Below are positions 1-64,000 of a stretch of DNA of 64,000 nt, piece after piece. The DNA is from Isoetes taiwanensis (Eukaryota; Streptophyta; Lycopodiopsida; Isoetales; Isoetaceae). Below the pieces are notes generated by a model. The model did not search any database. It was given only the letters and a program-made list of their open reading frames with translations, and had not been told where the DNA came from. The first letter of the stretch is position 1. Every line of letters starts with the position of its first letter. The position numbers and the translations under genes were made by a program. Location of the stretch: NCBI GenBank assembly GCA_021234155.1, contig JAJEKV010000059.1, forward strand, positions 8,190,779 through 8,254,778, in the 5' to 3' direction.

Positions 1-520
1 TGAGAGAGAGACGACATATGAAGTGTGGTGATCCACTTGAGATGGCTAAGCTACCGTTAAATGCTTGCAAGAAGTGATTAATATAATTTTGTCTTCCTAT
101 TTGAGGTTTGTTGCAACCAATAAATGTTTTTAGTCAAAATTACTAATGAAAAAAAAATTTATTAATCAAAAAAAATTATTATTAATGGTAAATGAATTAT
201 TAATCATAACTTGTAGATAAAGTGTCGCTATAGACGCCAAACCCTAGGTTTTGTGTGCTACATCATCAAACCCTAGATTGTAAATGCCATGTGGCACAAT
301 CTAGGGTTTGATGATGTGGCACACGCAGCTTAGGGTTTGATGACATGGCACTTACTATGATGTGGCAATAGGAAGTCGCGACGTGACACAACCTAGGGTT
401 TGATGATGTGCCACACGCAACGAGTTTCATGATGTGGCACTAAAATGCCACGGGGATAATTTAGGGTTCTGTATGACATGATACATGGCCCGATAATATG
501 GCAACCTTGAGTTCGATATG
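1..520. repeat. degenerate GATGTGGCAC / AAACCCTAG repeats
   Basis: No gene is seen. From about 235 to 500 the sequence repeats variants of CTAGGGTTTGATGATGTGGC and its reverse complement, interspersed with copies of ATGTGGCAC. AAACCCTAG resembles the plant telo-box motif. The strongest structure is the foldback at 253-324, listed separately. The preceding 230 bases are AT-rich with no recognisable feature. Confidence 0.6.
253..324. repeat. 29-bp-arm foldback (hairpin)
   Basis: The left arm (253-281) and right arm (296-324) are reverse complements over 29 bases with one mismatch, around a 14-base spacer. The transcript would fold as a near-perfect stem-loop. It could be a small-RNA precursor or simply a repeat that inverted on itself. 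No promoter or terminator supports either reading. Confidence 0.75.
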
Positions 521-1634
521 CACCCCATACATATATATACGAGATACTTTTCTAATAATATAAATAAGAAGATAAGAATATAAATTTAGGTATTTATTCA
601 AAGACACTTGTTCAAAGCTTTTCTCTCGCTAATTCTCGTTATATTCAAATTAATATATATAGTCATGGCGAGGCTCAATTCTTAGCGGTTTTCCCTCATT
701 GTGGCCCTCTTTCTCGCTGATGCAATATTCATGGCATTATGCGTCTCCCCTCCCCCGGTCCAAGACTGTCCAAGACTGCAGTAGTCCGGGGGCTCATTAG
801 TGGCACATTTCAACCATAAAAATACTATTTTTCATCTCTATGGTTTGTAAGTATCATTCTATTATTGCAACCAATATCATTCATGGTTATCAAATGTTTC
901 TCTCACAATTTCTTTTGATCTAGGTGTGCTCTTTTTTCTACGATGAATAGAGGTAATCGCAATCGCATGAGAGAATGAGCAAGACGAAGGTAAGTATTTA
1001 TATAGTTTTTATTATAATGCTTTACCCTCTAATTAGGTATGTGAGTTTATGCATGGAGTTTTAATTTGTTGTGTAGAGGAAAGGGACGAGTTTAGAGAAA
1101 ATAGGAGGAGGACTCCACGAGGTAGGGGCAATCGTGGCCGATGTTCCTCCAAGACGCCAACCTCCACCTATCACTACACCAAAGAGGTTTGGGTATTAAG
1201 ATAGCTTTTATAAAAATAATAAATAAATGAATTGTTTTTGCATGATATTTGTGCTTCCTCAGCTCCTCCTCCCCCTCCTTTCCTCGCAAAACATGTCTCC
1301 CGCGGAGAGAGACCAAAGTGCAAAGATATTTTGCCTCTTTGACACCAACGCCGCTTAGGCAGCCTCCCGCCCCTATTCCCCAACGACATAGTGTTGATTA
1401 TCGGCCTCCACGCTCTCGCGAGAATATTGAGAATGCTAGACGTAGTATGGACTCCCCGCCTGGTGTAAATTTGATAGTGGTACCCCAAAATGCGCCGAAA
1501 GCACCAAGCACTTAAAGCACCTAAATTCGAAAGCAAAGGCTTTTTTTCAGAGGACATCATTTGCCTCGCTTCCGCTAGGCTTTTTCTTTTATTCTCGCCC
1601 CAATTTCAATCCCCAAGCTTCCTAATCCTCTTCC
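521..1634. other. gene-free stretch
   Basis: AT-rich sequence containing a TATA-like run near 531-540, a pyrimidine-rich stretch and short frames on both strands that do not resemble known proteins. A proline-rich frame at 1249-1515 (+) has no recognisable domain. Nothing here can be supported as a gene. Confidence 0.5.
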
Positions 1635-2040
1635 TTGATCACCAATTCCGCCACACAATCCTTTGATCCGCTCAATTTACAATGGCCGGGCGGTGACCGA
1701 AAGCAAGATTTCATAGACATTCATGGACTTTCTCGTGAAGGATTGCAGCCGCTTTTAAAAGTAAAATGGTTGGAAGATAATGTAACAGATGCACAATGGG
1801 CCTCGGTTTGGCAAGAAGGCCCAAGCAATAAGATGAAAGTTTCCATGATCCAAAAATTTCTGCCCGAAAAATTGGACGATTGTTGAAAAAATTATATCGT
1901 AAGGAAACTATGCCAAACAATGAAGTGAGAAAGCAGGTGGCTTATGCTTTTGCATGGGAAAATTGTGATATCGCCATTTCAAACCCCGCAAAAAGCACAA
2001 GATCAATTGGGCCTCTTTTGGGGCTCAAGTTATGAAGTAT
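1635..2040 (+). pseudogene. unidentified decayed ORF upstream of RING/FCP1 fragments
   Basis: An 83-codon frame (1635-1886) of ordinary amino-acid composition includes the stretch WLEDNVTDAQWASVWQEG. A shifted frame follows directly and reads on as KLYRKETMPNNEVRKQVAYA to about 2034. Two protein-like frames in tandem imply a coding sequence broken by a frameshift. I do not recognise the family. It lies on the same strand as the RING-like and phosphatase fragments that follow and may be the 5' part of the same transposon-borne gene cluster. That grouping is inference. Confidence 0.35.
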
Positions 2041-2524
2041 AGAAATTGCAGTCTAGTAGAGGAAAGGATGTCCAAGTTGCCACTTCTAGCAAAGTTACTT
2101 GCTTAGAAAGTTCAAAATTAGACCACTCGCTTTAAAAGAGAACTTTGAATTGATTAAGGAAGTCAGAAATAAGCTTGAGAATGAAAGGGCAAGCATGTTA
2201 GAAGAGGTGCATGAAATTGAGGTTAGTTTAGTCACAGAGGCTAAGTCTAATGAAAAATTCAAAGGTGGAACTTGAAGAGAGCATGAAGAAAGTTGAGGCT
2301 TTGAAGACCACAATATCCGAAGCTATGGAGGAATCTGATCCGAGGAAGGAATTGAGATGACACTACAAATGGAGACATATTATCAGAATCGAAAGTTAAA
2401 AACCTTTTCAAGTCTCCGATACGTAAGGGAGCAAAATCGAGGAAGAATACCTTGGAATGTGAGATCAAAGAGAAAGAGGCCGTAATTTCGTAACTCGTGA
2501 GCTAATCTTTGTAATCTTACGTAA

Positions 2525-2733
2525 TTGAAGAATATAAGTTTTAATCCATTCAAAGATCAACACTATCGCCAGAAGACTACCGTGAATCGCAACTTTGGTG
2601 CTTGCCGTGCTTGTGGCCTACTTTTTCATGATAGGTACAAATTGTCTTTGATTTTAAGTTGTGATCATGAGTACCATGTGGCTTGTGCAGCCTTTGTTGA
2701 AGGAAGGTAAATGCAAGGTATGTGGGGTGTAAT
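2525..2733 (+). pseudogene. RING-like zinc finger fragment, frameshifted
   Basis: The frame shows CRACGLLFHDRYKL followed by LSCDHEYHVACAAF. A one-base frame change near 2700 then gives GKCKVCGV. In order this is C-x2-C, C-x-H-x2-C and C-x2-C, the spacing of a RING/PHD-type zinc finger. RING fingers usually recruit E2 enzymes for ubiquitin transfer, but only the finger is visible here. It is broken by the frameshift, so the fragment is probably not functional. A Glu/Lys-rich frame upstream (2100-2500) may be coiled coil from the same former protein. Confidence 0.45.
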
Positions 2734-3538
2734 TCATCCAGATTTATTTCTTGAGCTTGGCATGCATGTGACAAAGAAGCAGTAAGTAAATAAAATAGTT
2801 GATATGCCTACAGAGATATACCTACAAATCAACTTGATTCAATTGGTAGGTCCTCTTCTCAAGCATCAAGACTATGTGCCACCTTCCGAATTGAAAAAGT
2901 GCCGAAAGATGCATTGTGTAGTCCTAAAAAGCGCTTAAGGCAAAGGGCTAGAAAAGCATCCAATCAAGGATATGCAAGTGAGCAGGATGAAACCGTTGTT
3001 GAACAGATGGTGTAGGATGTAGTAAGGATGTACAAATTACCCCTTCGAAAGAGAAGAAAGCAGCCAACAAAAGGAAAAGGAAAGATGGAGAGGTTGCAAC
3101 AAAGAAGGGAAAAAACATTAAAAAGGCAAAGAACACAAAGTCAAGAAGGCGTGAAGTACAATTTTAGAAGGAGGGCATTGGCAAATGAGCTGAATCAGAA
3201 AAGAAGTTGAGGTTGAAACAATTACAAAGAAATGAAGAACTAGAAAAGGCGTAAAACGTAAAAGGAAGGGCCGAAAAGGAAGTACTAGAAAAGGAAGACA
3301 CAAAAATACCAAAATGAATGCAATTATGGAGGTTTTAAGAGGCAATTCAGATTTGTCTATAAAATCTTTGATTTAACTATAGATGTTTGAATGTTCAGGT
3401 ACAATTGTATTTCAAGACCAAAATGTTGAACAAATGGTTGATCAAAATGTTGACAAAAGTTATTATTAATTTAGTATTTTAAATTTCGCTTTGTGTTTGT
3501 GCTTGAGTTGGTGTTTACTTTTTATTTTTGAATGATAG
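2734..3538 (+). other. lysine/arginine-rich low-complexity former coding sequence
   Basis: The plus strand is purine-rich and, in changing frames, encodes runs such as KRRKQPTKGKGKMERLQQRR (3040-3100). It lies between the RING-like and FCP1-like fragments and may be a disordered linker of a former fusion protein. No single open frame spans it and no domain can be named. Confidence 0.3.
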
Positions 3539-4278
3539 GTGTACAAAGAAAGTCCCTTTGAAGAGGAAACTTCTTATTTTAGATGTGAATGGTGTTCTAG
3601 TGAGTACATACAAGAGGAACAATCCCAGACGTGTGGGACAAAGAGATTGTGGATTACAAAAACAAGCAAGAAATTGGTTGTTTTAAGGCCTCATGCACGG
3701 AATTTTTCAGCAAAGAATGGCACACTTTGACATAGCAATTTGGTCATCCATGAACAAGGTTAATGTAAATGAAGTTGTGGATGTCATAGCACCGCTATTA
3801 GGCATGACTTTGTATTTATTTGGGATCAGACCCATTGCTTAGAGATGCCTTTCAAGTGGCCCATCCGATCCGAAAACCATTGTACTTAAAACCTTTATCT
3901 CAAGTAGCTTTTAGTGAATACCCACAATATGAGGGCAATTGCATATTGTTGGATGATAGCATTCATAAAACATTTGCCTCTCCACCTTTCACATCTCTTT
4001 TGATTCCGTGCTTTAATTTGGATGCATGATTATGTATTGGACCAATTCCCCGCCAATTTCTTAAGGATGTGGCAATGGTTGATGATTTCTCTAACATTCT
4101 AAAGGATCATTGTAGGCCGATCAAGACACGAGGATGCTCTCGTAATTCTAGAAACAATGTCGAGTTTGAATTGGGAAAGGAAACCACCGAAATGGTAAAA
4201 CAATATTGCAAAGGTCAGCTACAATGGTTAAGGGAGACCTTTCATACTTCAGACACACACATAGAATGCGTAAGTTGA
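3539..4278 (+). pseudogene. FCP1/NIF-like HAD phosphatase fragment
   Basis: Several frames read in succession give LLILDVNGVLVSTYKR, then RPHARNF, FDIAIWSSMNKVNVNEVVD, YLKPLSQV and NCILLDDSIHKTFASPP. This order matches the FCP1-homology (NLI-interacting factor) HAD phosphatase domain. It comprises the DxDx(T/V)-type motif I (here D-V-N-G-V), the IW(S/T)S motif II, a lysine region and the LDDS motif with paired acidic residues. FCP1-like enzymes dephosphorylate Ser/Thr residues, classically the RNA polymerase II tail. The second Asp of motif I is Asn here, as in some plant homologues with a D-x-N-G motif. At least three frame changes make this a pseudogene. A basic frame continues to 4278. Confidence 0.6.
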
Positions 4279-4362
4279 TTCGTAATTCAAAGTTAAGATG
4301 AGACCAGATTCATGCAAAAGTTACAGTTGTATATTGAAATAGTGAAGACTTATATATAACTC

Positions 4363-7300
4363 CTAAAAACATGCCACAATTTTGTACATGTTATACAAAA
4401 GTGCAGATATGCCACAATTTTGATGTAATACAGAACATAAATACATGACTTTCAGGTTACAATTGCATTGATGTTTTTGTGTGAGTGCTTTTGCTTTAAT
4501 AGTCAAACTATGAATAATAATTGAGTCAATACCATATGAACAAGATTTAAGCCGAGTTTGACCATAGAATTTAAGCCGAGTTTGGGAGGCTACATATAAC
4601 TGCTGGCAAGTGTCTTCAGCCATAGTATACAACATACCATCCTCTTCATCCGCAATCATTTCAAAGTTAGCTAATCTTACAAGGTGGCTATACACACTAG
4701 CCACAGTCGGTCATCCAAGAGCTCAAATTTGAGACCACCCACCTGCTTATAGTAATATCCCCGAGACAATAATGATTCAACTCCAAATACATTTCCCCAT
4801 CCATCCACATAATCCTCAAGCAAAGTGTTCTTTTTGCTTCTCGCACTTCAATACATAAAAATCAACCCCCTCTTCATTACCTTCCTCCTCGCATTGACAA
4901 AGAAAAAAATCTCCAACCTCTACCATAGAACTAGCTATGTCATAGTCTTCCTCATCTTCCTCTTCTTCATGTTCATCTTCTACTTCTATCTCAAGTCTTC
5001 ATCCGATGCTTTATTAGCATCATTAGTTGCTTTAATCTCCTTCAGCTTTAGTTCAAGAGTTTCCCAACCACCAATGCGCGGACTTCGTGGGTGCAGAGTC
5101 CCATTGAATTGAACACAATTCTCACGTAAGCATGAGAGAGGTCTATAAGCTACCTTTAGAGTGTTGTCCTTGTCACATGGTCTTATGCAATGGAGTTGTG
5201 TAGTTCCTTTCAAAGTGTGACACCAAATCTCTCGATCTATCTATTTTGAGGGATCAATTTCCCGTATACCGCACAAGTGCTTAGTGTCAGAAGTGCTTTC
5301 AATGGTGAAACAAATTGAAGAATATCCATATCAAAAAATAAAAAAGAAGACAATCTTGATTTAGGGCTGGGAAATATCATGTTTTACATAATAGAGTAGC
5401 CCATTAACAACCACAAACACAAACAATTTATATATTCATGCCCTTAATTTCTAAGTGCTTAAGTGCTTTAAGTGCTTAAGTGCTTTAAGTGCTTAAGTGC
5501 TTAGTATGCGAGGGAAAACCAAGAAAGTATACCTTGTTATGTCATTATCGCTGGGATTGTTGTTGAAGTACCACCTAAGAAATGCAACCACCTCCTTTGC
5601 ACAATCGCAATTTCTTTCCATCATATTTCATCCGCTCCTTTGTTAGAATCCTCTTGATGACAGCTCCCAAAGACCATCATGCTCACCTTTTCCATGTGAG
5701 CTAGCAAAAAATTCCGTGAGAATATCCTTTTGAAGATGTTTGTGAAACCTACCAAGGAAGTAAAATGGTCTTGCAGACTTAAACCGTGAAGAACAGCCAT
5801 CACCCGTAAAAAACATGTTTGTTATAGTTAATTCCCATAGATTTTAGCCAATGCATGATTATGGAGACAATGCCGGACAAACTCAAGATCATGAGTTTTG
5901 TCATCACCGATATAGAAGTGAGTCTCCTTCACAATTCCTTTCAATGAGTTTTTTTTTTCTTTTTGCAAGATTTTTTCTTTTAATCTCTTTGTCATCTTCT
6001 TCCTTCTTCTTCGCTTGCTTCTCGCCTCTGATTTTCTCATTCTTCTATAAGTGATGTGTACAAGAATGGAGACTGATCAAGATGCCAAGGATTGAGCTTC
6101 TTGTTGAATTTTAAATCCATAATTCTCTCTGCAAAATCTATCACGTAGACAATAGTATCATCCGCAAAATGCCACCAAACATTGCCCTAATTGTTTTGTT
6201 TGCCAATGAGCTCAGAATTATGTGGAACAAATGTCTTCGTAGTTTTAGTTGCATGCTGATGGAATTCAAAAGGAGAACCTGATTTGTATGCCAATCTTGT
6301 AACCTTTGAAGGTTTCTTGCCAGCCCTAGTTTTCTTTGTTCTCAGACTTCTTGGTCGCAAGAGGATAAAGCTTTAATTTACCTCTACACTAACACACACC
6401 CAACTCAAGAAAATCTAAACTACTTTTACCTGCTCAAACACTTTCCAATTAACATCCCGCTTATTATTCTTAACCTTCTCTCGGGGCATGTTGGCAGCCT
6501 ATATAAAGCAATCAAATATGTTAAAATCAAGGCAATCAAAACTGAAATTGCAAGGAAACCACACTTGCCTCTTCAAACCACACTTTGTACAAGTCTCCAT
6601 TAGACATGCATGCTTGTGCCATTCATCATTCTCATCCTTAGCGACACAATTTGTCTCCAATAATCACTAGTTGATTTGATTGTGTTTTCTTTAGCAATAC
6701 ATGTTGGACCCGAACCACAAATTCTCGCACTTACACTTGCAATCTTTGTGTACACCATAAGGATCAGTCCTCATGTTATTTATGGCTTGCATGGCAAACT
6801 CAAGATGCATGGTATTGGCAACAACATGTTTCTCTTCTTGAAGCCTCCTAATATAGCTTGGTTTCAATCTTTCAAAAGTCCGGCCGATATCTTCATATCG
6901 ATGTTCCTTTTCAAAAGCAAGGTATAGTTGCAACCTAACAAAAAAGAAAAAAAAAAATAGATTTCAGAACCATGTAAGAAATATAGAAACTAAAAAACAT
7001 GAGAATAACAAATAAATGGTTCAAGGAATACCGTGGTCACTTCTAGCAAATGTATTGATGATCAATTTTCACCACTCTCGCCACATGCTTTCTAACATGT
7101 TTTTATAAGGTGAAACTCGTGGTATTCTCATGCCAAAACCTTCTCACAACACTTATCTCTTTCCGGGAAAGTGCATCAAATCTCTTCTTCCTTGCATGCA
7201 TTGACCATGGACCAAAGATCAAACTCGCGACATATTCGCCTTCTAAATGCCCTGGCTACGCTTTTCTTGGGAATTGAAAGAAGCCTTGAAATTGCTCTCT

Positions 7301-7890
7301 CTCGATTAGTCCCTCTAACCGTGGAAGCCGCCATTTGAGGGTAGTCTTCCTTGCTTGGAGTACATCAAGATTTCTTTGAAATTTTTGTGCCTCGCATGGT
7401 TTCTCTCACATTGGAAATCATATCTTTCATCACATGAAATTCCTTGGGATCTGCTATAGTAACATGTGGTAAATGTTTGATCCTTTTAAAAAAACTGTGT
7501 GCTACTCTTCCTTTTGAATCATCATCAAAGACAATTCCTTACAATGTGAAAAAAAAAGAATCCTCTAACTCTTTTGAAAGTTCCCTGTTGTCTTTTTGAC
7601 TCAAAGAACGCTTCTTTTCTCTTCTCTCAGACTAAAGGTGCAATGTTCTCCTTCTCCAATTCTCTAATCCTCTTTCTCGATTCTCGCTTTCTCCCGATTC
7701 TAGCTCCAAGTAAATTCTTCGCTTAGCGTAATCAATGCTTTCGTGAGAACTTGCCATGAAATTGATATGATCAAGGAATTGCAATTCTAATTTGTCGTAA
7801 TTGCAATTGAAATGAACTAGTTTATTCCGAATTGAAGAATGATAGCAAGAACTCGATACAAATTCCCGCCATCCAAGAAATCCCGCCATC
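4363..7890 (-). pseudogene. decayed transposase, SGHGKG/HDG family
   Basis: Reading leftwards from 7890, changing frames give a continuous protein-like series. It runs from a basic N-terminal part (7890-7600) through VRRFWHENT and KKHVRKHVARVVKID (about 7110-7020), RTFERLKPSYIRRLQEEKH (about 6850), a Cys-rich CKCKCENL (about 6720) and HFYIGDDKTHDLEFVRHCL (about 5900) to GDGCSSRFKSARPFYFLGR (about 5800) and FFASSHGKGEHDG (about 5690). The FERLKP, GDGCSSxFKSARPFYF and FF.S.HGKG.HDG signatures are typical of a transposase-like protein widespread in plant genomes. I infer an RNase H-like DDE core. Frameshifts and in-frame stops are frequent, so this is a pseudogene. It converges with the accessory fragments at 1.6-4.3 kb, which may belong to the same element. 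Confidence 0.6.
5451..5503. repeat. AAGTGCTT microsatellite
   Basis: About five copies of AAGTGCTTAAGTGCTTT-like units in tandem. A related motif (AGCACTTAAAGCACCTAAA) appears near 1505 in the opposite orientation, so the motif may mark the two sides of one element. It lies within the transposase pseudogene interval. Confidence 0.6.
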
Positions 7891-8768
7891 CCAGAATCAA
7901 CTAAGAAATCAATTCAAAGAATCAATCCATGTCATCGATCCCTCTAAGAAGAATCAATCCATTTTTATTATTTTGATATGGCGTTGATCTATCAATTTAT
8001 GTCAAAGGCACCATGTGGTCAAGGAACCGGAAGCGTACTTCTTGCGAAAAAAGAAGGAGGCGATTGGTCAAAAGTCCCTAAACCACTTAATCTCTACAAG
8101 GAAGATATCAAGGTATTTCTTATTTTTTTTTGTCATTCGCTCACTTTAACTTGTGATAATGTTGTGTGCCTTGCAATCGATTGCATTCGAACGTGCAAAG
8201 GATCCGTAGCAAACATAGAGCTCTAATCGACAAAGCAACTAAAAGTGAGCGAAAGGCGTCTCATTTTAGGCTCCGTGGCGGTCGAAAAGGGTTTTTCCAT
8301 AGATTCGTAAGAGCTATATTAGTTCACATTAATTTTAATAAGAACTTTAAAATGTCACTAGCTAATACTTCGTTATATTGTCATAGGAACATCTATACGG
8401 GTTTGCCCCTAGCAAGCGGCCGGTACAAGTAGCCCACTTTAACGTGGAGTCGTTTATCCAGATATCAACAGTTATACGACGAGGAACTCTCCCAATTCGC
8501 GGGAATGCGGGGGTGCGTTGTAGAAAATTATTATAATTCTATGAACTACATTAACGCCATATTCTTTTGGTTTTTATAGGAAGCAGTGGTGAATATGAAT
8601 GAAGGTCTAGAGCATGACATGGGGCTCGGGGCGGAGAGCCATCCAATCGCAACCGTGCGGCTGACGGTTTGAGGCGTCCTCTAACTACGTACTCGGATGA
8701 CTACTCCACTGAATCTGAGAGAGAGTAGCTCTAGGCTAAAAGGGTGGATACTCCTCTTAACGAGTCTT
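7891..8768. other. unassigned stretch with short frame
   Basis: A plus-strand frame at 7978-8226 begins with MALIYQFMSKAPCGQGTGS, and a basic frame overlaps it to 8432. Composition is protein-like for about 45 residues, but I recognise no domain and see no convincing splice structure. It could be the first exon of a decayed gene. The rest of the stretch shows nothing identifiable. Confidence 0.25.
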
Positions 8769-8935
8769 TTGTGATTATTTAAAAATATAAATACAATTCA
8801 CTTTTGTAATTATTTAAAAATATAAATATAAAAATAATTTTGTGACTATTTAAAAATATGAATATAAAAACACTTTTGTGATTATTTAAAAAAATTTTTA
8901 TATTTATATTTTTTATATAAATATATTTTTTTATT
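8769..8935. repeat. AT-rich tandem repeat
   Basis: Four imperfect copies of a ~50-bp unit built on TTTTGTGATTATTTAAAAAT followed by ATAAATA, ending in a T-rich run. It directly abuts the CpG-dense block that follows. Confidence 0.7.
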
Positions 8936-8959
8936 TTTTTTTTATTTTTTTCCCCTATA

Positions 8960-9435
8960 CGTCGCGATGCGACGATCCACGCGGGCTTTTTTTTGCCCAC
9001 GCGGCTTTCTATACGCCGATTTTTCAATTTTCCACGCGTGTATTCCACGCGTATATTCCACGTGTCACGCCGCATGCGGCGATACACGCGGGCTTTTACG
9101 CGCGTGTATATTCCACGCGGTATATTCCACGGTATATTCCACGGTTCGTTTCGTTGTCACGCCGCTGTGCGGCGATACACGGGGCTTTTACGGCACGCGT
9201 GGATTTTGGTGATGTTCCACGTATATTCCACGGTATATTCCACGCAGTATATTTCCGTGTCACGTGCCCGCGCGACGCCGGCTGACGGTCACGCCCGCTG
9301 TAGCGGCGTCGCCCGCGACGCCGCCAACGTCGCATCGGCGACGCGACGCCGCATGCGACGTATCATAACGACGCTCCCGCTGACGCCCCGAGCGACGCCG
9401 TCCGACGCGTCACAGACGTCGCTATTGACGTCGCT
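8960..9435. repeat. CpG-dense repeat block
   Basis: A very GC- and CpG-rich stretch in AT-rich surroundings. The first part repeats TATTCCACG and ACGCG motifs and CGCCGCATGCGGCGATACAC-like palindromic units. The second part is almost entirely GACGCCG/GTCGC variants. Open frames through it are by-products of the composition. The density of CpG is striking because methylated plant repeats usually lose CpG by deamination. Confidence 0.7.
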
Positions 9436-9840
9436 AAATGACCCTTTTCTTGTTTTGAAAATTATAAAGTTTTTATAGTTTGAATGTCGTACGGATACCA
9501 GAGGGAGTGTGGTGGCGCCAATGTTCGATTCGTATTCATACTGTAAGGGCCCGTCATTTTTTATGAGCTTCTACTGTCGGGGATTCTGTGATAATATGAT
9601 ATGACTATGATAATATATATTATATTATATATATAAAATAATAGAGATATCGTATATGTATGGAAGGGATTGTCAAGTAAAGTGTTTTGCGCAAGTATGA
9701 TATGGGTTGCATTCTTTTACAAATAATGTAGTCGTATACAAAGGGTTTTTCATATGGAACTGTCGTATACAATGGGTTTTTTGGCAACCTAAGAAACGCA
9801 CATGGCATATATACCTATAATAGAGGTGAATCCCCCGGGG
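9436..9840. other. AT-rich gene-free stretch
   Basis: No gene. A TATA-rich run lies at 9600-9650. ACAAAGGGTTTTTCATA and ACAATGGGTTTTTTGG are two similar short segments at 9738 and 9770. Confidence 0.5.
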
Positions 9841-10780
9841 TCAATGCCTACCCTAATAGTTTATCTGGACACATTTTGGGTGGTTTATCTGGACACATAG
9901 TGGTGGTTTATCTGGACAATGTATGGGTAGGACTTGGAATCACATGCCATAGGTATAAATATACCAAGTATTTATACCTTGAGTATTTCTACCCAATGTC
10001 AATGACTACCCTATTGGTTTATCTGGACACATAGTGATGGTTTATCTGGACACATAGTGGTGGTTTATCTGGACACAATCTGGTGGTTTATCTGGACAAT
10101 ATATCGGTAGGGCTTGGAATCACAAACCATAGGTTACCTTGAGTATTTATACCCAATGCCAATGACTACCCTATTGGTTTATCTGGACACATAGTGGCGG
10201 TTTATCTGGACACAAAGTAGTGGTTGGTAAAAATATGTTTGGTATAAATACATAGTATATTTTGAAATGAGTATTTGTACCCAATGTATAATCCTACCAT
10301 GAAGAGGACTTATCCAGAAAAACCACTACCTAATGTCCAGAAAAATCACCACCTAGTGTCCAAATAAACCACTAGTCGACAACACTCTTAAATATAAATA
10401 CGTTTGTCATAAATACATTGTGTATTTTGTACACGAGTATTTGTACCCAATGTATAATCCTACCATGAACATAACTTGTCCAGTAAAACCACCACGTAGT
10501 GTCCAGAAAGACCACTATCCAGTGTCTAGATAAACCACTAGTGGACAACACCTTTGATATAAATGTGTTTGGTATAAATACATAGTGTATTTTGTACACA
10601 AGTATTTGTACTCAACGTATTATCCTACCCTAAACATTGGTATAAATATATATTGTATTTTGGACATGCATATTTGAACTCAACGTATAATCCTGCCTAG
10701 AAGATGACCTGTCCAGAAAAACCACCACCTAATGTCCAGAGAAACCACTACCTAGTGTCCAAATAAACCATTAGTGAAGA
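9841..10780. repeat. inverted arrays of GTTTATCTGGACAC
   Basis: From about 9857 to 10215 the motif GTTTATCTGGACAC recurs at ~20-40-bp spacing, with larger ~130-bp units that include TACCCTA and GGTATAAATA. From about 10307 to 10770 the same motif recurs in reverse complement (GTGTCCAGATAAAC and variants such as GTGTCCAGAAA). Two opposed arrays around a ~100-bp centre form a large, imperfect inverted repeat. Another short pair of the motif occurs at 19415-19455. No coding sequence is evident. Confidence 0.7.
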
Positions 10781-12143
10781 ACTCCCTTTGGTATAAATAT
10801 GTTTAATATAAATACATAGGGTTTTTTGCACATGAGTATTTGTACTCAATATACAATCCTATCTTGAACATGGCAGCTCAAGGTTGTATGTACTAAGTTT
10901 TTCAGCTCCTATCCACATTTACTAAGTATACTTTGAAAACCCATACCACAAAGAAAACATTTGCTAAAGAACTTGATCATTTGGTTTCATACAATGGTTT
11001 ATTAATAGCAACTACACTTCTACATCTTGGTTGCCCTTTAGATCCTACTTTTTTTGCGCTAATAATTGCTTGTATGTTATTGTACATAATAATAAACAAA
11101 TGCTATCCAACCACACTTCACAAAATTATTTGTCTTGAAAACTTTTGATCAACAAGCTTTTTACAAGTTGTATGGTTTGAAAGCTAGGATGAGAGATACC
11201 TATAGAGTTGGAATGGAAATAAAATTTAGGAATTTGCTCAACATTTCATTTTTAGTATATTTACAAGACAAACCTTAGACATAATGAATGTTTTTAATCT
11301 CTTATCTGATCCACTTACACTTGGGAGGTTGGCTAGTGATGTTCAGCATCATTGGTGGAAACATTACGAGCCATTATCAGCCTCTCTTTCCATCTTTAGG
11401 AGGAACACACATGTTAATCAATCGCCTTCTTTGTTATCCTTTGTGGTGGTAACTCCAACTCAACAACAAATGGTTTTAGTGAAAGAATATGGTCCTCGAA
11501 GCATATTCTTGCATTTCTTTGACCCTTGATATATAGGGCATGAAGAGGCCACATTTGTCGAAGTATATATTTATAGCTGGATATTGAACAGATTCATAAA
11601 TTATACCTTGATTTTTGTTGTTGAACGCTCAACTTGAAGTTGAACCTGCAAAGAAAGCATAAATGTTAGTAAGTGCATCGTGAATTCAGAGCCATCGTTA
11701 TTTGCTATCTTTATCGGTTTCATTCCTGGCATAATTCAGAGCCATTGATATGTGGGATATCCCTGGTATTGTCCCAGATCAATGGCCATTAAGATTTTCA
11801 CCCAAAAATAAAAAACCACTTCCTATGGTGTCGATCGAACACATGGTTGAAGCACAAGAAAGAAGCAAAATAAAAAAGCCAAAACCAAAAAAAAAAAAAC
11901 CAATCAGAATGAAGACTCGCTTTCAAGCACCTGGTCACGGGACCATCGCATCCTCTCCCTCCACAGATCAATCCTCTACCACTTTGCCAAAATTAAGACA
12001 AAGGGGTTGGAGGATTCAACCTCGAGCCAAAGCAAAGGCCTCACCGAACCCTTCCAATTTGCCTCATTCAAGAGAGAAACATGAGCATGGCGATGCTTCA
12101 GCCTAATAGGCTATTAGATAGCAGATGATGCTACCGGCCCTCT
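10781..12143. other. gene-free stretch with isolated short frames
   Basis: Three plus-strand frames (10933-11148, 11284-11529, 11750-12106) of 70-118 codons are the only candidates. The last is rich in Lys, Pro and Ser after a start MWDIPGIVPDQW. None shows a recognisable domain, and no splice sites clearly join them. They may be remnants of a transposon gene. Confidence 0.3.
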
Positions 12144-12689
12144 CTAAACCATGCTTAACAAAACATTGCGGAAAGAACCGTAGATTGCCGCAATGTATGC
12201 AGGTTGCCTGGGACTTGCACCCGCTTCATAACTTTGAGTTTGTCGACCAGAAACCCTTCGCCATAATTCGCGGTGTGGAATGAAAGCGACGCGAATCCCA
12301 ATGAAGCCTAACCTTGCTGCATGCACGAAGCTCCCTACCGGGCCCACACCCAAAAAAAACCGGGGCTCCAAAGAATATGGGATTTGAACCCACAAGCAAG
12401 AAGAGCTTGCTTCACCAAAGGCACCGATCAAATCTACCGCTCCATGCTTTGCTATCCATTCCTCCAAGCTCCCCGCAAAACTCCGTCCCACATAATACAT
12501 GATAAAGCCCCCGATCCCTCGCTTCCGGATTGCCCGCACCTCAAAAAAAAAGAAACCAAGCAGTAATCTTATCCGTGGCCCTAAAATTTGGAATCTTTTC
12601 CTTCCAACCATTACAAAAAATGCAAAAACATCCATGAAAAAAGTGAGTTGCAAATCGCCCAAAATAGCAAAAAACACTCAAGCTCCTCC
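12144..12689. other. unassigned stretch next to Replitron-like end
   Basis: A 177-codon minus-strand frame covers 12144-12677 but has a hydrophobic, phenylalanine-rich composition expected from an antisense reading. A stretch near 12375-12450 (-) contains a GGTTCAAATCCC B-box-like string, yet no tRNA cloverleaf can be built. This may be the interior of a non-autonomous relative of the Replitron-like element at 13997-16901. Confidence 0.25.
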
Positions 12690-12806
12690 CACATGGCAAA
12701 TTATACCGTTTTTTATACAATACTATACGAAAATCATAGTCCAAACCACTGCCTGAAAACCCTCCCCCAACCCAAAACGAAATTAGCACACTATATTGAA
12801 ATGTAA
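12690..12806 (-). mobile_element. Replitron-like terminal fragment
   Basis: This ~115-bp segment aligns with the right end of the Replitron-like element (about 16790-16901). Shared blocks include ATACCGTTTT, ATACAATACTATAC, AATCATAG, CAACCCAA-ACGAAA and a terminal CACA-TATA. The similarity is clear but not perfect. It marks a second, non-autonomous or truncated copy whose other end I could not identify. Confidence 0.55.
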
Positions 12807-13163
12807 TTATTTTAGCCTTTAGGAAAGGGATCATACCTTAGAGTCTTTGTTTTAAGTTCGACATCTTAACACATCTTATATTCATCATATTACTGGAGCG
12901 TGTTCCTTTACGGAAAAGCCTTGAGGCTTCAAAAAAATCCCCCACGCCAAATTTTTTGTCTGGTTCTCAACTTCGACATGATTCGCAACAATCCGTTGGA
13001 TGGAAAGGCTACACCAAAGAAAAAGAACAAGGAAATAGAAGCTACCCAGCTAAAGATCAGAGGATCTTTGTTAACTTTTGCTTATGTGCAAAGATTACCT
13101 TTTATGAGGACATTCGGCAGCTCTAACAGGCTTGGAAACAAGGAGGTCGCGTAATGAAGACTT
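12807..13163. other. gene-free stretch
   Basis: A plus-strand 84-codon frame (12900-13154) is Lys- and Asn-rich without a recognisable domain. Nothing else is seen. Confidence 0.35.
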
Positions 13164-13439
13164 CTAAATCTCGAGCATGCTCAAAGAAAAGGTATACTCG
13201 TCTTGGGCCTTGGCTTGCTTTGAGCATTCAGAAAGAAGATGTCTCAGAGTGCGAAATACTACTTCTGGCCTTGATTTTGTCCCTTCCTGCGCCATTTTAT
13301 GCATGCATGTTATTCTCCAAACTGGACTTAATTTTTTCTCGATCTTATCTAACTCTTGTTCGATCTTGCTTACCATAGTGTATGTCTTGCCTGTTGCGGT
13401 CTGCCTACATGCCAAAATGCAAACATTATGGCCTTCCAT
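13164..13439 (-). pseudogene. kinesin motor-domain fragment
   Basis: The minus-strand frame reads HNVCILACRQTATGKTYTM and later VVFRTLRHLL and YTFSLSMLEI. This matches the kinesin motor, with the YN-x-C-I-x-A-Y-G-Q-T-G-x-GKTYTM nucleotide-binding loop, the R-x-x-x-x-LF/L segment and the SMLEIYNE strand. The P-loop is altered (R-Q-T-A-T-GKT in place of G-Q-T-G-T/S-GKT). Spacing between P-loop and SMLEI is roughly normal, but no further motor sequence flanks it. It is most likely a captured or retro-copied exon fragment. The class cannot be fixed from this piece, and kinesin-14 is only a guess. Confidence 0.6.
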
Positions 13440-13816
13440 TGCTCAGTTATCCGCAAAATAACAACAAACATCATCTATGTTTTTAGCGCTAGTTTTGAAT
13501 ATCTTGCGACGTATTTAAAATGGGTTTTGGATGATCACCTTACATAGACGCTGGCCCATATATATAGACGAATTTGAAGAGCTTTTCTTCTGCTGAACAG
13601 CAAACTTGAACGTCGTTCCTTGTTACTTTGACAAGAGACGAGGATTCCTTGCCTTCTTCCAAAGGTTTTACCCTAAAAAATGCTCTGATCTCTCGTGCAA
13701 AGGCAAAAAATCAAGCTCAAGGTTATGTGAATGAAAAGAAACCCAAATATGAAATCCGGCTCACCTCTGAGGTTGATCAGATGACTTAGAAGTCCGGCTC
13801 TCCTCTGAGGTTTATC
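13440..13816. other. gene-free stretch upstream of LINE
   Basis: Contains two copies of CTCTGAGGTT(G/T)ATCA near 13765 and 13812. Nothing else is recognised. The true 5' part of the LINE may have been here but is not recognisable. Confidence 0.4.
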
Positions 13817-13996
13817 ATGTTATTGAAGCTCGGAGGGCGGCAAGAAGGTAAGATTTTGGGAGAAAAAATGAAAAAGGAGGCCAGAGAATCGCTATTTTGC
13901 AGCAAGCATTTACAAAAAAAGGAGCCTCGAAATATCTCTGAGTGGAGGCCGATCACTTTATTGCCAGTAGTTTACAAGATTATTGCTAAAGCTTAT
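13817..13996 (+). mobile_element. L1-like LINE, 5' part of reverse transcriptase (split)
   Basis: The frame ends in EPRNISEWRPITLLPVVYKI and IAKAYS. These are the opening motifs of a non-LTR reverse transcriptase (…WRPI(S/T)L…YK(I/L)(I/L)AK…). The frame breaks at 13997, where the Replitron-like element is inserted, and the same protein resumes at 16902 as IAKAYAEKLKAILG. No endonuclease domain is visible upstream, so the LINE is 5'-truncated or decayed. Confidence 0.75.
13982..13996 (+). repeat. 15-bp target duplication, left copy
   Basis: ATTGCTAAAGCTTAT here is identical to 16902-16916. The two copies flank the inserted Replitron-like element and encode the same LINE residues (I-A-K-A-Y) on both sides, so it is a target-site duplication. 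Confidence 0.8.
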
Positions 13997-14273
13997 TCTA
14001 TATAGTTGCTACCTCTTGTTCTATATATCACTCTATATATCACTCTTGTCTGGAGCCATTGATCACAGGAATATACCATGATATTCCTCCAATCAATGGT
14101 CCACGTTTTTTGGCACACACAATCAAAAGACAAATGCAATGGTGCAAATATTCGAACAAGAACTCTATTCCATCAGAACTTTATATTACAAACAGTCCAA
14201 CATGAAAATATATACAACTGCCAAGGCAGTATCTGCATAGAACCAACAAACAGCTGTACAATGCCCAATGCAT

Positions 14274-14696
14274 CTAAGCATGGCGGCCATCACCACCGCG
14301 TGACCTGCCAATGCGGTGCCTATCATGGCGCTGCCTCAGGGCTTCAAGATCACGCAGCTCTCTAATAAGTAGGCCACGACACAGATTGAGATGCGAGCGA
14401 AGAATGCTAGTATCAAACGCCATCTCTATCAAGGCGATGCGGCAAAGATGCAACGCTGCATCAATTTGTTCAAGTGTACTTGCCAGTGCAAAGCGCAGGT
14501 TGTTCACTGCAAGACACACGCTTCTGACTGCGTTTTCAGCATCCCTTAGTTCCTCAGCAAATGTGAGACCATCAACTCCAACAGCATGTCCACTCTCAAC
14601 TCCAGACACAACTGCAGACTCCTGTACAGATTGAGCCTCCTCAGAGTCATCGCTAATGACTATAAGCTCTGCATTTCGTGCTCTTCCTTGCTCTAT
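14274..14696 (-). CDS. downstream ORF of Replitron-like element
   Basis: An open frame follows a good splice acceptor (…TTTGTAACAG at about 14707). It runs through NAELIVISDDSEEAQSV, an acidic SUMO-interaction-like motif, into a predicted helical region (EELRDAENAVRSVCLAV, LIREL, LEALRQRHDRHR). An in-frame ATG gives 111 codons from 14609. It could be a terminal exon of the initiator gene, although that gene ends in its own stop at 14778, or a separate small protein. Function unknown. Confidence 0.35.
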   Translation of the reverse strand: MEQGRARNAELIVISDDSEEAQSVQESAVVSGVESGHAVGVDGLTFAEELRDAENAVRSVCLAVNNLRFALASTLEQIDAALHLCRIALIEMAFDTSILRSHLNLCRGLLIRELRDLEALRQRHDRHRIGRSRGGDGRHA

Positions 14697-14777
14697 CCTA
14701 TTGTCACCTGTTACAAACCAAGCCGCCGTCGACCATGAAGAGCACGAGTAACGTGCATACAGACAATTACAACCATA

Positions 14778-16427
14778 TCAAGCGACATCAAAGTCATTAT
14801 CATGCAAATCTAATGGAATAAAATCTGCAAATGGGTCTGCAGGCTCTTGAGGCGACGGCTGCACTCCAGAGTCTGCGTAAATGAACTCGTCGGCACTGCT
14901 GCCTCTCTCAGCACTGCCTTCTACATCATCAAATTCTGCAGTCTCATCCCACAGACGCTTTCGCCTCTTTCCAACCCGCTCAACTGGTACTATTCCTGGC
15001 TGCGACCCAAATAATGCCATTCGAACATCCTTGTAAGTGCAGCGCTGCGGGTCTAACATAATCCGCCAGGCTGCTTGAACTCTCTCAAGCGAGGCATACG
15101 CGGAATTATTAGGTAGCACCCACGAACTGGCGAGCCTGAACTTGCCTGTCTGAATCATAGCTTTGACCGTATGCACAAGCGAGGCAGTCCTGAATCTTCC
15201 ACAGTGATAAGACACATAATGGAGCGCCTTGTCCATGAGATTGCCATTGTGAAGCACCGTCAGGTGCTTCACCTCCCCTGCGCCATAAAGAGCGTAAAGC
15301 TCCTTGCCAAAGATCCACCGCTCGCCAGCGGACGTTATGCATGTGTGCACGAAAATGAAGCTTGCCTAAATCCTTTAGGCAAGAGTCCCATTAAGGCCTT
15401 CAAAGCAATGCAGCTTTGAGCCTCGCAATGCTTTACATAAGATCATAGCACCAGGTGGCCTGCAGGTATTCCATCCAAGAAAATTTTTAATCCTCACATT
15501 GAGGCTGGCAGGTGTTTTCGCATTGGAGCGCATGACAGCCTGAATGTGAAGGTGGTCCAAAGATGAACCACGTTCCAAAGCCACCACCCCGGCAGTGCAA
15601 TTCTCCTTCAGGAATAGGATCATTCGATCGTAGAGTGCGATGGGCACGTCACACCCTCCAAAGACAATTGTGACAGACGTGTCTAAGTGGAATGGAAGAT
15701 CAACTGCTTCTTCTCCACGTCCACCACCTATATCAGGGCCAACATGCTCCTCTATCAACGAGACGGTCCTGCTACCTCTCCCTCTCCCTCTTCCCCTTCC
15801 TCGGCCTCTGCCTGTACCTCTACTTGCTCTCTTTGTATTCTGTGGCTCATCCTCTGAAACATCATCAGTAGGAACAGGCTGACCACCAATAGATTCACTA
15901 ATGCAAGGAGGCAATCTGCCCCTACCACCTAAGCCTCTGCCTCTCCCACGACTACGCCCACCCCTACCACCTCTTCCACTGGCGGATCGTCTCACATCAG
16001 GAGCCACTGCCCCATTCCTGTCTTCAAACACTGCAGCAGCCTCAATAGGCGGGTTGTTGGGCTTCCCACAAACAGCTTCACGCCCTCCAATCACAACACC
16101 TGACACCGGTTTCTGGGCCCCAATTCTATCTGCACAAGCTGGAGGATTCACTTCCACATCCACCTCCCTGGCCTGCACAAAGGGTCTGCAAGAAGAGTCC
16201 ATCTGTGCTGCATCTGCCCATGTCACTTCCTGCGTTTTCTCATGCCTCCCCATCTTCTCTCCTTGCCTGCTGCACTCTGGAGGCCGTCCCTGTGCATCCA
16301 AAGAATGGAAAACCTGAGCACCGTCTTCTTGCCTGCAATACCTGCAAGCCCCACTCTCTATAAACGCCCTCCGAAAAGGGGGTTTAAAAACCCTCACTTT
16401 CAATCTCGCCTGATTCCTCAGATACAT
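14778..16427 (-). pseudogene. HUH replication initiator (Rep) of Replitron-like element
   Basis: The N-terminal part (350 codons from 16427) has a CRYC motif, long Gly-Arg (RGG-type) tracts and then the Rep core, …LYDRMILFLKENCTAGVVAL… and SLDHLHIQAVMRS. H-L-H is the HUH metal-binding motif (about 15545). After KLHCFEG a one-base shift near 15375 is needed to read SCLKDLGKLHFRA, and a second shift near 15330 to resume at ERWIFGKELYALYG. The rest is open to 14778 (DKALHYVSYHCGRFR, FRLASSWVLP and an acidic tail). In homologues I recall, CLKD is preceded by Tyr, the expected catalytic residue. Here the codon is TCT (Ser). Two frameshifts plus the lost Tyr indicate an inactive copy. HUH enzymes nick single strands through a covalent 5'-phosphotyrosine. 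Confidence 0.6.
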
Positions 16428-16901
16428 ACTCTTTTTCTGCCCTCAAAGCAAGCAACCTCCCTGCAAAAACACACAGCAAATTCGTCACAGTAAGAGGGCC
16501 TCACCCATAGGCTCCATCACGATTTGCGTGATGCACCGCGACTCTCTTATGCACTTGCGCCCAGCACCGACACTCCTCGCACAAATTCGCCACTCACACC
16601 AACCTGCGCCGCCGCTATCCTCCTCCCCTCCAAAACGCTGTCCTGTGGGGTCCCTGGACTTCCATTTTTACATGCACCCTACTTTTAGAATGTCACATGC
16701 CCGAAATCCTAACCTTTACATACCCCCAAAAAAACCACACTTTGCTTCAACACCCAAAAAAAGGAACTTCCTCCCAAGCAGCTCGCATGTGGCAAAATTT
16801 GGCAAAATATACCGTTTTGCATACAATACTATACAAGAATCATAGCCAAAACCATTGCCAGAATACACCAACCCAATACGAAACTCAAAACGGCACATAT
16901 A

Positions 16902-19118
16902 ATTGCTAAAGCTTATGCTGAGAAACTCAAAGCTATTCTTGGCACTTCAATCAGTGAGGAGCAAACAGGCTTCCTACCAGGCAGACACATACTGAACAAT
17001 GTTGCAACAGCGTAAGCGTATGAGGGAATGTATTGTATGAGGAAATGTATTGGGCACGTGCCTCCAAGCAACAAGTCGCATATCTGAAACTGGATTTTGC
17101 CAAAGCGTATGACAGTGTTTCCTGGGATTTTCTTTTGAGGATCATGCCTAGTTTGGGTTTTGGACCATCCTGTTGCTCTCTTGTGTGGAAGCTCCTATGT
17201 TCGGCCCAAGCAAATGTCTGTTCGAGGGGTGAGCCTTCATGGATATTTTCTCGTAGGGGCATTAGGCGTGGCTGCCCCTAGCTCCATTCCTATTTACCAT
17301 TGTGGTTGAAGGTTTATCTCAGCTTCTTCGCCCGTCTGTAGATGATGACCTCATTGAGGGTTTGCAGTTGGCGGATGGTTCTCAAGTTATTTGTAACCAG
17401 TTCGCCGATGACACATTTCTCTTACTAAGGGCTAATGAGGACAACCTTGATAAAGCTAAGCAGCTCCTGGATATCTTCTCTCCGGCTTCGGGTTCTTGCT
17501 CAATTGGCAAAATGTAGTGCGATCCGGGCTCTAGACACTCCTCCCCAATTGCTTGTACTTTGCTACCCATGGCAAGTCATACCACCGGGGAGGTGACTAG
17601 ATTACTTGGAATCCCTTTGGTATGGACGTTTCTCTTGCCCAGTGGGGATCAAGTCTTATTGGGTCTTCGTGAGGCACCTCCTATGGTGGCGAGGAGCTTG
17701 TTTGTCAATGGCGTGCGGGATACGGTGGCTAAGTCGGTGCTTTCTGCGGTACTCATATTTATGCGGTCTCCGCTTCTTGCACCCGCTAGTAAGTTCAAGG
17801 AGATGTGCAGACTTGTGCGTAATTTCATATGGGGCTGTAATGAGTTGGGGCGGTAGTTAAAGTTGCATGGAGTAAGTGTGTCCTACCAAGAACCATGGCG
17901 GCTTGGGGATGCTTGATCTAGCTCGCATGGCAAGTCTGCTGGCTTCTAAACTTATCCGCAAGTTATTTGCAATGATCATCGATCTTCGGGCACACGCCTT
18001 ATTGCTCGGTCTCTGCAAAGCACTCACGAGCTCTAGGTAAACTAGGTATTGAACCCCCTTGCCTTGGGCTTTATTGTATCCCCTTGCTCCCACTCCTCGG
18101 GCCTCTCCATTATTGAAGGGATTGCTTAAAGCTTGGGATGCGCTTAGGCCTCTCATTTCCCTTCATCCCCAATTGGTCCCGCACCTCTTCTCCTTTCTTG
18201 TGGGTTCCCATGCCTCATCTCCCCATCGGCCGCTACTATGCATCCCGCTACCTAGCGCGTAGATGGAGGGCTCTTTGGAGTCATTTCTTTGGAGGCATGG
18301 TATGAGAATGGTCGCCTCTCCTTTCATGGGATGGTTTCAAATTAAGTTTGGCATGCGTTGGTGCGACTTCTCCATGCGGGAAGCGATTGCGATAACATTC
18401 CTCCGGTTCCCAATTTTGCTACGGAGAAGGTTTGGTGCTTACCCCTGCAGGTTTGTTTCGGCAAAAGCTTTGTCAAGAGTAGCTATGCATATCGACAAAC
18501 TTCGGCCTCGGCGACCTTCTTCCCAATCGGGCAGCTTAGGGTGGAAGAGGATCAATATGTGAAGGTTTGGAGCTCCATTTGGTGTAAGAGTATCCCTCCC
18601 AAGCGGTCGGTTCTTCTCTGGCAGATTATGATCATCGGCGACTTAGGACGAATACTAAAGTTCACTCATTCAAGCCGACAATAAGCCCACTCTGCCGGGT
18701 TTGTAATTGTGCTTCGGAAACCATTGAGCATTGCTTCTACCTTTGTGCTGACATTCAATGTATTTGGGCATGGACACGGTCATGTTTTCGGCATCGCCTT
18801 AGCAGCCAACAAGTATTGTTGGGTCTTCTTCCAACTAATTGGCCTCATGTTATCAACATTTGTAGAGCTATTATTTGTTGGGTAATCTGGAAGAGAAGGA
18901 ACCAGGTCATCTTTCATGGGAAGTTCTCTACTGCTCAATCTTTGCTCCAAGAAGTCAAGTCTAGGTTATATAATCAATTTCAAGTCTCTAACTTACCAGA
19001 TGAGGAGAAGGATAGGATTTGGGGGGATTATTTCCACCTCATCTAATCCTTCCCTGTGTATTTTCTTCTTTACATAATATAAATTCTTGACGAACCTCAA
19101 AAAATAAAAATAAAAAAT
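16902..19118 (+). mobile_element. L1-like LINE, 3' part (RT, thumb, zf-RVT, A-rich tail)
   Basis: After the duplication the frame continues AEKLKAILG, EEQTGFLPGRHILNNVATA, QVAYLKLDFAKAYDSVSW, RGIRRGCPLAPFLF (by a frame change) and NQFADDTFLLL (about 17400-17430). FADD is the catalytic motif of non-LTR reverse transcriptases. Downstream frames give the thumb region (17560-17856) and the zf-RVT region, IPPKRSVLLWQIM, CRVCNCASETIEHCFYLC, HVINICRAIICWVIWKRRN, ending at 19046. An A-rich tail at about 19099-19118 closes the element. Several frameshifts and stops make it inactive. Confidence 0.85.
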
Positions 19119-20018
19119 TATGCTGAGAGGTAGAGCCTCTCATTCTCGACAGTTCAGCGAGAGAAATCATTCCATCGCCCAATGCCGGAACATTCTGAAT
19201 TGAAGTTAGATTCAAAATCTAAGCTCCAGAGCTGAAGGGAGAGCTGAAGGTCTGAAGCTTGAATGCGAAGGTACTGGTGCTGCCAGGCAGAGGTACTCGT
19301 GCTGCCAGGCAGGGTACATATCAGGTACCTCGATGGGTCATGTTGATGGCCTGGATGGCCATTGCTGGCTGAAGAGGTATGCGATGCGGCTTGGATGGCA
19401 ATGGGATGGCATGTCTGGAAAAACCACCCAAATTATGTCTGGATAAACCACATCCCGTTGTAGATATACGGACATCCCAGATTTCAAAGAAACTCAAACC
19501 CACTTTGTTGAAGACGGACGAAAACAGAGATAGATGTCATTTTTTGAGGAAGAATCATATTAGAATATTCTAAAAGCATCTTGCCTATAAGAATTACATA
19601 ATTTAATTTATATTCGCGGCATTTTCTAAAATATTCACCCGGGGTTTTAAAGGCAATGACTTGAGAAAACAATGCACAGGGTTCCTAATCGTGCCTCCAC
19701 TTTGTTTCTTGAGGGTGCTTTTACTAGTCTCGTTTTTTCTTCCATTAGTTGGTCCAAGCTCTAGCCAAGCCCATCATTTTTCAAATGCTGAGATGAAATT
19801 ACTCCGACAATAATAGGGAGGTTTATCCTACCCTTGATTTCGGCTAGTTCTAGCACTCTTTGCAAATGGCTGTCAGGCTTTGCAAGTCACTATTGTTTTT
19901 TCCCAAGTCCTCACAAGGTAAAATAAACTAACATGTAACATTCTTTTATTCTGATAGCCAATCAGCAATTGGCAAAGCGTTGTCACCAAAAATATTATGA
20001 ATAACACAATGATACATG
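19119..20018. other. gene-free stretch, MYB 3' flank
   Basis: Contains a 22-bp direct repeat of GTGCTGCCAGGCAG with flanks near 19275-19315 and a short pair of GTCTGGA-AAACCAC motifs at 19415-19455 related to the 9.8-10.8 kb repeats. The part nearest 20018 is the presumed 3' untranslated region and downstream flank of the MYB gene. Confidence 0.5.
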
Positions 20019-23000
20019 CTATGAATGACAAACTTTTCCCTGCATGTGCAACTGTTGCTCCACTGGGTTCCACAGGGACCTAGTATTCTCAGTGTTGTCA
20101 TGGGTAAATGCAATGACAAACTCTTCTACTTGTTTATAGTTAAGCTGTGATCTTTCATCTGCAACACAAAGAGATTGCTTTAATTGTAGTTGGTCATAGG
20201 CTAAAGAAAACTTTTAACCCATACTAATACCAACTAAGAAGAAGAGACAGGAGCAAAGATATGTTTTAACCTGGAAGGAGAGTATCAATACCAAGTGCAG
20301 ATCCCCCAAACTGGTTTGCTGGAAATGTTATCAAGTTTTGTAAACAAACATTATCCATGCCATGTTCATAGTTCCCATCTTCACTTGGACGAGGAGAGGT
20401 GACAGTTGAAGAGGCCATAGTAGAATTACCACTGCCATTGAAAGTGGGCGTTGGTGTCCTATTAATCAACCAACCCATCACTTCTTCCATGTCAATCTGG
20501 CCATCTTTTGGCGAGGCACCTTCTATATTACTCGAATCCCTCTGCATATACTACTATTACCACCTAAATTAGTCCACTATATAGTTAATAGTTAATCTGA
20601 CTAACAAGCAACACAAGGAACCAGTAGAGACCTCTTGAAAAGAAAGATCTGCAATGCTTAAAATGCTGTGGGATGTGGCACTTCCTCTAACATCTTCACA
20701 AAATGCAAGTCAGGCACAGAAGTAATTAGTGTACAAAATCAATATGTTAAGGTGCATATTTGCTAACTTCTACAATGTATCATGTGCTCGAGGACATTAG
20801 GAAAAAGAGATAATACTCATTGGCAGTGGGAAGACTTTCAGAAAGACTAGTGGCCAATTAGATTAGTAGAGTAGTATAGTTAACTTTTCTGTTTATGGAT
20901 ATTTTCCAGTTCAAAGATAACTTTTTTGTTTATGGACACTTTCCAGTTTCCGTTGGTAATTTAGTATCTTTTGATTCCGGAGAACTTACGAACTATGTCA
21001 TTGTTTTCCGGAATGCCAATATACAAATTCTGAATACAGTCTCGGCTCACATGCATAAATGAGCCATGGGCTTCCTCTCTGCAGAAGTAAAATAAAGCCA
21101 ATGACAGACTCCAACTTTGGTTGAGATAAAGCAGAACTTAAAGGGTTAAAGGGTCCTAGATCCAGATTTGCTGAAGTGGTTGAGAATTATATTCGTTACC
21201 TATCTTCATTCTTTATGAATTTTGTTCTCTTCAGTTCTCTAATAATCTCCCTATCATCTGAATTTTCATGTTCAACTGTATTTGTCGAACCTGTTGTCTT
21301 CGCTCGTTGTGAGCGCTTTTTGCATAAGGCATTAAAACGGTTTTTTACAGCATTGTCAGTCCTGCAATTTCCTTTTGTTAGCCCTTCCATCCTGGAATTA
21401 TGGACTCCACAGGCCAAAGTTTCTTAAAGTGTCACTGGATTATTTGGCATGTTGTCTAATGTGGAAGATTATTATGTCAGATGGTTATAGAATCTGATAT
21501 TAGTACTTCACTTGGGCGCATGTAGCTTCATACTAGAGGGCAAAAAAATTGTTAGCTTACCGTCCAGGGACCATTTTAGCAATTTCTGTCCACCGATTTC
21601 CGTAGACATTGTGACCCTGCCATTAAAAAATCTTTAATACATTTGCAAAAAACTTCACGACATTTCACCAACCTCTATCTGTTAAATATGATTACCAACC
21701 TCAATAAGAAGTCTATCTTCTTCAGCACTCCAACTAGTTTTGTTCATGCACATGTGCAAATATGTTCGCCATCTAATGCAAAGACGAATAAGGAAAGCAA
21801 AATAGCAAATGCAAAGCAAGTCAATAGTGAAGTCCAAAACATATGTCACCTCCTGCTGCATTCTCGAGGTGTTTTACTTTGAAGTTTAGCTGATATGATA
21901 TGCCATCTGAAAAATGATAAGTATGAGAAGGAAGGGCTGTTAGACACTTTGAATTGTGCATTCAATATAGTTTTTGTGGATTATAAACAGAAGCGTGTAA
22001 TACTTTTTTGTTCCATGACGTTTCACAAGCTCCCTAAGCATTTCATCCTCCTGACAGTAAAGCGTATCAAATTCTGAATGGGGTTCAAAATATGACAACA
22101 ACAATTACATGGCATAAGCTAGTTGATACTACGTGGGTAAACTATACCTGCTCCGTAAATGTAGTCATGAGATCTATTGCCATGTTGGAATCAACTGGTG
22201 AATCAGGAGGAGATGAATTAGAAGTCTCTAATACATTGCACTTGGGGACATTTGAAAACTGGATATCAGCATTTGGCCCCTCAATTTGAATAAATAGCCT
22301 TTTCTCCTTCAAAGGCTCCATTGCTTGCATCTTTTTCTTCAACTATATAAGAAACTCCACCCTGATCTTTTTTTAACTGCTATTACCACATTCAAGTATT
22401 CTGCATAGAAGTAAAGAAGATACCCTTAAACACTATTGTTAAGCTAAACACTCCCAAAAACAAGCAATGCATGTAGCACATTTAGAAAAATCTAATAATG
22501 CAGGACACGAGAATGCATAGGTGTGTACTGCAGAACCCAGAAGGTATCAGCAAGGCTGTTTCATTGTGAGATAAAGTGTCAATAAGTTCCAACTAATTTT
22601 TTCATTTTCCAATAATGGATAAATACTCTAATCAAAGACACCAAAAAGCATACAAGACCACAATGCACAAATCCTGTAATCTAAGAATTTACAAAATGTA
22701 CCCAAACAATCCACTAGCATCTGTTTGCATGCCAACATGGCATGGAAAGCCTGACTCATTCAGCCCCTTTATTACGCTCTGATGCTGCTTCTTTTAACAT
22801 TAAATACAATTCATTCATCCAATTGAATCACAACTCGTAAAAATAAGATGGACATAAACATGCAATACGAAGATGTATTAAGTTCCCAAGGCAAAACTCA
22901 AAATTTAAAAGGTTATTTAAATCTCCAACAGCATCCTCTCAGCAACACGGTTTCAAACTACGTGGATGGAGTGAGTACTCACTATGACATATCAACAAAA

Positions 23001-23289
23001 AGATATCCAGACTTTTATGAAATGCTCGTTATATGAGGGCCTGTCCCCATGAGTTCCTATCACAATTGCATTGTCAAATACTCTGACTACATTCAACAAT
23101 CCTAAGGTGTCCATTAATTATTTCAAACTTGCCAGCCCATTTAAGTTTTTAAGGTATTGTAACATAGATTTCAGAGAAAACCCTGTATGCACAATCATGT
23201 TAAAACAAAATTTAAGAAATATGAAGGAATACAAAACCTACCTGATAAGTTGAACCGCTTTCAAGGATTTCCTCATCGCAATTTTTCAT
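20019..23289 (-). CDS. R2R3-MYB transcription factor, FOUR LIPS/MYB88-like
   Basis: Eleven minus-strand exons join into an open 399-codon frame: 23289-23242, 22342-22148, 22050-22004, 21906-21850, 21772-21700, 21616-21561, 21361-21200, 21078-20990, 20693-20632, 20541-20271 and 20158-20019. All introns are GT-AG and all phases agree. R2 runs from TFTEQEDEMLRELVKRHG to KKWHIISAKLQSKTPRECS and RRWRTYL. R3 runs from TSWSAEEDRLLIEGHNVYG to NRWTEIAKMVPGRTDNAVKN and RFNALCKKRSQR. GRTDNAVKNRF-x-x-LCKKR is the hallmark of the FLP/MYB88 group, which in Arabidopsis limits the last stomatal-lineage division. The first R2 tryptophan is Phe. The start (MKNCDEEILE) is the first ATG of the 5'-most exon found, and an earlier coding exon cannot be excluded. 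The C-terminal half has no named domain. Confidence 0.8.
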
Positions 23290-24551
23290 CTGAATTGTGT
23301 ATGCAGACCTTAGAAAACATAACCATTCTTTAACAATCGCAGACTAAAAGAATTAGGTAGAATGCTTGCTCACTTAAGAAACTATGTGCAAGCAGAAGAG
23401 ACATTCATGGAACTGGTTAGAATTGCAGTCCCAATCTTCGGCATTCTCCGAAGATTCTGATGCATTTGAGATGGATCTCCGGCATTCTGATGCAGTGAAA
23501 TCTAAAAACCACACGCAGATGAGATGTGCAATCAGAGACAGGCAATCAGAGGCTACAGGAGAACCATGTGGTTCACAAACTATATATACTATTTATGCTA
23601 TTAGTTACACCAACAAGATGCAGTTAAAAACTGGTTGATAGATGCAAGTCTTTAGTTTGCAGGAAGAAATTACATGCAGGTGGAGCTAAAGCATGGGAGT
23701 TCCACATGCCAGGCAGGCAATGAGAATAAAAATGTTCCGGATGCTTGTGTGGTAGCATATTGCATCTAGCTATAAAGTTTGTAGTAAGAAATTACAAATT
23801 CTCAATGTTAATGACAGAGACTGACAATACTAGTGGAATACAGTAAGGACACAGAATACATAAAAGTTCAGAAATGAACCCTCAAAATTAGCACCATAGT
23901 TTTGAACAAGCATTGCTTCTGCAAAACTTTAAGAATGCAACAAGCCAGGCAAAATGCTAATAATAAAGGAAATGCTATGGGTGTCCGTGCAGAATATGGC
24001 ATGACTGTAGCTTAAACGTTTGTAGAAAAACACTACAATTACCTAGAATCAGTGACAGGAAAAGACAATGCTACTAGAATATAGTAAAGACAAAAAATAC
24101 GTACAGTTTCAATTCGATTTTTCTCGATGACGGCTAAAAGAGTTTGGAGGCAGCCCAATTCATGACATGAATTTAGAATAAGAGGGAAATAAAAGTTCGG
24201 AAATGCACCTTCAGTTACCACAGCAATGACTATTTGCTTTGCAGCAATTGTTTCTTCACAACTGTATTGTAAGTTGTATCAGAAATTGTAGTGAAGACAA
24301 AACAGGATTCACCAAAGCAGCGGATAAAAAAGGACTTGAGAAAACAAAAAGGCAAAGCTATTCCAGAGCAGATTACGACTGCAGACTTCAGATTACCTTG
24401 CGCTGCAGCAGGATGTCGCCTAGAGCCTGCAGGAGCAAGGTTGGCACGTGGCATTCACTCTGGTTCTGGTTGTGTCCTGACAGTTAGAGGCTCCGTTAGT
24501 TACATGTCAGCACCCACCTGTACAGTGTACACTATAGTTTCGGAAGAGGTA
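23290..24551 (-). promoter_or_regulatory. presumed 5' region of the MYB gene
   Basis: No clear coding exon was found between the first MYB exon and the foldback at 24.55 kb. A CAG precedes the ATG at 23289, so this first coding exon may itself follow an intron, with the transcription start further upstream. No TATA box or defined operator is claimed. Short minus-strand frames near 24230-24454 have no domain. Confidence 0.3.
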
Positions 24552-24825
24552 ATTTTCACCGCCTGAAAAATTGACGCAGTAAATTTCACTGCGAAATTTT
24601 GAGGCGGTGAGAATTCCCTCTTGAAAAAACAAGGGGCCTGAAATTTGCCCTCTGATATTTGTTTTTCCGGCGAGTTTCCGGCACATTTTTTTTTTGTGGC
24701 GCCGCTTCGCAAGGGAAGGTCAGTGCATCACAGGGAAGGGCGAATCGACTGGCGATCAACTTCAAGTTTCGGTCCGAAAAAACAGGTAGTTTGGGGGCAA
24801 AATTTCAAGCCCCCTGTTTTTTTGT
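24552..24825. mobile_element. MITE-like foldback upstream of MYB
   Basis: Two nested inverted repeats are visible. The first pairs TTTTCACCGCCT (24555) with AGGCGGTGAGAA (24601-24612) as a compact hairpin with arms of about 27 bases. The second pairs 24622-24650 (AAGGGGCCTGAAATTTGCCC) with 24794-24824 (GGGGGCAAAATTTCAAGCCC). A stretch of about 270 bp with stacked inverted repeats and no coding capacity resembles a miniature foldback transposon. No target duplication was identified. Confidence 0.5.
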
Positions 24826-25755
24826 GTAATGTATTTCCTTCCGTTGTTCGAACCTAGGTATCCTGTAAACGATACAATAGCTATTGTTCCATTCTGTTGA
24901 ACTGGGAACATCTCTTAGGGCGCCACGTGTTTGCCCACTGTACGGCCAAGCCGAAATGAGGAATGAGGTTGGGCATGATAAGATTGGTTCGGGGAAAATT
25001 TTGGGCATAATCGGCAAATTTTCTGTTGGATCTAGCCTAGCCTACTAGCTATATACTACCCCTCCATTCCTATCAGTAGAATTAGAAAAAATGGCTATTT
25101 ATAGCAGGAAAAATTCTTGTTGTTTTTATATTGTTTTTGAATTGTATTGTGAAAATTCAATTCCACACTCTAGGTTACAAAGCTTCCAAGAAATTTCCAC
25201 AACTAAGATGATAACAATCCTTTAGTGTAATAAATATTTAGAAGCAATGATCGTATTCTCCATTCTCCATTATAAATCGATAGGATTTCGTACTTAGCAC
25301 CATAAACATGTTCATATCGCTGAATAATTACCTACTAGCGTATGCCCAGGGTTGCCATGCATAAGTAGCAGCATGAATTTGTATAGCTTTCAATGAAAGA
25401 CTTGTTTATCCTATATGATTAATGGGATTCACCACCAAATATAAATGGAATATTATGTGTGCCAAGCATTTTGAAGATAAACGCTTGCACTTGTGAGTGG
25501 TATTCCATAACACTTGCATTTATGAGTATTATTTCACACTTTTCCAATCTTTTGTATGTGAAGAAAGCTATAAAAACATCACAGATTCGTGCCTAATACA
25601 TAGAGCGACATATTTTTATTTGATATATACACCCCTTGAATCGTTATTCATATTAGTTGCAACGATTTTAGTTATTAGACCTCATATTGGGACCCATAGT
25701 CTATAAACATTAGCTGATGTCTAGGAAAAATTGTCCTAAGCAAATTTAAGCGTTC
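24826..25755. other. gene-free AT-rich stretch
   Basis: No coding sequence, RNA gene or clear repeat is recognised. Confidence 0.5.
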
Positions 25756-25929
25756 CTATGAGAGATTCCTCTTCTTGTTTCCTCCCCAAACAAAATTTCT
25801 GATCAGACTAGATAGTTCTTCTATCTTGTCTGGAGGAGCCAACATGACCGAAGCTGCATACACATGTGTGCTGCATAATACAGATTTAGCTACCACTATC
25901 CTCCCTGCCATAAATAATGTCGCTACCTT
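25756..25929 (-). pseudogene. L1-like LINE reverse transcriptase scrap
   Basis: The minus strand encodes KVATLFMAGRIVVAKSVLCS, then VMLAPPDKIEELSSLIRNFV and WGG, which is the post-catalytic region of an L1-type reverse transcriptase. It parallels the same region of the LINE at 17.7-17.85 kb (AKSVLSAVL…LVRNFIWG). It is an isolated 58-codon fragment ending in a stop. Confidence 0.6.
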
Positions 25930-25969
25930 CATCAATTAAGATGCTTGTTTAATCCCAAAAGAATCTCAT

Positions 25970-26509
25970 TGTTTACAGTCCGAGTTCGGGAGAGTTTGGG
26001 GACAGTTCTCTATGAGAACCCTTGTGTCCTGCAAACTACTCCTCGATGAAGAACGATTGTCGCGCGGGCTTTGCAATATAAAATGAAATGAAGAACAAGA
26101 TAACAACTGATGAGACAATAAGTATGCTTTGAAGGATCAATGAGAATACATGAAAAGCTCCATAAGGAGTTGAGACAACAAAAAAATGCTTGAACTTGTC
26201 TAAAGATTTAAGTCTAATCTCCTGGTATATATAGTGCAATGGCCTCTGTCAAAAACAGCAAAGAATCTGTCGTTTGTGGATCTTTGGGCACGTAATCCCG
26301 TGATCCCTGCTATAACTCGTGGAATCATTATTGCCATAATGAGTGGCACTGAAAGTTGACAGGCCATGGATTCCTTATGTTGTGGAGTCGCATGGTCGCT
26401 TCTTCTTGGTTGGCATGACCTTAGCTGCTGGTGTGGATACCTGTCCTTTGCTTTTTGGCTCTTTTCTATACCCTAGGAATAGTGATGTGCTTTGGGCACG
26501 GGATTAACA
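25970..26509 (-). mobile_element. putative 3' LTR of minus-strand LTR element
   Basis: Read on the minus strand, the segment starts TGTTAATCCCGTGCCC directly after the purine tract GTGAAGGGGAG and can be closed at TGTAAACA, giving TG…CA ends and a length of about 540 bp. A TATATATA box lies at 26223-26232. PPT-like tract, TG start and TATA box together fit a retrotransposon LTR, but no second copy was found in the window, so the assignment and the left end are provisional. Confidence 0.45.
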
Positions 26510-26520
26510 CTCCCCTTCAC
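26510..26520 (-). promoter_or_regulatory. polypurine tract
   Basis: GTGAAGGGGAG immediately upstream (minus strand) of the putative LTR start, the usual primer site for plus-strand DNA synthesis. Confidence 0.45.
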
Positions 26521-26926
26521 CAAAGAACACTCAGAGGAGAGAAAAACAGGGACAGTTTTTGGGGGAGGGATATTTGCAAGCTTCCCCGTATCATCTTGGC
26601 GACTATGGGGTCGAACTTGACTGTGGTACTCAGCAACCAGTTTTTGGCGTTGTTGGAGGGCATCAGGCATGTGTCTGTCCAAGAGCTGGAGTGGCATCAA
26701 CGAGAAACCCGGTTCTCACCATCTCTTCAAGAGGTTGGTGAGCAAGGACGGGGCACAAGCTGGCATTTCATCATTAGAAGAGTCTCAAGCCCGAAGGCAA
26801 TGATGCTGGCATTAGGGTTGGAATGAAAAATTGGATGCTTCCTATTCAGGGAGGTCGTCAGAATGCAACGGAGTGCAATGAAGTAGCCAGCTTGACAATG
26901 AACAAAGGAATCTGGAGAAGCCCATG
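26521..26926. other. internal region of LTR element, no clear gene
   Basis: Short frames exist on both strands. The minus frame with MPDALQQRQKLVAEYHSQV is Gln-rich and may be former coding sequence of the LTR element. Nothing can be named. Confidence 0.3.
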
Positions 26927-27718
26927 TTAAGAATTAAGAAAGTCCTGCAATAGCATTTGCGGGCGTCTTCCAAGTCTTCTCATTTGGGATGTAGATCCAA
27001 TTTGTGGTTGTGTCCAGGTGGTCAGTATCCTTCCACACATGTCGTCGGACAAAGCGTGGATCCCATCGAAGATCCACCGTGATGTGCATGGGAGTCCATT
27101 CAGCATGAACTTCCAATGTTTGAACTCAAAAGGAGGAACATCAGTCCATGATGATGTACTCATGCCGTGAGGGGTGCCAAGTGAAGCATAAGGACTGGGT
27201 TGTGGAGGGGGATGCATCTGCTCGTTTTGAGACTGAGTGCGGAATTCTGTGACCAATGCAGAATCCAACTGTTTATATAGCATATCCCAATTTTGTGGTG
27301 GCATCAGTATCTCAAGAGGAGATAGTTCCCAGTCCAGGGGGATGACTTTTTTTTCCAGATATGTCCGGAGAGTATTCAAAGTGCCGACATGCTGGAGGAA
27401 CAGCTCTGCATAGCCAATGCCATAATCACGATGTAAGTGGGTTTGCGCAGACGTGAGAGCCTCCTGTGTCCAGAAGATGAGATGAGAGTGAAGCTCCGCC
27501 ATATATTCATTGAGGAGCATGGCCATGGCAGTTGGATCAGAAAGGTAGTGGTTGTCCTTTTGACGTAATAACACAACTGTTTGGTTGCCTATGAACGCTT
27601 CCAGGTGGTCTTCAAAAAAGCGTGCATGAGAGTATGCCAGATAGAAATCATGCAGAATATATGCCATTGGTTGGACTGTGTGAAAAATAAAAAATTGTAG
27701 ATCTTCAACAGGGAGCAA
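26927..27718 (-). CDS. unidentified 263-codon ORF of LTR element
   Basis: The longest clean minus-strand frame of this block. A frame just upstream (27705-27908) overlaps it and may be its N-terminal part after a frameshift (…CPCQFLVAPC continuing into MLPVEDLQFFIF). The protein is aromatic and helix-prone at the N-terminus (FIFHTVQPMAYILHDFYLAY), then has a Pro/Gln-rich stretch (MHPPPQPSPYASLG) and WTDVPPFEFKHWKF. No signal peptide or known domain is recognised. It lies just inside the putative 3' LTR, where some plant retrotransposons carry an extra ORF. The function is unknown. Confidence 0.4.
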   Translation of the reverse strand: MLPVEDLQFFIFHTVQPMAYILHDFYLAYSHARFFEDHLEAFIGNQTVVLLRQKDNHYLSDPTAMAMLLNEYMAELHSHLIFWTQEALTSAQTHLHRDYGIGYAELFLQHVGTLNTLRTYLEKKVIPLDWELSPLEILMPPQNWDMLYKQLDSALVTEFRTQSQNEQMHPPPQPSPYASLGTPHGMSTSSWTDVPPFEFKHWKFMLNGLPCTSRWIFDGIHALSDDMCGRILTTWTQPQIGSTSQMRRLGRRPQMLLQDFLNS

Positions 27719-27908
27719 CTAGAAATTGACAAGGACACATAAGGTGCCTCGTTCTTCTATGGTGTGTCCTGGCCAAAGACGGACAAATCTTGTACCGTAA
27801 TAGCTCCTTCAACTGAACCTGGGGCACTAAGCTAGCGGATGAGGAATAGATGTCTTGATTTGACATAATCAAAGTAACCCATGGGAAGAGTGCAAGAAAA
27901 AGGTTCAA

Positions 27909-28154
27909 TCAGAATTTCAATAATCAAATGCAAGCAACTTTAGTAGACAAATAGTTAAACAACATCATCTTTCCTTCACAATGACTTCTAATATCATATA
28001 ATATCCAACATGAATCAAATCACCAATTCCATAGACAACATGACTTACTAGTAATGATGCCCAACGTTGCTGGGCATAAGTTGGAAATTTGTGTGGACAA
28101 AAACCTATTCAGCTCAGACTCCTTTTCATAAATCTAATAAAATAGAAATCAAGC
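27909..28154. other. no gene
   Basis: AT-rich sequence leading into the polypyrimidine tract. Nothing recognised. Confidence 0.4.
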
Positions 28155-29812
28155 CCAGCATTGGTGAGTTTTAAGAGTTTTTTGTGCATTCGACACCCTT
28201 CCTCTTCCCTTTGCCTTTGCTCTATCCCGCATTTCTCTTCTTCCTCGTTTTCCTACACACTTTCCTTTTTCCTTTTCCCTTTTTTTCTCATTTTTCCCTC
28301 ACATGTCTTTTTTTTTTCCTTCTCTCTTTTTTTCTTTTTTTATCCCCTTCTCTTCCCTTCCCTTTCCCTTTCCCTTTTCCCCTTCCTTTTTATCTGACGG
28401 ACTTTTTCCCTTCCCTTTTGGTCCTTTCCCCGCCCTTTCCACTTTTCCCCTTCCTTTCCCTTTTCGCATGCACTTTTTTCGTTCTCTTTTCCTCACATTT
28501 TCGTGTGCCACTTTTGTTCATTTCCCCATCCTCTTCCTCTTTATCCCTTGCCCTTTTTTGCTTCTCTTTTCCCATTTTCCTCGTGCCTTTCTTTTCCCTT
28601 CCCCTTTCTTTTTCTTTTTTCCTTTCACTTCCCTTTTCATTCTTTCGCCACCCTTTTGCTCTTCCCAGTACCCTTTTTCCCTTTCCTTTCCCCCTTCTTT
28701 TCCATTTTCTCTTTCCTTATGCCTTTTTCCATTCCCTTTTCTCTAACTTTTTTTATGTGCCCCTTTTCCTCCTTTCCCCACCCTTTTTTCCTTTTCCTTT
28801 TCCCTTTCCTCTTTTTCTTTTTTTCTTTTCCTTTTCCCATGCTCTCTTTCCTCCCCCTCATTTTTTTTTACCTTTTTCGGTCTTTTTTCCTTTCCCTTTT
28901 CCATGGACTTTTCCTTTCCGTTTTCCTCCTTTCCCGATCCCTTCCCTCCACTTCTTTTAACCGTGCCCTTTTTCCCTTTCCTTCACCCTTTCTCCCTTCC
29001 TTTCCTTTTCCCATGCCCTTCCCACATTTGTTCTGTTTCCTTTTTTTCCACGCCCGTCTTCCTCTTTTCCCCCACCCTTTCCCTCTTCCCCTTTTCTTTT
29101 TTCCATGTCTTTTTTTCCCTTTGTTTGCCCTTTTCCTCCCTTTTTTTTTTCTCGTGCTCTTTTCCTCTTCCCTTTTTCTAATGCCCTTTTTCCAGGTTCT
29201 AATTCCTTCTTTGCCCCTCCCTTTTTCTTTCTTCTTTTACTTTTCCTTTTCCCATGCCCCTTTTCCCTTCCCTTCTCCCTATCATTTTCCTTTTCCCGGC
29301 CCTTTTTCTTATTTTTCCAACCTTTCACTCTTTCCCTTCCCTTTCCCTCTCTTTTTTGCTTTCCCATGCCATTTTTCCCTTCCCTTTTCTTCTTTCCTCA
29401 CCCTTTCCCTTTTCTCCTCTTTCCCATGCCATTTTTCCCTTCCCTTTTCTTCTTTCCTCACCCTTTCCCTTTTCTCCTCTTTCCCATGCTCTTTTTGCCT
29501 TTTCTTTTCCCGTGCTCTTTTTTTTTTCCTCCTTCCTTTTCCCATTCTTCACCCTTTTTCCTATGGCATTTCCCCTTCCCTTTTCCCCTTTACCTCTTCC
29601 CCTTTCCTCATGCCCTTTTCTCAAGTTCCCTTCTCCCCCCCTTTTGATTTTTTCTTTCCCTTTCCCTTTTCCCATGCATTTTTCTCTTCTCTTATCCCCA
29701 CCCTTTTCCCTCTTCTTTTTTTTTTTCATTTTCCCGTGCCTTTTTGCCCCTTCACATTCTCTCTTTTCTTCTCCCTTTTCCTTTTTCCCCTTTTCCTTTA
29801 CCCTTTTCCCAT
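28155..29812. repeat. 1.65-kb polypyrimidine/polypurine tract
   Basis: The plus strand is almost entirely C and T, made of runs such as TTTTCCCTTCCCTTTTCC punctuated by CCATGCC. At about 29365-29490 a ~64-bp unit is duplicated perfectly or nearly so. The long open frames that cross it (up to 463 codons of Phe, Pro, Ser and Leu) follow from the absence of A, hence of stop codons, and are not genes. Such tracts can adopt triplex (H-DNA) structures. Confidence 0.9.
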
Positions 29813-30551
29813 AAGACCAATCATGTTGGTAAGAAGTTGTGCGAGAAGTCTCGACCTTTGGATGCACCTAGATGATCTCGGCCATTCAAATTAGGGCTTG
29901 ATCCAATCCAAGACTTACAGTATAACATTATAATATAAGATTGTATTTACTCAATAGCAACCTTCAACAATAAGCTAGCATTAACCATTAGTTAATAATT
30001 GCAAGCTTATGACAATACACAAATAACTGTAGCATAATATAATATGATCGAATTACTGTAGCTATGATCTTCAATGAGTTTCCTTCACATATTTAATCAC
30101 ACAAACCTGTTGTATTATGATCAGAAACACTCCCTTGATCTCTCCCACTTATCTATACATCTTTCATTCTTTTATCAGCATCGATTCCGGCAGTTAAGCC
30201 TCACCGATCTGCCGAAATTATCCTTCTGTCTTTGGTCCATTGGACTGAGAATATATACAAGGAAGTCGTTGCTTATTGGACCGAAATTTTCCATATGGTT
30301 AAACCTTAGGTCAAACTTAATAAGAGTGGCCATTGAACCATTGCACCTTTACATTGCAACATTGCATCATTCATCTGAGAATTTAACTTCCCCCTTTCTA
30401 TATGATCTCCCCCTTTGCAATAAGAGATCATAACAATGACCAACCTTAGATGTTTCAGGCTATGCCCCAGCTCAAGATTATGATATGAATTTTAAATTCT
30501 AACAAAGAGGGTAATCCGTGCGTATATGCTCAGCAAGAACTAAATACCATT
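29813..30551. other. no gene
   Basis: AT-rich sequence with a 119-codon plus-strand frame (30074-30433) of no recognisable domain. Nothing supported. Confidence 0.4.
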
Positions 30552-31568
30552 CTATGTTGTTGTGGCGTCTTCAACTGACAATTCTGCTTGTTGGAGTAGA
30601 TGTTTTAGATCCTGGATTTGATTAGTCTTTTTATCCACCAGGTGCCTGAATTCCTTAAGCTTGCGATGAGCATGAGTGTTATGAGAAGGAGAGGCACCCA
30701 TTGAGGAGAGTTGGAGCTGGAGACCCACCATTTCTGTATCGTCTATGATTTTCTGCTTGACAGAATTTTGAATCTGGGTTGACTTGGATCTAGGCAACCA
30801 TGAACAAGCCTTCCAACTCTGTGATGCGTTGTTGTTGGTGCATGGAGACACCTTTCAGATCTTTGAATTCTTCTTGCAGACTATAATAGAGTGCCAAAGA
30901 ATCTTGCAAGAGCCGATCTTTAGTTGTGAGCTGGTCTTGGAGGGTTTGGACTTGTACCTGTAATGGAGGGTGGATTGCCCCAATTGGGCCAGGGCATCTT
31001 GGGCCCTCTTCAACTCATCTCGTGTGGCAAGAAGAGCACTGTATTTTCCTTGGAGCTTCTCCTCAAAAGTACGTTTTTGAGTGGAGAGATCCTGGAGTTC
31101 TTGTGTGAGGACATCAAAGGAATCCAAGTGATCCTTGATACCATTTATGAGCTTGTCCTGGGTCATATAGGGCTTGCCGAGAAGGTAGAAGAGGCTGATG
31201 ATGAACTTCTTGAGGAAGAGAAACCCTTGACTGCTGATTTGGATGAGATGGAGTATCCTTTGCAGAGTGGTGTGAGAAGGATATAGGAATCGGAGATTTC
31301 CTATGTGTGAAAGGACTGCGAACTTCTTCTTGCGTGTCGAAGTGTTACTGCTGCAAGTACTCAGCAGAAGGTCACGTATGGCAGTGATCTTTGAGGGAAC
31401 TCTGCTGGAGGCCGGTGACATGGAGGTGCTGCCATAGATGGACACAGTGCTTGGAACAAAAAGACTTTGATTTATGAGTGCCTGAAAATGCGCACCCATT
31501 GCAGAATCGAGGCCAGAGCCCGGAGCTTTCCTCAAACGATCTAGATCTTTAAATATTCGTTGCATCAA
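30552..31568 (-). pseudogene. coiled-coil protein remnant
   Basis: Two minus-strand frames follow one another, 31568-30855 (237 codons) and 30851-30552 (99 codons). Together they show LMQRIFKDLDRLRKAPGSG, a serine-rich stretch and then heptad-like helices (LTQELQDLSTQKRTFEEKL, ELKRAQDALAQLG, RKLKEFRHLVDKK, QIQDLKHLLQQAELS). The upstream minus-strand sequence continues the protein in broken frames (FFGHSIKNTHINKDFLAAI). A globular N-terminus followed by a coiled coil is common in plant transposon-associated proteins, but I cannot name the family. Confidence 0.4.
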
Positions 31569-33321
31569 AAGTTGGGGCCAGTCAATGGATTTATCCGAAT
31601 GAATAGCAGCTAAGAAATCTTTATTGATGTGAGTGTTTTTTATAGAATGACCAAAGAATTTTCACCACAGGAACTTGACAAAGACATCGAAATCTTGCAA
31701 ATCCGGCCACCCCAAGGAATTTGGGGGGCTGACAAGGTGAAAAACCTTTGTGACCAGGGCCCAAGTGAGGAAAATTGGAGTTCCATCAATTAAAGTTTGA
31801 AACCTTGAAGAGTACTAATCGGATTGGCAACAAATTGCCGGAGTTGCCCGGGATTGAGGACCGGAAGTTCTTGATCCGCAAAGGAATCTAGTCCTGCCCT
31901 ACTGCAACAGTCCGATTTGGACCTTGCAAGGGTGCCGGAAGAGAAGCGAAAGAGAAGCTTACTGAGGCAAAAACTGTAACCTCCATTGGTGTGTTGATGT
32001 GCAGAGTTCTGAATCGTGAAGAGGCAGCCATAGTTGTCGACGAAAAGGTTGCGGCACGGAGGTAGACAATGAAGTCGGAGAGCTTAAAAGGAATACGTTT
32101 GTGGCGGTTCACGGTGCCCTTTATATGAGGTAGTTGCAGTAAAATCAGAACTGTTGAAAATGACAGGTGGCAGCATCTCCAGAAGACGAAGTCAGGTGAA
32201 ATTTTGGTTAAGTCCACAAGAAAACACAAGAGAAGAAGAGGTGCTGTGACATCATCGTGAAGAGCATGAGGTTAATTAAGAATGTCAACTCTATCACAGT
32301 AGACGGTAATGGTAGACGTCGCGTTGGCACAATAATGGAAGGGGGCAATAATTACGGCATGGTATGGTAGATTCGAAGATCTTAGCTTTATGGTTTCTTG
32401 ATCCAGAAGGATGGAACGAATGGAATGACAGCTAGGACGCTATGTTGGCATAGCGGCAAGTCAATGGCCTATATAAGAAGTGGTGGAGTCAAAGGAGAAG
32501 CATCAATTGGAGAGCGCCATGGACGATTATTTGAATATGATGCCGAGCAATTGCCTCGAATAGATCACCTGCCGGATGAATCATATGGACTTGTAGAAGC
32601 TGAAGAATCTGGGCATCTCTATGGATGGCTGGTTGTCGGGCGTCATTGAGATGCCCAATCCTTACTCTGACTACCTGGATGTGGTGATCCACCTTCAATG
32701 GCACCACAGGCTGGGTTTTCGGGTGTGCTCTGCAGCCAATCCTGAGTAAGGATGGTCCAAATAGTAGTAATATGATTATATAGAGGAGAAATCCTCACTT
32801 TTTGTAACCTACTACTTTTTGTTGAATATAATGATGTTGGCTCTAATTCTATGTCTGTATCTGTTGAGATTGCCAAATTTTCTGTCTTGTAAAAATGTTT
32901 AACACGAAAAGCATTGACTAGGGATGGAAGGGGAGTGTCATCCAACTCTGGAAGTGTCCTCGGAAGAGACAGAGTTTGAGAAAAGTGGACAAACTCAATG
33001 GAATTTTGATTTTTGCCAAATCTTCTTATAGTTCCAGAGGGATGCCGTTGGACGGAGGGCTATTCTTAGAGTAAGGAAGCAGCAAAATCTTTCAAGAGTT
33101 CAACTTCTGCAACGATATTGAGATATGTATGCTTGCATGGAGGAGGCATGGACAGAGAAGGTTCAGTCCTCCGAGTGGTGGCATGGACATTTCCCAAGAT
33201 GCGGCCTTCCGCTGCTTGCATAATGCATAGAATACTTTGCCGGAGTTTAGGCATGATATGGGGCATTGGGTGATCGAGATCAGGTGCAAAATGAACAGAC
33301 TTGGGGAAGGGGAGGGGGGGC
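31569..33321 (-). other. decayed internal region of minus-strand LTR element
   Basis: Short minus-strand frames (for example 32643-32945 with LPSLVNAFRVKHFYKTENLA) are protein-like but unassigned. No reverse transcriptase, RNase H or integrase motif was found on the minus strand between the gag-like region and the putative LTR, so the element appears to lack pol or to have lost it. Confidence 0.4.
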
Positions 33322-33684
33322 TTATGCTGAAAGAGTGTCTACTGCATAAGTAGACCTGACATCCTGAGATATGAGAAGATAGGGATGAGTGCCTTGAGTC
33401 TGGCGGAAACCAAACCCACCCAGTTGGAGTGTTGAATTGGAGGGTTCAATGCTTGGTAAATTTCTTCTTGAGGCCTCGTTGTTATTGGAGTTGAGGCGCG
33501 CGTGGGGGTTTCTTGAGCACAGAGCAGAGAGCTTGTTTACTATTGCCAACCCAGAGTTGGTAGGCAGTAAGGCGGACTGAAGTCGTTTGATTCTTACCCG
33601 GTAGTTGGACTTGAACTTGCAAAAGTTGAGGGCACGTGGTAGTGGTGTGGTCCCATTCATGGCAATGATAGCATTGGGCCTTAG
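33322..33684 (-). pseudogene. Gag zinc-knuckle part of minus-strand element (downstream of copia insertion)
   Basis: The minus strand encodes AQCYHCHEWDHTTTTCPQL, a C-x2-C-x4-H-x4-C retroviral-type zinc knuckle. It follows directly on …TFDPAK at the other side of the Ty1-copia insertion: skipping the copia element and one CTTAG copy, the frame runs on without a break. The downstream part is decayed in two frames. Confidence 0.6.
33680..33684 (+). repeat. 5-bp target duplication of copia (left)
   Basis: CTTAG precedes the 5' LTR and is repeated at 39592-39596 after the 3' LTR. Confidence 0.85.
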
Positions 33685-34501
33685 TGTTGAGATAAAGTTC
33701 ATCGCATGATTGTTTATGTAGTGATTGTTTATGACAGAAAGACCTCAAAGCATTAAACCATAGGGGAATGATATATGAGCATGAAGTTGGACTGATGAAG
33801 TTGAACTGACACAGTTGAGCCAGGTATGTGGTACCAGCATAAATTGCCCTATGCAATATGAGCTAAATAGATTGAACTTAAATTATTAACGCGGGCAGTT
33901 GCAACTCAAGGTCAAAGGTTGGTTGTATAGGGAAGTGTATAAAATGGTTGCAGTTACATCTAAAGGTCGAAGATCACATGTATAGGGAAACTGTATATAA
34001 ATTTAAAAGTTAAACCATTGACAGGTTTATATTTTAAGAAAGTTGGATTATTTCGGTCCAATAGACAAAAGCCAGTCCATGCTCAATCAGTCTCGGTCGA
34101 ATGATCTTGTTACAGATAGATGATGAGAGCTCGGTAGTTACCACAACCGCCGGGCCCAACAATGTAAATACAATGAGAATCGACAGAAAGTAATACAGAG
34201 GAAATTTATTCGAGATCAGTGTCGGTAAGTTCATATGGTTGTGTACTATGGATATAATATAGACTTGGTCTATTATGAGAATTGGATATTAAAGAATTTG
34301 GTAGCTTCAAACTACTTAGGTGAAAAGAGGAGAATTGAGTTTGTATAGCTATTAAATGGAATGCTGCTTATAATTTGAATTGTATAAGATCTTTTAATTG
34401 GCAATGACATCAATTTGAGATCTAGTTGTGTGAAGTAAATCTAGTGTTTGAATCCAAACATTACATTGCTATCAATTAATAATTTTGTCTAGATACTAAC
34501 A
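33685..34501 (+). mobile_element. Ty1-copia 5' LTR
   Basis: The 817-bp LTR begins TGTTGAGATAAAGTTCAT and ends GTCTAGATACTAACA. It matches 38754-39591 closely. Visible differences include a ~19-bp block (AGCATGGAACTGGG with flanks) present only in the 3' copy and a few substitutions. A TATATAAA box lies at 33994-34001. Confidence 0.9.
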
Positions 34502-34516
34502 TTGGTATCAGAGCTA
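34502..34516 (+). promoter_or_regulatory. primer binding site (tRNA-iMet type)
   Basis: TTGGTATCAGAGCTA directly follows the 5' LTR. TGGTATCAGAGC is complementary to the 3' end of plant initiator tRNA-Met, the usual primer of Ty1-copia elements. Confidence 0.9.
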
Positions 34517-34527
34517 GTTACAACAAA

Positions 34528-37500
34528 ATGTCCAGCAGATTTGGAGCAGGCCTTTTAAGTGCCATAGAAGTTTTCAAAGCGGACTCTGGCTTCCAAGTTT
34601 GGAAGGAGAAGATCAAGCATGTATTGCAGGTAGAAGACATGTGGGATCTGATAGATTCTGCTGAAAGAGAATCTAGAATCAGGAGTTTCACTAGTAGAAC
34701 TGTTGAAGGAAGTTCTAACTCAACTGATGGAGAAATGGTTGAGGTTATCAGTGAGACATCAGCAAGAAGGGGAGTGGGAGATAATGCCAGGATTAGGGAA
34801 GTCCAAGGCATTATCATGTGTACTAAGGGGTATGACACCCAAGCAAATGTGGAATTACATGATTGCAAATTATGAGGAAAAGACATCCTCACAAATAGAT
34901 GTATTGGAGAATGAACTAAGGAGGCTCAAATTTCATGAAAATGATGACATTAATGATTTTCTTCAGAAGTTTGACAATGTAATTGCAGACTTAGAGGGAG
35001 TTGGAGTAATGTATACTCAGCAGCAACAACCATGTCTCGAGCAGTATCCAGTCTAGGTAACATATCTATGTTCATGAGAACCATTGCAAAAACAAAGATT
35101 GAAGCAAAAAGAATGCTGAAAACAGAAATTGAGCAAGGCAAGGTGTTAGGTGAGGAGGATGCCTCACAAATATTGTATGTAAAAGGGAAAAATGACAGCA
35201 AATTAGGACCATGCTATAACTGTAACAAGTATAACCATCTTAGGGTGAACTGCCCAACATTATCAAAAGAAATTTACTGTTATAACTGTGGTGGCAGAGG
35301 GCATATCGCCTCAACCTGCTCAACACCAAAGAATAATGATTCCAGGGGAAAACCAAAGGGTGGCAGAGGTTCTGGATCAAGGGGAAGAGGTCGAGGCAGG
35401 GGAAGAACTCCTAATCATGAAGCCAACATTGCAGAGGAGGTTAAGTTGGAAGATGAACCAAATGATGATGATGAGGTAAGAAAATCTGATGTGTTCATGA
35501 TTTCTGACAGCAAAACTAACAATGATGACTTCATAATTATAGATAGTGGAGCTGAGAAATCCATAGCATGCACATCCAAAATACTTAAAGAATGCAGTGG
35601 AAACATGGGAGGTCACATCCAAGTTGGAAATGGGCAACTTCAGAAAATAGAGCAAGTAGGAGTACTAGAACTTTATGATTTGGAAAGAAATGCTATAGAC
35701 TTGAAGAATGTTCTATGTGTGCCTAGTCTAGTTAGAAACCTTATTTCAGTCTGTCAACTAGTTGACATGGGATTCAAAGTGGTCTTTGAGCAGATGGAAT
35801 GTAAAATCTATGAAGGGAATATATGAAAATTTCTTGGTAAAAGAGTGGAAAATCTGTATGGTATGCATGCTAAATATGTGGGAAGTATAATATTAACCAC
35901 ATTACCAGATGCATATACATGGCACCTTAGGCTCGGACACTCAAATTACAATAACATTGAAATGATGATAAAACATGGACTAATTAAAGCTTTAAATAAC
36001 AAAGAAAATCATCAGATATGTCAAGGTTGTATGATGGGCAAGCAAAGTAGACTCCCATTCAGCAAATCTAAAGGAAGAGCAGGTGGAATACTGGATCTTG
36101 TACACACAGATCTATGTGGACCATTAAATGTGACTGGCATCACTAGAAAGAAATATTTTATAACATTTATTGACGACTATAGCAGGAAACACAAATCTAC
36201 TGTCTGAGGAGCAAAGATTTAGCTTTTGAGGCATTCAAAGATTATGTAGCAGAGGTGGAATGTTCAACAGGGAGAAAGGTTAAGTGTGTTCGAACTGATC
36301 GAGGAGGTGAGTATATGTCTTCAAAATTTAAAAGATTTTGCATTGAAAAAGGAATTAAAAGGCAATTTACATGTAGTTACAGACCTCAGCAAAATGGAGT
36401 AGCTGAGAGGAGAAATAAAACTATCATGAATGCTACTAGAGCAATGATTAAGCATGTTGGCCTGCCAAACTTCCTTTAGGAAGAAACAGTGAAAACAGCA
36501 GTAGAAATTTAGAATTGTCTCCCCTCTGCTAGCACAAACTGGAAGTGTCCTGAAACACTGTGGTGTGGAAAACTACCAGACTATGACAGGTTCAAAACTT
36601 ATGGATGTCTATCATATAAACATGTGCCAGAAGAACTAAGATCCAAATTGGAAAACAGGTCAACTGTAACATATCTAGTTGGATATGATACAAGTTCAAA
36701 AGGCTATAGATTGTTCAATCCAAAAAATAGGCAAGTTACGACAAGCAGAGATGTTGTATTTATTGAGGATGTGCTATAGAAACCAAAACAAAGTTTTGAA
36801 GTTCAAAAGCATCATGCTGATGTCGAGACAGATGCAATTTCAGAAAATAATAAAGCAAAGGGAGATTTTTTCAATAATAGTATGGCAGAAGATTTTCCAG
36901 AGAATGGCAACACAATAGGACATTATATAAATAATTGAAATGGTGAAAATCTTGCAAATAATGCCTCTGAGCCATATGCAGCAGAGCCATACAGAAATAT
37001 TAATGATGAGGTCATTGGAATTGCTGACAAAGATAGAACTGAAAAAGGTTTAAATAATGCCAGACACAGAAAGACAGAAGTACAGAAACTCAAGGAAGGA
37101 ATGGAAACATATGATGAGCATTATGGCAGATTAGCTAATGGGAAGAGCAGCAGGATTCAAAAACAGATTGACAATCTAGGTGAGACTTTAATAGTGCTAG
37201 AGACTGGAATACCAGAAAATTTTGATGATGCAATACAGAGTCTTGAGGCAGATAAATGGAAAACTGCCATGGATGAAGAAATGAAATCTTTTTCTAGAAC
37301 ATCAACATATGAAGTTGTAGATTTACCAAAAGATAAACATGTAGCTGGATGCAAGTGATTATTTAAGTTAAAATTTGATGCAGAGGGTCATACAAAACAC
37401 AAAGCCAGACTAGTAGCACAGGGATTTGCGCAGAAAGAGGGTGAAGATTATGGAGAAATTTATTCTCCAATGGTAAAAATGGCAAGTCTTAGAATGATAA

Positions 37501-38745
37501 TAGCAATAGCAAATGCTATGGACCATATGGATGTGAACACTGCTCTCTTAAATGCAGATTTGGAAGAAGGCATTTATATGGCCCAAGCATCTGGATATGA
37601 GGATGGGAAAGGAAAAGTTTGGAAGCTCAACAAGGCAGTATATGGCCTGAAGCAATCACCACAGTGGTATAAATGCATTGATGGATACTTGAAGGAAAAT
37701 GGATTTAGAAAACTGAACAATGATGGAAATGTCTATGTATATGAAGGAAAGGATGGACACTGCATAATTGGAATATATGTAGACGACTGTATAATGGCCA
37801 GCTCAAATCTTAAAACTCTAAAACATTGTAAAGAGATGCTGCAGAACCAATATCAAATGTCAGACTTAGGGGAGTTGAGGAAATTTCTTGGGATTGAAGT
37901 AACTCGTGATAGGAAAAATCAGAAAATAACACTCTCACAAGGAAGATACATCCAAGCAGTCTTGAACAAGTTCAATATGGAGGAATGCAATGAGGTCAGC
38001 ACTCCGATACTTCCAGGATGCAAATTATCAAAGGAAATTTGCCCCAAAACAATAGAGGAAGAAGATGAGATGTGTAAAATACCATACAGGCAACTGACAA
38101 GGAGTCTTTTGTTTCTTGCAAATAACACCAGACCTGATATTTCATTTGTGATTGACTAGATACAATAACAATCCAGGAAAAGGCCACTGGATAGCTTCCA
38201 AAAGAGTACTTAGATACTTAAAAGGTACTTTGAATGTTGGCATCCAATATGATTCTAACAATTTGAATCTAGAAGCCTACTGTGATGCAGATTGGTGTGG
38301 TGATCCAGACGAGAGAAGATCAACTTCAGGGTACCTATTCAAATTAGGAGGAGGTCCTATTAGCTGGAGAAGCAAAAAACAATCAGCAATAGCACTATCA
38401 ACAGCAGAAGCTGAGTATGCTACATCAACCTTGGCGCAAAAGAAATTATATGGACAAGGGGATTCTTGGAAGAAATTGGTCCGATGCAAACAGAAGGTAC
38501 AATCTTAAATAGTGACATTCTGTATAGCAATGACTAAAAATCCGATTTTACATGAGAGAACAAAACACATAGAGATGGAGTTGCATTTTATAAGAGACAT
38601 GGTGAACAAGAAGTTAATACAGATGAAACATGTGAAATCAGAGGATCAGCTAGCAGATTTACTCACAAAAGCAGTCAGTTTCAATAAATTTAAGAATCTG
38701 GCAGAAAGATTGGGATGCAAAACCAGCAACAATATCATGAGCTGA
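34528..38745 (+). pseudogene. Ty1-copia Gag-Pol polyprotein, broken
   Basis: Translation starts at MSSRFGAGLLSAIEVFKADS. Gag continues (in shifted frames near 34.8 and 35.03 kb) to two zinc knuckles, CYNCNKYNHLRVNC and CYNCGGRGHIASTC (35212-35320), and a Gly-Arg stretch. The protease shows DSGAEKS (about 35543). The pre-integrase region has WHLRLGHS and CQGCMMGK, and integrase has HTDLCGP, DDYSR, RTDRGGEY and NGVAERRNKT. Reverse transcriptase (37.1-38.16 kb) has KARLVAQGFAQKEG, VYGLKQSPQWYK and the catalytic IYVDDCIMA (about 37780). RNase H has YCDADWCGD and STAEAEY. Stops fall near 35824, 36205, 36478 and 38157, with further frame changes, so it is not autonomous now. Confidence 0.9.
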
Positions 38746-38753
38746 AAGGGGAA
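38745..38753 (+). promoter_or_regulatory. polypurine tract of copia
   Basis: AAAGGGGAA immediately precedes the 3' LTR. Confidence 0.85.
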
Positions 38754-39591
38754 TGTTGAGATAAAGTTCATCTCATGATTGTTTATGTGGTGATTGTTTA
38801 TGACAGAAAGACCTCAAAGCATTAGCATGGAACTGGGTTTAACCATAGGGGTAATGATATATGAGCATGAAGTTGGACTGATGAAGTTGAACTGACACAG
38901 TTGAGCCAGGTATGTGGTACCAGCATAAATTGCCCTATGCAATATGAGCTAAAGAGATTGAACTTAAATTATTAACGAGGGCAGTTGCAACTCAAGGTCA
39001 AAGGTTGGTTGTATAGGGAAGTGTATAAAATGGTTGCAGTTACATCTAAAGGTCGAAGGTCACCTGTATAGGGCAACTGTATATACATTTAAAAGTTAAA
39101 TCATTGACAGGTTTATATTTTAAGAAAGTTGACCTAAGATTATTTCGGTCCAATAGACAAAAGCCAGTCCATGCTCAATCAGTCTCGGTCGAATGATCTT
39201 GTTACAGATAGATGATGGGAGCTCAATGGTTACCACAAACGCCGGCCCAACAATGTAAATACAATGAGAATCGACAGAAAGTAATACAGAGGAAATTTAT
39301 TCGAGATCAGTGTTGGTAAGTTCATATGGTCGTGTACTATGGATATAAATAGACTTGGTCTACTATGAGAATTGGATATTAAAGAATTTGCTAGCTTCAA
39401 ACTACTTACGTGAAAAGAGGAGAATTGAGTTTATATAGCTAGTAAATGGAATGCTGCTTATAACTTGAATTGTATAAGATCTTTTAATTGACAATGACAT
39501 CAATTTGAGATCTCGTTGTGTGAAGTAAATCTAGTGTTTGAATCCAAACATTACATTGCTATCAGTTAATAATTTTGTCTAGATACTAACA
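38754..39591 (+). mobile_element. Ty1-copia 3' LTR
   Basis: The 838-bp partner of the 5' LTR, TG…CA-bounded, followed by the CTTAG duplication (39592-39596). Confidence 0.9.
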
Positions 39592-39596
39592 CTTAG

Positions 39597-40250
39597 CGGG
39601 ATCAAATGTTTGACGAGAATATTGGCCACACTGGGGTTGTTGTTGTGTAGCTTGTACCTGAAAAACAATTTTTTGTTTGGAAGGGCGTGGGGTTGGCACG
39701 CGTACATTCCTCTATGATATGATTGCACATGTTGCATCATTTGCAGTGAGGAGGTCCATTGGTGGAATTACATTCATTCGCAAGATGGCCCTGATATTTG
39801 CAGAGTGACACCAGATTTGACTGCGCTGGCTAGATTGGGGAGTTACCGAGTTTTGTGGTACTGCCGTGGAGGGCATAAAAGGTAAGTCTGTAAGGGAAAC
39901 TTATCTGGAAGAAACATTGACTGAGTGATTGACAAGTTCAATGGCTTGAGTCAGAGATTTTGGGCACAAATATTCCATTATGAGACGAATTCCTGGAGGA
40001 AGGCCTTGGAGAAACCAGACAAGAATTTGACTTTGCATAGGGTATTCTTTGAGTTTGCCGACTAGAATCAGCAGACGATTTGCAAAATCTCTGGCAGATT
40101 TTGTGGCCTGTTGTTGCAGTTCATTCAATTGTTTCAACACTTGTTGGCCATCATCCAGAGAGCCATAGTGAGGGAGAAACGCTGATTTCATGTCCTCCAA
40201 TTTTGCGTCTAGTTGCTTTTGTTGGCCATCAGCTATTGATGGGGTGCACC
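39597..40250 (-). pseudogene. Gag N-terminal part of minus-strand LTR element
   Basis: The minus frame at 40200-39901 reads EDMKSAFLPHYGSLDDGQQV, QLNELQQQATKSARDFANRL, KEYPMQSQILVWFLQGLPPG and SLTQAIELVNHS, the pattern of a retrotransposon Gag capsid region. Further left, broken frames give CKYQGHLANEC and CNMCNHIIEEC (zinc-knuckle halves, one with a Trp-to-stop change) and then TFDPAK, where the copia element interrupts a third knuckle. With 33322-33684 it forms one old gag gene. Confidence 0.65.
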
Positions 40251-42374
40251 ACGCAACGTGGTGGAGAAAATATGAAACTTGATCTGCGGCTAAGAATGAC
40301 CGTTGTGAGGCTTAAAACTCCTCCATATGAGCTTGTGCACTTTGATCCACAATGGGTTTGCCCTAGTGCAAATGCATTTTAAAATTTAAAACAGTCAATA
40401 ACATTACAAAACTTTGTTTTTGGCTGGCTCATACGACAAGCAACAAATCTCAAAGCAAATTGCTTTACAAACCTAGTGTTGCTGAATTGTTTATAATATT
40501 CAGAGATAAGTTTTATTTTGTGGTCAAAATGCATCTATTAACTTAATATTATATTCAGAGGAAGGATGTGTTTTAACTAATGATCGTTTTAGAATTCAAA
40601 TGCAAAGGCAATTTTTGTAATTAGTATTTATGAGCAATTTTCAAAGCCAGAAATATCTTTTGAAATATACATTCGTCTAAAAAGCGATTCAACTTGTACA
40701 TTTCTCCTAAATGTATCTCAAATAATCTGCATCAGGCAAATCTCAGGGATAAAGCTTTCAAAACCTTTTGATCCTTCATTATCCATTAGTATCACATGCA
40801 CCCTTTTGTTTAGTCGTATTGTCTGCTCAAAAAGCATTGTAATAGGAGTTGCTACTAGTACTATAACTACTATAACTGTATCCTTCCTTACATTGTTTCT
40901 AACCACTGATTGAGTGCTCAGTTTAAATGTAAATGCAGCTAAAAATATCCCACAGACTGATCAGTATACTTGTTGTTCAAAATGCTTGAGAGCTCCCTCA
41001 AACCCGATGTCCTCTGATTGATCCTTCTCCTCCGGCTTCAAGCACATGATCTTAGCATGTTGGGAACAGAAGAAAACCTAATGGGAAAGGAAGAAACTTA
41101 ACTAGAATTTTTTTATTTTGTTTTATTTTTTAAATTTTAACCCCATATATCGAATTTTAGATGCAGGATGATGTATATCTTATCTTATGGGATGCTAGAT
41201 GCATGCATCTACCGAACTATGTTTAATATGCCGAAAATAGTCTGCCTATAACGAGATTTAACCCCAGGATCAAGTCATTTATATCACAAAAACATTCTTT
41301 TCTTCATTTCTACTATTTAATCCCCGATGCTACATAGACTGGTGGTACAATCTTGAGCAAGCTTCTTACTCGGTAATTTTTGTAGTAAAGTTCAGCAATG
41401 TATGTATATATTATAACATATTCAATAAAATTTAGACTTATCTAGATGTAATGAATAGCACGTCAAGGATGTAGAGATTACATTTACTTTTCATGGATTT
41501 AATAATTTTTCTAAGTTTATATAAGAAGGTCTCTATTAAAAGTATTAGGGTTATTGACGCATAAAATTGATTTTCTAAACTAAGAGCTAGATTTTTAAAT
41601 AGAGTTTTTTTGGTAAAAATTTTCAACTCCTAGTGACTTAAGAAATGTAAAATCTAGCAAAAGACTGTTGTAAATGGATTCTGATAATTTGTAAGTAATG
41701 ATTGAATACTATTATGAAGAGTTGATAGTTTACAAACTCTTAGCGCATGTAACAATAAATAATATATTAATTTATAATATACTATTTAAAGGAAAAATAT
41801 ATAACAATATTTATAATTTTTATGAACAATATTATACAGAGAAGAATTTATTAAATTATTAATATAAATAAAGTGAACTTGTCTATGTAATATAGATCAA
41901 TACGTATCATGGCACTTGTCAAACTTTGAAAAATTGCCAATAATTTATTCTTGTAGTGTTACAAAATTATAAAATTCCAATTTCTTGCATTGTTAGGATT
42001 TGCCTACTATCATTTATAAGCTATTATTTGTTAGACGTAATTATTACTAAATCATTATAAATAGTAAAGGAACTATATATATTAAAAATATTGTCTATTT
42101 AAAATATTTAAATAAGTGAACTTTTAATTTAAAATCAGTTGAATAATAAATATTATGTTTTAATTACTATTTTTTAGAGAGTTTAATATCATTAAAATAA
42201 AATCACAAAATACCATGTGATTTGTAATAAGAAAAGAAAAAGCTAGAAATGTTATAATATTACATAACACTTTATGGAGCATTTTTCTTTTTCTTTTCTT
42301 TTCTTTTTTAATTAGACTTAAACTTAATACATTCAAATACCCTATATAGTTTCAAATTTATCTTCCCTTTGTTG
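40251..42374. other. AT-rich gene-free stretch
   Basis: Strongly AT-rich with no convincing frame, RNA gene or structured repeat. A 5' LTR matching the putative LTR at 25970-26509 was looked for here and not found. Confidence 0.5.
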
Positions 42375-42466
42375 ATAAATAATACACAATATTTGTAAGT
42401 TTCTGGTCGTGGAACTAAGATAATACACAATATTTGTAAGTTTCTGGTCATGGAACTAAGAAACTA
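42375..42466. repeat. ~43-bp direct tandem duplication
   Basis: GATAATACACAATATTTGTA followed by AGTTTCTGGTC(G/A)TGGAACTAA occurs twice back to back with one base difference. Confidence 0.8.
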
Positions 42467-42533
42467 GAACAATGTAGGACTTACTCTCATGGAATGTGTT
42501 TGCACTAACGCAGAAACATAACTGCTTAAGTTG

Positions 42534-45010
42534 AATATGTAGCAAAATAACAGGGGGTTCCAGGGGGATTTGATATAGATATAATTCTTGAAACCATAGA
42601 CCATATCCCTAAAACAATTCAATGGGTTATTATAAAAAAAAACATAGATTTAAGATAAAAAATAGTCACATTAGCTCACTGGTTAGATTGGTTAAAGTAG
42701 TCTTATTAGGACATTGAGTTATTTTGGTAGAGGTTCGAATCCCCGTATTTCATATTCTAAAAGCTTAAGTGAAACCGTATAGAGGCTCGATATACCATCA
42801 AAACCTTAGGCAAACTCGTATTCGACATCTTAAAATCATAGGTGTCCCCAATCATAATTGAGCATAATCGAAGCGAGAGGTGTCCAGAGGCTCCAACATA
42901 TGATCTGGGCCGTCGGATTGACGAGATCCGGCAGGCCCAGTGGTAGTCCAGGGTGCACCTCGTTTAGAATATGTAGCAAAATAACAGGGGGTTCCAGGGG
43001 GATTTGAAATAGATATAATTCTTGAAACCATAGACCATATCCCTAAAACAATTCAATGGGTTATTATAAAAAAACATAGATTTAAGATAAAAAATAGTCA
43101 CATTAGCTCACTGGTTAGATTGGTTAAAGTAGTCTTATTAGGACATTGAGTTATTTTGGTAGAGGTTCGAATCCCCGTATTTCATATTCTAAAAGCTTAA
43201 GTGAAACCGTATAGAGGCTCGATATACCATCAAAACCTTAGGCAAACTCGTATTCGACATCTTAAAATCATAGGTGTCCCCAATCATAATTGAGCATAAT
43301 CGAAACGAGAGGTGTCCAGAGGCTCCAACATACAGTCTGGGCCGTCGGATTGAATAACAGGGGTTCCAGGGGGATTTGATATAGATATAATTCTTGAAAC
43401 CATAGACCATATCCCTAAAACAATTCAATGGGTTATTATAAAAAAAACATAGATTTAAGATAAAAATAGTCACATTAGCTCACCGTTAGATTGGTTAAAG
43501 TAGTCTTATTAGGACATTGAGTTATTTTGGTAGAGGTTCAATCATTATTTCATATTCTAAAAGCTTAAGTGAAACCGTGATAGAGGCTCGATATACCATC
43601 AAAACCTTAGGCAAACTCAGTATTCGACATCTTAAAATCATAGGTGTCCCCAATCATAATTGAGCATAATCGAAGCGAGAGGTGTCCAGAGGCTCCAACA
43701 TACGATGCAGGGCCGTCGGATTGACAGATCCGACGATCGTGGTAGTCCAGGTGCACCTCGTTTAGAATATGTAGCAAAATAACGGGGGTTCGAGGGGGAT
43801 TTGATATAGATATAATTCTTGAAACCATAGACCATATCCCTAAAAATTCAATGGGTTATTATAAAAAAAACATAGATTTAAGATAAAAAATAGTCACATT
43901 AGCTCACTTTGGTTAGATTGGTTAAAGTAGTCTTATTAGGACATTGAGTTATTTTGGTAGAGGTTCGAATCCCCGTATTTCATATTCTAAAAGCTTAAGT
44001 GAAACCGTATAGAGGCTCGATATACCATCAAAACCTTAGGCAAACTCGTATTCGACATCTTAAAATCATAGGTGTCCCCAATCATAATTGAGCATAATCG
44101 AAACGAGAGGTGTCCAGAGGCTCCAACATACAGTCTGGGCCGTCGGATTGACAGATCCGGACGACCGTGGTAGTCCAGGGGTGCACCTCGTTTAGAATAT
44201 GTAGCAAAATAACAGGGGGTTCCAGGGGGATTTGATATAGATATAATTCTTGAAACCATAGACCATATCCCTAAAACAATTCAATGGGTTATTATAAAAA
44301 AAAACATAGATTTAAGATAAAAAATAGTCACATTAGCTCACTGGTTAGATTGGTTAAAGTAGTCTTATTAGGACATTGAGTTATTTTGGTAGAGGTTCAA
44401 TGCTCGTGATTTCATATTCTAAAAGCTTAAGTGAAACCGTATAGAGGCTCGATATACCATCAAAACCTTAGGCAAACTCGTATTCGACATCTTAAAATCA
44501 TAGGTGTCCCCAATCATAATTGAGCATAATCGAAACGAGAGGTGTCCAGAGGCTCCAACATATAGTCTGGGCCGTCGGATTGATGAGATCCGGCGACCGT
44601 GGTAGTCCAGTGGTGCACCTCGTTTAGAATATGTAGCAAAATAACAGGGGGTTCCAGGGGGATTTGATATAGATATAATTCTTGAAACCATAGACCATAT
44701 CCCTAAAACAATTCAATGGGTTATTATAAAAAAAACATAGATTTAAGATAAAAATAGTCACATTAGCTCACTTTAGTTAGATTGGTTAAAGTAGTCTTAT
44801 TAGGACATTGAGTTATTTTGGTAGAGGTTCGAATCCCCGTATTTCATATTCTAAAAGCTTAAGTGAAACCGTATAGAGGCTCGATATACCATCAAAACCT
44901 TAGGCAAACTCGTATTCGACATCTTAAAATCATAGGTGTCCCCAATCATAATTGAGCATAATCGAAACGAGAGGTGTCCAGAGGCTCCAACATACAGTCT
45001 GGGCCGTCGG
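42534..45010. repeat. six-unit tandem array of ~430-bp SINE-like units
   Basis: TTAGCTCAC landmarks at 42671, 43103, 43475, 43899, 44333 and 44763 give spacings of 432, 372, 424, 434 and 430. Each unit holds a tRNA-like head, a middle section with CCCCAATCATAATTGAG, a hairpin-prone GGGCCGTCGGAT…ATCCGGC…CC segment and ends in GCACCTCGTTTAGAATATG. The second-to-third junction lacks about 60 bp and the last unit stops at GGGCCGTCGG. Minus-strand open frames of about 90 codons recur in the units as by-products. Confidence 0.9.
42663..42755 (+). ncRNA. tRNA-derived SINE head (unit 1)
   Basis: TTAGCTCACTGGTTAGATTGG resembles a tRNA D-arm/A box, and GAGGTTCGAATCCCC 60 bases downstream is a canonical T-arm/B box. 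No acceptor stem pairs, so this is a Pol III promoter-bearing SINE head and not a working tRNA. The B box is intact in units 1, 2, 4 and 6 but degenerate in units 3 (GGTTCAATCA) and 5 (GGTTCAATGC). Confidence 0.65.
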
Positions 45011-46360
45011 AAAAATATTATTAAGGCGGATGCAATACAAGCTGGCATGTATACGTGGAAGTTTGAGTTGCTCAGCCCGTCAAAAAACTTGTGGTGGAGA
45101 CAATTACGTTGCCCCAGGGCATGTAGCATTTATTCTACACCTTTGAAAACGTGAAGATGTCAAAAGAATGATTTTTTTTACTACAAGAAGTATAATATTT
45201 ATAAAACATTCATTGCAAGACTCAAATTGACCAAACCAATTTCTGGTTTAACTTGTGTAAGTAACTGTCTTCCTTTAACTTATGTACTTTTTAGCTGTTG
45301 TGTTAGTAGATGAAGAATCTTACGCATCTCATCATATGGCCAGCAATTGAAATAATGTGATACGTGAAGAAGACAAAGAAAAAATGGAGTATTAAGTAAT
45401 TGTTATCATTATAGTTTCTTGCCTCTAGATGAAGGTAAATAGTTTAAGCCACTGGTGCTTAATTTTATGTATCTTTATATTGGTTTATATTAAAGTCTTA
45501 TTGAACTATTCTAGCATTCACAGATAAAAAGCTTTTTAAGGTGTATTGAAGATCCTTTTAACATCACAAAAGCTGATTATAAATTTGCAAGATTGTATTG
45601 GCATAGGTCTTTTTTGTGTAAGTTTAGTTTTGACAACATATATTCACAATGATGTCTTATATCGAAGTTAAAAGTGCAAATATGCTATAACTACACATGA
45701 TGCAAACTATTTATTCAATAATGAGCAGAAATCTTATATCAAATAAAGTCTAACAAGTGATCTATGATGGAATTTTGCCATAGAAAATTCTGATTTTATG
45801 ATTAATATATTTCAGGTTGTAGATGTTTGACTTCTAGATGTTTGCCCTCCATTGATAACTATAAGTATTTTTTGTAACTATAAATGCTTTTATTTGCAAT
45901 TTAATACTTGTGATTGATATGTTTCATGTTCTAATGTTGGCCTTTAATTTTATCAACACCCTTGATAAGATTGGTTATGAGGCCAAGGTAACATTTGTGG
46001 AATGATTCCTTATTAAGAATATTTCTTATTAAGTCTTCTCTTACTGGAGTTCTCATTGTTTTATGACCATATCATCTAGATAAATTGTTTAGATCAAGGT
46101 CATTGAAAGTAAAATATTTGATGTAAGTTAGGAGTAGGAGCCTGTGTCTGGATGAATGCATTCTGCTTGTTTTATGCATTTGCACTGCTTTTATTTGTCA
46201 CATTTTCTTTGTTGAGTTTTATTTGGTCCTTTCAGCCCGTTAGTATGGATGGTCCTTCTTTTTCATGTTCTAGATATTCCTATATTTGTAATTGAAGAGT
46301 ACAAAAAATTGTAGAATCATAAGACCTTGGGATGCCCCATTCTGACAAGACTTCAAGCTT
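45011..46360. other. AT-rich gene-free stretch
   Basis: No supported gene. The right part may contain the lost C-terminal end of the DUF7869 transposase on the minus strand, but no recognisable motif remains. Confidence 0.45.
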
Positions 46361-48390
46361 CTAGTGGTAGCAAGCTTCATAGGAATCAGAAGTAATTAGA
46401 GACATCTGGTCAATCTGATCATGGATGTGCCCCACAAGTAAAAATCCGAGCTTTACTTTTATGAATATCCTTAGCTCCACTAGCATAGCACAATAAGCAA
46501 AGAGTGTTTGATTCTCGTTCTCTCTTGTAGTGTTGTCAAGTTGCAGGTAGAGCACTGGTGATAGTTGCTCTTGCTCGCACAGGACCTTATTAAGAATTGT
46601 AATTGTCAGGTTTGGGTCACCATGCAAGTTTGGATACGTAAAAAATACTTTGCACTTTAGACTTCCTTTGAAGACCATGGCTCCTACAAGGTGGACTTTA
46701 ACAAAACATTCCTCTGACACATCTTTTGGAATATTTAGGAAATGGGTAGAGTTGTCTTTTTTTAATCCATTCCATCAATTACAATACATATATTGCAATG
46801 GACGTTTGAGAGCTTTTTTTCTGTGCTTGGCCAGCTTTCTTCTCTCTGCTGCTTGTTGTTCACGATGTCTGGCAAGATTCTGTTGCACAATATCTGTAAA
46901 AGAAATCAGGTTAAAATATTATGTTTATAACAAGTGAGAGGTTGGAGAGCTTGAGCTTACTTCTTTCGACCTCTGTCTTTGCAGTTTCTCGTTGACTTTT
47001 TAATTCTGCACATCTTGAGCAAACAGACATTCTATGTCTTCTTGGAATTTTTACCAGGCCAAATTCACTCTTCCACAATCTAGTGAAGTGTGAGTAAGAG
47101 ATGTGCTGAAACTGAATGCAAGTCTCTTTGTATTCTTTGAAGACATCCTTTTTTGTAATATTGTCTGTCAGATGATACATGTTGCTATTAGGCAACTTCT
47201 CACATGTCTCTCTAAAATATTTCTCCATCCATGTCACAGCAGCCAAGGCATGCATGGTCACAACTCTCCTTGGACCACAATGATCATCAATTGCTGGATT
47301 TTTATCCAGTCTTTTGTGTATTCGAGACATTCTTGTGGACCCTAAACGGTGGACAACCATGAAGCATTTCTGGCAGACTTGTTCACGGTTAACGTAGTGC
47401 AAGAATGTGTTGTTGTTTGGTCTTACATGGTAAGCTAAGTAGGCATTCTGGTCAGCCAATGTCATTGAACTGTGGTTGTCTCTAACTGCTCGTAATTTAG
47501 CCATGTTAAATCTGTTGATGCAACCCAATGAGCAGCATTTAGTTCTCAAGAGTCTCCTCATTTTGTGTTCATCCATAAGGTTTTTTCTTCTTACAGAGGA
47601 GCATGCTCTCAAAGTAAAATCCACCTTAAATTTCTTTGAAGATTGGCTGGAGAACATATAATCTCGTTGTTCCTCATTAGTGTCTTCATCTTCTGATGAA
47701 ACTTCTACTCTAGGGGTGACTTCCTCAGTCCTGAGTGGTGTGTTTGTAGAGGAAAACAGGCCACCTGAAGTTGTTCCCGGAAAAGGCGGTAGCACAGTGT
47801 TAAATGATGGTGACGGCCCATAAGAGGTTGTGGCAGCAGCTGCTCTTGTACCGTCCTGAAAAGGAGTTCTTGCAAACATATCCTTTCTGGAATTATGCAA
47901 ATCCATGTGTCACAACCGTTGTGTGACAAGGATTACATGCTGCATCGTCCTCATTTGTAGTGAAGTCCTGGGGTGAGAAATTGTAGTGAATCTCACAGTC
48001 TTCTGTGTTCCTTGTATACTTGCACGAAGGGGGCGAAACGACAAACGGTGGGGATAGCTTGTTCTTGAGCACTCGTTATAGTGGAGCCTCTGTAGGTCCG
48101 GGGGATGGAACGAAGGGTGGTGGCAGCATGCTCCGAACTGGAGGTGATGCTTTGAAAGGAGATGCGAGTGCACTATCTAATGGACTTGGTGACGGTTGGA
48201 AGGGTGGTGGTAGTCTGTTACGTGCTGGACTCGGAGTGTCTTCGAGAAGCAATAACGATATTGTAGAGGTAGGAGTCGGAGAATGCCGGTCTTCTGAAGA
48301 AAAGGCGTTGCTCCCAAGCATTTCCTCAAAACTAGACGAGCTTGAGACAACAAAAGGTGCTGGAAGTTTGTTCACGAAGCGGTTCGTCAT
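46361..48390 (-). pseudogene. DUF7869-type transposase, copy A
   Basis: Read leftwards, a Pro/Ser-rich N-terminus from ATG 48390 has repeated PPPF-x-PSP and SPFKASPP motifs, one in-frame TAA (48076-48078) and a frame change near 47910. Then comes a 331-codon frame: FKVDFTLRACSSVRRKNLMD, CQKCFMVVHRLGSTRMSRI, RRVVTMHALAAVTWMEKYF, SNMYHLTDNITKKDVFKEY and CSRCAELKSQ. A GT-AG intron (about 46966-46897) leads to VQQNLARHREQQAAERKK. The core follows with IDGMD-x-KK (frame-broken), FVKVHLVGAMVFKGS, YLQLDNTTRENENQ, FAYCAMLVELRIF and KLGFLLVGHIHDQIDQM. The LQLDN…EN(K/E)NQ and GH-x-HDQID signatures define DUF7869, for which I infer an RNase H-like transposase. The C-terminus after DQM is lost. The gene is divergent from the methyltransferase gene. 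Confidence 0.65.
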
Positions 48391-48691
48391 CTTGACAACT
48401 GCAAAATAGTGTAGAGATTTGAGAAACTTCCTTTCTTATTCCCGAATACAAGTATTCCAGTAACAATTAAGTGAAAGGCAAACTAAAAGCTATTCGAGGA
48501 TACACTGGACTAGAACAGTAAAGCTAAACGTATTCCACTTCACATAGAATACGAGCAAGACGAAAGGGATACCTTTAAAAGGAAATAATGGCGCCCTCAG
48601 TTGCGTATTCCAGTCTCTGAGCTCAAGTCGCCAGCGCCAGCGCCTCGAATTTTATATTCAGAGACTGCATTCCGATTCGCATAAAGAAGAC
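48391..48691. promoter_or_regulatory. bidirectional intergenic region with TATTCC palindromes
   Basis: The 301 bp between the two divergent start codons. It holds several TATTCC half-sites (about 48451, 48532, 48606) and GAATAC copies, the same motif that is palindromic in the introns of the gene to the right. A TTTATATT run about 40 bp upstream of the ATG at 48692 could serve as a TATA element. Shared regulation of the two genes is inferred from the arrangement. Confidence 0.45.
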
Positions 48692-49874
48692 ATGGACAGG
48701 TGAGTAAAAAGTACAACGTACAATCATTTCTTAGTGTGTTTGTTATTCCGGAATAGGTTTTGGCTTTCACACGAAAGCCAAAGTGTATTCCAAAATACAC
48801 TTTCGGTGGTTTTTTTCTAAAGATGTTGCAAATTTAAGAAAAAGTAGCTTGTTTTTTAACACTTCTTAGACGATAAAAAACCTTTAAAGGGCTTAAATTT
48901 GTCCTGTATTAGTAAAAAAAAGTTGAATTGTTATTCCAGAATACGTTTTAGTGTTGGTTCCGTCCTCTAAATTTGGTTTTTGTCTCAAATATGTTACAGA
49001 CAAGAAGGTAGCAAAAAAACTTCTCGCAAGACAATAAAGGTAAAAATAAAGCCACACCCACAGGCAAGTGTACGCGAAACAGAAGAACCCACTGTGTATG
49101 AAAATTTTCAGACACAGTGGTTTATCACAAGGGGAACAGGAGGAAAGTACAGCACACTTACTTTCCTCCACGTTTGTGGAAGTCCTGGAGGAAAGCACTA
49201 CACTGACTCCGACTTTATTTGCATGGGAGTAATAAGAGAACTGTCTGAAGTGGCCGGAGAGTCCGGACAACAGGGAAGGATTTCGTTTAAGACCACCCAA
49301 GGATATATTATTATGGACCAGGGCTATTTTAGGCTTGGTAGAGTGACACCTCCAGCTTTGTACAAATACATGACGCATTACATAAACAAGCTGAGGTTGT
49401 GGGAAATTATACACAGAGTGCAATCCACACAAAGCGAGGATTTTGCACACAGCGCATCCGAAGATGAGATAGTGGAGGAGGACAGTCAAGGTGATGGCTC
49501 CAGTCAGGAAGAAGAGGACGGAAGTCCCAAAGACATCGAGGAGCATCGAGATTTGAGCCGGGCCAAGAGGCAATCAATGCGGCAAAAGAACCTAAGAAAC
49601 GCAAAGTGCAGGAGATTGTAGTACAGGAAATCCCTGAGGAGCAGCCAAAGAAGAAGAAGGAAAAGGGCAAGGCACCCGGGGTGGCCATTAAGGAAAAGAA
49701 GGTGGACAAGACCTCGGAGAGGATGGAAGAAATAAACCAAAAGAAATATATGCAAGGTGTAATTTACTTGCCAGTAACTTCCATGAGGTTGCCACCAAAA
49801 ATGCGATGGTGAACGCCCCCTTGTGTCTAAAAAATATATGCTCGACCACTTAAGGAACCCGAAGGATAGAATAA

Positions 49875-49884
49875 GGAGCAACCC
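49875..49884 (+). repeat. 10-bp target duplication of MITE (left)
   Basis: GGAGCAACCC here and at 50430-50439. Confidence 0.85.
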
Positions 49885-50429
49885 GGGGATAGGTTCAATC
49901 AGATAATGCTTTATAATGTCACGTATTTTTCGCTTGATACGGCACAAATTTGACGCTTAATACGTCAAAAATATCGTCCCAAAAAATTTCCTGTCGAAAA
50001 AATTTCGCGTAAAGCGAAAACCTTCTCGCTTAAACTTTTACGAAACTTTTTCGTGAAAACCTTCCGGTTTAAAACTTAAAAAAAAAAAAACTTTGTTTTA
50101 AACCGGGTTTAAACTACGCTGGCTTTTTAGTTTCGCTGCAGAAGTTTAAATTAAGGTTTCGCTTTACGCTGAAAAAGTTTCGCGTAGTTTAAATGGAAGG
50201 TTTCGCTTACGCCGAAAGTTTTTGAATTTTCGCAGCGTGTTTAAATCGGAAGGTTTTCACTTCGCTGAAAAAAAAGTTCAGTTTAAACAGTAAAGGTTTC
50301 GCTTTACGCCAAATTTTTTTTTCCTACCAGGTATAAAAATCACGAAAAATACGATTTTTTCCCAAAAATACGTATTTTTGGACTTTATACGTCTGAAAAA
50401 ATAATTTCATACGTACAGAACCTATCCCT
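49885..50429. mobile_element. 545-bp MULE-like MITE
   Basis: It starts GGGGATAGGTTC and ends GAACCTATCCCT, an 11-bp terminal inverted repeat, and is flanked by the 10-bp duplication GGAGCAACCC. A duplication of 9-10 bp is typical of Mutator-like elements. The interior is non-coding, with recurrent TTTCGC-TTACGC and TTTAAAC motifs and inverted ATACG segments. It interrupts an accessory exon of the methyltransferase gene. Confidence 0.85.
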
Positions 50430-50739
50430 GGAGCAACCCCAATGCCCACGTTGCTCCAATGTCGTTCTTGTTGACAGATCCCAATGTATGGACCCCAAGG
50501 ACTATGACAGGGAAAATGCAGACACTTATATGCACTATATCCTTGGGGGGAACCACAGTTTCAAAGCAAGGAGGCAGTTGTACAAGGAGAAAAACAACCC
50601 GAGATATCTCTCTGTGCTCGGCGATGTTTACTGCAGCTTGACAGATGAAGAATCGAAGATCGTTGCTAACATGCACAATGCTGACAACGAATATAAGCTT
50701 AAAATGAGCTTCGTGGACAAAATCAGTTTTATGCACAGG

Positions 50740-53700
50740 GAATGCCACGGTTCTATTGCGATAGCAATAGAACCGACATTCCTTGGATGGGGACGTCTCC
50801 TTTTTTGCACTCTCTATTTATTCAGCCTCTTTTTCATTTTTTCGTCATCGGCGTTCTCTTGAGCTAGTTTTCTTCTTCTTCTCTATCCTACCAGTTTCGT
50901 TACCCTACCAGAATTTTGCCTCTCTTCAACCTACCAGACTTTCTAGCCTCGCCTATCCACTTGATTGCCGTTTGCTTGGATATGGAGACATGGTTTCGAC
51001 ATAAGCCCCAAGGCCGGTCTTAATTTGTTTTTGGTGACATCTTCTGGGTGTATCTGTTTACTTCCTTTCCCTCCTTCAATGGGCACAAGATAAGGCGTCA
51101 CAGATGCAGTCCGGGATTGTTCAGGCGGGCCTGGGTCTTTTCAGGTCCGTTTTTGCCTTATCTGATTTTTTTGTTCGAATTGGGGTTTGTACCCGTTTGG
51201 ATGCAAAGCTTCTTATCTTGCTGGATGAGTGCATGTTCATGGCGTCCTGGGTTTTCGAGGCATCTGGATCTTCTCTGACCCACTCGGTCTGAGGCCCGGA
51301 GGTCAGATGTTGATGTTCCTTTTTTCTTTGATGGCAATACTGAAGGGAAACCTTCTGCTTATGGTCATCTCCCGGGAGATTTACGATGCTACTAGGGTAA
51401 GACCTTTCCATTTTCTTTGCATATATTTGCAACAGCTCAGCAGCTTGTTTGCCCCAAATTGCATCATTTGATGGTACGGTGAGTCGGTGGTGTTTTCTTC
51501 TTACTAGATATGGTTTTATTAATCTTACATTGGAGACCGATCTATTACATCTATTATCAGGCCGTTACATCTGTTACCAGGCTCATCATACTCAAGATCT
51601 ACTAGTTCCACCAACCTCATCTTCTTATGGTTGTGCCTTAGTTATGGTTTGTCTGCAGGATCCAAGCTCAGAGGAGCGTTTGGTTGAGAGGCGCAGGGGA
51701 CTATTTTGTTTCAGCCTTCTTGCAGTTGCAGTATTTTACAGAGGTTTCAGATCCATTTTTATCTTGTAGACACCATTTTGGTAGGCCTTTTCTTCCTTAT
51801 TCTTAGGCTTAGGCGACCCTGGTTCAGGTCTGTAGCCTCTGCGTTAGTTATTTTGGATTCATCTTTACTGTTCATGATTCTATTCTTCCTCTTTGCTCTA
51901 GTTTTGACAGATGATAAAGCTTGAATTCTTAATATATCCTACTGGATCTATGTTGCCTTATCATATCCTTCTCTTGGATCCATTATGGATAGTTTTACTG
52001 CTTTATTTATTTTGGCTAATTGTCTTCTTGCCCATTTCGATGCCACAGATTCTTTAGACCTTACTCTTTGATTTCTCTTGCTTTTCTCCTTTGATTATCC
52101 AGTTCTGAATCATGGTCTCTTTTGGGCATTTGAAGTTTAAGGTCAGTTTTAATGTCTTGTCTTATGTTTTAATATGGCAAAGAATATTTAAGACATGGCT
52201 GGCTTTTGCCGCCTCTGTGCATTTCTAGCATGATATGTTTAACGGTTAAAGCTTCTTTGTTCGATCTGCTCCCTCTGAATTTGTTTCATGTGTCCTTTGT
52301 TTCATGTTTCCTTTGTTCGACTTTGCTCAATTTAATAGTGGATTCCAGGTCTACATCGCTCATATATAGTTTTTTGTTCTGAGTTCGTCATATTTTTGGA
52401 CTGTTTGAATGTGGTAGTTTTCCTGTAAAGTTTGCTTTCTGCATTGCCACAACCACTAGCTTTGGTGGACTCATAGTCCATGCATCCTTGCCGTAGCTTT
52501 CCAAGGGTACCAGCCAGCTTAGATAGAAGGGAGGCTTATCATGGGTTTTTTCAGGTGTCAAATACAAGGCTACATCCCAGGGCTGACAGTGGGTGTCCAG
52601 TAAATTTATTGATCTTATATTGCAGGTGCCGTACACTGGTTTGGCATTTTTCTATATGGTTTACCTATGTCTTGGTCTATTGCATTCAATCCGATCCTTT
52701 AAATCGGTGGCGTTTTAATTCAGTCAGGGCGGGCTTCTCTCTTTAGTCCCTTTAAGATTACATTTGTGGCTCAAGGAGCATCGAAATTCAAATTGGTTTG
52801 CCGTAAATGTAATGCATTGCGGTTTTTTGCATGGACTTAGATCGATTTGGTAAAGTAATGGCGTTGAGATTATCAGTTTACTTTGTGACAATGCTGCCAT
52901 GCACCAACTTATAATTTGTTCTATACTTTGTTTTCATTCTATTCCTGCCGCCGTGCCTTTATTATAGTCAGTTTTTTATTGCACTCCGGCATACCTTATC
53001 AAAGCGCATAATATCTCTCATAAAATCGAGCTTGTTCTTTATGAACTTGTCTATTTTTTGCACATTTGTCTTTTGGATATGATTGTCTTTTGGATGAGAC
53101 TTTAAATGCACGTGTCTTTAGGTCTTTATCATTTTGCTTGCATATCGTTTTTATGGCCTTAAATGTTTGCCGTAAAGTTGGTTATCGATTTGCATTTCAT
53201 CCTTTTATGGCCTTAAATGAGATCGTGTCTTTCGGTGGGTCTTTATCAATTTGCATTTCTTTTTATTGACTCTAACGTTGCTTATCTTTGTGGTCTTTAT
53301 TAATTTGTATCTTATTCTTTTATCCATGAAGGATGTTTTAGGGGCAGAGCTTGTCGATGGGAGTAGAGCCAGTACGCTCACGGTCATGCCCATTTGGTTG
53401 CTCCGTTGCGGGCTTCAGACCAATGGTAGCACCCCCGATATTGTGGTGGTCACCTTTTCTCCCCTTTTTTACTTTCTTAAACTATGGCCATCTATTTTTA
53501 ACATACCCGTTTTTGTCCCTCTATGTTTGCAATTGACATGTGTTGTTTGGCTCTGGATACGAATGTTACTATCAACACGCCAACTCCGCGACTTCTGATG
53601 ATGGGTATCAAAGTTTTGGTTCCGGTGGTGGTTATTCGATATGGTACATTGGCCACATTGGTTCTCTTGATGCCGTGGCCCAGTTGTTGGTCCGTTATTT

Positions 53701-56423
53701 CAGTAAGCAATTAGCATTATTTTTTTTTGGTCTCCTTATTCGTTTGCATTGTTTCTCTATAATAATTTTTGCCATTGTTCTTGCATGAAATTGATCTTTA
53801 TATCTCTTTGGCATATTTGGTCTTTACTCATGCACCATAAATTGTAGATTTTAGATAGGAGCATTCCCTTTTTAGTTTTTGGGGCATGCATTCAGGTTTG
53901 TGGTACATCTTTGCCTCATTTGAGCATTGGCCCATATTAGACGTTGTTGTTCCAATCATCACACATTTTAGTTCCATTGATTTATTCATAAATGTGTTTG
54001 GTCTATTTCTTGCATTCTTGACCATTAGAGTTTGGATGCATGGGCCTTTTGATTTTTAGTGGTGTAGTCATGCTCCGTCCCTATTGTGGCTTTGGACTAT
54101 GATAACGTTGAGAATCATTTTTTACGATGGGCATGTTTGATGGGCGTGTTTGATTTGATGGTCGCATTTGTTCATTTTTAGTACAGTTACATGTTAGAGT
54201 TGTAGGGTGTTTATCGGTTCATTAGGTCATACTTCAGGTGTCGTGACAGAGACGAGCCCATCTTAGCAAGGTAAAGACATGATACTGGTCTTCTGAACAT
54301 ATTGTTCTTTTCTTTCATTTATATGTCTATTTTTCCATTTCTATTTATATTGATCAAGTCTGGTCTTATACGTTTCACCTAACATCTCTTAGTCCTTTTT
54401 GCTCTCGTTATCCTCTCATTTAAGCAGTTCGCTCTATACTCCCCTCATTCTTGATGGCTCCATTTGACTTATGTTGATGTCTAGTCGGGTCGGCATCATT
54501 CTTGTTTCTTTCTCTGGTGACTAGTTTCTATTGAAAGATATTAGTTCGCACTCCTTTTCATTCTTGTTGGTGCTTTATTCCATTATTTGCATCGGCTTCC
54601 TCTCATCATTATCAATTCCAGAATATCCGTTCTTGATGGAGTACTCTTTAGCTTAGTCCTTTTCTGTCAATTGTTCTTTAACTCTAGCTTACTCCACTTT
54701 GTTGTGTGATATCATCATTCCTGTTAATTTGGATTTTTGTGAACTTGTTTGTTATATTGTCCATCCGCTCACCTCTGCTTTATTAATCTTAGATTGGTTT
54801 TAGCCTCCTTTAGTCGACTTTTCCCATATTTCCTGGTTTCTAAGTTCTTTGGGCCTTTATTTTCGGTGTTCGTCGATAGAACCCTTTTTTGCTCTATGAT
54901 CTTGTTGGTCTTTATTGGCATCTTCGTTTCTTTTGAACCACTTGCTTTGCTTTTTCCATTGAGTTTTTTGCTACATTGCTCCATGTTGTTTCCACATTCT
55001 ATGCTTTCGAATGCGAGTGGTTTATTTGCTTCTTAGCTTTTGGTACCCTTGGTCACTTCACCTATATCTATGCTTCATCCTTTTTTGAGTTGCTACATTG
55101 CCACGGTCCCCTTTTTTATCACAGAAAGTTCCTTTGGTCTCAGTCACTCCATTTTTCCTATTAGCTCTGTTTACTCCTTAATTTTTTGTCATTTCATTTG
55201 CTCCATTTGCACTTTCATCTTGCCTTCTTTGTACCATTCCCTTAAGCTAGTCCTTCAAACTCCATCGTCTTCATTTGACTCTTTACCATGTTTTATGAGC
55301 TCTCTTTAGATTTTTGGTACCATGGTTTCAATTTTCCATTTTCCTGCCTAGTTCTCTTCTTGCATTTGCTAACCCTATGCTTTTGTTACGTTTCCAACCC
55401 ATTGTCCCTGTGGCCTAGTTGCTCAAACTTTTCCAGGATTTCTAATTTTCAAGTACCTTATGCCTTTATTTCCAGTTGTTCAAGTTTGACTATAGATTTC
55501 TTTGTTTTTTAGGCGTTTTTACTTTTGTCATTTAGGTACTCCTTTGCCCCCTTTTATCCAGTTTTTATGGTTTTGTGTTTTTCGCTTTGACCCTTTGTTG
55601 CCTCCGTTTTTAGATTTGTTATGCTTGCTCCATAGTCTTATTAGCTTCATCTGTGCATTCTGTTTCATTCTGTTTCAGTGATTCTTGTGGACTCATTTCT
55701 CCATGTCTTTATTCCACATTTTCAATCTATTCTATTAGAGTCGACTTGCTCCGTTATGGGTTGTCATTATGGGTTGTTGCGCTCCTCTTTGCTATATGCT
55801 CCCCTTTATCTCAGCAGCTCCATTTGATGGCATTTCTATATTCGGTTCTGCATGCACTGTTCCCTTCATTGATTTCCCTTGGCTATTCTTTTGTTTGACA
55901 TTACTCCTTTAGTTGCATCGGTTCCCTCTTGATTTCGTTATCTTCTTGCTCTTTGTCTATTGCTAGTCCGGTTGGTTCGGATTTATGTATCTTTGTTGGT
56001 GTAGTATGTAATTGGTGCATTAGTCATTTGCCATCGTTACTCGGTTGATGTCGTCATGTTCATGGCTCTCTTTGCTTCTGTTCCATGAATTCCTTTCCTC
56101 AACTTTTACTGCACTTTTCCATCTTCTCCTTCATCTTTATGTTCCTCTTCCATCTTTCACGACATTGTTTCGTTGTGTCCTTTCTCCTTTGTCTAGGTTC
56201 ATCCTCTATGTACCCTCAGGCTTTGTGGCCCTCCCTCATTTGCCAGGTTTTCCATCAGCCTTATCTGTGCATTCTGTTTCTTTTATTCAAGTGACCTTTA
56301 TAGTCTCATTTCTCCTTTCCTTTCGAATAGTTTTCATTCTGGCTTCTTTTCTTTCTTTGTCTAGGTTGAGATTTGTTCCTCTTCTATCGGCCGACATATA
56401 TGTTGTCATAGGACCCATCCTAG
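50740..56423 (+). mobile_element. 5.7-kb insertion A in methyltransferase gene
   Basis: It starts GAATGCCACGGTTCTATTGC, a 43-bp foldback (50739-50781), and ends CATAGGACCCATCCTAG. The first 158 bp and last 35 bp are repeated at the ends of insertion B, which follows directly. The plus strand is T-rich, with short frames only and no recognised protein. No GT at the left end and no target duplication is seen. Exon sequence on either side of A+B is in frame. Confidence 0.7.
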
Positions 56424-58109
56424 GAATGCCACGGTTCTATTGCGATAGCAATAGAACCGACATTCCTTGGATGGGGACGTCTCCTTTTTTGCACTCTCTA
56501 TTTATTCAGCCTCTTTTTCATTTTTTCGTCATCGACGTTCTCTTGAGCTAGTTTTCTTCTTCTTCTCTATCCTACCAGTTTCCCTCACCCTCCCTCCCTT
56601 GATGGCTTGTCTGCATCTAATTTTATCCGCATTTCATTTTCTCTTTACCCCTTAACATTCCATGACCATCTCTGTCTACGTTTTCATATTTTTGGGGGCA
56701 CTTTGCAGCATCTAGACCCTCCGTGGTTTCGTTTCAATGTTTTAAGTTTCTCGGTGTGGCACTTTAGCCTCTGAAGCCTACTCATTATCTCGTTCTTCTT
56801 GGAGTCTGTCAAAATTTCTGTACTTTTCAGGTCACCCTGCAGCCCTCGATATCCTCTGCTTTCTGTGTGGCTCTGTAGCTTCCATGACTTCTTACCATTT
56901 CATTCTTTCTCGGCATGGTTGTGGCCTCTGTGACTTTATTTCTTGTTCATTTTCTCTCGGACAGTATCTATTATTCATTTTCACGGGCGTGTGGTTCCGT
57001 CTATGTTGTGGCTCGGTGGTCATCAGCTTTGTCTGCGTAGTTTCTTTTTCTTGGCGTGGCGCTGTAGCCTCCGAATAAGTATTGTCTATTCATTTTCTCC
57101 TCGGCGTGGCGCTGTAGCCTCCGAGGCAGCACTAATCGGATATTCTTTTATGCGATGGCTCGCAGATGGTTCCCGATTGGTCGGCTGTTGTTTGTTCCTC
57201 GGTGTGGCCCTGGAGCCTCCGAGTGCTATTATGTTCTTGATATTTTGGGTTTGGCACGTGCCTATGCCATGACTTCTTACCATTTCATTCTTTCTCGGCA
57301 TGGTTGTGGCCTCTGTGACTTTATTTCTTGTTCATTTTCTTTCGGACAGTATCTATTATTCATTTTCACAGGCGTGTGGTTCCGTCTATGTTGTGGCTCT
57401 GTGGTCATCAGCTTTGTCTGCATAGTTTCTTTTTCTCGGCGTGGCGCTGTAGCCTCCGAATAAGTATTGTCTATTCATTTTCTCCTCGGCGTGGCGCTGT
57501 AGCCTCCGAGGCAGCACTAATCGGATATTCTTTTATGCGATGGCTCGCAGATGGTTCCCGATTGGTCGGCTGTTGTTTGTTCCTCGGTGTGGCCCTGGAG
57601 CCTCCGAGTGCTATTATGTTCTTGATATTTTGGGTTTTGGCACGTGCCTATGCCTTCTGACTTTTTAACGGGTCATTCTCTTTTTTAGACTTTTCATTGC
57701 AGGTTAGTTTCTTGCAATTCTCTCAGTTGTCAGCACCATCATGTGATACATCAACTCATTTCTCGGTGGACATATGCTAGCAACACCCTTCGAAAGCGTT
57801 GGCGACTGTCTCTTATTAAGGTTTTCCTTAAAAACTCGAAAGGGCGAGGTTGTTCATCCCCATGAGAAGCGTTTGCCAGTTTTCTCACCTTTGCATAGAC
57901 CAAACAGCGGATAAATCATCTTTTATCTTGTATTTCCTATTTTTCTCGTGCTCTCGATGATTATCTAATTTCGGGGCATTCAAATTTCAAGTCTTTCAAA
58001 AGTTCTACTCCAGTAGGGGTATCAATTTTGTACTCAATGATTTTACAAAGCTCAATGAGAACACCACTTCACTTGGCCGACATATATGTTGTCATAGGAC
58101 CCATCCTAG
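56424..58109 (+). mobile_element. 1.7-kb insertion B, tandem relative of A
   Basis: It shares the 158-bp left end with A (56424-56581 against 50740-50897, one mismatch seen) and the 35-bp right end (58075-58109 against 56389-56423). The interior differs. It contains a 385-bp tandem duplication and many TGGCGCTGTAGCCTCCGAG-like short repeats. The ACATATATGT palindrome and the TAGGACCCATCCTA stem sit at the right end of both. Confidence 0.7.
56884..57653 (+). repeat. 385-bp tandem duplication inside insertion B
   Basis: 56884-57268 is repeated at 57269-57653 with few changes, both beginning ATGACTTCTTACCATTTCAT. Confidence 0.85.
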
Positions 58110-60347
58110 AAATATATTATATTTAAAGAAAAATATGGAGAAGATTTAAAGAAACCAGCATACTCTCTGGAACTAAAGGAAGCGTGTGCTGTGGAGTGCT
58201 GCCTCAAGTATGACGAGGCTAACAAACGGCAATCTCTCATACCACATGACAACTGGTTTCAACTAGCCTTCAGAGATGGCAGAGTAAGTTTCTTTTGTAT
58301 TCTGGAATACCCCTGCGACCCTCCCACTGACATCGCCTATTACTGTGCAGATATGGGACCTACAACACGACATTTTTACCATGTTTGAACGTGGTGAATT
58401 GAAAAGTAAAGGAAAGGTCACCGAAAAGAAAAAAGGTTGTGACGTCCCTAAGAAGGAAATGACCATAACTGTCTGGAGAGAAATGCAGGGCTTTACAGAC
58501 CTCGACTTACTCGAAAGGCTACTGCAGAAGGTTGTAGACAAAGAATTCACGCTTGAAGAAATGTCCAAGGAGCTGCACAAGTAAGAACTACAGCACATTC
58601 TTTCCAGTTTTCCTTAGGTTAAACGAAGTGTATTCCAGAATACACTTTGGCTTCGGAGTGTAAGCCAAAGTGTATTCCGGAATACACTTTTGCTTTGGCG
58701 TGTAAGCCAAAGTGTATTTCGGAATACACTTTGGCTTCGGAATACACTTTGGTATTCCGGAATACACTTTGTCTATAAAATTTAAGAAGCGTATTCCAGA
58801 ATACCTTACTGCCTGTCGAGATGTTTCTTTCTCATTGTTTTCCTTCTTAGTTATCTTTCTTCTAATGTGGTTCTGTTTTACAGCCAAAAAAACGTCATCA
58901 CATGTCAAACATGCTTGATGGAACAACTAAATGTTGACAGCTGGGAAAGATGTAAAGAACTTCACCCCATCGCGACCTCGGACGAAAGGATAATTCAATA
59001 CGCTCCCAATTTTGAAGGCTGGGTATGCTAAAAAGTTTTTTACTTTTTCATTTTTCTTGTTACAAAGACTATCTTTTTTGCAGAGTAAAAAGAAAAATAA
59101 GGACCTACCGCAGGGCTTTATGCATCTTGTCAGGACAGCGCGTGAGGAGAGGACGCTTGCGGACAGGCGTGTTTTGGATAATGAGCCCTCCGACTACGAA
59201 CGTTTTATAATGTTTGATCAAAACAACTTGTTCTGTATAGTACACGGTGATTGCACCAAACTGGCCGAAACAATAAAGCCCCAAGATTTTACCTTGGTAG
59301 TAGCTGACCTTCCTTATGGATTCAAACTCAAAGACAGCCGCTACGACGACCAGCCATTTAAAAACTCTGAATTTAATGCTTTCGTCGACGGCATTAAGCA
59401 GATTACCACGGCAAAACATTGGAGGCTGGTTGTATTTCACTCAAGCATGCAATTCGGCCTTGTGGAAGCTAGTTTCAAGAATCATTTTGGTTCCCCTACG
59501 CAAGCTGGTTATGAAAACCTGGTTTGGTAAGCACTTATACTGGAATACAAATGTCCTTTTGTTTTTCTTTCATTCTTTTTCTTTTAGTAACACCTGCGAG
59601 CATTGTTAGGAGTTTCTATTCCAGAATACGTTTCTGTCAGTTGTACTTAAATCCTCTTTTATTTTTTTGTTCTTAAGGTACAAAACAAATATAAATTACC
59701 ATGGCAGAGGCCCTAGACTGTTGAGTAAGGTCAAATATCTCCATGTCGCTTATTGGAGTTTCGATGGGAAACGTACAATGGAACACTTCAACACAGCAGC
59801 GTGCCAGAACTTTTCAAACGTGTTGGAGTTTCCAGCGGTTTTGCAGAAGCTGCAGGACCCTAGTGCACAAGGAAGAATAGTGAATCACTATCAAAAGCCA
59901 CAGAAGTTGATTAACCATCTTCTGGACATGTTCTCACGTCCAGGAGATTGGGTGCTCGACGCATTTTCTGGCTCTGGTACAACTATTGCTTGTGCACTTA
60001 AGAAGGGCCGTAACTATATAGCCATTGATATTGGTAAGGAGGCTGTCGATTTCATCAAAATGAGACTTCCTGCCTTACAAACTCTACCAGACGAGAATCA
60101 AGAGTTGGGGGCAAAGTCTAATTCTGGTTTTGCTAAGATGACATCTTCGGAGATACAACCTCCCTTTACAAGCTCCTTGGATGACGAAGCTACTTTTGCA
60201 GAGCTGAAAGAAGTAGCTCTTGCTGCCATACCGGAATCAACTACTAACATTGAGAAGCCTAAGTCACCAGAAAAATGTGAAAAGATAGAACCTGACCAAG
60301 CTGAAAGCAGTAAGAAAAATGAAGAAGACTATATTTTAGATCTCTGA
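58110..60347 (+). CDS. beta-class DNA amino-methyltransferase, 3' exons
   Basis: Exons 58110-58283, 58351-58580, 58884-59022, 59084-59526 and 59678-60347 join with GT-AG introns into an open 551-codon frame ending in TGA. The first ~180 residues are accessory, with a C-x2-C motif (VITCQTCLMEQLNVDSWERC). The catalytic part has FCIVHGDCTKL, then VVADLPYGF (D-L-P-Y at 256-259, motif IV) and, after a linker, NHYQKPQKLINHLLDMFSRP (motif X-like) and VLDAFSGSGTTIACAL (about 421-436, motif I, the SAM-binding FxGxGT), followed by NYIAIDIG (motif II). Motif IV before motif I is the beta arrangement of bacterial N4C/N6A methyltransferases. These methylate exocyclic amino groups of cytosine or adenine from S-adenosyl-methionine. 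A D-x-P-Y motif leans towards adenine, but DPPY and SPPY overlap in specificity. The C-terminal ~80 residues are acidic and disordered. Intact motifs and splice sites suggest recent selection on this half. Confidence 0.85.
58629..58807. repeat. cluster of TATTCC-R-GAATA palindromes in intron
   Basis: At least five TATTCC/GAATAC palindromes in under 180 bp, embedded in ACTTTGGCTT flanks. 58667-58690 is a perfect 24-nt palindrome centred on CCGG. The same core recurs in other introns of this gene (48747, 48790, 48931, 59615, with looser copies at 58298 and 59540). Confidence 0.85.
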
Positions 60348-61047
60348 TGCATCTCATGCTGTGGTTGCTGACTGATATTTATTATTGATTGCCATTACTG
60401 ATGTAACACAAAAATAGTAATGAAATTATTGTTATTATTTTTACTAAATTTGTGTTTTTTGTACATCCACCGACAAATAATTCTGTACCCATGTCTCAAT
60501 TTTGCTATTTTCACGTGCTTCACTCCAAAAAACCAAAGTCGTGTCCAAAAAATACCCCAAAAATAGGCCCAAAAAAAAAGCTGATACTCCTGAAACTTTA
60601 AACCTCTCTTAAAAAAGCCCACTTTTTAAAATGACGTGTTTTTTCTAAAGGAATCTTTGAAGGATGAACAAAAAGTTTATTAATCAACAAGAATATGTAC
60701 AAAATGAATATTTCTCATCTAGTTGTGTAAGCACAAGAGGGTGTTGTTAGAACATGAGCCTGCAAGACAATGTACTTACTCCGTACTAGATAAGTAAAAT
60801 GAGATATGACTCTGCTTAAGGGTCTAACCACATTGGACTTGTAATGGAGTCAAACCACATGTGACTGGAATCTCAGGAGAGAACCATCATTCATTTAAAT
60901 TGGATTTATGTCAGGATTTTGGACCATTTTGGCACTGCAACTTTTTTCCGGGTTCGTAAATTTGCATCGAAAATGTGACTTTTTTATAACAGTACAACAT
61001 GATTGCATTAAAAATCGAAAATATTTTACCGAGTGACATAATGCCAA
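60348..61047. other. 3' flank, no gene
   Basis: AT-rich 3' region of the methyltransferase gene. Nothing recognisable apart from A-rich runs. No terminal repeat of a transposon was found. Confidence 0.4.
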
Positions 61048-63831
61048 TTACTTCTCAGAAGTGACCCCTAGAGATGTCATAGCTTTCTTCCTCACTTCCA
61101 CAGGTATTATAACCCTAGCAGTCTTGCCTGGGATGGCCTTTGGGGTCCATGAAAACAAAATAGTATCTAACTCAACCCAATCATCCCCTTCAATAGGGTT
61201 TTTCTTCCATTTCTTTGTCCAACAGTCTCTATATCTTTCTTCCTCTGCCACTGCATTTAACTGGTGCACTGGACACCACCACTCCACACGAACTTTGTTC
61301 ACATTGTGGTTAGCCACTTCTTTGCAAACATCTGAGATGGTGTAACCCATCCACACAGGGTATATCGCTTTGCGCTCTGGTACTATAAGTGCAAATTGAT
61401 GGCAAAGCAAGTCATCTTTGGGACCATAATCCTCCCGCCCGAGATATTTAGACCTTCCTTTCCTAGGACCAACATAATGTTTTTCAGCAGCTGGAGGAGC
61501 CATCGACTTGCGAATACTACTAACCACATCATCAACTTCCTCAGGTGTTATCAAGTCTCTCCACCTAGACTTAGGTAGCCATCCATCTTTCAGTTCATCA
61601 GAGGATGTGTCTACATGTCCCAATAATCCATGTACCTGTGTCCAATAATCTATCAATGCAAGGTTAGTATCATCAGGGTTATTTTTCCAATACTTGATGT
61701 ATTCAGAAATGCTGTCCAATGCGTTTTGCAATGAATCCACCTCTGCAAAAGGCTTAAGAGCTTTTGGTTGACCCCTGGGAATCTTAGGTTTACCATTTTC
61801 ATCTTCGTGTCATATAGGTACTCCCTCATCTGGCCTTCATTTATCATCTGAAGGTCTCATCTTCCATTGCATTATTGGCTTATTCCTCATGACCCAAAAA
61901 GTGTACTGAAGAGGTCTAGATTGATCTTCCATATCAAGAGCATAACCTTCGATAAAATTCTTCCAATCAGGCACCTGTTGTATGATCAACCCTATAGGAG
62001 AAGGTGAAATGCATTCACTAAGAACTTCCATTAGTCTATGAAGATTGGTCACAGTTTGAGATTTCAACTGCGCATTATATTTCCCAAACAATGCATCCAT
62101 CATCCTCATGAGTATGTCCAGGCATTAAGAACCCTAAATTCACTCTTTCAAAGGCACCCACAGCTGTTAAATAAGATAGGAATGAGAACATATGCTTGTT
62201 TTTGTTCTGTCCAGCACAATTGTCAAGTTGGAGGAGGAGCTTTGGTGGTATATCTCGAGGTTGGGGACGTGAACTTGGGCTCCAACATGTTCAGAAGCAC
62301 CTAACTTCCTAAACCTTGCCTTAGTAAACTTCTCTAAATTATTAGGCTTTCTATCCAACAATGCACTGAAGAGTGGTTGGCTACCACCTCCAGGGTTGTG
62401 GAGGTCACCAGAATAACCACTCTCATAGTTCCTCAAGCACCAAATCACACTTCCAATATGAAAATCAGGACCATCACTCCACAATTGCAAACTAAAATGA
62501 CCATAATAGATTGGCACCGATCTATGCACTATTGCACCTGTCAGAAAGACTTGCATAGGATAAGCTCTATTGATTTGCTTGGATATGTAACTATACTGTG
62601 GCAAACAAGTCTTCGATTGATCCATATTGTCATGTATAATACAAACATAGTTATTGGGTTCCAAACATGATAATGTACTCTACATCCAATAAGTGGATCT
62701 ACATGATAGTTGGTATGTCATGTGATCTTTCATTTGCTCCCTTATCTTAGCCCTTTGGCTTGGTTGCTTGGTCTTGTCCAGAATCTCTTTCAACTTAGCA
62801 TACAAGTTGCACTTTGCAAAGTTGTTCAAAGTGTCTATAGTGACATGCTTGAAGTGCTTGCTCCATAGTCTATTGAAGCTGGGTTGAGATATTGTAGGTA
62901 CTATTAGTTCTCGAAGCAAAGCATTCACTTCCTCCAATATGCTCTTCTGGGTACAATGGGATGGCAATCTCTTCTCGACAACTATTTTTCTCTGTTGATC
63001 TTTCCTATTTTTATGTGGCATATTCTCAGCATTGAATTCAACATATTTATCAAAAACCTCCCTAGCAGCCAGGATCCTAGAAGTTGGCCTCAACATGCAA
63101 TTATTTCCACGTAATGCAATTTTGCTCCTTTTTGCATGACTTGATGCCAATTTTGCCAAGATGAAATTGGAATGCCATGAATATTTATCCATGCACTTTA
63201 CATATCCATGCCCCTAGCAGTGGGTATCTTTTTTTCTTTGGATATTTTTCATCTTGAAGTGCAAGCTCATGAATGGAGTACATGTAAGTCCTCCTCCCAT
63301 CACAAGTATACTCTTGGAAGGTGGCTCTTGCTTCTACCAATTTATCAATTTCAAACTTTTGAACACAATTAGCCCAACAACATTTCATTCCCTTACCTTA
63401 GCTATAGCTTCACGTGAACAATCACTACTTGACTTGGACCTCTTGCTAGGATAATGTTTCACCATTGAGTGTGCCCTCTTTCCTGAAAATGTGGTCCTGG
63501 CAGCTATTGGAGGTGCATTAAGAAAATCAGTGTCATCCACAACCTCTGGCTCTGGTAAAAGGAAATCTCCTATAAACTCAATGCAGGCTATAGCCCATGG
63601 CATGATGCATGGGACCTCCAATTGTTTAACATAAGCAGTGCAATCCTGGTGATTTGACCCTTTTTCCTTCCATTTTTCTTCTAAACTTGTTATGGCCACA
63701 CCCACTTTATCCTCTCCTAACCTTTCATCATTGACAACTTGGATAGGATCAGCTAATATGGTAGTTCCTTCACCTACTAGCTCCTTATTACATTGGTGCT
63801 TCACTTTCACCTTCTTATTCTTCCAATCCAA
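61048..63831 (-). pseudogene. DUF7869-type transposase, copy B
   Basis: Read leftwards from 63831: a charged N-terminus with KRAHSMVKHYPSKRSKSSSD, then the conserved middle (NCMLRPTSRILAAREVFDKY, LIVPTISQPSFNRLWSKHFK). An in-frame TAG at 62680-62682 precedes EPNNYVCIIHDNMDQSKTCL, YPMQVFLTGAIVHRS and DFHIGSVIWCLRNY. A frame change gives KLLLQLDNCAGQNKNKHMFS, YLTAVGAFERVNLGF and MPGHTHED, and a one-base shift in the codons after HED leads to DALFGKYNAQLKSQTVTNL. The C-terminal part reads KPIMQWKMRP and WVELDTILFSWTPKAIPGK to 61048. The order HDNMD, QLDNCxGQNKN and GHTHED-x-DALF matches DUF7869. It is clearly diverged from copy A. At least one stop and three frame changes make it inactive. Confidence 0.7.
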
Positions 63832-64000
63832 CCTACTGTAGAGGATTATAAATTTAAATGTTCTTAGTATTAGCTCGAAAAAAGGACAAAGTAATTATGA
63901 GAATAGATTAAAGGGAACTTCAAAAAATACAAAATAAAATCATTCAATGGGCAAATATATATTGTTAGTGTAGGCAAAAATAGGTTGTAAGTATAACTGA
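63832..64000. other. window edge, no gene
   Basis: AT-rich sequence upstream of the copy B start. Nothing recognised. Confidence 0.4.

Follow-up and report, generated by a model that had tools for sequence, protein, structure and literature searches.

A broken transposon copy in Isoetes taiwanensis with a beta-class DNA amino-methyltransferase gene, a divergent DUF7869 gene and an internal palindrome array

The locus lies in the window, i.e. the whole 64,000-nucleotide stretch of Isoetes taiwanensis DNA that was analysed, and comparison with other genomic copies identified it as one damaged copy of a DNA transposon present many times in the genome (Table 1). The blastn limit of similarity on the left was 46402 in 14 of the 20 copies compared, with one more copy stopping at 46426 and one starting inside, and on the right it was 60661 in all 13 of the 20 that match there; as similarity ends at these points, the window copy is devoid of both termini. 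The two genes are read away from each other, the transposase ATG being placed near 48390 by frame reading and the methyltransferase ATG at 48692. The initial annotation had described a methyltransferase gene divergent from a DUF7869 gene with ~300 bp shared between them, which these two starts bear out, and had called the 5' exons and the transposase damaged; exon 2 is indeed frame-shifted and interrupted by two insertions, and the transposase is broken.

Table 1. Features of the locus (positions within the window)
Feature	Position	Strand	Basis or remark
Transposon-copy relic	46402..60661		blastn limits of similarity against 20 copies; both terminal repeats missing
Transposase, first part of DUF7869 (DDE) domain	46364..46774	-	PF25273, E=8.7e-33, profile positions 1-110 of 192; 86% identical to P0011
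Transposase region N-terminal to DDE core	46914..47909	-	31-34% identity to DUF7869 proteins; other copies have homologous ORFs
Transposase N-terminal proline-rich fragments, start near 48390, broken frame	47910..48435	-	similar ORFs in L013, L021, L024
Shared divergent promoter region	48391..48691		~300 bp between two start codons
Imperfect palindromes GTATTCCNGAATAC at 48436 (promoter), 48785 and 48931 (intron 1)	48436..48944		window
Methyltransferase exon 1	48692..48699	+	by eye, ATGGACAG/GT
Methyltransferase exon 2, frame breaks and two insertions inside	49000..58283	+	insertions A and B
ParB-like segment (most of it), split by insertion A	49757..50743	+	TIGR03764 match in homologous segment of copy L010
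Insertion A, MITE-like with inverted ends, target repeat GGAGCAACC(C) of 9-10 bp	49885..50429		site uninterrupted in L022, L024
Insertion B, two T-rich units with both end sequences in common	50744..58109		in exon 2; repeats D2, D4
Palindromic site, intron 2	58297..58310		window
Methyltransferase exon 3	58351..58580	+	splicing
Five palindromic sites, intron 3, 38-42 bp apart	58630..58804		42-bp tandem array at 58626-58741
Methyltransferase exon 4	58884..59022	+	splicing
Methyltransferase exon 5; motif IV DLPYG at 59306-59320	59084..59526	+	splicing
Palindromic site, intron 5	59616..59629		window
Methyltransferase exon 6; motif I LDAFSGSGTT at 59955-59984	59678..60347	+	PF01555 match

Joining 58110-58283 to exons 3 to 6 yields a frame of exactly 551 codons without a stop, the introns being GT-AG, so the open frame that had been read earlier from the five 3' exons stands. 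The product matches the Pfam family N6_N4_Mtase (PF01555) with E=1.3e-19 and 71.5 bits, the cut-off being 26.7. Motif IV, whose pattern is [DNS]-x-P-[YF], is present as DLPYG and lies N-terminal to motif I (FSGSGT). With the profile match above its cut-off and this order of motifs, the assignment to the beta class made at the outset is upheld, and the window gene, as judged from its sequence, is one encoding a beta-class DNA amino-methyltransferase. Copy L029, in which the methyltransferase frame stays open throughout from exon 2 onwards, encodes a protein of ~940 residues comprising an N-terminal region that varies, a segment that may be ParB-like and the beta-class domain.

On the other strand, the remainder of the DUF7869 domain and the putative BAH-like C-terminus have been lost from the window copy; the query for its PF25273 match, taken from the frame 46361-46774, carried four stray leading residues. 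The corresponding match in L029 has E=1.5e-51. Three acidic positions are conserved, with D in 27/28, 30/30 and 30/30 relatives, and the predicted fold of a fern relative gave structural matches of moderate score to DDE transposase-type and BAH-like domains. These positions and the predicted fold support DUF7869 as a putative DDE/D transposase with an RNase H-type fold, and the fold of the relative supports reading the gene as one for a DDE transposase that ends in a possible BAH-like domain.

As the pair recurs across the genome, its divergent arrangement is not a matter of chance. Searching the plant's own genome gave 1,443 candidates for the methyltransferase, and the PF01555 cut-off was passed by all 150 that were scored, which gives at least 150 matches and rules out a unique host gene. 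The DUF7869 gene lies divergently upstream of the methyltransferase in 19 of the 25 ten-kb loci fetched, and all 12 copies with both ends carry ~25-bp imperfect terminal inverted repeats (TIRs) and a 4-bp target site duplication (TSD). None of the flanks of these 12 complete copies resembles another. The initial annotation had taken DUF7869 for a transposase and the two genes for cargo of one mobile element, and had proposed looking for their recurrence as divergent neighbours with common terminal repeats; the first is borne out by the acidic positions and predicted fold, and the others by these counts from the plant's own genome. From these comparisons, the locus belongs, as a broken copy, to a family of autonomous TIR DNA transposons.

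Bacterial contamination, which had been considered in the form of an intron-less bacterial best match, is unlikely: the gene has five introns, its matches number at least 150 and are spread over many contigs, and the searches carried out gave no close prokaryotic relative. The protein search for a close prokaryotic donor gave 10 weak prokaryote-type matches (best E=1.2e-5) and no match to methyltransferase residues 1-285. It admitted only proteins of ~303-964 residues, from a database that holds plant and animal DUF7869 proteins, and single-exon fragments of plant relatives were therefore invisible to it. Two viral scans for a close donor confirmed 1 and 2 distant loci and a genome-contig scan confirmed 0 of 83 stretches, all three being weak negatives because two short peptide patterns were used in each. 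CpG content was examined for traces of protection against 5mC, and the observed/expected values of the 12 elements, 0.63 (0.54-0.72), and of their flanks, 0.56 (0.13-0.98), are not decisive; the value is 0.55 for window positions 1-44000 and 0.64 for insertion B. One neighbouring DUF7869-like relic without a methyltransferase, a single case, has a CpG value of 0.205.

Besides the two genes, the elements contain a palindrome array, a newly recognised feature of the family. The palindrome GTATTCCNGAATAC was found at two or fewer mismatches in 25/25 loci, in the shared promoter and in the methyltransferase introns, and 172 sites lie in the 12 elements versus 1 in the 23,209 bp of sequence flanking them. 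The spacing is 41-42 bp in 111 of the 153 palindrome gaps under 130 bp. Mean column identity among 16 extracted sequences is 97% at the intron 2 palindrome versus 82% in the remaining intron. Such an array is a ready candidate target for biochemistry.

In copy L010, the segment homologous to the ParB-like part of exon 2 matches the ParB profile TIGR03764 with 19.7 bits and E=5.3e-4, and as this is below the curated cut-off of 143.75, we call it ParB-like and do not place it in the ParB family. Its weak plasmid matches (E 0.6-2) are annotated as ParB in 9/9 cases, a search against the PDB gave no match, and the matches to phrog_30771 (PHROG) and DUF6551 (Pfam), both families of unknown function, were not counted as ParB evidence. 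A ParB-like segment in the methyltransferase protein is suggested by weak matches.

We infer, with a probability of roughly 55%, that the transposon carries a DNA amino-methyltransferase whose marking is directed by the palindromes to the element itself. The enzyme would be active and would put 6mA or 4mC on DNA, 6mA being considered because motif IV starts with D, and methylation would be guided to its own element through the sites in the methyltransferase introns and the shared promoter. What the element would probably gain is a promoter and ends kept usable against host silencing, or transposition coupled to how the copy itself is methylated. Tentatively, this could amount to self-recognition, in which a ParB-like/methyltransferase fusion binds the helically phased array in a parS- or iteron-like manner and marks it with 6mA/4mC, the element keeping an epigenetic identity that the BAH-bearing transposase might read together with host chromatin.

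Alternatively, the enzyme may act broadly on the host genome, as is reported for the sperm enzyme responsible for genome-wide 4mC in the plant Marchantia (cited in PMC8885841), with the palindromes serving as binding sites for the transposase or a host transcription factor. Their clustering in the divergent promoter, a place where regulators attach, fits such a role, but sites also occur in introns 2, 3 and 5, away from both the termini and the transposase gene, and broad action brings no obvious advantage to the element; we regard it as unlikely. Dam controls the timing of IS10 transposition, and methylation might set the timing here with hemimethylated or unmodified ends as the substrate, copies moving only after replication or on new arrival. 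The enzyme and transposase genes have one promoter region in common and hence can be balanced, and the transposase family has a predicted BAH-like domain, but the palindromes are internal and not at the TIRs, which leaves timing control doubtful. It is improbable that the palindromes form RNA or single-strand hairpins for splicing control or as siRNA sources, unconnected to the methyltransferase: many sites are intronic and the intron 3 inverted repeats have arms of up to 34 nt, 94% complementary and 8 nt apart, but sites stand in the divergent promoter too, and the prevailing spacing, of four helical turns, suggests a protein on duplex DNA.

Selection on the methyltransferase and its motifs was assessed in a set of 26 sequences, 24 with exon 6 and 13 with exon 5. 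The median dN/dS of exon 6 is 0.073 over 254 pairs (median dS 1.34) in a sample biased to intact exons, and motif I, LDAFSGSGTT, is unchanged in 22 of the 24 sequences, being altered in L022 and L024. ADLPYG occurs in 13/13 exon-5 sequences, a circular count because these were extracted with the motif IV pattern. The domain appears to be under strong purifying selection and apparently kept intact. That the gene was picked up from the host or a bacterium and is carried along without a function, as the breakage of many single copies including that of the window might suggest, is very unlikely in view of the low dN/dS, the conserved motif I and the presence of the methyltransferase in divergent subfamilies.

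If the enzyme is active, the genome of a vascular plant contains well over 100 mobile genes for a base modification of disputed existence and origin in eukaryotes. The family would then provide a direct test of whether eukaryotic hosts receive new epigenetic marks from transposons, and whether elements carry their own protection against silencing.

Transposon-borne DNA-modifying enzymes are already known from DIRS elements, DNMT retrotransposons and fungal TET/JBP transposons; among the literature matches listed (titles and abstract starts of published open-access papers), the present architecture, a beta-class methyltransferase in a DNA transposon, was not found, nor was any mention of DUF7869 in the open literature searched. 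Fungal DNA transposons encode TET/JBP dioxygenases thought to counter silencing (Kojima 2025, PMC12730594) and, as described there, resemble the present element in placing a DNA-modification enzyme beside the transposase of a DNA transposon, but the enzyme oxidises 5mC and does not methylate, the elements are fungal, the transposases belong to other superfamilies and the TSDs are of 2, 3, 6, 7 and 8 bp versus 4 bp here. Zisupton (KDZ) transposons have an 8-bp TSD in the same account (PMC12730594), versus 4 bp in 12/12 copies here. The DNMT-bearing retrotransposons of dinoflagellates and charophytes and the DIRS elements with Dam-like N6A enzymes also encode their own DNA methyltransferase, in DIRS an adenine methyltransferase, but are described as retrotransposons with C5 or Dam-type enzymes and without the TIR/TSD structure (PMC5890265); the TIR, TSD and DDE-type gene of the present element separate it from DIRS-type retroelements. 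By description, the bdelloid rotifer N4CMT, which has a chromodomain, and the Marchantia 4mC enzyme are likewise bacterial-type amino-methyltransferases in a eukaryote, but they are presented as enzymes of the host and not as part of a multicopy transposon (PMC8885841). The best solved relatives of the catalytic domain, CcrM and M.MboIIA (6pbd, E=5.4e-10; 1g60, E=1e-8), are also of the beta class, but are bacterial and match over only part of the domain. The best PHROG profile, PHROG_67 (E=1.7e-25), comprises phage methyltransferases, and tblastn against phages gave 458 records with 23-26% identity among the 20 listed. The anti-silencing protein of VANDAL elements is not known to be a methyltransferase. 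These plant elements, of the MuDR superfamily, are described as encoding anti-silencing proteins (PMC12730594) and thus resemble what is proposed here, an element-encoded, sequence-specific anti-silencing in plants.

The methyltransferase gene and a DUF7869 transposase gene are carried together by a mobile element in which the methyltransferase is constrained and palindromes are spaced along the DNA. A profile search of the genome (1,658,258,908 bases, 1,110 contigs) with PF01555 gave 1,443 first-look candidates, and all 150 that were scored lay above the cut-off. DUF7869 was upstream and divergent in 19 of 25 ten-kb loci, a non-random sample since 20 were chosen for a stop-free exon 6 and five for long or unusual frames. 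Within the stretch read, L012, counted among the 19, held only an N-terminal piece of the DUF7869 gene, and five loci (L015, L019, L025, L027 and L030) held no DUF7869, the stretches of L019 and L025 starting inside the methyltransferase gene; in L016 both genes have the same orientation. Pairwise comparison of copies gave sharp left ends. The termini are AACAARRTTGCGTATTAAACGGGAG on the left and CTCCCGTTTAATTTGCAACCTTGTT on the right, with variants of each, and the terminal inverted repeat is therefore imperfect. All 12 copies with both ends (7.5-8.4 kb) are bordered by a 4-bp target duplication (ctaa, taag, catt, aaac, ataa, ggtt, taga, aact, atac, tcta, atat and atca), and none of their flanks resembles another. 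We put the probability of this transposon structure at about 97%. The closest pair among the 12 is 96.2% identical over 8.3 kb, which suggests fairly recent movement. By eye, a reverse-transcriptase-like open frame lies on both sides of the element in L010 (461-1495 and 9653-10003, methyltransferase orientation), and this copy seems nested within it.

In the window, likeness to other genomic copies stops at 46402 and 60661. The five 3' exon segments spliced in the initial annotation are indeed joined by GT-AG introns into 551 open codons, and motif IV (DLPYG) does lie N-terminal to motif I (FSGSGT) in the product, as had been proposed. The product matches N6_N4_Mtase far above the profile cut-off, the minus-strand gene matches DUF7869, and the two start codons are about 300 bp apart. 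Exon 2 of the methyltransferase is damaged by frame shifts and two insertions. Insertion B consists of two T-rich units, one of about 5.7 kb and one of about 1.7 kb, in tandem with GAAT between them, both having a common start, a palindromic stretch, and a common end; its AT skew is -0.19 to -0.47 in 2-kb steps.

Insertions and neighbouring features of the window
Feature	Position	Location	Details
Insertion A	49885-50429	exon 2	9-10 bp target repeat
Insertion B	50744-58109	exon 2 of methyltransferase	
Older DUF7869-like transposase relic	61048-63213	minus strand	22-44% identical to relatives; no match in Pfam search
Pyrimidine tract	28300-29800	plus strand	at least 1.5 kb, almost pure pyrimidine
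Base skew around the pyrimidine tract	28001-30000		GC skew -0.68, AT skew -0.62
432-bp tandem repeats	42533-45011		nearly 6 copies, 95-98% matches; same 97-codon open frame in two listed units, shorter variant in a third

CpG observed/expected is 0.205 in the older relic, a strong depletion, against 0.63 in methyltransferase-bearing elements. Among DUF7869 relatives, P0011 (559 aa, 3.5-kb ENA contig), perhaps from another Isoetes, is 75% identical to the transposase of L029. Two further proteins (P0070 and P0098) join DUF7869 to another Pfam family: one, from Adiantum, has PF00665, and the other, from Riccia and named cellulase, has PF00759. They are either annotation fusions or captures.

Median dN/dS was 0.073 for exon 6 (median dS 1.34; 24 of 26 sequences, 254 of 276 pairs), a value pushed downward by the picking of intact exon-6 rows, 0.072 for exon 5 (13 sequences, 63 pairs) and 0.149 for the DUF7869 region (11 sequences, 52 pairs). 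Despite the sampling bias, such an excess of dS over dN between distant copies is difficult to explain without function, and these rates indicate that the methyltransferase gene is under selection. L029 has no stop through exons 2-6, with 965 codons from the last stop ahead of exon 2, the first 22 or so judged to be intron sequence; exon 1 was not located in this locus.

The palindrome GTATTCCNGAATAC, with a longer core AAAGTGTATTCCGGAATACACTTT, was present in all 25 loci at up to two mismatches. Full elements hold 7-21 sites, 172 in the 12 elements against one in 23,209 bp of flanks. Of these 172, 153 are outside the intervals with a coding-sequence match, and short introns bridged by such a match may account for some of the remaining 19. 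Spacing is regular, 111 of 153 gaps under 130 bp being 41 or 42 bp, i.e. four helical turns. Across 16 sequences of intron 2 the palindrome is 97% conserved by column versus 82% in the remaining intron. In the window the sites occupy the divergent promoter and methyltransferase introns 1, 2, 3 and 5; at up to one mismatch every match falls within 48436-59629 (10 positions, 16 strand hits versus 0.05 expected), and two mismatches add two sites outside the element, at 21003 and 25500.

Identity between copies shifts abruptly along the element, so subfamilies seem to recombine. L010 and L013 are 88-98% identical as far as roughly 6277 in L010 coordinates, and 64-84% thereafter. For L010 against L021, identity is 85-90% over the transposase up to 4277, drops to 56-78% between 4278 and 6277, where the 5' end of the transposase gene, the promoter and the methyltransferase N-terminus lie, and is 77-95% beyond, except one intron-3 window at 66%. 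These three copies suggest exchange close to the promoter and also where the N-terminal region of the methyltransferase meets the ParB-like part. The promoter and N-terminal region seem to diverge as one block while the palindrome and ParB-like part stay constant, a pattern compatible with a specificity module.

The predicted structure of a fern DUF7869 relative supports a DDE fold for the transposase and suggests a possible BAH-like domain, and a ParB-like segment is weakly indicated in the methyltransferase. Intact copies probably encode an active DNA amino-methyltransferase. Such an enzyme may place a mark on the element, which might benefit it against silencing or in transposition control; self-directed marking is a tentative reading, somewhat under even odds, and it is rather unlikely that the palindrome array is the address of marking via the ParB-like part.

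Among the titles and abstract starts listed for openly accessible journal papers, we found no precedent for a vascular-plant TIR transposon that combines a beta-class enzyme with a DDE transposase and a putative BAH-like domain. Transposons that carry DNA-modification enzymes are themselves known: DIRS elements with Dam-like N6A enzymes, DNMT-bearing retrotransposons (PMC5890265) and fungal DNA transposons bearing TET/JBP (PMC12730594). Bacterial-type 4mC enzymes occur in rotifers and Marchantia (PMC8885841).
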